Part shown: piece by piece, positions 1 to 34,024 of the stretch
Position numbering within the stretch: the stretch's first letter is position 1
Layout of the letters: each line of letters begins with the position of its first letter
Source: Acidimicrobiales bacterium
Lineage (GTDB): Bacteria; Actinomycetota; Acidimicrobiia; Acidimicrobiales; AC-9
NCBI GenBank assembly: GCA_036270875.1
Contig: DATBBR010000143.1
Span: 1-34,024, forward strand
Reading direction: 5' to 3'
DNA length: 34,024 bases
Notes under the pieces: model-generated
The model's database searches: none
What the model saw: the letters and a program-made list of their open reading frames with translations, nothing else
What the model was told of the DNA's origin: nothing
Program-made: the position numbers and the translations under genes

Positions 1-53
1 GGGGATGCGGTCTGGCCCGTGCCCACCGGGCCCTCCCTCAGCCACCCCCAGGA

Positions 54-116
54 TCAGGGCTCCCCGAGTACGACAGGCCCTGACCACAACCGGTTGTGGC
101 TACCAGTGTCCGGTAG
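54..116 (-). ncRNA. Putative structured leader RNA: three abutting hairpins
   Basis: Three perfect inverted repeats lie end to end. CTACC/GGTAG spans 100-116 with a 7-nt loop. The 16-bp palindrome CCACAACCGGTTGTGG spans 84-99. TCAGGGC/GCCCTGA spans 54-83 with a 16-nt loop. All lie just downstream, on the minus strand, of a near-consensus promoter at 135-164, so a leftward transcript would begin near 127 and fold at once. No convincing open reading frame is visible on that strand within the window. It could be a cis-regulatory leader or small RNA of a gene beyond the left edge. The 16-bp palindrome alone could instead be a DNA operator. I recognise no known riboswitch family here. Confidence 0.4.
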
Positions 117-134
117 CACAAGATCTAGCGTCTA

Positions 135-164
135 ATTACAGCACCGTAACTTCACGGCTGTCAA
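135..164 (-). promoter_or_regulatory. Leftward sigma70-type promoter
   Basis: Read on the minus strand, a perfect -35 TTGACA (164-159) is followed after 18 nt by -10 TGTAAT (140-135), one mismatch from TATAAT. Expected start of transcription is near 127, heading out of the window. The -10 lies inside the inverted repeat TTACAG-CA-CCGTAA (136-149), which resembles a sequence upstream of nurA at 32233-32250 and could be an operator. Confidence 0.6.
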
Positions 165-251
165 GAGACTGTGCCATATGGAGGGCGCTCCAAGGGCGAC
201 CGACCGCCCGGGGCAAGCCCCACCCACCCTGACCCGGTAGAACGTCGGGAC

Positions 252-1451
252 GTGGACGTGATCATCCGGACCATCGAGCCAGCGGAGGCCGAGGCCTGCG
301 CGCGCGCCGCCAGCCTTGCCTTCAGCCAGCCCTTCGACAAGGAGCGGTTCGAGGCCAGCTTCGACACCCTGGAGCCGGAGCGCACCCTGGCCGCCTGGGA
401 GGGTCCGACCGTGGTGGCGACGGCAGGGGCGTCGACGTTCCGTCTCTCGGTACCGGGCGGCCACCTGGGCGCCGCGGGGGTGCGAAACGTGGGGGTGCTG
501 CCGACCCACCGGCGTCGCGGCCTGCTGACCGAGCTCATTCGCCGACAGCTGGACGACGTCCGCAGCCGAGGGGAGCCCCTCGCCTGCCTCTGGGCGTCGG
601 AGAGCCGGATCTACCGCCGCTTCGGCTTCGGCCTGGCCGTCCTCGGCCTGAGCTGGGAGGTCGCCCGGGCGGCGACCCACTTCGTCCCCGGGATCCCGGT
701 GGACCTGCCCGTCCGTCTCGTCGAGGGGGACGAGGTCCGGCCCGCGATGGCCGCCGTCCACGAGCGCCTGTGGCGAACGAGGCCGGGGATGGTCGACCGC
801 TCCCCCGCCTGGATCAGCCTCCTGCTGCGCCGCCGCCGTGAGCTCCGCCACGCCCTGGTCGAGGGGCCATCGGGCGTCGAGGCGTACGCCTCGTACCGGG
901 TGACCGCCGACTGGAGCATCGGCGGCCCTCTACACGAGCTGGTCGCCGCAGAGGTCATCGCTGTCAGCCCCCAGGCCGAGGGCACCGTCTGGCGGTTTCT
1001 CCTCGACACCGACCTGGTCCGCACAGTCAAGGCCGGCCAGCGTCCGGTCGACGAGCCGCTGGTCTGGATGCTGGCCGACACCCAGGCCCTACAGCGCCGG
1101 GTGACCGACGCCCTCTGGGTGCGCCTGGTGGACCTCGAGGGGGCACTCTCCGGCCGCCGGTACTCGACCGACGTGGGTGTGGTTCTCGAGGTCTCGGACG
1201 CCTTCTGCCCGTGGAACGAGGGGCGCTGGTTATTGGAGGGTGGTCCTGACGGCGCCCGGTGCACCCGGACCTCCGCACGACCCGACCTGAGCCTCGATAC
1301 TGCCGACCTGGCCGCTACCTTCCTCGGCGGCGTCGGCCTCGGCCCGCTCGTCCGCGCTGGTCGCGTGGCCGAACGCGTCGCCGGCGCTGCGGCTCGCACG
1401 CACGCCGCGCTGGCGTGGGACCCCCCACCGTGGGCGGTCACCTTCTTTTAA
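252..1451 (+). CDS. Eis-like GNAT family N-acetyltransferase
   Basis: The product of 399 aa has the length and layout of the Eis group: an N-terminal GNAT domain, a second GNAT-like half and a sterol-carrier-like C-terminal domain. The acetyl-CoA loop [11 protein letters not shown] is at residues 82-92. The IYRRFGFG segment at 120-127 carries the tyrosine (Y121) at the position of the Eis general acid. The chain ends in Phe, as in Eis, where the C-terminal carboxylate takes part in catalysis. Family members acetylate amines, including aminoglycosides in mycobacteria; the substrate here is unknown. I chose the GTG at 252 because the longer ATG reading from 171 adds a low-complexity, Pro/Arg-rich stretch. 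GTG at 258 is also possible. No clear Shine-Dalgarno is seen. Confidence 0.85.
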
Positions 1452-1500
1452 GATCCGCCCGAGCGCACGCGGGCGCACATCCACGCACGGGAGGTCCATC

Positions 1501-1791
1501 ATGATCGCCGCCTTCTCTCTGACCCCGCTCGGCGTCGGGGAATCGGTCGGCGAGCTGGTCGCCGACGCGATCAGGGTCGTGCGCGACAGCGGGCTCGCTT
1601 CGGAAACCAACGCCATGTTCACCAACGTCGAAGGCGAATGGGACGAGGTGATGCCGGTCATCAAGGCCTGCGTGGACCGGGTCGCAGAGAGGGCGCCCAG
1701 GGTGAGCCTGGTCATGAAGATCGACTTTCGTCCCGACCATGACAACGCCATGACGACGAAGATGCAGTCGGTGCTGCGGCACCTCGGATGA
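1501..1791 (+). CDS. MTH1187-family thiamine-binding protein (UPF0045)
   Basis: This 96-aa protein fits the MTH1187/YqgV family: a small ferredoxin-like fold that assembles into tetramers and, in characterised members, binds thiamine or its pyrimidine part. Diagnostic stretches are the opening [21 protein letters not shown], the central T(N)[15 protein letters not shown] and the late [11 protein letters not shown] good Shine-Dalgarno (GGGAGG, 1489-1494) precedes the ATG. It ends 4 nt before the GTG of glycerol kinase, so the two are very likely cotranscribed and translationally coupled. Why a thiamine binder would travel with a glycerol kinase is not apparent from sequence. No TPP riboswitch is visible in the 49-nt gap upstream. 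Confidence 0.85.
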
Positions 1792-1795
1792 CGCG

Positions 1796-3313
1796 GTGAC
1801 AGTCGTGCTCGCCATCGACGCCGGCACCACGGGAGTTCGGGCGCTGGCCGTCGACGAGGCCGGATCTCCGGTGCTCTCGTCGTACCGAGAGCTGACCCAG
1901 CACTATCCCCGCCCCGGTTGGGTCGAGCACGATGCCGACGAGATCTGGCGCGGCGTCCAGCACGTGCTGTCGACGGTCAGCACCCAGCTGGCCGACCGCC
2001 ACGAGGCGGTCGCGGCCATCGGCATGACCAATCAGCGGGAGACGGCAGTGGCGTGGGACCGCGACACCGGCCGACCGCTCCACCGGGCGCTGGTGTGGCA
2101 GGACCGTCGGACCGCGGGGCGGTGCGACGCCCTCAGGGATGCCGGTTACCTGCCTCTGGTGCGGGACCGCACCGGGCTCGTCCTCGACCCCTATTTCTCG
2201 GCCACCAAGTTCGAGTGGCTGCTCACCGAGGGCGGCGTCCAGCGGAGCCCCGGACTGATGCTCGGGACCGTGGACTCCTGGGTGCTCTGGAACCTGACCG
2301 GTGGGCCGCACGGCGGGGTCCACCGCACGGACCCGTCCAACGCCAGCCGCACGCTTCTCTACGACATCGTCGATCGGCGCTGGTCCGAAGAGCTGTGCCA
2401 GCTGTTCGACATCCCCGGGTCGGCGCTGGCCGAGGTCCGCCCCTCCGCCGGCCGCTTCGGATCCGTCGCCCCCGGCGCCGTCGCCGGTCTCCAGGCTGGT
2501 GTGCCCGTGGGGGGGATCGCGGGTGACCAGGCCGCATCGCTGTTCGGCCAGGCGTGTGTGGGAACGGGCATGACGAAGAACACCTACGGCACCGGAAGCT
2601 TCGTCCTCATGAACGTCGGCGCCGCGCCCCCGCCACCTGCAGACGGGCTGCTCACCAGCGTGGCCTGGGAGCTCGACCCAGGCCTCGGTGGGCCCGGTCC
2701 CGACGTGGCCTACGCCCTAGAAGGGGCCATCTTCGCCACCGGTGCGGGCATCCAGTGGCTGCGCGACGGCCTCGGCATCATCTCCGAGGCGGCCGAGATG
2801 GGCCCGCTGGCCGCCAGCGTCGACAGCAGCGAGGGCGTGTTCATGGTGCCCGCCTTCACCGGCCTCGGCAGCCCCTGGTGGGATCCCTACGCCAGGGGCA
2901 CGGTCGTCGGCCTGACCCGCGGCGTGGGCCGGGCCCACGTGGCCCGGGCCATCGTGGAGGCGATGGCGTTCCAGACCCGCGACGTCGTCGAGGCGATGAC
3001 CGCCTGCTCGGGCCACGAGGTGCCCAGTCTTCGGGTCGACGGAGGGGCGTCGGTGATGGACCTGCTTCTTCAGATCCAGGCCGACCAGCTGCAGGCCCCC
3101 GTCACCCGACCCCGAGTGGTCGAGACGACCGGCGTGGGGGCGGCCCTGCTCGCCGGGCTGGCCGAGGGCGTGTGGGGCTCCATGGACGAGGTCGCCGGGC
3201 TGTGGACGCCTGAGGCGGCGATGACGCCTCGCGCCTCGAAGGCCGGCGCCGACGCCCATCACGAGGGGTGGCGCCGGGCCGTCGAGCGCGCCCTGGCCTG
3301 GGCCCCTTCCTGA
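1796..3313 (+). CDS. glpK: Glycerol kinase
   Basis: At 505 aa this is a full-length FGGY kinase that phosphorylates glycerol to sn-glycerol-3-phosphate using ATP. The phosphate-binding loop DAGTTGVR is at 8-15. Glycerol contacts are intact: R81/E82 in NQRET, Tyr133 in DPYFSATK and the catalytic Asp244 in GIAGDQAASLFGQ. The ADP-site motif NTYGTGSF follows at 262-269. The TDPSNASRTLLYD stretch is typical of true glycerol kinases, unlike the FGGY paralogue at 24620. It starts with GTG 4 nt after the thiamine-binding gene. Its stop is only 2 bp from the stop of the convergent ACT-domain gene, so there is no room for a terminator. Confidence 0.95.
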   Translation: MTVVLAIDAGTTGVRALAVDEAGSPVLSSYRELTQHYPRPGWVEHDADEIWRGVQHVLSTVSTQLADRHEAVAAIGMTNQRETAVAWDRDTGRPLHRALVWQDRRTAGRCDALRDAGYLPLVRDRTGLVLDPYFSATKFEWLLTEGGVQRSPGLMLGTVDSWVLWNLTGGPHGGVHRTDPSNASRTLLYDIVDRRWSEELCQLFDIPGSALAEVRPSAGRFGSVAPGAVAGLQAGVPVGGIAGDQAASLFGQACVGTGMTKNTYGTGSFVLMNVGAAPPPPADGLLTSVAWELDPGLGGPGPDVAYALEGAIFATGAGIQWLRDGLGIISEAAEMGPLAASVDSSEGVFMVPAFTGLGSPWWDPYARGTVVGLTRGVGRAHVARAIVEAMAFQTRDVVEAMTACSGHEVPSLRVDGGASVMDLLLQIQADQLQAPVTRPRVVETTGVGAALLAGLAEGVWGSMDEVAGLWTPEAAMTPRASKAGADAHHEGWRRAVERALAWAPS

Positions 3314-3315
3314 GC

Positions 3316-3993
3316 TCAGCAGATGCTCGGATGGGCCTGGTGCGAGACCCTCGTGACCAGCTCCGCCCAGCGGTGGTCACCGATGCTCGCCAGCACGGCC
3401 AGCTGCGCTCGCTCGCGGGAACGGAACGGGCGGCCCCGGCGGCCCAGGACCAGGGCCAGGTCGGCGCGGTCCAACGACGCCCAGGCCACGTCATCGGGTC
3501 CGCACTCACCGGCGGCGACCCGTACCGACGAGCGGCTGCCGGCCACGAATGCGCCCAACCAGGGACCTGGTGGCGTCACGCCCACGCTGGCCAGCGGAAC
3601 GGGCCCGTCAAGATCGATCACCGCCGCCCAGTCGGCGTCGAACACCCGCTGACTGTGCTCGGCCAGGTCGTCGAGGAGCCCGTCAATGGCCGTCTGCTCG
3701 ACAAGCGCAGCCGCCGTCCCGAGCGCCTCCAAGCCGGCGTCCGGGGCGCCACGGAGCGACGGCCGGACATCCTCGATGTCGACCCCGTCCACCTCCCCGA
3801 CCTCGGACACCATCAGCGACACCCGCTCCGCATCGGGCAGGTCCACGAGGACCTCGTCCACGGCGCGGCCGCCACCGCGCTCGAGGATCTCGACACCCAC
3901 CAGGTCGCCGCCCACGGCGCCGATGCGGCTGGCTACTGCGCCGAGCGCGCCGGGGCGATCCGGCACCCAAACCCTCACCAGATAGATCGGCAT
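3316..3993 (-). CDS. ACT-domain protein
   Basis: The 225-aa product begins with an ACT fold: LVRVWVPDRPGALGAVASRIGAVGGDLVGVEIL at about residues 4-36, then VDEVLVDLP, the usual beta-alpha-beta pattern of a ligand-sensing regulatory domain. The remaining two thirds (about 85-225) contain segments such as DADWAAVIDLDGP, SSVRVAAGECGPDDVAWASL and FRSRERAQLAVLASIGDHRWAELV, which look like a diverged GAF-type sensor, although I cannot confirm that. There is no catalytic domain, so an amino-acid or small-molecule sensor is the best guess. A TAGGCT hexamer ends 8 nt before the ATG, suggesting a leaderless mRNA. It lies downstream of plsC on the same strand, 108 bp away. Confidence 0.75.
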   Translation of the reverse strand: MPIYLVRVWVPDRPGALGAVASRIGAVGGDLVGVEILERGGGRAVDEVLVDLPDAERVSLMVSEVGEVDGVDIEDVRPSLRGAPDAGLEALGTAAALVEQTAIDGLLDDLAEHSQRVFDADWAAVIDLDGPVPLASVGVTPPGPWLGAFVAGSRSSVRVAAGECGPDDVAWASLDRADLALVLGRRGRPFRSRERAQLAVLASIGDHRWAELVTRVSHQAHPSIC

Positions 3994-4001
3994 GACAGCA
4001 G

Positions 4002-4007
4002 AGCCTA
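4002..4007 (-). promoter_or_regulatory. -10-like TAGGCT before the ACT gene
   Basis: TAGGCT on the minus strand ends 8 nt before the ATG at 3993, the spacing expected if transcription starts at or next to the start codon. No good -35 is seen at 16-18 nt. Confidence 0.35.
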
Positions 4008-4101
4008 CGTAGTCAAGGTTGCTGTCGCGTTTCCAAACCGAGAAGCTGGCGTTATGGGTCGTCGGCGCTCACCCGGCCGGCGTCTACGGGCCAGCCCCCC
4101 T

Positions 4102-4821
4102 CTACCCGGCGGCAGCGACCGGTTCGGGCGATGGAGTCGACCGGATGCGGGACTCCTCGGCGGCGCCCAGGACGGTCTTGCGGGTGGCGTACCGATCGAC
4201 GTACTCCTGGCCCGACACGTTGCGAAGCTCGAACATGATCTCGTCGGTGATCCGGCGGAGCACCCTCGGGTCGTCGGCTCTGTCGTAGTAGCGCTCGAAG
4301 GTCATCGGCGCCGAGAAGCGGATCGTGACGGGCATGAACAGCCGAGGCCGCACCTGGCCGATGGGCTGCAGCTCGCGCGTACCCACCATGGCGACGGCCA
4401 GCACGGGGACCCCGCAGTTGAGGGCCAGCCGGGCGACGCCGGTATGGCCCCGGTGCAGGCGCCCGTCGGGGGAGCGGGTGCCCTCTGGATAGATGCCGAA
4501 CAGCTCGCCCCGCTCGAGCACCTCCCGGGCGGCGTCCAGGGCGCCCTGGGCCGCCGAGCCGCCCTCCCGCTTGACCGGGATCTGCCCGAGCGCCCGGAAG
4601 AACCATGCTGATTTGGGGTCGTCGAAGTACTCGGCTTTGGCCACGAACGTCATCCGACGCCGCAGCACGAGGGGCAGGAAGATCGAGTCGGAGAACGACA
4701 GGTGGTTGCTGGCCAGGATCGCCGGCCCCGAACGGGGGACGTTCTCCAGGCCTTCCACCCTGACCCGGTAGAAGAAGCGCAGCACCGGGGTCAGCACCGC
4801 CTTCAACGCCCAGTACAACAT
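4102..4821 (-). CDS. plsC: 1-acyl-sn-glycerol-3-phosphate acyltransferase (PlsC family)
   Basis: The 239-aa protein has the LPLAT/PlsC signatures: the catalytic NHLSFSD (H40...D45), the FFRALGQIPVKR block, EGTRS at 113-117 and the PVLAVAMVGT block. An N-terminal hydrophobic stretch, LYWALKAVLTPVLRFFY, would anchor it to the inner membrane face. The reaction is acyl transfer to lysophosphatidate, giving phosphatidate; a role with a special acyl group is possible. The ATG at 4821 is preferred because AGGAG sits 5 nt ahead of it. The adjacent ATG at 4824 would be too close, and the reading to 4959 runs across the TetR promoter. It is divergent from a TetR gene whose palindromic operator lies about 85 bp upstream, so repression by that TetR is plausible. 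Confidence 0.9.
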   Translation of the reverse strand: MLYWALKAVLTPVLRFFYRVRVEGLENVPRSGPAILASNHLSFSDSIFLPLVLRRRMTFVAKAEYFDDPKSAWFFRALGQIPVKREGGSAAQGALDAAREVLERGELFGIYPEGTRSPDGRLHRGHTGVARLALNCGVPVLAVAMVGTRELQPIGQVRPRLFMPVTIRFSAPMTFERYYDRADDPRVLRRITDEIMFELRNVSGQEYVDRYATRKTVLGAAEESRIRSTPSPEPVAAAG

Positions 4822-4904
4822 CATGACTCCTATCTTGTCGTCACCGTCGTCCGCCGTCGACGCGCCATTGGGCGACGACCGAACAAGGTCCCGCCGCTCC
4901 GCTT

Positions 4905-4924
4905 CCTTGACCGGACGGTCAAGG
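4905..4924. promoter_or_regulatory. Palindromic TetR operator candidate
   Basis: Perfect 9-bp arms CCTTGACCG (4905-4913) and CGGTCAAGG (4916-4924) are separated by GA. The site lies between plsC and the TetR gene and covers the TTGACC -35 element of the latter. Size and symmetry fit operators of TetR-type regulators. Confidence 0.65.
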
Positions 4925-4935
4925 GTGCCTATGGT
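4907..4935 (+). promoter_or_regulatory. Promoter of the TetR gene
   Basis: TTGACC (4907-4912), a 17-nt spacer and TATGGT (4930-4935) form a plausible sigma70-type promoter. Transcription would start about 4942, at the in-frame GTG 4943. The commonly chosen ATG 4931 would then be part of the -10 box, and the mRNA would be leaderless from GTG 4943. Confidence 0.5.
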
Positions 4936-5560
4936 CCGCCCAGTGGACCGTCGTCTCACCCAGCGTGGTCGGGAGCGGCGTCGTCAACTCGTGGAGTACG
5001 CCGCCCGCCGCTTTGCCGAGAACGGGTACCACCCTACATCGGTGGCGGAGATCGTCGCCGGGCTGGGTGTGGGCAAAGGGGTCTTCTACTGGTACTTCTC
5101 TTCGAAAGAGGAGCTGTTCGGCGAGATCCTCCGTGAGGCGCAGCAGGAGCTGCGCCGCTGCCAGCAACAGGCCATTGCCGACGAGCCCGATCCCCTCCGT
5201 CGCATCGAGCTCGGCATCCGGACGTCCATGCGGTGGCTGGGCGACCATCGCCATCTGTTCACGCTCTTCCAGTTCGCAGCGACGGAGGAGCGTTTCTCGG
5301 GCATGCTGCGCCGGGGCGAGGAGGTGGCAGTCGGTGACGCTGCGCGCCACATCAAGGAGGGCATCGGGGCGGGACGGATACGCGATACCGACCCGACCGT
5401 GCTCACCCACGCGGTGCTCGGCGTCACGAACCATCTGGCGCGCGTGATGATCTTCGAGCACGGAGCCGCCCCCGACGACGTGGCCGACGCAGCCGTCGCC
5501 TTCTGTCTCGACGGGCTGTGCGGGCCACCGGAGCCGGCTCCCGCAGCCGCTGCGATCTGA
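4931..5560 (+). CDS. TetR family transcriptional regulator
   Basis: The product (209 aa from ATG 4931, or 205 aa from GTG 4943) carries the TetR N-terminal helix-turn-helix: RRQLVEYAARRFAENGYHPTSVAEIVAGLGVGKGVFYWYFSSKEELF. The C-terminal part is a helical ligand-binding domain with no recognisable specificity. The operator at 4905-4924 overlaps its own promoter, so autorepression is expected. The same site is positioned to control divergent plsC. A fatty-acyl or lipid ligand would make sense for a neighbour of plsC, but that is inference. Its stop is 4 bp from the stop of the convergent aminotransferase gene. The start is uncertain because ATG 4931 may belong to the -10 box. Confidence 0.88.
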   Translation: MVRPVDRRLTQRGRERRRQLVEYAARRFAENGYHPTSVAEIVAGLGVGKGVFYWYFSSKEELFGEILREAQQELRRCQQQAIADEPDPLRRIELGIRTSMRWLGDHRHLFTLFQFAATEERFSGMLRRGEEVAVGDAARHIKEGIGAGRIRDTDPTVLTHAVLGVTNHLARVMIFEHGAAPDDVADAAVAFCLDGLCGPPEPAPAAAAI

Positions 5561-5564
5561 CGCG

Positions 5565-6737
5565 CTACAGCTTCGTCAGCGACCGGCGCAGGCTGCGCAC
5601 GGCCTGACCGATCCGCTTCTCGTTCTCGATGAGGGCGAAGCGGACATGGGCGTCGCCCCCCGGCCCGAACCCCACGCCGGGCGAGGTTGCCACCTTCGCC
5701 TCGGACACGAGGAACTTGGAGAACTCCAGCGAGCCCATCTCGCGATACGGCTCGGGGATGGGCGCCCAGACGAACATCGTGCCCTTGGGTTTGGCCACGT
5801 CCCACCCCATGCGTGACAGGCCATCGCAGAGCGCGTCTCGCCGTCCCAAATAGATCTCGTTGACGACCTTGGGATAGTCGGAGGCCTCGTTCATGGCCAC
5901 GATGGCGGCGATCTGTATGGGCTGGAAGGTCCCGTAGTCCAGGTAGCTCTTCAACTTGGTCAGCGCGGCCACGATCTCCGGGTTGCCGACCATGAACGCC
6001 ACCCTCCAGCCCGCCATAGAGAAGGACTTGGTCAGCGTGTACAGCTCGACCGACACCTCTTTTGCCCCCGGCACCTGGAGGATCGACGGCGGCACGCACC
6101 CGTCGTAGTACGTGTCCGAGTAGGCGAAGTCGTGGACGAGCACGACCTCGTGCTCACGGGCGAAGTCCACCAGTCGCGACATCCAGCCGAGATCCACGCA
6201 CGCCGTCGTCGGGTTGTGCGGGAATGACAGCACGATGACCCGGGGCTTCGGCCAAGTGGACTCCCACACCTCCATGACGTTCTCGAAGAAGTCCTCCTCG
6301 GGGCCCATGCGCACCTGGCGCACGTCTGCCCCCGTGAAGAGGGGGGCATAGATGTGGATGGGGTACGACGGCGACGGCACCAGGGCGGTGTCGCCGGGGC
6401 CGATGAGGACCCACATCAGGTGGGACAACGCCTCTTTGGCTCCGATGGTGGTGACCACCTCGGTCTCCGGGTCGACCTCTACGCCGAAGCGGCGGAGGTA
6501 CAGGTTGGAGATGGCCAGACGAAGCTTGGGGATGCCGCGGCTCGCCGAGTAGCGGTGGTTGCGGGGATTGTGTGCCGCTTCGGCCAGCTTCTCGACCGCG
6601 ACATCGGGCGACGGGATGTCGGGGTTGCCGAAGCCGAGGTCGATGACGTCGCCGCCGGCGTGGCGGGCATCCCTCTTCAGGCTGTCGATCTGGCTGAAGA
6701 CGTACGGGGGCAGGCCCTTGATCCGGCGGAACTCCAT
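5565..6737 (-). CDS. Aminotransferase class I/II, AlaC-like
   Basis: The 390-aa protein is a fold-type I PLP enzyme close to E. coli AlaC (YfdZ), which makes alanine from pyruvate with glutamate as amino donor. Family-typical stretches are [11 protein letters not shown] at 4-14, GNPDIPSP at 37-44, [12 protein letters not shown] and [10 protein letters not shown]. Catalytic positions are present: N175 in PHNPT, D203 and Y206 in VHDFAYSD, the PLP lysine K237 in [11 protein letters not shown], and the substrate-carboxylate Arg in [16 protein letters not shown] hexamer ends 6 nt before the ATG, so it may have its own leaderless promoter, although it lies 42 bp downstream of the eRF1-like gene on the same strand. 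Exact substrate is inferred from family resemblance. Confidence 0.9.
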
Positions 6738-6743
6738 AGCAAG

Positions 6744-6749
6744 AAGGTA
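6744..6749 (-). promoter_or_regulatory. -10-like TACCTT before the aminotransferase gene
   Basis: TACCTT on the minus strand ends 6 nt before the ATG at 6737, a spacing that suggests a leaderless transcript initiated in the 42-bp gap after the upstream eRF1-like gene. Confidence 0.35.
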
Positions 6750-6779
6750 CCGTCTCGTCGCCGGCGATGGCCGGGATTG

Positions 6780-7892
6780 TCAGTACCGCAGAAGGGCGCC
6801 GATCCTGCCCATCACGTCGAGGTCGGCGCTGTCCACGCAGGTCACGACCCGACACGAGCGCAGCACCGCGTCCGCCACCGCCTCCTCCACGACGTCGTCC
6901 ACCAGGTCCATCTTCGCCGAGCAGACAGGACAGGTGCGGCCTCGCTCGGCCAGGGCCGCGCAGCGCGGGCACCGCCAGCCGGAAGTCGCGAACCCGGCCG
7001 AGACGAGCAAGGTCTCCACCCTCCGCTCGAGAAGCGCCCCGAGCACCCGCCCGAGCCCGACCACGGCGGTCCCCGTGCCGAGACGATCCCGGAGGGAGTC
7101 GAGGAGGGTCGTCTCCCGCTCGCGCTCGACCTGATCCTCGACCCGCAGCACCGCCTGGCGCACCTCCTCGTCGCCGGCGGTCGTCGGTGTCGAGAGGCGG
7201 GCCACGATGCGGTCACGCAGGTAGGAGTGCAGCTCCCGCTCGAGCTCGGCGAGCACCTCCTCGGGGCCGCTCAGGACCAGGTTCTCGAAGCCAGTCCCCT
7301 TGAAGACCGAGAACGCCAGGTGCCCAGCCCGTCTGAGGTGGTGCTGGGCAGCGACCGCCTGGTGGCCGTGCACGTGGTCTTTGTCCCATTCGCCCCGGTC
7401 GTCCTCGTGGCGGGGGAGCTCCTCGAACAGGGTCTCGGCGTGAGCGACCTCTCCCATCTCGACAACGAGCACTCGCGCCCGTTGCCGGTCCGCCAGCAGG
7501 ACCCCGAACCGCTCGTGCTCCTCGCTCAGTCGCTCGAGCTGGGCCACCTGTGGACTCCGGTTGACCACCAGCTGATCGCACACCGGCATCGGCAGCTCTA
7601 GGACCTCCCACAGGCCCGCGGCCTCACACGAGAACAGCGCCACGCCTCGCACCCTCGAGCGGTCCAGGCCCCGTCGGACATGGGCCACGATCCGGTCCAG
7701 GTCCCTGGCCGCGGGGCGCCCCCCGTTGGAGGAGCCGAGGGCCTCGCGGACCATACGATCGAGCTGGCGCTCGTACTCCTGCGGTCGTGGGCGTCGCCGG
7801 CCGTCCACGTCGAGGTAGAGCGAGACGACAGGCGCATCTTGGCTCTGGAACGCCGCCAGGATGCGAATGGTGTCCTTGGTCAGCGCAACCAC
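6780..7892 (-). CDS. Bacterial eRF1/Vms1-like protein with zinc ribbon
   Basis: The 370-aa protein has the layout of bacterial eRF1-like (baeRF/Vms1-type) proteins: an N-terminal domain opening with APVVSLYLDVDGR, a central domain with GVLLADRQRARVLVVEMGE, and a C-terminal segment with two CPxC pairs (C308/C311 and C321/C324) predicted to bind zinc. Relatives act as release factors or peptidyl-tRNA hydrolases in ribosome rescue. The usual glutamine loop (GGQ or GxxQ) is not obvious; the equivalent region reads KDHVHGHQAVAAQHHLRR at 171-188. Catalytic activity is therefore uncertain. The GTG at 7892 is chosen because GGGAGG lies 4 nt upstream; the longer ORF to 8084 adds low-complexity sequence. 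A TAGCAT box at 7918-7923 could be its -10. Confidence 0.75.
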   Translation of the reverse strand: MVALTKDTIRILAAFQSQDAPVVSLYLDVDGRRRPRPQEYERQLDRMVREALGSSNGGRPAARDLDRIVAHVRRGLDRSRVRGVALFSCEAAGLWEVLELPMPVCDQLVVNRSPQVAQLERLSEEHERFGVLLADRQRARVLVVEMGEVAHAETLFEELPRHEDDRGEWDKDHVHGHQAVAAQHHLRRAGHLAFSVFKGTGFENLVLSGPEEVLAELERELHSYLRDRIVARLSTPTTAGDEEVRQAVLRVEDQVERERETTLLDSLRDRLGTGTAVVGLGRVLGALLERRVETLLVSAGFATSGWRCPRCAALAERGRTCPVCSAKMDLVDDVVEEAVADAVLRSCRVVTCVDSADLDVMGRIGALLRY

Positions 7893-8001
7893 GAGACCTC
7901 CCGGCTCGGCTGTGGTGATGCTACGTCGCCTGGGCGGGACGTCGCCTGGTGAGGCCAAGGCCGGCCGGGGGGGGCGGCCCGTGTCGTCGGCGCCTCCCCG
8001 C

Positions 8002-8211
8002 CTAGGACACGTCGATCCGCTGCACGCGCTGGGAGTCGGGTCGGGGACCTCGCCGGCCTGCCTCCGCCATACCGGCGAGCGCACCCCCCGTCGACGGTGG
8101 ATCCTTCACCAGCTCCTCGGCCACGTCGAGCGCAGCACGCGCCGCGGCGATCATCTCCAGCGCCGCGGCCTGCAGATGCTCGAACACCTCGCGGGCTCGA
8201 TCCTCGTTCAC
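8002..8211 (-). CDS. Small helical protein of unknown function
   Basis: I do not recognise this 69-aa protein. Its first half, EDRAREVFEHLQAAALEMIAAARAALDVAEELV, is a strongly amphipathic helix; the second half is Pro/Gly/Arg-rich and probably disordered. Its ATG overlaps the stop codon of the arsA-like gene (ATGA, 4 bp), which argues for a real, translationally coupled gene. As the last gene of the SRPBCC-ArsA set it may work with the ATPase, but nothing in the sequence shows how. Confidence 0.7.
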   Translation of the reverse strand: MNEDRAREVFEHLQAAALEMIAAARAALDVAEELVKDPPSTGGALAGMAEAGRRGPRPDSQRVQRIDVS

Positions 8212-9458
8212 AGCGCCTCCTCCCGCATCTGGCCGTGCACGCGGTCCCCGGATGCGTGCGCCCCGTCCGCCCCCTCCGCCGCGGTCTCGAAGCCGATCTC
8301 CAGCCAGCCGTCCTCCATTGTCGCCCCCGTGACCTCCCTGCGTCGCAACGAGTCAGGCAGCACGACGGCCCGTCGATGCGAGCCGACCCGCACCAGAAGC
8401 TCCCCGTCGCGTCGGCCGAGCTCGACGGCGTGCCGATCGGCGAACGGTAGTGGCAGGCCGAGCACGTGCGACGATCCTCGACGCTCGATTCTCATCGTCC
8501 GGCCCCGATGGAGGACGGCCGCTGGGTCCCCGTCGGCGTGCAGCACCTCGGCGAACGCCCGCAGCCGATCCAGTCCCACGAGCTCCTCGGCCGCCAGCTC
8601 GGCGCGAAGCACAGGCAGCGGCGCGAACCCCGCCTCGATAGCAGCCAGATGGTCGGCATGCGTCCGCTTCCACGCCGTGAACCAGGGATCGGTCACCGCC
8701 TCGGGCAACAAGCGGTTGGCCACCACGGCGTCGACCTGGTAGCCGAACAAGGAGAGGTAGGTCGCCGTGCGCCGGGCTTCGGCGATCACCATCCGCTCGG
8801 GGTTGACGACCAGCCGGACGCTCGTCACGGCCGCGTTCGTCAGCAGGCTCCGGACGCCCTCGAGACGGTCGTAGAAACCACGGACCGCATCGAAGACCTC
8901 ATCGCCCGCCACCGGCAACGACGTCACCCGGCGCATGAACGGGCGCACCACTCTCGTCAGTGTTCGCTCGACCGGGAAGACCCGACTCATGTACCACTCG
9001 AGAACGTCTGGCAACGACAGCAGCCGGATCGTCTCCGCCGTCGGCCCGCAGTCGACCACGATGACGTCCCAGCGTCCCGAGCTCGCGTGATCCTTGATGT
9101 CGGCCAAGGCAAAGATCTCCTCGAGCCCCGGCACGATGGACAGCTCCTCTGCCTCGAGGGCGTCCATCCCGGCCCAGTCGAGCACCGCCATCAACCATTC
9201 CTGGACGTCGCCCCACACCTCGGCGAACCGCTCGGTGGCATCGAGCTGCTGGCCCGAGAGGTTGCCCTCGATCGGCGTGGGCCGAGGTCCGAGGGGCCGC
9301 TCGAACGAGTCGGACAGCGAGTGCGCGGGGTCCGTCGACAGCACGAGCGTGCGAGCCCCCGCATCGGCGCACCGCAACGCGGTCGCCGCGGCCACGGTGG
9401 TCTTGCCCACGCCGCCCTTGCCCGTGAAGAGCAGGACCCTCCCCGAAGGCGATGTCAC
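8208..9458 (-). CDS. ArsA/Get3-family ATPase with C-terminal HSP20-like domain
   Basis: The 416-aa protein is a deviant-Walker ATPase of the ArsA family. It shows the P-loop GKGGVGKT at 13-20, the switch I motif DPAHSLSD at 43-50 and a switch II DCGPTAETIRLL at 136-147, where the family consensus is DTAPTGHTLRLL. The tail from about 325 (RTMRIERRGSSHVLGLPLPF...DGWLEIGFE) matches the beta-rich HSP20-like domain found in many actinobacterial ArsA homologues. Such proteins are more likely targeting or chaperone ATPases than arsenite pumps; no arsB or arsR lies nearby. It starts with GTG overlapping the SRPBCC stop codon by one base (TAGTG) and overlaps the small downstream gene by 4 bp. Confidence 0.88.
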   Translation of the reverse strand: MTSPSGRVLLFTGKGGVGKTTVAAATALRCADAGARTLVLSTDPAHSLSDSFERPLGPRPTPIEGNLSGQQLDATERFAEVWGDVQEWLMAVLDWAGMDALEAEELSIVPGLEEIFALADIKDHASSGRWDVIVVDCGPTAETIRLLSLPDVLEWYMSRVFPVERTLTRVVRPFMRRVTSLPVAGDEVFDAVRGFYDRLEGVRSLLTNAAVTSVRLVVNPERMVIAEARRTATYLSLFGYQVDAVVANRLLPEAVTDPWFTAWKRTHADHLAAIEAGFAPLPVLRAELAAEELVGLDRLRAFAEVLHADGDPAAVLHRGRTMRIERRGSSHVLGLPLPFADRHAVELGRRDGELLVRVGSHRRAVVLPDSLRRREVTGATMEDGWLEIGFETAAEGADGAHASGDRVHGQMREEAL

Positions 9459-9898
9459 TAGTTGGACTCGGCCCTGGCCTTGAGGTTCTTCAGAGCGGTG
9501 TGCATTATGCGCCCTTCGGCCCGGCGCTTGACGAAGCCAGGGATGGGCACCTTGAGCTCGACGACGAGGCGGTACACCACCTCGGTGTCCCCATCTACGG
9601 TCGGCTCGAACACATACGCCCCGTCTAGCCGGGACGTGAGGTCACCCTCGGTCTGCACCCACGTCAGCTCGTGCGGCGCCGCCGTGTAGTCGTAGGCGAG
9701 CGTGTAGCTGGTGCTTCGGCCGAACGCGGCAGCCCGGAAGGTCACCGCAGCGGGGCGACCGTCCGCCTCGCGCTCGACCACCTCGACCTGCTTGATGTCG
9801 GCGGCCCACTCGAGGTAGTGCTCGAAGTCGGTGACCACCTCGTAGCAGCGCTCCGGTGACGCCCGCATGATCATCCGCTCAGTTGCGAGCTCAGCCAC
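9458..9898 (-). CDS. SRPBCC-family (START-like) protein
   Basis: The 146-aa product has the helix-grip SRPBCC/polyketide-cyclase pattern: ATERMIMRASPERCYEVVTDFEHYLEWAADIKQVEVVEREADGRP near the start, a run of beta strands, and a long C-terminal helix (PGFVKRRAEGRIMHTALKNLKARAES). Members bind hydrophobic ligands such as lipids or quinones in a central cavity. The GTG at 9898 is preferred because AGGGAG lies about 5 nt upstream; the GTG at 9904 would overlap that site. The longer reading to 10042 adds Cys/Arg-rich sequence without family character. The one-base overlap with the arsA-like gene marks an operon, and the pairing suggests that a lipid-binding protein and a targeting ATPase act together, which is inference. 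Confidence 0.85.
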   Translation of the reverse strand: MAELATERMIMRASPERCYEVVTDFEHYLEWAADIKQVEVVEREADGRPAAVTFRAAAFGRSTSYTLAYDYTAAPHELTWVQTEGDLTSRLDGAYVFEPTVDGDTEVVYRLVVELKVPIPGFVKRRAEGRIMHTALKNLKARAESN

Positions 9899-10069
9899 CG
9901 TCACTCCCTGCCCGGGCGCCCATGCCGGGGCACGACAGCGGCCGCCACCTGCCAAGGAGCGTGAGCACCGGAACCGCGGATCGCCGGTCAAGCCGTCGCA
10001 CGAGTACGGCAGCGTAGCAATCGCTCCACCTATCGCCGGCACGACCGCCTCGGGCGCCGCGAACGGCGA

Positions 10070-11197
10070 TCACTCGACGAGCTTTCGCAGCGCCACGTCC
10101 AGCCGGGCTGCCAGGACCTCGTAGTCGAAGCCCGACTCGGCACGCGACCGGGCGGCAAGGCCCAGACGGCGACGCCGTCCCTCGTCGTCGAGGAGCGGCC
10201 CCAGCGAGGCGGTCACCTCGTCGACGTCGCCGGGCCGCCGGACGACGAGGCCGGTGGCGCCGTCGACCACGGCCTCGGCCGCCCCTCCGCTGTCCCCCGC
10301 CACCTGCGGCACCGCGCAGGCCGCCGCCTCCAGGAACACGATCCCGAACCCCTCCTGCTCGAGGCCGGCCCAGCGATCCCGGCAGAGCATGGCGAACACG
10401 TCGGCGCAGCCGTAGAGCTGCGGCAGCACGTCGTCCGCAACCCGACCCATGAGTCGAACGGGGGCGGCGGTCTTGGCGATGCGCCGCTCGAGCCGGCTCC
10501 GGTCCCGACCGGTTCCGGCGATGGCGACGGTGAGATCCGGTCGGGCCGCGGAGAGGCGGGACGCGGCGTCGATGAGCACGTCCATGCCCTTTCGGGGAAC
10601 CAGGCGGCTCACGCTGACGACCAGTCGGCCCTCGGCCGGTAGGCCCAGCGCCGCCCGGGCCCTGGTCCGCTCGCGGTCGTCGAGCGGCCGGAAGCGTTCG
10701 CCGTCGACCCCGGGCGGTATGGCGGTCACCGGGGGCATGCCGCTGCCGGCAGCCCGCCGGGCCTGCGCCTCCGGATAGGTGCCGGCTGCGATGACGGCAG
10801 CGGCGTCCCGCAGCACCCGGGCCAGCAGGGGGCGGGCGCCGGGCAGCCGGCCGGGGACCGTCACCTCGGCGCCGTGCAGGACCAGCGCGTACGGCAGGCC
10901 CAGGGCGGGGCCGACCAGACCCACCGGGAGCGCGGGATCGAGCACGACGAGGCGGGCGCCAGTCCGCTCACAGCGACGGCGGATGTGGCGCGCCAGGCCT
11001 GGCGAGGGCAGCAGCATCCGGGTCGCCAGGCGCTCGATGTCGAAGGGCTGGGCGGCGTCGAATACGGCGCTCTCGGGGTGATCGATCGTGAGGACCGAGA
11101 ACGAGTCGGGCGGGAGCCGCCGCCACAGCTCCCACAAGTAGGACTGGATGCCGCCGACCTTGGGTGGGAAGTCGTTGGTGACGAGGAGGTGCCTCAT
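10070..11197 (-). CDS. GT4 glycosyltransferase, PimB-like mannosyltransferase
   Basis: The 375-aa GT-B fold enzyme begins MRHLLVTNDFPPKVGGIQSYLWEL, the acceptor-side glycine loop typical of actinobacterial PimB/MgtA-type enzymes. The donor domain has VSRLVPRKGMDVLI (R198, K203) and the EX7E motif in EGFGIVFLE (E282, E290), binding GDP-mannose in relatives. PimB adds the second mannose to phosphatidylinositol monomannoside; the precise acceptor here cannot be fixed from sequence. The ATG at 11197 is the natural start. The reading frame stays open far upstream, but that part is the shadow of queG. It lies 19 bp after queG on the same strand, with no clear Shine-Dalgarno. Confidence 0.88.
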   Translation of the reverse strand: MRHLLVTNDFPPKVGGIQSYLWELWRRLPPDSFSVLTIDHPESAVFDAAQPFDIERLATRMLLPSPGLARHIRRRCERTGARLVVLDPALPVGLVGPALGLPYALVLHGAEVTVPGRLPGARPLLARVLRDAAAVIAAGTYPEAQARRAAGSGMPPVTAIPPGVDGERFRPLDDRERTRARAALGLPAEGRLVVSVSRLVPRKGMDVLIDAASRLSAARPDLTVAIAGTGRDRSRLERRIAKTAAPVRLMGRVADDVLPQLYGCADVFAMLCRDRWAGLEQEGFGIVFLEAAACAVPQVAGDSGGAAEAVVDGATGLVVRRPGDVDEVTASLGPLLDDEGRRRRLGLAARSRAESGFDYEVLAARLDVALRKLVE

Positions 11198-11216
11198 CTG
11201 GCGAGCCGGGCTCCGG

Positions 11217-12377
11217 TCACCCGGCGAGCCCGTCGTGCCCAGCGAGCCCCGCGGTCCTGAGCTCGGCCACCACCTCGGTATCGGTCTCCGACCCGGCGAG
11301 GCCGGACGCCAGGTCGTGGCGACCCAGGCGGGCGGCGGCCCAGACCGCGTGGGCCCGCACCAGTGGGTCCCGGTGGGCCAGCGCGTCACGCAGCGCTCGG
11401 GCCACCCGCCGGTCGCGCCCGTCGCCCACGTTGCCCAGCGCCACCAGGGCGTTGCGTCGAAGGTAACGGGGCTGGCGCCGCGGGATGTACCAGCGCCCGA
11501 GGTGGCCGAGGAGCTCGGCGTCGCTGGATCCGAGGAGGCAGACCAGCTCGACCCACGGCTCGTCGTCCTCCCCCGCCGGAGGCGGAGGATGGCGCCGATC
11601 CTCGCTGCGGTTGGGCGGGCATACCTCCTGGCAGTCGTCGCATCCGTAGATGCGGCCCCCCAGTGCCGATCGGAGCTCGATCGGGAACACCCCCGGCGCC
11701 TGGAGCAGCCAGGCCAGGCACCGTCTGGCGTCGAGCACACCCGGTTCCACCAGGGCACCCGTGGGACAGGCGGCCAGACATCGGGCGCAGGTCCCGCAGG
11801 TACCGCCACCGCCCGCCGTCCTCGGCGGAAGGGGCGCGTCGGTGACGACCGACCCCAGCACGAACCACGACCCCCTCCCGGGCAGCAGGAGGACCGTGTT
11901 CTTGCCGTACCACCCCAGGCCCGCCCGGTGGGCCGCGGCCCGGTCGACCATGGCGTTGTCGTCGACCACCACCCGCGCCTGCCATCCGGCGGCCTCCAGC
12001 CGACCGGCCACCACACCAAGAGCTGCACGCAGCGGCTCGTAGTGGTCGCTCCAGGAGTAGCGGGCCACCCGGCCGAGGGCTCCGGTCGCTGGAGTGTCCT
12101 CCGGGGGCGCCCGCCGATACGACCGGGCACCCACCACCAGGGCGCGGGCGCCGGGAACGGAGCCAGCGGGATCGGTGGCGCGACCCGGGTCCCCGTAGGT
12201 GAAATGCATCCCGCCGTGCAGCCCGGCCGCCTTACGGTCCTCGAGGTGCCGGCGGGTGGACTCGAACGGCTCAGCCCCGGTGATGCCGACCGCGTCCAGC
12301 CCCGACGCCCGTGCCAGGGACGAAAGCTCGTCGGCCAGCGGGCGCAGGTCGTCGAGAGCCAGGGCGCGGCGGACCAC
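11217..12377 (-). CDS. queG: Epoxyqueuosine reductase
   Basis: The 386-aa protein matches QueG, the cobalamin- and iron-sulfur-dependent enzyme that reduces epoxyqueuosine to queuosine in tRNA. The catalytic-Asp region VDDNAMVDRAAAHRAGLGWYGKN (139-160) is present; the family usually has D-x-x-P there, so Ala replaces Pro. Two [4Fe-4S] ligand sets are complete: CGTCARCLAACPTGA (C194, C197, C200, C204) and C220 with YGCDDCQEVCP (C246, C249, C253). A HEAT-like C-terminal region follows (RRNALVALGNVGDGRDRRVARAL). The start is GTG. No other queuosine gene is in the window. It is divergent from a small cysteine-protein gene, with 47 bp between starts. Confidence 0.93.
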   Translation of the reverse strand: MVRRALALDDLRPLADELSSLARASGLDAVGITGAEPFESTRRHLEDRKAAGLHGGMHFTYGDPGRATDPAGSVPGARALVVGARSYRRAPPEDTPATGALGRVARYSWSDHYEPLRAALGVVAGRLEAAGWQARVVVDDNAMVDRAAAHRAGLGWYGKNTVLLLPGRGSWFVLGSVVTDAPLPPRTAGGGGTCGTCARCLAACPTGALVEPGVLDARRCLAWLLQAPGVFPIELRSALGGRIYGCDDCQEVCPPNRSEDRRHPPPPAGEDDEPWVELVCLLGSSDAELLGHLGRWYIPRRQPRYLRRNALVALGNVGDGRDRRVARALRDALAHRDPLVRAHAVWAAARLGRHDLASGLAGSETDTEVVAELRTAGLAGHDGLAG

Positions 12378-12424
12378 GACCCCATGCTTGCACCGGAGGG
12401 CGGTTGATACACCCGGGTGCCACC

Positions 12425-12631
12425 ATGCGGGTCATGAGCGATTCGATGACGATCAGCTGCCACGACTGCTCGATGCTCGACAGTGCTGCGTGCGAGGACT
12501 GCGTGGTCAGCTTCATCCTGGACCGGACGCCCGGCGACGCCGTGCTCATCGACGCCGACGAGGCCCGCGCCGTACGCATGTTGGGCGACGTGGGGCTGGT
12601 GCCCCACCTTCGTCACACCCGGGCGGGCTGA
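12425..12631 (+). CDS. Small CxxC protein, conserved actinobacterial type
   Basis: A 68-aa product from ATG 12425 (65 aa from ATG 12434). The core is ISCHDCSMLDSAACEDCVVSFIL, with two CxxC pairs that could bind a metal, then DAVLIDADEARAVRMLGDVGLVPHLRH. I recall similar short proteins in related actinobacteria but know no function. A metal-binding or redox switch protein is possible. The cysteine spacing and the charged, non-repetitive composition argue against a chance ORF. No Shine-Dalgarno is clear at either ATG. It is divergent from queG and ends 7 bp from the stop of the convergent NYN-domain gene. Confidence 0.7.
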   Translation: MRVMSDSMTISCHDCSMLDSAACEDCVVSFILDRTPGDAVLIDADEARAVRMLGDVGLVPHLRHTRAG

Positions 12632-12638
12632 GGCGCGC

Positions 12639-14063
12639 TCAGAGCTCCCGGCGCAGGACGGCCATGAGCTGGCTGACCGAGATGACGTTGGCGCCCCGCC
12701 GCTCGGCGTCCTCGCGCACGGCCCGGTCGTTCGAAGCGACCACCACCGGGCTCTGGACGGGCAGGTCGTCGACCAAGCCGACGACGATCTCGTCGGCCTC
12801 GACGTCAGGTGGGGAGAACCGCGTCCGCACCAGGCGCCGGGGCCCGGCCGACGTCACCGGCTGCGCGGGCTCGACGCCGTCGAAGACGACGTGCACGCCG
12901 GACTTCGTCCTCGTCGCCAACTCCTCCAGTGCGTCGACGAGCCGGCGCCGCTGCTCGCCGATCGACAACGAGGGGCGCCAGGCGAGAGAGGCGTTGTACC
13001 CGTCGACGACGAGCACGGTCCCGCTCAGCCGCACCAGGTGCTCGGCGGCTTCGGGGGAATCGTCCCGCATGCCAGGCGGCAGTGGCGCCGGACGTCGTGA
13101 AGGGCGACGCTCCTTCCGAGGACTCGACGATCGGGGGCGGGGTCGCGGAGGCGCCGACACGGGTGGGGAAGCAGCGGCCTGCTCGACGTCGTCGGCTACC
13201 TCCTCGGGGTCGTCAGGGACGGAGGGACTGAGCGAGTTCGCGCTCGAGCGCAGCGTGGCGGCGAGGGAGGATGCAGCCTCGGCAGCTTCCGCGATCTCGC
13301 GGGCAAGGGTCTCGAGGTCGGGTCCTTTGCGCACCACGGTTCGCAGGCGGGCGAGCTCGGCCCTCGCTTCCTCGAGCGCCCGGCTGGCCTTGGCCTGGTC
13401 GCCGGTCAGAGCGTCGGCCCGCCGACGGGCGGTGGCGGCATCCTCTTCGGCGGCGCGGCGCGATCGACGCTCGGCCCGAAGCTCCTCGGCCGTCCGCACG
13501 GCGCGCTCTCTCTCGCGGGCGAGCGCCTCCTCGATCCGCCGAGCCGATGCCTCGGCAGCTCGCACCCGGCGGCGTGCCTCCCGCTCGTCCTGCTCCCCGT
13601 GGCGGTCGTCGATCTCGGCCCGCGCCGCCACCAGCAGCCCGTCGAGCTCGGTCGCCCACCCGTCCGGCCGGGCCACGAAGAGCCACGCCGGTCGGGGCAG
13701 CTCGATCTCCTCGGCCGCCGCGGCCACCCGCTCCCGGAAGTCGGCGTCCTCGTCGACCACACGCCGTACGACGTCCAGGGCCCGAGCCGGCAGTCGGGCG
13801 AATCCCAGCAGGGGCTTCATGGGCCGGGGTGCCGCGATGCGTGGCTCCAGCTGCTGGCCCGCCCGAGCCACGGCCCAGGCCAGCTCGAGGGCCGGTCGCA
13901 ACAGGGCGCCCCCATCCGGCCCGGGAGGGCGGCCCGAGGACGACGCCGGCCCGGGAGGGCGGCCCGATGACAGCGCGTCGGCGGACGGTTCCTGCCGCCG
14001 CGGCGTCAGACCTCGCTCTCCCGCAGCACCTGCACGGCACGGTCGGTGTCGCACCATCGGCAC
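12639..14063 (-). CDS. NYN-domain (PIN-like) RNase-type protein with coiled coil
   Basis: The 474-aa protein has three parts: a helical N-terminal region (about 55-150) opening ALLRPALELAWAVARAGQQLEP; a long Ala/Arg/Glu-rich coiled coil (about 160-290); and, after a Pro/Arg/Ser-rich linker, a C-terminal NYN domain (about 348-474). The NYN core is VLVVDGYNASLAW, with the putative metal-binding Asp at 354, plus VHVVFDGVEP and VVVASNDRAVREDAERRGANVIS. This resembles YacP/Rae1-type ribonucleases, so RNA cleavage is likely. The GTG at 14063 is supported by a strong GGAGGAGG 4 nt upstream, although it overlaps the preceding zinc-ribbon gene by 58 bp. A 30-bp tandem duplication near the 5' end encodes two GRPPGP copies. 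Confidence 0.8.
   Translation of the reverse strand: MPMVRHRPCRAGAAGERGLTPRRQEPSADALSSGRPPGPASSSGRPPGPDGGALLRPALELAWAVARAGQQLEPRIAAPRPMKPLLGFARLPARALDVVRRVVDEDADFRERVAAAAEEIELPRPAWLFVARPDGWATELDGLLVAARAEIDDRHGEQDEREARRRVRAAEASARRIEEALARERERAVRTAEELRAERRSRRAAEEDAATARRRADALTGDQAKASRALEEARAELARLRTVVRKGPDLETLAREIAEAAEAASSLAATLRSSANSLSPSVPDDPEEVADDVEQAAASPPVSAPPRPRPRSSSPRKERRPSRRPAPLPPGMRDDSPEAAEHLVRLSGTVLVVDGYNASLAWRPSLSIGEQRRRLVDALEELATRTKSGVHVVFDGVEPAQPVTSAGPRRLVRTRFSPPDVEADEIVVGLVDDLPVQSPVVVASNDRAVREDAERRGANVISVSQLMAVLRREL
13916..13967 (-). repeat. Two-copy 30-bp tandem repeat inside the NYN gene
   Basis: The 22-bp sequences at 13916-13937 and 13946-13967 are identical and lie 30 bp (10 codons) apart. 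They encode a repeated SSGRPPGP-type segment in the disordered N-terminus, which suggests replication slippage and possible length variation between strains. Confidence 0.85.
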
Positions 14064-14221
14064 GACACCTCCTCCACCACGTGGGACAAGAGCTGCTCGT
14101 CCTCGACCGTGAGGTCACCACCGACGCTGTAGTGGTGAAACGCCCGAGTCCGGCGTGTCGACACCACGTCGAACCGGGTCACGTTGCCACAGGCGTCACA
14201 CCGATAGCGGGGAGCGTCCAC
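14006..14221 (-). CDS. Small zinc-ribbon protein
   Basis: A 71-aa product with two cysteine pairs: CDACGNVTRFDVV near the N-terminus and CRWCDTDRAVQVL near the C-terminus. They would together bind one zinc ion, a rubredoxin-like knuckle arrangement. Similar short proteins occur in actinobacteria, but I know of no assigned function. The gene overlaps the NYN-domain gene by 58 bp and the two are surely cotranscribed, so a joint role in RNA handling is possible. Start GTG 14221 has no Shine-Dalgarno, but a TACTCT hexamer ends 7 nt upstream, consistent with a leaderless message from a promoter shared with the divergent DUF885 gene. Confidence 0.78.
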   Translation of the reverse strand: MDAPRYRCDACGNVTRFDVVSTRRTRAFHHYSVGGDLTVEDEQLLSHVVEEVSCRWCDTDRAVQVLRESEV

Positions 14222-14228
14222 GGCGCTC

Positions 14229-14238
14229 AGAGTACCGT
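14229..14238. promoter_or_regulatory. Putative bidirectional promoter with shared -10 TA step
   Basis: The ten bases AGAGTACCGT contain TACTCT on the minus strand (14234-14229) and TACCGT on the plus strand (14233-14238), sharing the TA at 14233-14234. Each hexamer ends exactly 7 nt before a start codon: GTG 14221 on the minus strand and ATG 14246 on the plus strand. The starts are separated by only 24 bp, so both messages would be leaderless. Confidence 0.5.
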
Positions 14239-14245
14239 CGGCCTG

Positions 14246-15778
14246 ATGAACCCCCGGCTGCGGGTGCTGTGCGAGCTGTTGATGCCCGAGGTGCGTGAGT
14301 ACGCCGGGCTGCACGAGTACGACGGGCAGGTGCAGGACCTCTCCCCGAGCGGAGTGACCGCCGCCCTGGCCCGGCTGGGGCAGGGGCCACCAGACCCGAA
14401 CGCCCACGACGAGGCCCACCTGCGAACCACCGAGGAAGGGCTGCGCACCGCGCTCGGCATGGTGGAGGAGCACCGCCGCAACCCGCTCGTGCACATCGCC
14501 AACCTCGACCTGGCTACCTACGACCGCGAGTACGCCCCTCTCGCCGAGCGCCAGGACGTCAAGCGGCGTCACCTGGCGTCGTGGCCCGCCGCCGTGGACG
14601 GCGCCATCGAGTCGCTCGACCTCGTCCCGGCGCCGGTCGCCCGGGCCCTGCTGCCGGCGACGAGAGGGCTCGTCGCGGGATTGGAGCAGAGTCCCGAAGG
14701 GCCCGGGTCGAGCGCGGGCGATGCGGACCTCGAGGCGGCCAGGAAGGCCCACGGACGACTCGTCCACCACGTCGAGGGGATCGGCGACGGCGGTGATCCC
14801 GACGTTGCCATCGGCGGCCCCAATCTCGCCCGACTCATGGGCGACCCCGAGGGGATGCCCGTCGATCTCGGGCGCCTGGCTCTTCGGGCGGACGCCGAGG
14901 CCGACCGAGTGCGCCGCCTGCTCGACGACGCCTGCGACCGCCTTCGCCCCGGCGCCCGGCCAGGGGAGCTGCTGGCCGAGCTGGGCGCCGACCACGCCGG
15001 ACCTGAGGGCATCGAAGCCGAGGCCCGGGCGCTCATCGCCGAGGCGACCGCCTTCGTGGTCGACCGCGACCTCCTCGCCGATCCCGGCGGCGAGTGCCGG
15101 GTGGGTCCGGCGCCGCCCTCGCGGCGATGGGCCATGGCCATGATGTCGTGGACGGCGCCGTTCGAGGCCGACGCGCCCGCCTGGTACTACATCAATCCGC
15201 CCGATCCCGTCTGGCCCGCCGAGGAGCAGGCCGAGTGGCTGGCGGTGTTCAGCCGGACCACCCTGCCCGCCATCACCGTGCACGAGGTCACGCCCGGCCA
15301 CTACGCCCACGGGCGAATGCTGCGCCGCCTCGACGGCGACGTCCGCCGCATCCTGTTCTCGTCAGCGTTCGTCGAGGGCTGGGCGCATTACGCCGAGGAG
15401 CTCGTCCTCGACGAGGGCTTCCGCGCCGACGATCCGCGCTTTGCCATCGGGGTCCACGTCGAGGCGCTCGTACGCATCACCCGGCTCGCCGTCGCCATCG
15501 GCATCCACACCGGTGCCATGAGCCTGGAGGATGCTGTCCACCGATTCGAAGAGGACGCCTTCCTTCGGGGACCGGCGGCGCGGAGCGAGGCGGAGCGGGC
15601 GGGCTTCGATCCCACCTACGGCCGCTACACGTGGGGCAAGCTCGAGATCAGGGCCTTCCAGGACGAGGCCAGGACCCGGTGGGGCCGGCGGTATCGCCAC
15701 CGGCGCTTCCACGAAGCGCTGCTCGGTCTCGGTGCCCCGCCACTCGGACTCATCGGCGACGCCCTCGGACCCGGCTGA
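14246..15778 (+). CDS. DUF885 family protein (putative metallopeptidase)
   Basis: The 510-aa protein belongs to the DUF885 family. The zinc-site motif HEVTPGHY is at 346-353, followed by EGWAHYAEELVLDEG at 377-391, the third-ligand glutamate region of gluzincin-like peptidases. The C-terminal YGRYTWGKLEIRAFQDEAR block is also family-typical. Family members are predicted zinc peptidases, and substrates are mostly unknown. No signal peptide is visible, so a cytoplasmic enzyme is likely. ATG 14246 begins the family-like sequence (MNPRLRVLCELLMPEVREY). The frame stays open upstream, but that part shadows the NYN gene. The TACCGT box 7 nt before the ATG suggests a leaderless message. It converges on the ABC permease gene with an 18-bp gap. 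Confidence 0.88.
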   Translation: MNPRLRVLCELLMPEVREYAGLHEYDGQVQDLSPSGVTAALARLGQGPPDPNAHDEAHLRTTEEGLRTALGMVEEHRRNPLVHIANLDLATYDREYAPLAERQDVKRRHLASWPAAVDGAIESLDLVPAPVARALLPATRGLVAGLEQSPEGPGSSAGDADLEAARKAHGRLVHHVEGIGDGGDPDVAIGGPNLARLMGDPEGMPVDLGRLALRADAEADRVRRLLDDACDRLRPGARPGELLAELGADHAGPEGIEAEARALIAEATAFVVDRDLLADPGGECRVGPAPPSRRWAMAMMSWTAPFEADAPAWYYINPPDPVWPAEEQAEWLAVFSRTTLPAITVHEVTPGHYAHGRMLRRLDGDVRRILFSSAFVEGWAHYAEELVLDEGFRADDPRFAIGVHVEALVRITRLAVAIGIHTGAMSLEDAVHRFEEDAFLRGPAARSEAERAGFDPTYGRYTWGKLEIRAFQDEARTRWGRRYRHRRFHEALLGLGAPPLGLIGDALGPG

Positions 15779-15796
15779 GGGGGCAGGCCCTCCCGC

Positions 15797-16666
15797 TCAG
15801 TCGGGCCGGGAGAACTGCACGATGGCGATGCCCAGCGCCGCCACCCCGATGAGCAGGACGACCCCGAGCTCGATCCCCACCGGCAGGCGCCACCCGAACC
15901 AGCTGAGCCCCGGGCTGAGCGTGGCGAAGTGGGCCGCCGACGAGCTGTGGGCGAACACCGCCCGACGCATGGGGTCCACGGCATAGCTCAACGGATCGAG
16001 CCGGGTCAGCACGGTGAGCCACTGCGGCAGCCCCGCGAGAGGGAACATCGCTCCCGACAGGAAGAACATGGGCAGCACGACGAACTGCATCACGACCTGG
16101 AACGACTCCACCTGCTGCATCCGCGCCGCCAGGACCATGCCCACGGCCGTCAGGGCCACTGCCATGAGGACCATCTCGCCCACCAGGATCAACAGCAGCG
16201 GCGCCGAGAACGGAATGCCCACGAGGGGGGACAGCACGAGGATGATCAGGGCCTGAAGCGTCGCGACCGTGGCCCCGCCCGCGCACTTGCCCACCACCAG
16301 CGACGAGCGCCGGATCGGAGCGACCAGCATCTCACGCAGGAAGCCGAACTCCCGGTCCCAGACGATTGACACCGCCGAGAAGATGGCCGAGAACAGGACC
16401 GTCATGGCGACGATGCCGGGGAAGATGAAGGTCCGGAAGTTCGAGCCCGACGTGGCCGGACCCCCTCGGACGATCGTCGAGAGCCCGGTGCCCAGCACGA
16501 ACAGGAAGAGCACCGGCTGAGCCAGCGAGGTCACGATCCGCAGCCGGTTGCGCCCGAAGCGGATGATCTCCCGTCGCCAGACCATGCGCGCCGCCCGAAG
16601 CTCGTCGCGCCAGGCGCCCCCGGCCAGGCGGATGGCTGCGACGTCGGGCGCGACAGTGGTCGTCAT
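15797..16666 (-). CDS. ABC-2 type permease (DrrB-like)
   Basis: The 289-aa membrane protein has six predicted transmembrane segments after a cytoplasmic N-terminus (RAARMVWRREIIRFGRNRLRIVTSLAQPVLFLFVLGTGL). The conserved region SIVWDREFGFLREMLVAPIRRSSLVVGK lies in the first half, and FQVVMQFVVLPMFFLSGAMFPLAGLP-type segments follow in the second. This is the DrrB/ABC2 exporter pattern. It overlaps the upstream ATPase gene by 4 bp (ATGA), so the two make one exporter. Substrate cannot be read from sequence; relatives export antibiotics or lipids. Confidence 0.9.
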   Translation of the reverse strand: MTTTVAPDVAAIRLAGGAWRDELRAARMVWRREIIRFGRNRLRIVTSLAQPVLFLFVLGTGLSTIVRGGPATSGSNFRTFIFPGIVAMTVLFSAIFSAVSIVWDREFGFLREMLVAPIRRSSLVVGKCAGGATVATLQALIILVLSPLVGIPFSAPLLLILVGEMVLMAVALTAVGMVLAARMQQVESFQVVMQFVVLPMFFLSGAMFPLAGLPQWLTVLTRLDPLSYAVDPMRRAVFAHSSSAAHFATLSPGLSWFGWRLPVGIELGVVLLIGVAALGIAIVQFSRPD

Positions 16667-17721
16667 CGCCGGCGCGCCGCCCTCATCCAGGGCGACGCCG
16701 CGTTGCGCTCGGACGACGAAGCCTCGGCGTCGCGGATGGTGCGGCCCGTGTGGGCCATGAAGACGTCGTCGAGGGTCGGGCGCGACACCCGTACTGACCG
16801 GATGGGGACCTGCAGCTCGGCGAAGAGCCGGGGAACGAACTCCTCACCAGCCGCCACGTGGAAGGTGACGGCCCCCTCGCTCAGGGTGGCCTCCAGCCCG
16901 AACTCGTTCAGCAGTCCCCGCATGGCCGCCACGTCGTCGTCCGTGCGCACCTCGACCCGGTCCTTGCCAACCCCCGCCTTCAGGGCCTCGGGGGTGTCGA
17001 TCACCACGATGCTGCCGCCGTCGATGATGGCGATGCGATCACAGTGCTCGGCTTCGTCCATGTAGTGCGTCGTGAGGAAGATCGTGATGTCCTCCTGGCG
17101 CCGCAGCTGGTTGATGTAGCTCCAGATGTGACTGCGGGTCTGGGGGTCGAGACCCACCGTCGGCTCGTCGAGGAACAGCACCCGCGGCGAGTGCATCAGC
17201 CCCCGGGCGATCTCCAGCCGTCGCTTCATCCCGCCCGAGAAGGTGCGGACGAGGCCTCCTCGGCGTTCCCAGAGGCCCACCATCTCGAGGACCTGCTGGA
17301 GCCGGCGATCGAGTCCGGCCCGTTCCACGCCGTAGAGCTCGGCGTGGAACATGAGGTTCTCCGTCGCCGTGAGGTAGTCGTCGAGCGTGGTGTCCTGGAA
17401 GACCAGGCCGATTCGTCGCCGCACCTCCGCTCGCTGCTTGACAACGTCGTAGCCGGCCACCAAGGCCTGGCCGCCCGTCGGTCGGGCGAGCGTGCAGAGC
17501 ATCGAGATCGTCGTCGACTTGCCCGCCCCGTTGGGCCCGAGGAAGCCGAAGGTCTCGCCCTGGGACACCTCGAAGCTGACCCCGTCCACAGCCTGGATGT
17601 CGCCGTAGCGCTTCTCGAGACCATCGACCTGGACGGCCAGGGGCCCTTTCCCGTCGCCGGGCGCCGTCCCCCGAGACGGCGCGAGGTCAGAAGGTGCACG
17701 GGTGGTCGCCAAGACATGCAC
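16663..17721 (-). CDS. ABC transporter ATP-binding protein (DrrA-like)
   Basis: The 352-aa protein has a complete nucleotide-binding domain: Walker A GPNGAGKST at 62-70, Q-loop VFQDTTLDDYLTATENL, signature FSGGMKRRLEIARGL, Walker B VLFLDEPTVGLDP and the switch His in TTHYMDEAEHCDR. The C-terminal part with RVSRPTLDDVFMAHTGR is the DrrA-type tail, which helps assembly with the permease in that family. GTG 17721 is preferred; the reading to 17808 adds an Arg-rich stretch. It is divergent from a RAM-domain gene. The 123-bp spacer contains two GGCGCCGGCC copies (17781-17790, 17793-17802), with no clear operator symmetry between them. Confidence 0.92.
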   Translation of the reverse strand: MHVLATTRAPSDLAPSRGTAPGDGKGPLAVQVDGLEKRYGDIQAVDGVSFEVSQGETFGFLGPNGAGKSTTISMLCTLARPTGGQALVAGYDVVKQRAEVRRRIGLVFQDTTLDDYLTATENLMFHAELYGVERAGLDRRLQQVLEMVGLWERRGGLVRTFSGGMKRRLEIARGLMHSPRVLFLDEPTVGLDPQTRSHIWSYINQLRRQEDITIFLTTHYMDEAEHCDRIAIIDGGSIVVIDTPEALKAGVGKDRVEVRTDDDVAAMRGLLNEFGLEATLSEGAVTFHVAAGEEFVPRLFAELQVPIRSVRVSRPTLDDVFMAHTGRTIRDAEASSSERNAASPWMRAARRR

Positions 17722-17830
17722 GATAGCCCGGTCAGGCCCGAGAACCGCCTCGGAGGCCGAGCAACGGGCGTGCCGGCCGCGGCGCCGGCCATGGCGCCGG
17801 CCCAGCACCGGCCACCCGGCGAGCAGCAGT

Positions 17831-17836
17831 TACGCT
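17831..17836 (+). promoter_or_regulatory. -10-like TACGCT before the RAM-domain gene
   Basis: TACGCT ends 8 nt before the GTG at 17845, suggesting a leaderless transcript. No -35 consensus is seen. Confidence 0.35.
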
Positions 17837-17844
17837 CGCCCTCC

Positions 17845-18126
17845 GTGGTGCACGCCTTCGTACTCATCGAAGCCGAGCTGGCCCAGGTCGCCGACCTGGC
17901 CGAGGCCCTGGCCGACGTCGACGGTGTCGCCGAGGTCTACTCGGTGGCCAGCGACGACGCCGACCTCGTGGCGATCATCCGCGTCCGCCGTCACGAGGAC
18001 CTGGCCGAGGTCGTGACCCGACGGATCGCCGCCCTCGGTGGGATCCGTAGCACCAGCACCATGGTGGCGTTCAAGTCCTACAGCCGCCACGACCTCGAAG
18101 CCATGTGGGATCTCGGTCCCGCCTGA
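17845..18126 (+). CDS. Stand-alone Lrp/AsnC ligand-binding (RAM) domain protein
   Basis: The 93-aa product is just the C-terminal effector domain of Lrp/AsnC regulators: VHAFVLIEAELAQVADLAEALADVDGVAEVYSVASDDADLVAIIRVRRHEDLAEVV, ending with the usual STSTMVAFKSY strand. No helix-turn-helix is encoded upstream in frame. Single-domain members bind amino acids and oligomerise, and may modulate full-length Lrp proteins or enzymes. It converges on trpD with 12 bp between stops. A link to amino-acid sensing beside trpD is tempting but unproven. GTG 17848 is an alternative start. Confidence 0.85.
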   Translation: MVHAFVLIEAELAQVADLAEALADVDGVAEVYSVASDDADLVAIIRVRRHEDLAEVVTRRIAALGGIRSTSTMVAFKSYSRHDLEAMWDLGPA

Positions 18127-18138
18127 AGCGGGCACACC

Positions 18139-19248
18139 TCATCGCTGGGCCGCGGTCGTCGAGACCTCGACCAGACGCGCCAGCACCGCGGCGGCCCGGC
18201 CGTCGTCGATGACAGCGGCCGCCCGGTCGACACCGGCCCGGAGATCCTCGGCCAGTCCGGCCACCACCATCGCCGCCGCCGCGTTGAGAACCGTGATGTC
18301 GCGATGCGGCCCATGCTCGCCGTCGAGAACGCGTCTGACCGTGACCGCGTTGTCCGCCGCGCCGCCACCGCGCAGCGACCCGAGGTCGCACCGCGCCAGC
18401 CCGAGCGCCGACGGGTCGATGACGTGGGCGCGCACCTCGACCGCGCCCGCGTCGTCCACATCGAGGTCGAGCACGCTCGATTCACCCGTCGTCGACAGCT
18501 CGTCGAGGCCGTCGTGGCCGTAGACGATCATGGCCCGCCTGGCCCCGTTGGCCTGGAGAACGCCGAGCATCTTCTCGGCCATGCCTGGGTCGCTGACCCC
18601 AACCACCTGGTATTGAGCCCGAGCAGGGTTGGCGAGGGGACCGAGGAAGTTGAACACCGTGGGCACTCCCAGCTCGCGCCGCACTGGTATCGCGTGGCGC
18701 ATGGCCGGGTGGAACCGCGGGGCGAAGCAGAATCCCATCCCCGCTTCCTCGATGCACCGGCGCACGCCCTGGGGTCCGAGGTCGATCACGACACCCAGTG
18801 CTTCGAGCACGTCGGCCGATCCACTGGCGGACGAGGCGGCGCGACCGCCGTGCTTGCAGACCCGGGCACCGGCCCCGGCCACGACCAACGCGGCCAGGGT
18901 CGAGACGTTGATGCTCTGGCTGCGGTCCCCGCCCGTGCCACAGGTGTCGACGAGCTTGCCCGGCACGTCCAGCGGTTCGGCCAGCTCGAGCATGGCCCGG
19001 ACCAGGCCCGCCATCTCCTCGACGGTCTCACCCTTGATGCGCAACGCGGTGACGAATGCCGCCACCTGAGCCGGCGTGGCCCCGCCGACGAGGATGTCAC
19101 CAAGGGCAGCGGCCGCCTCGTCGGCGCTGAGATCCTGATGGGCCATGAGCCGGCCCAGGACGGCGGGCCAGCCCCCGATCGCCTCCAGGCCGCTCGGTTG
19201 CTGGATGCTGGGCTCGCCAGCGTTCGGCGCCGAGGCGCTCAGTCCCAC
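18139..19248 (-). CDS. trpD: Anthranilate phosphoribosyltransferase
   Basis: The 369-aa enzyme transfers phosphoribosyl from PRPP to anthranilate, the second committed step of tryptophan synthesis. Hallmarks are DTCGTGGDRSQSINVST (the PRPP-binding glycine loop), KHGGRAASSASGSADVLEALG, FCFAPRFHPAMRHAIPVRRELGVPTVFNFLGPLANPA and the late metal-site acidic residues in GLDELS. The GTG at 19248 overlaps the upstream acyl-CoA dehydrogenase gene by 10 bp and gives a short N-terminal extension before GGWPAVLGRLMAHQDLSADEA, the usual family start. No other trp gene is in the window, and no attenuator-like leader is visible. Confidence 0.93.
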   Translation of the reverse strand: MGLSASAPNAGEPSIQQPSGLEAIGGWPAVLGRLMAHQDLSADEAAAALGDILVGGATPAQVAAFVTALRIKGETVEEMAGLVRAMLELAEPLDVPGKLVDTCGTGGDRSQSINVSTLAALVVAGAGARVCKHGGRAASSASGSADVLEALGVVIDLGPQGVRRCIEEAGMGFCFAPRFHPAMRHAIPVRRELGVPTVFNFLGPLANPARAQYQVVGVSDPGMAEKMLGVLQANGARRAMIVYGHDGLDELSTTGESSVLDLDVDDAGAVEVRAHVIDPSALGLARCDLGSLRGGGAADNAVTVRRVLDGEHGPHRDITVLNAAAAMVVAGLAEDLRAGVDRAAAVIDDGRAAAVLARLVEVSTTAAQR

Positions 19249-20414
19249 CACAGGTCGCGCTCCAGCACGCCGCGGGCGATGAGGCCCAGCTGGACCTCCG
19301 ACGTGCCCTCGACGATCGTGAGCTGTCGCGCGTCCCGGTAGTAGAGCTCGGTGAGGTGGTCCTTCATGTACCCGGCCGCGCCGAGCAGCTGCACGGCGAG
19401 CCCCGACGCCCGAACGGCCAGCTCGGTCGCGTGGTACTTCGCCATCGACAGGTACGGGACCCACTCCTTGGTGAACCGGCCCTGGTCGGCCAGCCACGCC
19501 GCTCGGTAGGTGAGCAGGCGGGCGGCCTCGATGTCGATGGCGAGCTTGGCGATCTCCCACTGGACCCCTTGGAAGCTGCCGACCGTCGTACCGAACGCCT
19601 CCCGACCCTGTACGTACTCGGTGGCGTACATGAGCGCCCCCTCGGCCAGGCCGATGCCTCGGGCTGCCACGATGGGGCGCATGGAGTTGAGGCCGAGCAT
19701 CGCGAGACGAAAGCCACCCACCTCGCCGACCACGTTCTCCGCCGGCACGCGAGCACCGTCCAGGAGCAGCTCGCCGGTATCTATGCCCCGCAGGCCCATC
19801 TTGCGATCTCGGCGGCCCACCTCGACGCCGTCCCACGCCCGCTCGACGATGAACGCGGTGATCGAGTCGTGGCGCCGGCTGGCAACGTCGCCGGTCTTGG
19901 CGAACACCGTGTACCAGTCGGCTTCGGCGACGCCCGACATCCAGCACTTGACGCCGTCCAGGACCCACCCGCCGGCGCGGTCGGGATCGGGCAGCGCCCG
20001 GGTGCGCATCCCCATCACGTCGCTGCCGGCCTGCGGCTCGGACAGCCCGAAGGCGGCGCGACGACTGCCGTCCGCGATCCCGGGTAGGTACCGACGCTTC
20101 TGATCGTCGGATCCGGCGATGAGGACGGGCCCGGTCGGCAACCTGGTCAAGAGGAGCATCAGGGCCGCCGTGTTGGAGTACTTGGCGACCTCCTCGATGG
20201 CCACGGTCAGGCCCGTGATCCCCGCTCCGGAGCCCCCCAGCTCGGTCGGGATGCACAGCCCCAGCAGCCCGGCGGCGGCGAACACCTCGAAGAGGTCCTG
20301 CGGGTACTCGCCGGTGTCGTCGATCTCTCTGGCTCGGGGGCGGACCTTGTCCTGGGAGAGACGCCGGACGGTGGCCTGTAGCTCGATCAACTCCTCGGAC
20401 AGCTCGAAGTCCAT
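19239..20414 (-). CDS. Acyl-CoA dehydrogenase
   Basis: The 391-aa flavoenzyme oxidises acyl-CoA at the alpha-beta bond and passes electrons to ETF. Family marks are LGLCIPTELGGSGAG, FGLSEPQAGSD (FAD/substrate loop), REAFGTTVGSFQGVQWEIAKLAIDIEAARLLTY, and the catalytic Glu in TIVEGTSEVQLG near residue 376, the position of the short- and medium-chain enzymes. Chain-length preference cannot be stated. A TAGCCT hexamer ends 6 nt before the ATG, suggesting a leaderless message. It overlaps trpD by 10 bp, an odd pairing of pathways. No ETF or other beta-oxidation genes are in the window. Confidence 0.93.
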   Translation of the reverse strand: MDFELSEELIELQATVRRLSQDKVRPRAREIDDTGEYPQDLFEVFAAAGLLGLCIPTELGGSGAGITGLTVAIEEVAKYSNTAALMLLLTRLPTGPVLIAGSDDQKRRYLPGIADGSRRAAFGLSEPQAGSDVMGMRTRALPDPDRAGGWVLDGVKCWMSGVAEADWYTVFAKTGDVASRRHDSITAFIVERAWDGVEVGRRDRKMGLRGIDTGELLLDGARVPAENVVGEVGGFRLAMLGLNSMRPIVAARGIGLAEGALMYATEYVQGREAFGTTVGSFQGVQWEIAKLAIDIEAARLLTYRAAWLADQGRFTKEWVPYLSMAKYHATELAVRASGLAVQLLGAAGYMKDHLTELYYRDARQLTIVEGTSEVQLGLIARGVLERDLWWD

Positions 20415-20420
20415 GGCCAG

Positions 20421-20426
20421 AGGCTA
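20421..20426 (-). promoter_or_regulatory. -10-like TAGCCT before the acyl-CoA dehydrogenase gene
   Basis: TAGCCT on the minus strand ends 6 nt before the ATG at 20414, suggesting a leaderless start in the 83-bp gap after whiB. Confidence 0.35.
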
Positions 20427-20497
20427 CCCAGGGGCCCGCCCCCTGTAGCCCGGGCCGCGACGTCCCGACGTGGCGGAGCCGACCCCTCCCCGGCCCG

Positions 20498-20728
20498 CTA
20501 TGCCGTCTTGCGCCGGTGTCGGATGATTCGGCGGCGCTCGCGCTCGGTGGCGCCGCCCCACACGCCGTCTCGCTCGCGATTCGCCAAGGCGTGCTCGAGG
20601 CACGGCTGACGCACCGGACAGATGCCACAGATCGCCTTCGCCTCCTCGGCCTCCTCGTCTGAGGGCGGATAGAAGACGTCTGGGTCAATGCCCCGGCACG
20701 CAGCATGCTGACGCCAGGAGTGTCTCAT
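20498..20728 (-). CDS. WhiB-family iron-sulfur regulator
   Basis: A 76-aa WhiB-like protein. Its four cluster-binding cysteines are C11, C34, C37 and C43 (CxxC in ICGICPVRQPC). The G-V-W-G-G turn is at 55-59, followed by a basic C-terminal tail ERERRRIIRHRRKTA for DNA contact. WhiB proteins hold a [4Fe-4S] cluster and act with the primary sigma factor. The class cannot be fixed; the sequence lies between WhiB1-like and WhiB2-like. ATG 20728 is chosen, with a GGAGG about 14 nt upstream; the longer reading adds no family sequence. It is divergent from glpD, with 246 bp between starts, room for regulation of both. Confidence 0.92.
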   Translation of the reverse strand: MRHSWRQHAACRGIDPDVFYPPSDEEAEEAKAICGICPVRQPCLEHALANRERDGVWGGATERERRRIIRHRRKTA

Positions 20729-20974
20729 GTGGGGATTCAATCCTCCGCTGTGGGCTCTGCACCATGCTGTTACCCGCGCCTCGCCACACTTACGCAGGCG
20801 ATCCACGGGCCCCAGCCGTGGGACTCCGAGTATCTATCAACATCGGAGCGGGAGTCCATTCTTTCGAGGCGCCCGGCGCCGATCCCTGCCCGCTCTGGCT
20901 GTCCGCCACCCAGTCGCCTGGTGGGCGCGACGCTCGGTCGGCGGGCGCTATGGCAAGCTCGGGGCCGGATCTCG
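20729..20974. other. whiB-glpD divergent intergenic region
   Basis: This 246-bp spacer holds no gene. For whiB (minus strand), TGGACT (20858-20853), an 18-nt spacer and GATACT (20834-20829) are a weak promoter candidate that would give a leader of about 90 nt. A CCACGG/CCGTGG hairpin with a 7-nt loop lies at about 20805-20823. No clear promoter or Shine-Dalgarno for glpD was seen. Confidence 0.4.
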
Positions 20975-22684
20975 ATGGCCGCCTCCCCCACCCCCCCGCC
21001 GCCGACCCGCTTCGATCGAGCTCACGCCCTCGATCGACTCGGTGACGAGCCCTTCGACGTGCTCGTCGTGGGCGGCGGCATCACGGGGGCCGGCGTGGCG
21101 CTCGACTCCGCCGCCCGGGGCCTGAAGACGGCGCTCGTCGAACGGGCCGACTTCGCGGGGGGCACCTCCTCGAAGTCCTCCAAGCTGGTCCACGGTGGCC
21201 TGCGCTATCTCCAGCAGCGTGAGGTGCGCCTGGTCTACGAGAACCTGGCTGAGCGCCAGCGGCTTCTGCACAACGCCCCGCACCTGGTCGCTCCCCTGCC
21301 GTTCCTCATCCCCCTCTTCGGGTCGGACGGAGTCGTCAACCGGGCCGTCTCCCGCGCCTACTCGAGCGCCCTCTGGCTCTACGACCTGACGGGTGGCCTC
21401 AGGATCGGTCGGCGGCACCGACGCATCGGCGTCGAGGAAGCCCTCGCCCACGTGCCGACACTCCGTACCGATCGCCTGGTTGCCGGCTTCATCTACTACG
21501 ACGCCCGGACCGACGATGCCCGCCTCACCCTCGCCATCGCTCGCACGGCGGTGCTCGACCACGGGGCCGTGGCGGCCAACTACGCCCCGGTCACGGCCCT
21601 GCTCAAGGAGGATGGACGGGTCCGAGGTGCCCGCCTGGACGTCGATGGTGCGGATCCCGTCGAGGTCCGGGCGTCGGCGGTCGTGAACGCCACCGGCGTG
21701 TGGGCAGACCGTGTCCGGGCCCTCGACGAAGGCGCGGATCCCCACTCCATCCGGCCCGCCAAGGGCGTGCACATCTCCGTCAGCAGGGACAAGCTGCCCT
21801 GCGACATCGCCGCCGTGCTGCCGGTGCCGAGCGACCGGCGCTCGGTGTTCGTCGTGCCGTGGGGCGACGATGTCTACATCGGGACGACCGACACCGACTA
21901 CTCGGGGCCGCTCGACGATCCCCGCTGCGAGGCCGAGGATGTCGAGTACGTGCTCCGGGCGGTCAACTCGTGGGTGACTCGACCACTCACTCCGGCGGAC
22001 GTGACTGGCGTATGGGCCGGACTGCGGCCCCTCCTCGCCGATCCCGGCGGCCGGGGCTCCCGCCGTGCTCGCACCGCCGACCTCTCCCGCCGCCACCAGG
22101 TGTCGGTCTCGCCGTCCGGCCTCATCAGCGTCACGGGCGGCAAGCTCACGACCTACCGCAAGATGGCGGCCGACACCGTCGACGAGGTGGTCGAGGTGCT
22201 CGGCCGCGGGCGGAGACGGAGCCCGACCGGGTCGATGCCGCTTCGAGGCGCCGCCGGCACGGCAGAGCTCCGCCAGGATGGGGCCTCGGGGCGGCTCGGG
22301 GTCGACCAGCCCGTCGTCGACCACCTGGTCGGGCGGTACGGAGGCGAGGCCCGCACCGTGCTCGCCATGGTGCACGGCGACCCGGCCATGGGGGCGCCGA
22401 TGGTGGAGGGATTGCCCTACCTACGGGCGGAGGCGGTGTACGGGGCGCGCTACGAGATGGCGCACACGCTCGAGGACGTCCTCAGCCGTCGCACCCGCGC
22501 CACGCTGCGCGACGAGGAGGCGACGGCGGACGCCGCGGCCGACGTCGCCGATCTCCTCGCCCCCGAGCTGGGCTGGAGCCCGGCCGAGGCCGAGCAGCAG
22601 GTGACGGGCTTTCGGGAGTCGGTGAACGGCGACCTCGCCGCGGCTCGCCTGGCTCGCCACCACGCCGGCCGCCAGGGCGCCTGA
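20975..22684 (+). CDS. glpD: Glycerol-3-phosphate dehydrogenase (FAD)
   Basis: The 569-aa flavoprotein oxidises sn-glycerol-3-phosphate to dihydroxyacetone phosphate and passes electrons to quinone at the membrane. It shows the FAD-binding GGGITGAG at 33-40, SSKSSKLVHGGLRYLQ at 65-80, the catalytic block YYDARTDDARL, IGTTDTDYSG and SVTGGKLTTYRKMA, with a C-terminal helical DAO_C domain. ATG 20975 gives a Pro-rich N-terminal tail of about 12 residues before the family sequence; the frame is open further upstream without family character. It is first in an operon: the AGPS-like gene starts 2 nt after its stop. DHAP made here could feed that enzyme once acylated. Confidence 0.94.
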   Translation: MAASPTPPPPTRFDRAHALDRLGDEPFDVLVVGGGITGAGVALDSAARGLKTALVERADFAGGTSSKSSKLVHGGLRYLQQREVRLVYENLAERQRLLHNAPHLVAPLPFLIPLFGSDGVVNRAVSRAYSSALWLYDLTGGLRIGRRHRRIGVEEALAHVPTLRTDRLVAGFIYYDARTDDARLTLAIARTAVLDHGAVAANYAPVTALLKEDGRVRGARLDVDGADPVEVRASAVVNATGVWADRVRALDEGADPHSIRPAKGVHISVSRDKLPCDIAAVLPVPSDRRSVFVVPWGDDVYIGTTDTDYSGPLDDPRCEAEDVEYVLRAVNSWVTRPLTPADVTGVWAGLRPLLADPGGRGSRRARTADLSRRHQVSVSPSGLISVTGGKLTTYRKMAADTVDEVVEVLGRGRRRSPTGSMPLRGAAGTAELRQDGASGRLGVDQPVVDHLVGRYGGEARTVLAMVHGDPAMGAPMVEGLPYLRAEAVYGARYEMAHTLEDVLSRRTRATLRDEEATADAAADVADLLAPELGWSPAEAEQQVTGFRESVNGDLAAARLARHHAGRQGA

Positions 22685-22686
22685 TC

Positions 22687-24195
22687 GTGGCCGGCCGGGC
22701 CGTGCCCGTCGCGCCGATCGACATCGACGCGCCACCGTCGGGGATCCGCTACCGGTTCGCGGACGGTGGCGTCGATGTCGACATCGGGCTCCTGGAGCGT
22801 CTGCGGAGCGTGTGCGACCAGGTCGACACGGACGAGGCGTCGCGTGTGGACGCCGGGCGGGACTGGTGGCCCCTTTCCATCGTGTGGGCCACCGCGGGCA
22901 CGGTGCCCGCCCGGCCGGCGGCCGTCGTCCGTCCGACCGACGCCGCCCAGGTCGCGGCAGTGCTGGCCCTATGCAACGAGTCCCGGGTGCCGGTGACCCC
23001 GGTCGCCGGTCGCAGCGGGGTGTGTGGGGCGAGCCTCCCCGTCTTCGGCGGCGTGAGCCTCGATCTGTGCGAGCTGAGGGGCGTGCACTCGGTCGACGAT
23101 GCCTCGTTGGTCGCCGACGTGGACGCCGGCACCTTCGGCGTGGACCTCGAGGCCGAGCTCCGCTCGAGCTACGGCGTCACGCTCGGGCACTGGCCCCAGT
23201 CGGTGGAGCTGTCGACGGTCGGAGGGTGGCTCGCATGCCGCTCCGCCGGTCAGTACTCGACCCGGTACGGCAAGATCGAGGACATGGTGGTCGGGCTGGA
23301 CGTCGCCCTGGCGGACGGTCGCGTCGTGCACACCGGCGGATGGCCCCGCGCCGCCGTCGGGCCGGACCTCACCCAGCTGTTCGTCGGCAGCGAGGGCACG
23401 ATGGGGGTCATCACCAGGAGCCAGCTGCGGGTCCATCCGGTCCCGGCGGAGGAACGACGCCTGGCACTCGGCTTCCCCTCGTTCGCCGAAGGCCTCGATG
23501 CCTGCCGGCGCATCCTGCGACGGGGGGCGACCCCAGCCGTGCTTCGTCTGTACGACGAGGTGGAGTCTGCCCGCACGTTCGATGCCGACGACACCTGTGT
23601 GCTCGTCGTGCTGGACGAAGGAGACCCGGTCCTCATCGATGCGACCGCCCAGGTCGTGACGCAGGAATGCACCACGGCCGGGCCCCTCGGGGTGTCGTTC
23701 GTCGAGCGCTGGCTGGCGCACCGCAACGACGTGTCCGCCCTCGGAGCCCTCGCCCGTCGACACATCGTGGTCGACACGATCGAGATCGCGGCCCGATGGT
23801 CGGCGCTCCTCCCGATCTACGACGACGCCGTCTCCCGGCTGAGGTCGATGGACGGGACGCTGGCCGCCTCCGCCCACCAGTCACACGCCTACACCGACGG
23901 CGCCTGCCTCTACTTCACCTTCGCCGGGCAGGGCCCGGAGCCCGACGACCTCGAGTGGGCTGAGCGCTATTACGCCGAGGCCTGGCGCGCCGTGATGGAG
24001 GCCACGACCGCGCATGGCGGCGCCATCAGCCACCACCACGGGGTGGGTCTCAACCGGGCCCGCTTCCTCGCACCCGCTCTGGGCCCCGCCTTCGGGACCC
24101 TCACGGACCTCAAGGCGGCCGTCGACCCCCACGGCATCCTCAACCCGGGCAAGCTGGGACTGCCCTCGCCGTTCGGTGGTGCGGTATGGCCCTGA
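22687..24195 (+). CDS. FAD-binding oxidase, alkyl-DHAP synthase (AGPS)-like
   Basis: The 502-aa protein belongs to the VAO/PCMH flavoprotein superfamily and most resembles alkyldihydroxyacetonephosphate synthase, which swaps the acyl group of acyl-DHAP for a fatty alcohol to form an ether bond. The FAD loop PVTPVAGRSGVCGA is at 102-115. GHWPQSVELSTVGGWLACRSAGQYSTRYGKIEDMVVGL (168-205) and FVGSEGTMGVIT (232-243) fit AGPS. The active-site-like SHAYTDGACLYFTF (399-412) and SHHHGVG (448-454) are retained. Actinobacterial homologues are often annotated so, but whether they make ether lipids is not settled. Adjacent glpD supplies DHAP. Start is GTG 22687, and the 3' end overlaps the next gene by 10 bp. 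Confidence 0.82.
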   Translation: MAGRAVPVAPIDIDAPPSGIRYRFADGGVDVDIGLLERLRSVCDQVDTDEASRVDAGRDWWPLSIVWATAGTVPARPAAVVRPTDAAQVAAVLALCNESRVPVTPVAGRSGVCGASLPVFGGVSLDLCELRGVHSVDDASLVADVDAGTFGVDLEAELRSSYGVTLGHWPQSVELSTVGGWLACRSAGQYSTRYGKIEDMVVGLDVALADGRVVHTGGWPRAAVGPDLTQLFVGSEGTMGVITRSQLRVHPVPAEERRLALGFPSFAEGLDACRRILRRGATPAVLRLYDEVESARTFDADDTCVLVVLDEGDPVLIDATAQVVTQECTTAGPLGVSFVERWLAHRNDVSALGALARRHIVVDTIEIAARWSALLPIYDDAVSRLRSMDGTLAASAHQSHAYTDGACLYFTFAGQGPEPDDLEWAERYYAEAWRAVMEATTAHGGAISHHHGVGLNRARFLAPALGPAFGTLTDLKAAVDPHGILNPGKLGLPSPFGGAVWP

Positions 24196-24623
24196 CCCGA
24201 CCCTCGCTGGAGGCCCGCACCGTGGGCGGAGCGGCGCTGGCCATCCTGGCCGTGGCCCTGCCCGTCGTCCTGGCCATCGAAGCGGTGAAGGGCGACGATC
24301 TCGCCGGAGAAGAGTCGTCGATCTGGGCCCTCGGCGCCCTCGCGGTGGTGGCCGCCTTCGTGATCGGTGGCGGGATTGCCGGTGCCCGCCGCCCGGAGAC
24401 GGCCATCGGCCACAGCGTGGCCGCCGCCGCACTCGCCTTCCTCGTGCTGGTCGTGATCGCCATCGTGCGGCGCCTGGTGGATGGCGCCGGGCTGTCGGCG
24501 GCCGTCGGCGCCAGCTTCGTTCTGCTCGCAGTCGTCTGCCTGTCCATGGGGATTCTCGGTGGCTATCTCGCCATGCGGGTCCGGACCCACCAGGCCGGTC
24601 GCCGGTCCGGCTCGAGACCGTGA
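24186..24623 (+). CDS. Four-helix integral membrane protein, unknown function
   Basis: I do not recognise this 145-aa protein. It has four hydrophobic segments: about 13-32 (VGGAALAILAVALPVVLAIE), 46-64, 80-94 and 106-128, joined by short charged loops, with a basic C-terminal tail (RVRTHQAGRRSGSRP). No motif or catalytic residue stands out. It overlaps the AGPS-like gene by 10 bp and the kinase gene by 4 bp (GTGA), so it is firmly in the operon. A membrane anchor or small carrier for a lipid or polyol is possible but not shown. Confidence 0.8.
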   Translation: MALTRPSLEARTVGGAALAILAVALPVVLAIEAVKGDDLAGEESSIWALGALAVVAAFVIGGGIAGARRPETAIGHSVAAAALAFLVLVVIAIVRRLVDGAGLSAAVGASFVLLAVVCLSMGILGGYLAMRVRTHQAGRRSGSRP

Positions 24624-26071
24624 GCATCCTGGTCGTCGACGTCGGCACCAGCGGGGTGCGGGCGGCGGTCGTCCGGCCCGACGGCGCCGTCGAGCACGTG
24701 CGGCACCGCCCGGTCCTGCCGACATCGCCCGCCCCTGGCTTCGTGGAGTTCGACGCCCGGGAGATGGCCGACGCCGCCCTTGCCGTCGCTCAGGAGACCC
24801 TGGATGCCCTGGGCCCGGGTGGCGGCGTGGACGGCGTAGGGATCGCCAACCAGCGAGCCTCCACCATCGTGTGGGACCGCGCCACCGGCAAACCGGTCGG
24901 TCCCGGGATCGGGTGGCAGGACCTGCGTACGGTCGGGATGTGTCTGGCCCTCCAGAGCCAGGGCCTCCGGCTGGCGCCCAACGTCTCGGCGACCAAGGCG
25001 GCGATGCTCCTCGACCTCGCCGATCCCGACCGGACGGCCGATCTGTGCGTGGGGACGGTCGACTCATGGATTGCGTGGACGCTGTCGGCTGGTCGGCTGC
25101 ACGTGACCGACGCGACCAATGCGGGGGTCACCGGGCTGCTGCACGCGGACGCCTCGGGCTGGGCTCCCCAGGTGCTCGACGCCCTGCGCATCCCGGAGGC
25201 GGCGCTGCCGACCATCGTCGACTCGTCGGGCATCGTGGGCGAGGCGGCGGCGCTGCCGGGGTCCCCGCCGATCGCGGGCATAGCCGGAGACCAGCAGGCG
25301 TCGCTGGTGGGCCAGGGCGCCACCCGCCGGGGTCTGGCGAAAATCACCTTCGGCACCGGCGGCATGCTCGACCTGTGCGTAGGGCCCGAGCGACCGACGT
25401 TCGAGGCTCGGGGTCCGGACGGCACCTTCCCCATCGTCGCCTGGCGCCGCCAGGGCAGGCTCACCTGGGGCCTCGAGGCCGTCATCTTGTCGGCCGGCAC
25501 CGCCGTAGAGTGGCTGCGCGACGACCTGGGGCTCATCGCCTCCGCCGAGGAGTCCGACCGCGTCGCCGCGGCGTGCGCCGATACCGGCGACGTGTGGTTC
25601 GTCCCTGCGCTGTTGGGCCTGGGCACGCCGGTCTGGGACTTCGGCGCCCGCGGCACGCTCGTCGGCGTCACGCGGGGGACGGGGCGGGCCGAGGTCGTCC
25701 GGGCCGTACTGGAGGGCGTCGCCCACCGGGGCGCCGACCTGGTCGAGGCGGCCGAGGCCGACGGCGACACCACCATCGCCTCGCTCAGAGTCGACGGCGG
25801 CATGAGCGCGAACGGCACCTTCGTGCAGGCCCTCGCCGATGCCGCGGCCCGACCGGTCGAGGTTTCTCCGGTGCTCGAGGCGACGACGTTGGGCGCCGCC
25901 TACCTGGCCGGGCTGGCCCTGGGGACGTGGGCCGACGAGGACGAGCTCGCCTCCCGCTGGTCGCCGGCGCGCGTCGTCGAGCCGGTACGACGTGTCGACC
26001 GCGACCGGTGGCGGGCGGCCCGCCAACGATCCCTGGCCACGGTTCCCGAGCTGTCCGGTCTCAACTTCTGA
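24620..26071 (+). CDS. FGGY-family kinase, glycerol-kinase-like with altered sugar site
   Basis: The 483-aa kinase has the family frame: phosphate loop DVGTSGVR (7-14), WQD at 99-101, catalytic Asp224 in GIAGDQQASLVGQG and the ADP-site ITFGTGGML. Compared with true glycerol kinases, the NQRE pair is NQRA (E to A at 80), and the DPYFSATK tyrosine is replaced (APNVSATK, 119-126). Two side chains that grip glycerol are therefore missing, and TDATNAGVTGLL replaces TDxTNASRTML. The substrate is likely another polyol or a ketose; dihydroxyacetone or a related triose would suit the operon, but this is inference. It starts with GTG overlapping the previous stop (GTGA) and ends 25 bp from the stop of the convergent rad50/sbcC gene. 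Confidence 0.85.
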   Translation: MSILVVDVGTSGVRAAVVRPDGAVEHVRHRPVLPTSPAPGFVEFDAREMADAALAVAQETLDALGPGGGVDGVGIANQRASTIVWDRATGKPVGPGIGWQDLRTVGMCLALQSQGLRLAPNVSATKAAMLLDLADPDRTADLCVGTVDSWIAWTLSAGRLHVTDATNAGVTGLLHADASGWAPQVLDALRIPEAALPTIVDSSGIVGEAAALPGSPPIAGIAGDQQASLVGQGATRRGLAKITFGTGGMLDLCVGPERPTFEARGPDGTFPIVAWRRQGRLTWGLEAVILSAGTAVEWLRDDLGLIASAEESDRVAAACADTGDVWFVPALLGLGTPVWDFGARGTLVGVTRGTGRAEVVRAVLEGVAHRGADLVEAAEADGDTTIASLRVDGGMSANGTFVQALADAAARPVEVSPVLEATTLGAAYLAGLALGTWADEDELASRWSPARVVEPVRRVDRDRWRAARQRSLATVPELSGLNF

Positions 26072-26096
26072 GCCCGGCGCCAGCCCGGCCGAGGGG

Positions 26097-28472
26097 TCAG
26101 ATCAGGTGCGCCGTGGCGCGCCGGCCGGGCAGCTTGACGACCTCGACGGCGGAGGGAAGCTGCTCCTTGATGTCGCTGGCGTGGGTGACGACCACGACCT
26201 GGCGGAACCTCCCCCGCAGGCGTTCCAGGGCCAGCAGCATGCGCTCCTTGCGATCCTCGTCGAGCGGCCCGAAGACCTCGTCGAGTACCAGCAGGCCCAC
26301 GGCGCCGCCGGACTGGAACCGCACCTGCTCGCTGATCGCCACGCGAAGCGACAGGTTCGCCAAGTCGGTCTCGGAGCCGGAGAAGCGGTCCATGCCGTGG
26401 ACCACGCCCTGGTCGCAGATCTGGATCTCGTAGGTCTCGGGATCCACCTTCAGCAGGTCGTACTCGTGGTCGGTGAGCTCGGCGAACAGCTCGGCGGCCT
26501 GGGCCGACAGGCGCGGGCCGGCCGTGGCCACCACCGAGTTGCGGAAGCTGCTCAGCAGCTCCGCCAGCCGCCCGAGGTGACGAACCTCCTCGCCCAAGTC
26601 GTCGACCACAGCATGCTGCTCGTTGGCCTCCGCCAGCCGCTTGCCCTCGGACTCGGCGTGCGCCCGAGCGCGCTCAGCCACCAGGCTGGCCCGGCGAGAA
26701 TCGGCCGCCGCCGAAGACGACTTTGCCAACGCCTCTTCACGGGCCTGATGGGCCGCCGCCAGCTCGTCGGCCGAATGCGCGAGGTCGGCGACCTGCTGGC
26801 GCAACCCCGCCAGGCGCTGGTCGGTCTCCGCCACCACCGCTCGTGCCGCCGCCAGCTCCGTGGTCGCCACCTGGCGCCGCTCCAGGCGGCCGTTCAGGCG
26901 GGCGCACTCGGCGACCGCGGCCCGTCCCGCTCTCACCGCACTCCTGAGGTCGCCGACGAGCCGGGACAGGAGCGTGCCGTCGACCACCGGTTCGGTGGAG
27001 GTGGCGTCGAGCGGGCGGGCGACGGCCGGAAGCAGGCTGGTCACTGGCGTCCGCCATGCTCCTCCCGACTCCGCGACGACCTTCTCCAGCGAGGCGATGG
27101 CCGCCTCGACGTCCGAGACGGCCGCTTCACGTCGCTCCAGGACGCGCTCCCACCGCTCCCAGTGCTCACGGGCGGACCGCAACTGCTGGCGGAGCTCGTT
27201 GGCGCGCCGGTCGGCCTCCCGAGCCCGAGCCCCGGCTTCGGCCTGCCGGCCTTCCAGGTCGACCACCGCGTTCTCGGCCTCGGCCAGCTCAGCGGCCCGG
27301 TGGCGCTGGACCCGCTCGAACGAGCCGCCCAGGGGCTGGCCGCAGGTGGGGCAGTGCTCCTCTCCTGACAGCCGCGACGTGCGGGCCACCGCCTGCTGGG
27401 CCCGTTCCCGCTCGGCCCTCGCCCCGGCTAGGCGCCCGTCCAGCTCCGCCGCCTCGGATCGAGATCGGTCGGCTCCCGCGCGGGCATCCTCAGTGGCCTG
27501 CTCGTTCGGAACGTCGGGACGGACCGGGAGCCGGACGGCTGCCAGCGCCTCGTGGGCCCGCACGACCGACTCGACCAGGCTGAGCACCTCCTCGGACGGG
27601 CCCAATCCCGCGGCCACGGGCTGCAGCTCTGCCAGCTTCCCAGCGGCGCCCTCGAGCTCGACCAGCTCGTGACCCAGCTCGTCCGCCCGGCCCTGGGCAG
27701 CATCGTGCTCGGCCCGCACCGACCGCCCGCGCTCGACGAGGAGATCGTGTTGCTGCCGAACGGCCTCTCGGCGCTCACACTCGACCCGTGCCGCGTCGAG
27801 GTCCGCGGCCGCTTCCTCGGCAGCCGTCTCGGCAGCCCGGCCGTCTCGATCGGCGGCCTCGGCGGCCGCCTCCGCTTCGGCGAGCCCGACGCGGAGCCGA
27901 TCGAGATCGGGGACCATCTGGCGCAAGCGCTGCAGCTGGTCGTCGGCCAGCCGGGCATCCCGGCGAGCCCGGTCACGGGCGATCTCGAGGGGGGTGATGC
28001 CCAGGAGCTGGAGCACGAGCCGGCGCCGGTCCGCCGGGCTCTGCTCACTGAAGGCCGACAGCTGCTTCTGCTCGGCGAACACCGAGGCACGAAAGGCGGC
28101 GTCGTCCATCCCGAGCACGGAATGGACGTAGCGGGTCGTGTCCCGAGCGCCCTCCGCCACCTGCAGGCGATCGCAGTAGGCCTCGGCCTTGACGGCGTGG
28201 TTGGCGCCGGAGATCGTTCTTCGCACCAGATACAGGTGGTCCTCGTGCTCGAGCTCCACCTCGACGACGCATTCGGCCCCGACGCCCGAGGTCCGGACCT
28301 CGTCCTTGGTCGTGCGGCTCCGTCCGTAGAGGGCGAAGGGGATCGATTCGACGAGAGCCGACTTCCCCGCCCCATTGGGTCCGTAGACACCGACCAGCCC
28401 GCCGGGCAGCTCGAGCTCGACGGGGTCCTCGAACGTCCGGTAGTTGCGCAGGTACAGGCGGGTGATCCTCAC
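26097..28472 (-). CDS. sbcC: Rad50/SbcC-type SMC ATPase
   Basis: The 791-aa protein is an SMC-like ATPase: Walker A GPNGAGKS at 31-38, a long coiled coil broken by a zinc hook CPTCGQPLGG (C374, C377), the ABC signature FSGSETDLANLSLRVAISEQ at 697-716, and Walker B LLVLDE at 727-732. With Mre11/SbcD it tethers and trims DNA ends. At under 800 residues it is shorter than E. coli SbcC and closer to archaeal Rad50. GTG 28472 starts right at the family sequence (VRITRLYLRNYRTFED) and overlaps the sbcD stop by 4 bp. It is last in the nurA-herA-sbcD-sbcC operon. Confidence 0.93.
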   Translation of the reverse strand: MRITRLYLRNYRTFEDPVELELPGGLVGVYGPNGAGKSALVESIPFALYGRSRTTKDEVRTSGVGAECVVEVELEHEDHLYLVRRTISGANHAVKAEAYCDRLQVAEGARDTTRYVHSVLGMDDAAFRASVFAEQKQLSAFSEQSPADRRRLVLQLLGITPLEIARDRARRDARLADDQLQRLRQMVPDLDRLRVGLAEAEAAAEAADRDGRAAETAAEEAAADLDAARVECERREAVRQQHDLLVERGRSVRAEHDAAQGRADELGHELVELEGAAGKLAELQPVAAGLGPSEEVLSLVESVVRAHEALAAVRLPVRPDVPNEQATEDARAGADRSRSEAAELDGRLAGARAERERAQQAVARTSRLSGEEHCPTCGQPLGGSFERVQRHRAAELAEAENAVVDLEGRQAEAGARAREADRRANELRQQLRSAREHWERWERVLERREAAVSDVEAAIASLEKVVAESGGAWRTPVTSLLPAVARPLDATSTEPVVDGTLLSRLVGDLRSAVRAGRAAVAECARLNGRLERRQVATTELAAARAVVAETDQRLAGLRQQVADLAHSADELAAAHQAREEALAKSSSAAADSRRASLVAERARAHAESEGKRLAEANEQHAVVDDLGEEVRHLGRLAELLSSFRNSVVATAGPRLSAQAAELFAELTDHEYDLLKVDPETYEIQICDQGVVHGMDRFSGSETDLANLSLRVAISEQVRFQSGGAVGLLVLDEVFGPLDEDRKERMLLALERLRGRFRQVVVVTHASDIKEQLPSAVEVVKLPGRRATAHLI

Positions 28473-29587
28473 GCCCCCGCCTCCTCCACGGCGCGGGCCA
28501 GGTACTCGGCTCCAGTCCGGTCGATGCGCTCCCGATCGAATCCGGTCAGGTCCTGGCCGGCGACGTAGCGAGCCCACCGCGCCGGCATCGACTCCAGGTC
28601 GACCGCCTCGACCTCGGCGCTCACCCCCGCGAAACGGGGCTCGAGCTTGCACCACAGGGCGCCACGGTGGGCCTCCCGGACGGCGTCGGTATCCAGCAGC
28701 CGGTACGCCTCGGGGTCGACGCCGTCGATGAACAACCGGGCCACCGCCCCATCGGGCACCGTCGACACCCGGGCCAGCACGGCCTCCTCCACCTCGCGGG
28801 GCCCGAGACCGAGCGCCTCCACCGTCTCCAGGGTGACGAGCGGTCGCTGGCTCTCGACGGGCACATGGCGGCACTCGCCCGAGTCGGTGTCGAGCAGGAC
28901 GATCCCCTTGGGCCGCTGCGGGTCGTCGGCGAAGGAGAACGTCTCGGTCGATCCCGCGTACCACATGCCCGGTCGCACCGTCGTGTGGATGTGGAAGTGG
29001 CCGAGCAGCACCAGGTCGGCCCGGATGCGGCCCGCGTCCACCTCGATCTCGTTGATGTCGGCATACCGGGGCTCGACCTGGGGAACGCGGGGATGGGTGA
29101 GCAGCAGGTTGGTCCGGTCCAGGCTGCGCTCGGCGTGGGCGCGGTCGAGTGCCGCGAGGGTCGCCTCCACGGTGAGCATCTGGGGTACCGCGTGGACCAC
29201 CAGGCCGGGAAGCTCGAACCGCTCGTAGGTAAGGCGGTGGGCGAAGTGCATGCCATCGAAGGCGTCGGCCAGGGCCGAGTACGGACTTCCCGTTCCGGGC
29301 AGCCGGGGAGTGTCGTGGTTCCCGGTGATGACCACGGCCGCGATGCCGTGCTCGCGGATCCTGGCCAATCCCCGCTGGGCCACTCGGAACGAGCGGTACG
29401 TCGGGCGTGGATGGTCGAACACGTCACCCAGCCATACGACCAGGTCCGGCTCCTCGGCCAGCGCGGCGTCGATCGCGACCTCGAACGCGAGCTCGAAGTC
29501 TCGCTCGCGCTGGTTGACTCCCTCGGGCGTCGTGACCGGGTAGTAGGAGCGCCCCAAGTGGGCGTCGCCGAGGGCCGCCACGCGCAT
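28469..29587 (-). CDS. sbcD: Mre11/SbcD-type DNA exonuclease
   Basis: The 372-aa calcineurin-like phosphoesterase has all metal-site motifs: GDAHLG (D8, H10), GDVFDH (D55), GNHD (N90, H91, D92), LLLTHP (H165) and GHFHIH (H197, H199). The C-terminal half is the capping and Rad50-binding region. Mre11/SbcD nucleases act with Rad50/SbcC as a two-metal nuclease on double-strand ends and hairpins. ATG 29587 lies 2 nt after the herA stop, and the 3' end overlaps sbcC by 4 bp. Placement between HerA and Rad50 matches the archaeal gene order rather than the usual bacterial sbcDC pair. Confidence 0.93.
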   Translation of the reverse strand: MRVAALGDAHLGRSYYPVTTPEGVNQRERDFELAFEVAIDAALAEEPDLVVWLGDVFDHPRPTYRSFRVAQRGLARIREHGIAAVVITGNHDTPRLPGTGSPYSALADAFDGMHFAHRLTYERFELPGLVVHAVPQMLTVEATLAALDRAHAERSLDRTNLLLTHPRVPQVEPRYADINEIEVDAGRIRADLVLLGHFHIHTTVRPGMWYAGSTETFSFADDPQRPKGIVLLDTDSGECRHVPVESQRPLVTLETVEALGLGPREVEEAVLARVSTVPDGAVARLFIDGVDPEAYRLLDTDAVREAHRGALWCKLEPRFAGVSAEVEAVDLESMPARWARYVAGQDLTGFDRERIDRTGAEYLARAVEEAGA

Positions 29588-29589
29588 GA

Positions 29590-31164
29590 TCAGTCCACCA
29601 ACGCGGCGACGTTGGCCGCGGCCGACGGCCGGGGAGCAGGCGCCGGGTCACAGGCGCGGACCGCGTCGTCGTAGAGGTGAACCATGGCGGGCACGGCGAA
29701 CGGCGCCTCCAGGTTCACCAACAGGCACTCCCCCGGCATGAGGGTCTGGATCTCGGGACCCAGGCCGGAGAGATCCTGCTTGGAGGAGGCCCGGAGGATA
29801 CTGCGGTCCTTCTCGTCGGCGAGACCGAGGACGAAGAAGGTGTTGAACTGGCTCAGCAGCTCGTCGTCGAGCAGCTTGGGCTGCTGGGTGATGGCGCACA
29901 GGCCGACCTTGAACTTGCGTCCCTCACGGGCCAGGCGGGGGAACACGTTGGACTCGCGGTCCTTGGTGGACCTGAGGACCCGCTGCGCCTCCTCCAGCAC
30001 GATGGCGACCACCGGCAGTCGCTCGTGGCCCTCGGGGTCGTCGAGATACGCGTTGGACCACTCGTCCATCACCCGGCGGGCGAGGAAGGAGGCGACCAGC
30101 ACCTCCTCGGTCGAGCCGAGACCGCTCACGTCGACGAGCACCACCCGGCCGCTGCGCAGGTCCCGCAGGACGGCCGCGCCGACCGAGACGGCAGGGTCGG
30201 TCGCCACACACGGCAGGTCGACGATGCGGCGAGCCCGGCGGTGCACGACCTGGAGCGTGTTGAGCGCCACCCTGCCGTTCAGCTCGACGTCGCGGAAGCC
30301 GGGCAGGTCGTCTAGCTGGGCGAACTCCAGCAACCACGAGAGACCGTCGGCCCGGTACACGCGCTCCAGCTCGAACAGCGCCTCCTCCTGGCTGCGGGAC
30401 CAGTCGTAAGCAGTGCGGAGGTCGTCGACGCTCAGCTCGGCGAGGCTGACCCGCAGGCTCGTCGTGCCCGGCAGGGACCGGGCTGCATAGGTGCGCAGCG
30501 CCTCGGACGCCCAGGGGTGGCGACCCAGTGCGGACCGATATTCTCCGTGAGGATCGACGAGCAGGAGGCCGTAGCGGCCCTGGCGCCGCATCACGGCGCC
30601 GGCCAACACCTGCATGAGGTTCGACTTTCCCATGCCGGTGGTGGCGAAGATGCCGACGTGGCTGGCCAGGCTCGCACCAGAGATCCCCACCTCGACGTCG
30701 ACCTCGGTCTCGCCGCTGCGCAGCTGGCCGATCGCCAGGTCCCCCATGCGGCTGCGCAGGAAGGCGAAGTCCGCCGGCTCGGGGGCGACGACCCGGCTGA
30801 ACTGGGTGGGCAGGCTCTTGGGCTTGCGGAAGGACCGCCCGTCCGGAGTCACGTAGCCCAGGCACCGGCACTCGGCGACGCGATAGGTGCGTCGCCCGCG
30901 GTCGTAGAGGGGATGCGAGTCGGCTGACCCGATCACGTCGTCGGCGAGGAGCGTACCGGCCACCCGCTCGGCCCAACCCGGCTCGCGGTGCTCCGTCCCG
31001 TACGTCACGTCGACGACCCGGAACAGGTAGCGCCGTCCCGTCGTGTCGTCGATCCCGACCAGCAGCTCGCCGAGAAACAAGTCCTCGTCCGGCGCGGCGC
31101 GGAAGATGCCCTCGAGCACGTTCCGGCCGAACAGGCGGCCCCTCGGACCGGGCATCTCGCTCAC
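29590..31164 (-). CDS. herA: HerA-type DNA translocase ATPase
   Basis: The 524-aa protein is a HerA/FtsK-superfamily ATPase: an N-terminal HAS-barrel-like domain (about 1-130), Walker A GIFATTGMGKSN at 171-182 (K180), LLVDPHGEY, Walker B VVAIVLEEAQRV (E391/E392), sensor ITQQPKLLDDELLSQFNTFF at 425-444, and the C-terminal LGPEIQTLMPGECLLV. Hexameric HerA drives DNA through the NurA nuclease during end resection. GTG 31164 overlaps the nurA stop by 4 bp (GTGA). The longer reading to 31545 shadows nurA. The 2-nt gap to sbcD ties it to the Mre11-Rad50 genes. Phage-defence HerA systems also exist, but the SbcD/SbcC partners favour repair. Confidence 0.92.
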   Translation of the reverse strand: MSEMPGPRGRLFGRNVLEGIFRAAPDEDLFLGELLVGIDDTTGRRYLFRVVDVTYGTEHREPGWAERVAGTLLADDVIGSADSHPLYDRGRRTYRVAECRCLGYVTPDGRSFRKPKSLPTQFSRVVAPEPADFAFLRSRMGDLAIGQLRSGETEVDVEVGISGASLASHVGIFATTGMGKSNLMQVLAGAVMRRQGRYGLLLVDPHGEYRSALGRHPWASEALRTYAARSLPGTTSLRVSLAELSVDDLRTAYDWSRSQEEALFELERVYRADGLSWLLEFAQLDDLPGFRDVELNGRVALNTLQVVHRRARRIVDLPCVATDPAVSVGAAVLRDLRSGRVVLVDVSGLGSTEEVLVASFLARRVMDEWSNAYLDDPEGHERLPVVAIVLEEAQRVLRSTKDRESNVFPRLAREGRKFKVGLCAITQQPKLLDDELLSQFNTFFVLGLADEKDRSILRASSKQDLSGLGPEIQTLMPGECLLVNLEAPFAVPAMVHLYDDAVRACDPAPAPRPSAAANVAALVD

Positions 31165-32222
31165 GCCCGCTCCATGAGCCGGTGGCGGTCGGCGAAAGCC
31201 CGTTCCCGCACCTCCAGGCCGACGCCGGCGTCGTGAAGGTGCTCGTCGAGGGCCAGCCAGGCCTCCTGCCGCACCCAATGGGGACAGGCAGCGAGGCCAT
31301 CGGCCACGGCCAGCGGGTAGGGATAGCCGGGAAAGGCGGCGTCGTCGGACACAGCGGCAAGGGCGGCGAGTGCAGATTCGGGCGACGTCCCTGCGGGAAG
31401 ATCGATGCGAAACGAGAAGCGTGCCGCGGGGTCGAGCCGGGCCGCCACCACCTGGACGGCGAGGGGGGACGTGGGCTGCTCTGGCGCCACATCCGGTTGG
31501 CTGCTGTCCTCGGCCGGGCGGCTTCTGGCCACCGGCGCCCACCACCGGGCGCCAGGGCCGAGCGCCTCATCGGCCTCCGCCTCGAGCTGTCCCAGCAGGG
31601 GCGCACCGCCGCGCGACAGCGACGAGTGCTTGGTCACGCCGACAACCAGGACCCCATGCTGGCGCGCCCGCTCCAGCAGGGCACCGACGTGATCGGACGG
31701 GATGCGCCAGTCGGGCCACAGGTCGCCGTCGACCAATACCAGGGCGCCGTCGTCGGCCTCGTCGACGCATCGCTCGACCGCATCCCACTCCCACCGGTCG
31801 CGCACCAGGTTGGCGTCCACAGCCGTGTGGGGCGGAAGGGGCAGACCGAGGTGGGCGAGCGCAGCCCGGCTCTCCGCACCTCCGAGCAGATAGGCGCGGA
31901 GCGGCTCCGCGTCCTGCTGCTCGCAGACGCCCGCCCGGAACCGCACCCGGGACGTCCTCGTCACCACGACCTGGAGGCATCGGGCGTCGGCCACGACGGC
32001 CTGTCCGCCGTCAACGGCCCACACGTCCGAGGGGACAGCACCCTTCGGCAACGGCCGCGGTCGGATCACCGGCTCGATATCGAGGCTCGGCTCACCGGGA
32101 TCGGCCGGGCCCCCGCCGCCCGTCGTGAGCAGGGTCGCCAACCGGGCCGCGGCTGCCTCGATCGTGCCGGCCTCGATGGCGCCTGTCTCCACGGGCTCGA
32201 GGGTCTCAAGAGGGTGTGACAC
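31161..32222 (-). CDS. nurA: NurA-domain 5'-3' nuclease
   Basis: The 353-aa protein has the RNase-H-like NurA layout: AVDGGQAVV (D71) on the first strand, VLVDGDLW (D165), GVTKHSS (K198) and the C-terminal GYPYPLAVADGLA (299-311). Between them lie helical segments and a variable Pro-rich stretch (about 230-252). NurA forms a dimer at the base of the HerA hexamer and degrades the 5' strand. The start is GTG 32222 with no Shine-Dalgarno; TAAGCT ends 7 nt upstream, so a leaderless message is likely. It is first in a four-gene operon. An inverted repeat TTACAG-CT-CTGTAA (32233-32246) overlaps the promoter. Confidence 0.88.
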   Translation of the reverse strand: MSHPLETLEPVETGAIEAGTIEAAAARLATLLTTGGGGPADPGEPSLDIEPVIRPRPLPKGAVPSDVWAVDGGQAVVADARCLQVVVTRTSRVRFRAGVCEQQDAEPLRAYLLGGAESRAALAHLGLPLPPHTAVDANLVRDRWEWDAVERCVDEADDGALVLVDGDLWPDWRIPSDHVGALLERARQHGVLVVGVTKHSSLSRGGAPLLGQLEAEADEALGPGARWWAPVARSRPAEDSSQPDVAPEQPTSPLAVQVVAARLDPAARFSFRIDLPAGTSPESALAALAAVSDDAAFPGYPYPLAVADGLAACPHWVRQEAWLALDEHLHDAGVGLEVRERAFADRHRLMERA

Positions 32223-32229
32223 CCAATCC

Positions 32230-32250
32230 AGCTTACAGCTCTGTAATTAC
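32230..32250 (-). promoter_or_regulatory. nurA promoter with TTACAG/CTGTAA inverted repeat
   Basis: TAAGCT (32235-32230, minus strand) ends 7 nt before the nurA GTG. A perfect 6-2-6 inverted repeat, TTACAG-CT-CTGTAA, spans 32233-32246. Read on the minus strand, the region gives TAATTACAG-AG-CTGTAA, nearly the same as 132-149 at the left end of the window, which points to a shared regulator. Confidence 0.45.
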
Positions 32251-32283
32251 ATGACACGGCCGGCGGCCGCGACCCCGTACCTG

Positions 32284-32312
32284 GTGACGAGCGGCCCGCC
32301 ACATGGGATCAT
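32284..32312 (+). promoter_or_regulatory. Putative rnpB promoter
   Basis: GTGACG (32284-32289), a 17-nt spacer and GATCAT (32307-32312) match the -35 and -10 consensus at four of six positions each. The predicted transcription start, about 32319-32320, coincides with the 5' end of the rnpB P1 helix. Confidence 0.45.
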
Positions 32313-32320
32313 GGAAGGGA

Positions 32321-32710
<390 letters not shown>

Positions 32711-32712
32711 TC

Positions 32713-32903
32713 ACCTCTCCCTGTCGAGCGGCCTAATATGGCCCCTGACCTGGGATTTCCTCTTGTCCGCGAGTGGCCGTTGGTGACCGCCAGCGACCGT
32801 TTTAGTCCTCAGAGCTGAGGACTTTCTGAGGACCTGAGGACTTATTGCTGGCCTGGGGACACCGGATCAGCGAAGCCGCTTGACGACTACACCCGTGGCA
32901 TGT
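32713..32903. other. Left arm of the putative element, no gene
   Basis: This 191-bp stretch contains no supportable gene. It holds the weak hairpin at 32730-32743 after rnpB and the CTGAGGAC repeat cluster at 32804-32842, and is otherwise unassigned. Confidence 0.5.
32804..32842. repeat. CTGAGGAC repeat cluster, left
   Basis: Direct copies of CTGAGGAC start at 32815, 32826 and 32834. An inverted copy, GTCCTCAG (32805-32812), makes a 9-2-9 palindrome, AGTCCTCAG-AG-CTGAGGACT, with the first. The first two direct copies are 11 bp apart, about one helical turn, as in the right-hand cluster. Binding sites for a recombinase, its directionality factor or a regulator are possible. Confidence 0.8.
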
Positions 32904-33422
32904 CTAGGCGCCGCCGCCGGGCCCGGCCGCGAGATGGCGGTACAGGAGCGGGAGGACGCGCAGGTCCTTCGGCCGGCCCGCTGCTTCCTTCGACCGGATC
33001 ACGTCGTTGAGATCGGCGATCACAACCTCGACGTCGTCGACCCGGACACGGTGGGCGTGAGCGGCAAGGTCGGGGTAGCCCTGGCTGAAGCCCTCGGGCC
33101 GAAAAGAGATGTCGAACTCGCCGTACGGACAGATGAGGTTCCAGACCTGCGAAGCGGCAAGTGACGTCGCGTCGTGGTCGAACTGGAGGCCTTCGGGGAC
33201 CGCCTCCGTGCGGATCCGGGCGCCAAGGTCCTTCAGGGCGGCCGAGATGCGACCGAGGTTCTCCGGGCTGGCCTCCGGCGTCAGGTCGATGTCCCGAGTA
33301 GCGGGGATCGGGACGTGCTGGGCGATCGCCGCGAAGGCGCCGATGACCACGTAGCGGACCCCGTGCTCGTTGAGAACGGAGATGATCGCGGTGGCGTTCA
33401 GCTCCGGGGGATCGGCGTCCAC
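32904..33422 (-). CDS. Nucleotidyltransferase-fold protein, AbiEii/MenT-like toxin candidate
   Basis: The product is 172 aa from GTG 33422. It has a minimal nucleotidyltransferase core: VRYVVIGAFAAIAQHVPIPATRDIDL with the D-x-D pair (D44, D46), a third acidic residue in GEFDIS (D104) and the late VIRSKEAAGRPKD (141-153), typical of AbiEii/MenT-like and related families. MenT-type relatives add nucleotides to tRNA and block translation. It lies 16 nt downstream of an XRE-type gene on the same strand, a toxin-antitoxin-like order. The start is uncertain: the frame is open to 33530 within the XRE gene, and no Shine-Dalgarno is clear. Position inside the repeat-bounded interval suggests horizontal acquisition. 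Confidence 0.78.
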   Translation of the reverse strand: MDADPPELNATAIISVLNEHGVRYVVIGAFAAIAQHVPIPATRDIDLTPEASPENLGRISAALKDLGARIRTEAVPEGLQFDHDATSLAASQVWNLICPYGEFDISFRPEGFSQGYPDLAAHAHRVRVDDVEVVIADLNDVIRSKEAAGRPKDLRVLPLLYRHLAAGPGGGA

Positions 33423-33438
33423 TGTGCTGTGCGTCGGA

Positions 33439-33771
33439 TCAACGCACCGGCGTGGCCTGTCGCCACGCCTGCATCTCTCGATCGCGTCGGCTCCGCTCCG
33501 TGGGCGAACGCCCCGCTTCCAGAGCTTCAAGCACCTCGTCGTGGGGGTCGAATGGGACGAGCTGCATGCGCAGATCGAAGCCGGCCGCCCTGAGGAGCCG
33601 GAGCAGCGTGGCGAGTGTGGGCTGACGGCGGTCCCTCTCGTAGGCCGAGATCATGGTAGGCGGCACCCCCGCCCGCTCGGCTAGCTCCCGTTGGCTGATG
33701 CCGGCTCGGAGACGAGCGAGCTGGAGCAGCGCGGCAGCCGTGGAGGGAACCTCCTCATACGACTGTGTCAT
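33439..33771 (-). CDS. XRE-family HTH protein, antitoxin candidate
   Basis: The 110-aa protein carries a Cro/C1-type helix-turn-helix at about 17-60 (LARLRAGISQRELAERAGVPPTMISAYERDRRQPTLATLLRLLRAAGF). A tail (LRMQLVPFDPHDEVLEALEAGRSPTERSRRDREM) could wrap the partner. It precedes the nucleotidyltransferase gene, matching toxin-antitoxin pairs in which the XRE protein neutralises and represses. TACAAT (33783-33778, minus strand) ends 6 nt before the ATG, so the message is probably leaderless. An 18-bp imperfect palindrome (33770-33787) covers the -10 and start codon and is a good candidate for autorepression. Confidence 0.85.
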   Translation of the reverse strand: MTQSYEEVPSTAAALLQLARLRAGISQRELAERAGVPPTMISAYERDRRQPTLATLLRLLRAAGFDLRMQLVPFDPHDEVLEALEAGRSPTERSRRDREMQAWRQATPVR

Positions 33772-33787
33772 AACACAATTGTATCAT
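33770..33787 (-). promoter_or_regulatory. Promoter/operator of the XRE-nucleotidyltransferase operon
   Basis: Read on the minus strand, the half-sites ATGATACAA and TTGTGTTAT form an 18-bp palindrome matching at 7 of 9 positions per arm, centred on ACAATTGT. The -10 TACAAT lies within it and ends 6 nt before the ATG. The AT-rich block stands out in its GC-rich surroundings. Confidence 0.55.
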
Positions 33788-33829
33788 CCATCCAGCCACG
33801 GGTGGTTCCGCTCGGGGGACGGCGACGAG

Positions 33830-33848
33830 CTGAGGACCAGCTGAGGAC
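33830..33848. repeat. CTGAGGAC repeat cluster, right
   Basis: Two direct copies of CTGAGGAC start at 33830 and 33841, 11 bp apart, in the same orientation and with the same spacing as the first two direct copies of the left cluster. A partial CTGAGG overlaps the end of the second. Confidence 0.8.
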
Positions 33849-33901
33849 TGAGGGGTCCCGGGGCCTACAAACCCCCAGCTCAGAGACGTTTTCGAGCTGT
33901 T

Positions 33902-33927
33902 CCCCGCCTACAGGCCGGCTCACCGTC
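33902..33927 (+). repeat. attR-like direct repeat (copy of rnpB 3' end)
   Basis: Exact 26-bp copy of 32687-32712. Only the last part of rnpB is present, so it is not a second RNA gene. It marks the right boundary of the putative element. Confidence 0.85.
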
Positions 33928-34024
33928 CACAAACCCTTCTAGCTGGGCTTTTGTGGCTCGAGGAAACCCTCAGGCGGCGTGCAGGCCGCGGGAGCAGCGC
34001 TCACCAGCCGGATAACGCGTGGCT

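Follow-up and report, generated by a model that had tools for sequence, protein, structure and literature searches.

A nurA-herA-mre11-rad50 operon as the probable core machine of double-strand-break end processing in an Acidimicrobiia lineage

The in vivo role of the HerA-NurA pair is disputed, and end resection, segregation and an antiviral nuclease function have each been considered. The window analyzed here (the whole stretch of DNA, 34,024 nucleotides in length) raises this question for a bacterium placed in Acidimicrobiia, the named relatives of which mostly carry the label Acidimicrobiia or Actinobacteria: what does a nurA-herA-mre11-rad50 gene set, whose products act on broken DNA ends in archaea, do in such a host, and where does it come from? 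The source genome is a draft of 2.99 Mb in 155 contigs, 97% complete.

Organization of the locus

The cluster occupies positions 32222-26097 of the minus strand in the order nurA-herA-mre11 (sbcD)-rad50 (sbcC). The nurA gene (31161..32222, minus strand, GTG start) encodes a 353-aa RNase H-fold nuclease, the expected partner of HerA. It overlaps by 4 bp with herA (29590..31164, minus strand), the 524-aa product of which belongs to a family of hexameric DNA-pump ATPases (DUF87). After a 2-nt gap follows mre11/sbcD (28469..29587, minus strand), encoding a 372-aa nuclease, and this gene again shares 4 bp with rad50/sbcC (26097..28472, minus strand), encoding a 791-aa ABC ATPase with a coiled coil. 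All four families are adjacent and co-directional, as in a nurA-herA-mre11-rad50 operon, and the positions, order, overlaps and gap given for these genes in an earlier, sequence-only reading of the stretch were all found to be correct.

About 100 bp separate the operon start from rnpB, the divergently transcribed RNase P RNA gene (32324-32711, plus strand), which is flanking context outside the system. At the other end, a convergent FGGY kinase gene ends at 26071, 26 bp from the operon; the closest neighbours are rnpB and genes of the glycerol-metabolism type. The RNase P RNA gene adjoins the operon in 6 of the 10 loci searched: rnpB lies upstream of nurA also in loci L031, L033, L037, L039 and L040, and downstream of sbcC in L044.

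Protein families and motifs

Three of the four products pass Pfam cut-offs, and each carries the motifs expected of its family. HerA (DUF87, E 1e-19) contains Walker A (GMGKSN, 30619-30636) and Walker B (IVLEEAQR, 29980-30003) motifs, and among NCBIfam models it matches archaeal HerA best. In Mre11/SbcD (Metallophos, E 1.6e-10), all phosphodiesterase metal motifs are present (GDAHLG, LGDVFD, GNHD, THP and GHFHIH). Rad50/SbcC (AAA_23, E 1.2e-15; SbcC_Walker_B) has Walker A (28359-28382), a CxxC zinc hook (CPTC, 27342-27353), the signature (26361-26384) and Walker B (26277-26294). For Mre11 and Rad50, the highest-scoring models and structures are archaeal, and the SbcD protein reaches 50 bits with TIGR00619, below the cut-off of 77.65 for canonical SbcD.

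The NurA protein scored 18 bits with Pfam PF09376, under the 21-bit cut-off, and was missed when the whole genome was searched with this model. A mis-assignment was considered for this reason and was ruled out by the fold search. The AlphaFold model (mean pLDDT 85.3) retrieved three NurA structures, 2ygk, 7f6d and 3tai, as its top Foldseek matches, followed by endonuclease V and Argonaute. In the orthologue alignment, NurA is the only Pfam family matched by 27 of the 29 members (best E 5e-6). Because the alignment members and the modelled fold both point to NurA, the 353-aa protein is identified as a NurA, though one very divergent by sequence.

Three NurA motifs were located, namely VDGGQ (32001-32015, with D71), VDGDL (31719-31733, with D165) and GYPYPLAVAD (31299-31328, with Asp308). 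The catalytic aspartates D71 and D165 are invariant across the alignment. Asp308, which follows the C-terminal YPY(P)L motif, is present in 29 of 29 Acidimicrobiia sequences, whereas the same position is His in other Actinomycetota and in two Bacillota sequences. Two haloarchaeal NurA proteins apparently also have Asp here, in a region where the alignment is less certain.

Distribution and gene order in related genomes

Of 148 genomes searched within the order, the source genome counted, 30 have NurA orthologues, which are spread over 15 families. Acidimicrobiia loci that extend far enough show the order nurA-herA-sbcD-sbcC, and so do other Actinomycetota families where the contigs span the cluster. 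It is also seen on two Bacillota plasmids (Pontibacillus and Priestia); the annotations of the Pontibacillus genes read NurA, ATP-binding protein, metallophosphoesterase and SMC family ATPase. Finding this order in further families and in a second phylum excludes an origin of the cluster by chance. Two haloarchaeal plasmids carry the order mre11-rad50-nurA-herA. A plasmid or phage origin was considered and rejected: a tblastn search of plasmids with the operon NurA gave no matches, the query being too divergent to find even the Pontibacillus NurA, and phage matches to HerA were weak and partial.

Several Acidimicrobiia have extra genes between herA and sbcD; these lie partly on the opposite strand and were judged incidental, not parts of the system. 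In two genomes of one family (G068 and G135), the operon-type mre11-rad50 pair is present, with nurA and herA undetected. As a rule the two pairs occur together, though they are separable.

Such loci would suit a reading in which one promoter serves two partly independent pairs, Mre11-Rad50 acting as a general break and hairpin nuclease and HerA-NurA having another job, for instance pumping DNA during segregation or controlling plasmids, so that clustering would mean co-regulation and not one complex. The nurA-herA genes of Deinococcus radiodurans and Thermus, which have no linked mre11-rad50 (PMC8708640, PMC5448004), point the same way. So does the comparison of pairwise tree distances within Acidimicrobiia (rho 0.48-0.84), where nurA shows lower correlations (0.48-0.66) than the other three genes (0.81-0.84). 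However, different families, in two phyla, keep the four-gene order, the overall correlations reach rho 0.90-0.96 (29 operons with all four genes), and direct contact of Rad50, Mre11 and HerA is reported in Sulfolobus, the three proteins co-precipitating in S. acidocaldarius (PMC2288612). Two independent pairs are thus considered unlikely, and the tree distances indicate that the four genes evolve as a unit. The claim of a complete archaeal-type four-gene set made by the sequence-only reading is borne out by families, motifs and order, and by this joint behaviour.

Phylogenetic analysis and origin

In the SbcD tree, the operon-type sequences formed one clade (support 100/100, reduced set) apart from the canonical SbcD of Acidimicrobiia and E. 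coli. An AU test rejected the topology in which the operon-type and canonical SbcD of Acidimicrobiia were forced together (p-AU 1.7e-5). In the SbcC tree, the operon sequences were not one clade, as those of Bacillota and some deep Actinomycetota split from the Acidimicrobiia-like ones. A topology joining operon-type and Acidimicrobiia canonical SbcC, apart from E. coli, archaeal and other outside sequences, was likewise rejected (p-AU 5e-6). The trees and AU tests rule out that an ordinary SbcCD landed by chance beside nurA-herA, and they go against the counter-case named in the earlier reading, namely ordinary actinobacterial sbcDC genes next to nurA and herA of unrelated origin.

Another reading weighed is that the host lineage recently acquired the whole operon, its four genes jointly, from archaea. 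It is favoured by the archaeal models and structures that give the best scores for Mre11 and Rad50, and by the archaeal NCBIfam model that best matches HerA. Against this, the branching within the operon-type SbcD clade tracks taxonomy, the operon occurs in 30 of 148 relatives from 15 families, and it lies next to the RNase P RNA gene in relatives as well. Moreover, other Actinomycetota and Bacillota share the gene order found here, which differs from that of the two haloarchaeal clusters. We consider a recent import highly improbable, and the transfer from archaea suggested earlier is not upheld as a recent event. The operon is a bacterial counterpart of the archaeal system, shared among bacterial lineages and old within Actinomycetota; this reading concerns its history within bacteria, as the trees sample archaea and Deinococcota sparsely and the archaeal sequences in them have long branches.

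Other end-processing genes in the source genome and its relatives

When the source genome was checked for the usual helicase-nucleases, as the sequence-only reading had advised, no recognisable RecBCD, AddAB or AdnAB was found in this draft, and there were no AddB or AdnB profile matches. RecJ was not found, the RecQ family gave sub-cut-off matches only, and the sole SbcD is that of the operon. The UvrD family is represented by PcrA, by a HelR/HelD-type protein and by two UvrD-like helicases, one of which has a RecQ-type C-terminal (HRDC-like) match. PDDEXK_1 matched a RecB-like nuclease of 286 aa and a protein of 535 aa. AddB and AdnB are likewise missing from the two further genomes of the genus, a match (7e-4) in a 283-aa frame of one of them being treated as spurious.

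Among the relatives, AddAB and AdnAB were named by domain make-up and by the best profile matches of one reference locus each (L113 and L118). With matches weaker than 1e-5 scored as absent, AddB was present in 5 of 30 operon genomes and in 85 of 118 operon-less ones (Fisher 7e-8). Kinship was handled by a family-level count only, which gave 3 of 15 families with the operon against 39 of 46 without it (9e-6). Canonical SbcD was found in no operon genome (0/30), compared with 43 of 118 operon-less genomes, whereas AdnB was found in 6/30 and 1/118, respectively. The operon is therefore anti-correlated with both AddAB and canonical SbcCD, while its association with AdnAB is positive. The idea that it replaces AdnAB in particular is not supported, as AdnAB co-occurs with the operon.

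Since AdnB and AddB do occur in these 6 and 5 operon genomes, the operon is not the sole system everywhere. Neither AddB nor AdnB was detected in 19 of 30 operon genomes and in 32 of 118 operon-less ones. The latter figure limits any conclusion about replacement: cells may manage without all three systems, or divergent versions may have been missed.

Proposed role of the operon

We propose that this bacterial nurA-herA-mre11-rad50 operon, old within Actinomycetota, is probably the core machine of double-strand-break end processing in this Acidimicrobiia lineage. In a model drawn from archaeal and Deinococcus homologues (PMC2288612, PMC9960219, PMC12977600), Rad50-Mre11 would bind and tether the DNA end, nick it and clear blocked termini. 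The HerA hexamer would then pump duplex DNA into the NurA dimer, which would degrade it so that single strands are left for RecA. Complex formation, the direction of resection and the essentiality of the four-gene set are inferred.

In the source genome, the operon would stand in for AddAB/AdnAB/RecBCD, RecJ-RecQ and canonical SbcCD, and PcrA, the UvrD-like helicases and the stand-alone RecB-like nuclease could cooperate with it. A stronger version is offered tentatively, as its chances seem slightly less than even: in a set of Acidimicrobiia families, the operon may have replaced AddAB, AdnAB, RecJ-RecQ and canonical SbcCD and become the sole resection machine, coupling an archaeal-style front end to bacterial RecA and using a NurA in which the His of the C-terminal motif is changed to Asp.

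HerA-nuclease pairs such as Sir2-HerA and DUF4297-HerA are known as anti-phage systems, and the operon could be read as a defence system in which NurA destroys invading phage or plasmid DNA that HerA feeds into it. HerA and Rad50 match the PADLOC HerA, LmuB and mads models (at about 40-90 bits only), and TdpB, a distant NurA-like protein, surfaces in the PDB profile search at a non-significant E of 0.47. In Thermococcus kodakarensis, HerA-NurA cuts both strands, and the authors doubt its role in resection and in making overhangs and propose an antiviral one (PMC12977600); because of this doubt, a destructive or defensive reading stays alive.

However, NurA and Mre11 have no PADLOC model matches. 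The neighbours are rnpB, found beside nurA in several relatives too, and glycerol-metabolism-type genes, and no neighbouring genes support a mobile or defence island. The defence-specific partner or defence-island context of HerA-based anti-phage systems is missing: HerA is accompanied by NurA, Mre11 and Rad50 among core genes. Inheritance is vertical and joint across families, the genome has no SbcD besides that of the operon, and none of the operon-bearing genomes has a canonical SbcD. A defence function is hence judged improbable, and the earlier suggestion that the genes act against foreign DNA found no positive evidence at this locus. End processing remains the preferred role. A lineage with the full four-gene set, in which RecBCD, AddAB, AdnAB, RecJ, RecQ and canonical SbcCD were undetected, is a bacterial setting where a resection role predicts a clear, testable phenotype, and because AddAB and NurA-HerA alternate within a single order, natural replicates are at hand.

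Comparison with known systems

A review mentions that Actinobacteria have NurA and HerA (PMC8708640), and the nurA-herA-sbcD-sbcC context has been noted before in Oceanithermus (PMC5448004). In the literature searched, no description was found of how the operon alternates with AddAB and canonical SbcCD among Acidimicrobiia, of the absence of the usual alternatives in the source genome, or of the conserved Acidimicrobiia NurA variant.

The archaeal herA-nurA-mre11-rad50 cluster of thermophilic archaea (PMC2288612) comprises the same four families, co-directional and tightly spaced. The operon described here differs in its order (nurA-herA-mre11-rad50, compared with mre11-rad50-nurA-herA in two haloarchaeal clusters), its very divergent NurA and its bacterial setting. 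The nurA-hepA-sbcD-sbcC cluster of Oceanithermus profundus (Blesa et al. 2017, PMC5448004) is also bacterial, with SbcD and SbcC downstream of the HerA homologue; it belongs to a different phylum, and the likeness follows a gene-context remark in that paper.

The NurA-HerA of D. radiodurans (PMC9960219) is a bacterial pair too, its structure 7f6d being the second-best fold match of the operon NurA, and this species likewise has no RecBCD or AddAB. It differs in that nurA-herA is unlinked to the mre11 and rad50 homologues (PMC8708640) and in having RecJ and RecQ, which were undetected in the source genome. The AddAB and AdnAB helicase-nucleases, not found in the source genome, would fill the same end-resection role with unrelated protein families. 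Canonical SbcCD, found in E. coli and in about 30% of the searched relatives, has the same nuclease-ATPase architecture and motifs. Yet the sub-cut-off SbcD score and the separate, well supported branch indicate that the operon SbcD and SbcC are not an ordinary bacterial or actinobacterial SbcCD.

Gene Neighborhood of the Operon and Further Frames of the Window

In the window, two overlapping minus-strand genes lie beside the operon (32904-33530 and 33439-33771). Their products are an HTH protein of the XRE type and a protein resembling nucleotidyltransferases; the latter is DUF6036-like, with a match below the cut-off. The pair resembles an HTH/nucleotidyltransferase toxin-antitoxin-like module. 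According to the translations, the operon of one relative (L032) appears to be interrupted by a similar putative pair (3337-4355, minus strand), which apparently splits nurA from herA and lies on the strand opposite to them. In addition, a putative MarR-like regulator, also recognized from translations, recurs on the opposite strand in the herA/sbcD interval of four loci (L059, L060, L062, and L063).

Elsewhere in the window, two minus-strand stretches (10073-12616 and 12642-15310) hold raw frames whose start codons are not fixed. In the first, a glycosyltransferase group 1 domain constitutes the C-terminal part of an 848-aa frame. In the second, a YacP-like NYN domain is located at the end of a 474-aa frame, whereas no Pfam family matched the 434-aa frame (14009-15310).

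Variants of the Four-Gene Set

Operon-type mre11-rad50 genes are present in two genomes of one family, G068 and G135 (loci L177 and L178), in which neither nurA nor herA was detected, suggesting that the HerA-NurA half was lost there. A distant herA-sbcD-sbcC cluster was found in Actinomycetota of family f76 (L154 and L155), accompanied by a NurA-like frame that is highly divergent, scoring 15-18 bits; with this cluster, the system may have a third branch in bacteria.

Complete mre11-rad50-nurA-herA clusters are carried by haloarchaeal plasmids (L175:7983-15541 and L176:1-7437), indicating that plasmids can carry the four genes in archaea, just as they do in Bacillota.

Follow-up and report, generated by a model that had tools for sequence, protein, structure and literature searches.

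When a stretch of 34,024 nt from an Acidimicrobiales bacterium (GCA_036270875.1, contig DATBBR010000143.1, positions 1-34,024; hereafter the window) was analyzed, a cassette of 1215 bp was found to be inserted precisely in the 3' tail of rnpB, the RNase P RNA gene. An empty site is present in the same assembly, and both ends of the cassette are homologous to the ends of integrase-bearing elements. Because these ends are complete but the integrase is absent, and no close integrase is found in the assembled genome, the cassette is considered non-autonomous. We regard it, with a probability of roughly 0.85, as an rnpB-inserted integrative element of CIME-like type that needs an integrase supplied in trans. 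The first-pass annotation had proposed a minimal, non-autonomous cassette with rnpB as its attachment site, and this proposal is supported by the empty site and by the integrase-bearing relatives with the same ends.

Tail repeat, empty site and cargo

The exact recurrence of the 26 bp rnpB terminus 1215 bp downstream, as first annotated, was confirmed by the repeat pair itself and by the Rfam match; by chance, a 34-kb stretch would hold about 1e-7 such pairs. As the class A model is matched over its whole length, rnpB is intact and its 3' end is the first copy, the second one being a detached tail. The repeat is an attL/attR pair (Table 1). Between the two copies, only an XRE-type gene and a nucleotidyltransferase (NTase)-like gene were recognised and no recombinase ORF was found among the ORFs of the 1215 bp interval, in agreement with the earlier description of a toxin-antitoxin-like pair without a recombinase. 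The ~60 bp separating the left arm-type repeats from the NTase gene contain no integrase remnant.

Table 1 Features of the rnpB locus in the window
Feature	Position	Strand	Evidence
rnpB, class A RNase P RNA, intact, target gene	32324..32711	+	Rfam RF00010, 209 bits, full model
attL core, left copy of the 26 bp rnpB tail	32687..32712	+	Exact repeat; the empty site has the same core
Integrated cassette, 1215 bp including the right core copy	32713..33927	.	Contig C24 of the same assembly has the rnpB tail joined to the right flank without it
Left arm-type repeats (predicted), one inverted GTCCTCA and three direct TGAGGAC	32803..32847	+	Same layout before the integrase gene in G067, G010, G030 and G163
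NTase-like gene, candidate toxin	32904..33422	-	TRDID, D104 and KEAAGRPK residues; fold like TM1012 and MenT1
XRE-type HTH gene, candidate antitoxin	33439..33771	-	Pfam HTH_3, E 6.6e-15; pairing with NTase kept in related loci
Right arm-type repeats (predicted), two direct TGAGGAC copies	33827..33849	+	5/5 occurrences in 397 genomes precede an rnpB tail
attR core, displaced native rnpB tail	33902..33927	+	Exact repeat
Chromosomal right flank, common to contig C24	33928..34024	+	Alignment with two substitutions and one 2-bp indel

When the whole assembly was searched for the 26 bp core, three copies only were obtained, and the single copy outside the window is on contig C24, 25 bp short of its end. 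In reverse complement, this contig runs from the rnpB tail through the core directly into the right flank known from the window, with no cassette in between. G001, a genome of the same genus, has an uninterrupted rnpB, and C24 is collinear with the sequence downstream of it. The uninterrupted site, sought as a check on the first annotation, is present both in the assembly itself and in this relative. In its first 51 bases C24 is identical to the window contig at 32662-32712, as would be expected if the assembly graph had branched there. The simplest reading would be that the sequenced population holds occupied as well as empty rnpB. As the two flanks differ slightly, we take this as strain variation and not as proof of present excision; the empty site of C24 appears to come from a related strain, not demonstrably from excision. 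No circle junction or other trace of excision was seen in the assembly.

Just upstream of rnpB, the window carries a probable pair of HerA-like ATPase and NurA-like nuclease genes (29590-32222, minus strand; assigned by reading the translations). The region 29385-32714 aligns with G001 at 85 % identity.

Within the cassette, the NTase-like gene lies 16 bp downstream of the XRE gene, both on the minus strand. In a profile search the NTase-like gene gave only a sub-threshold match to DUF6036. The TRDID, D104 and KEAAGRPK residues are conserved, as expected of the fold, and structure prediction gave a confident NTase fold (mean pLDDT 92) that resembles both TM1012, a putative NTase, and MenT1, the toxin in the MenAT1 complex. 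The pairing of XRE and NTase genes is conserved in more than 20 of 65 related loci, many of them from Acidimicrobiales or other actinobacteria. With a DNA-binding protein and a toxin-fold protein encoded side by side in the same orientation, the two genes have the arrangement of a type II toxin-antitoxin (TA) system, a role that is likely for them. Adjacent co-oriented genes and an NTase fold closest to TM1012 and MenT1 are shared with the MenAT/NTase type II systems, whereas the partner in the cassette is of XRE type and the NTase is less than 20 % identical to solved structures. Searches for a defence-system or NCBIfam assignment gave nothing specific for the pair.

No further XRE-NTase cassette at rnpB was found among the 65 related loci, and no flanking direct repeats were seen around 14 close relatives of the pair. 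tRNAs are near such relatives in only a few of 20 loci. In two Acidimicrobiaceae genomes (L103 and L104), an XRE-NTase pair lies about 3 kb upstream of rnpB, outside the tail repeats.

Ends shared with integrase-bearing elements

The TGAGGAC copies near both ends of the cassette had first been annotated as paired iterons. The repeats are indeed there, at about 32805-32841 and 33831-33848; the iteron reading was not retained, and from sequence comparison they are best read as predicted integrase arm-type sites. When the right-hand arm pair GAGCTGAGGACCANCTGAGGACT was searched with up to 2 mismatches in 397 genomes of the order, five occurrences were found, each of them followed after 50-65 bp by an rnpB-tail copy.

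Both cassette ends are matched in G067, a genome of another family. Its left end follows rnpB immediately on contig C14, its right end is on contig C24 of that genome, and the two are joined by inference. With the core left out, 94/111 and 63/71 aligned positions match between the window and the two G067 ends, and the alignment scores of 115 and 77 compare with maxima of 30 and 28 in 1000 shuffles. The ends of the cassette derive from an integrase-bearing element, which may have been an ICE, an IME or a phage. G067 encodes an intact tyrosine integrase of 373 aa shortly inside the left arms (Pfam Phage_integrase, E 1.8e-20). Arms and integrase are arranged in the same way in G010 and G030 (the G030 frame being matched only in part), and G163 has an integrase with a broken frame at this position. 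Of the parts that make up an rnpB element, the window has the core and the arm-type repeats near both ends, but where relatives have the integrase, just inside the left end, it has the end of the NTase gene.

Close relatives of the G067 integrase mostly lie at rnpB. Eight of ten integrases with at least 45 % identity to the G067 enzyme are beside an rnpB tail, compared with one of the 20 less similar integrases checked, for which a tRNA gene was found in the flanks examined in 11 cases. In a tree of 33 integrases, those at rnpB group together: the rnpB label requires four changes, compared with a shuffled mean of 10 (0/500 shuffles as low). A cognate integrase was not found in the bacterium's own genome, which is 97 % complete: four PF00589 matches were obtained, each either distant or fragmentary (46 % over 74 aa in the best local match), and nothing matches the G067 integrase at E ≤ 1e-40. 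A tyrosine recombinase linked to further core copies, another check that had been suggested, is present in relatives with the same arm repeats and was not found in the own assembled genome. In two viral contigs of IMG/VR (L186 and L187), the rnpB-tail core adjoins such an integrase and no rnpB gene was found in the stretch examined, an arrangement that would be expected of a phage attP. In L187, GTTTTGGCCGC repeats flank the core on both sides.

The window, G067, G020, G005, G277 and others also share a TGACCTGCGGTTT-like motif that flanks the core: one copy is some 30-45 bp within the left end, and at the right end the motif recurs inverted as AACCGCAGGTCAG. It is common to elements whose arm repeats differ. 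It is perhaps a further protein site.

Origin and mobility of the cassette

The observations would be explained by site-specific recombination, in which a tyrosine recombinase inserted 32713-33927 inside the 26 bp tail of rnpB. The tail would have served as attB, and the attP of the element would have consisted of the core, the core-proximal inverted motif and the arm repeats, at which we infer that the integrase binds. The incoming tail copy would have rebuilt rnpB and the native tail would have been displaced to 33902-33927, leaving the cassette with a complete attL and attR, that is, with core, core-proximal inverted motif and TGAGGAC arm-type repeats. The integrase of the left end, which relatives have, would have been lost by the cassette or never carried. 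Mobilisation would then depend on an integrase acting in trans, from a related element or a phage, for excision as a 1215 bp circle as well as for integration. The XRE/NTase pair, with the NTase as presumed toxic partner, is probably a TA module that penalises loss.

Two rival explanations have little probability. A repeat could arise without site-specific recombination if the rnpB tail had been duplicated locally in tandem or the assembly were in error; the window contig ends only 97 bp beyond the second core copy, and an exact repeat of tail and flank in G379 resembles a duplication. However, the repeat in the window stops at the 26 bp core, the empty junction exists in C24 and many genomes have the same arrangement with different contents. 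As a sole account, duplication or artefact is refuted by the ends shared with integrase-bearing elements, and we consider it extremely unlikely. The TGAGGAC repeats could instead be operators of the XRE protein and not arm sites of an integrase, since the right set precedes the XRE start codon by about 55 bp, a plausible place for an operator. This is improbable too, since the repeats stand just before the integrase gene in G067, G010, G030 and G163, and are equally spaced from the rnpB tails in G050, G067, G163 and G196 beside readable cargo that differs.

The remaining alternative shares its origin with the preferred reading and differs from it only on mobility today. A full rnpB element would have inserted once and undergone a large internal deletion, leaving a dead, immobile remnant, and the empty-site strain would never have had the element. 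Decayed rnpB elements with broken integrases do occur in G050, G163, G011, G196 and others, the cassette itself is known from one genome only and the own genome has yielded no integrase, so the odds of such a relic fall only a little short of even. Against it, both complete arm sets and two intact genes have been retained, and the short interval between the left arms and the NTase gene is free of integrase remnants. Beyond the non-autonomous element proposed here, a wider suggestion can be made rather tentatively: in this order rnpB may be a dedicated, recurrent attB for a clade of tyrosine integrases and for phages, whose elements would spawn circulating, integrase-less mini-cassettes, down to 1.2 kb in size and with hardly more than a TA pair and complete att arms, in the manner of MITEs.

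Among known systems, the cassette is nearest to CIMEs, cis-mobilizable derivatives of ICEs or IMEs which have lost the integration and transfer genes and kept attL and attR, and for which tandem arrangements are known (PMC5704250). Like these, the cassette is flanked by attL and attR with a precise empty site and has no integration or transfer genes, and a tandem arrangement of rnpB elements is exemplified by G163. It differs in its attB, rnpB, and in its size of only 1.2 kb. Mobilisation of a CIME takes place in cis, once it has undergone accretion with an incoming one. Descent from an ICE or IME is unproven, and the cassette is therefore called CIME-like and not filed as a confirmed member. 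Islander-type islands enter the 3' end of a tRNA or tmRNA gene, rebuild the target and leave a displaced fragment that marks the far end (PMC4383910). To that extent the cassette agrees with them, as it lies in the 3' end of an RNA gene that has been rebuilt, with the displaced fragment at the far end; in contrast to them, its target is rnpB and an integrase of its own is absent. PICI-type phage satellites are likewise small and would need another element to move. They usually carry their own integrase and genes for interference or packaging, whereas the cassette has none of these.

Integrative elements that land in RNA genes classically do so in tRNA and tmRNA genes. In one actinobacterial order, mobile DNA also lands in an essential RNA gene, rnpB, and this single-copy gene has an integrase clade of its own, represented by integrated elements in many genomes of the order and by viral contigs. 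A search of the open-access literature for rnpB as an attB gave unrelated mentions only, and priority is not certain. At the DNA level very little may be needed, namely an att site with arm repeats at either end and genes that probably form an addiction pair, and the cassette is a small, well-defined substrate for asking whether non-autonomous cassettes move on a borrowed integrase. The elements also provide a new attB/attP/integrase set for actinobacterial genetics.

Other elements at rnpB across the order

Among 205 genomes with a recognisable rnpB tail, 25 by our count have a second tail copy, at least two of which (G085 and G184) are contig-end overlaps and not elements; the reversed control pattern gave no matches. 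A phylum-wide survey of the tail gave no usable signal beyond the order, its sequence there having diverged too far. Other cargo between the rnpB-tail repeats, which the first annotation had recommended looking for, was found in other genomes, and its contents vary.

The element of G020 (L071, G020:C177) extends for 10.3 kb after rnpB and contains terminase-, portal- and capsid-like genes (translations read) together with an intact integrase. It appears from these genes to be prophage- or satellite-like, and its arm repeats are of GCGACAC type, unlike the set in the window. G005 has a 16-kb element with a MobF-like relaxase (translations read), and G045 has an element of 14 kb. In G163 (L083, G163:C108, 780-9000), an rnpB element of 7.7 kb with the frameshifted integrase, an aroA-like gene and TA-like genes is followed in tandem by the remnant of a second left end. 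Next to its right end G163 has a pair that looks similar to the one at the right end of G067, which consists of a DUF433 and a PIN-like protein. G050 contains a decayed element of 1.3 kb with an integrase pseudogene and a Uma2 gene.

In G246 (L169, G246:C54, about 700-1526, minus strand), two 33-bp rnpB-tail copies enclose 804 bp with a DUF805-SHOCT gene only, no recombinase and no recognisable arms; this segment is possibly another mini-cassette. G379 (L168, G379:C64) was rejected as a clear parallel because its tail and flank form an exact direct repeat of 111 bp, 402 bp apart, which looks like a duplication rather than an element. In four further cases (the end of G054:C17, the start of G046:C44, G232:C27 and G135:C209), the assemblies break exactly at the rnpB tail, and such breaks may mark further mixed or repeated insertions.
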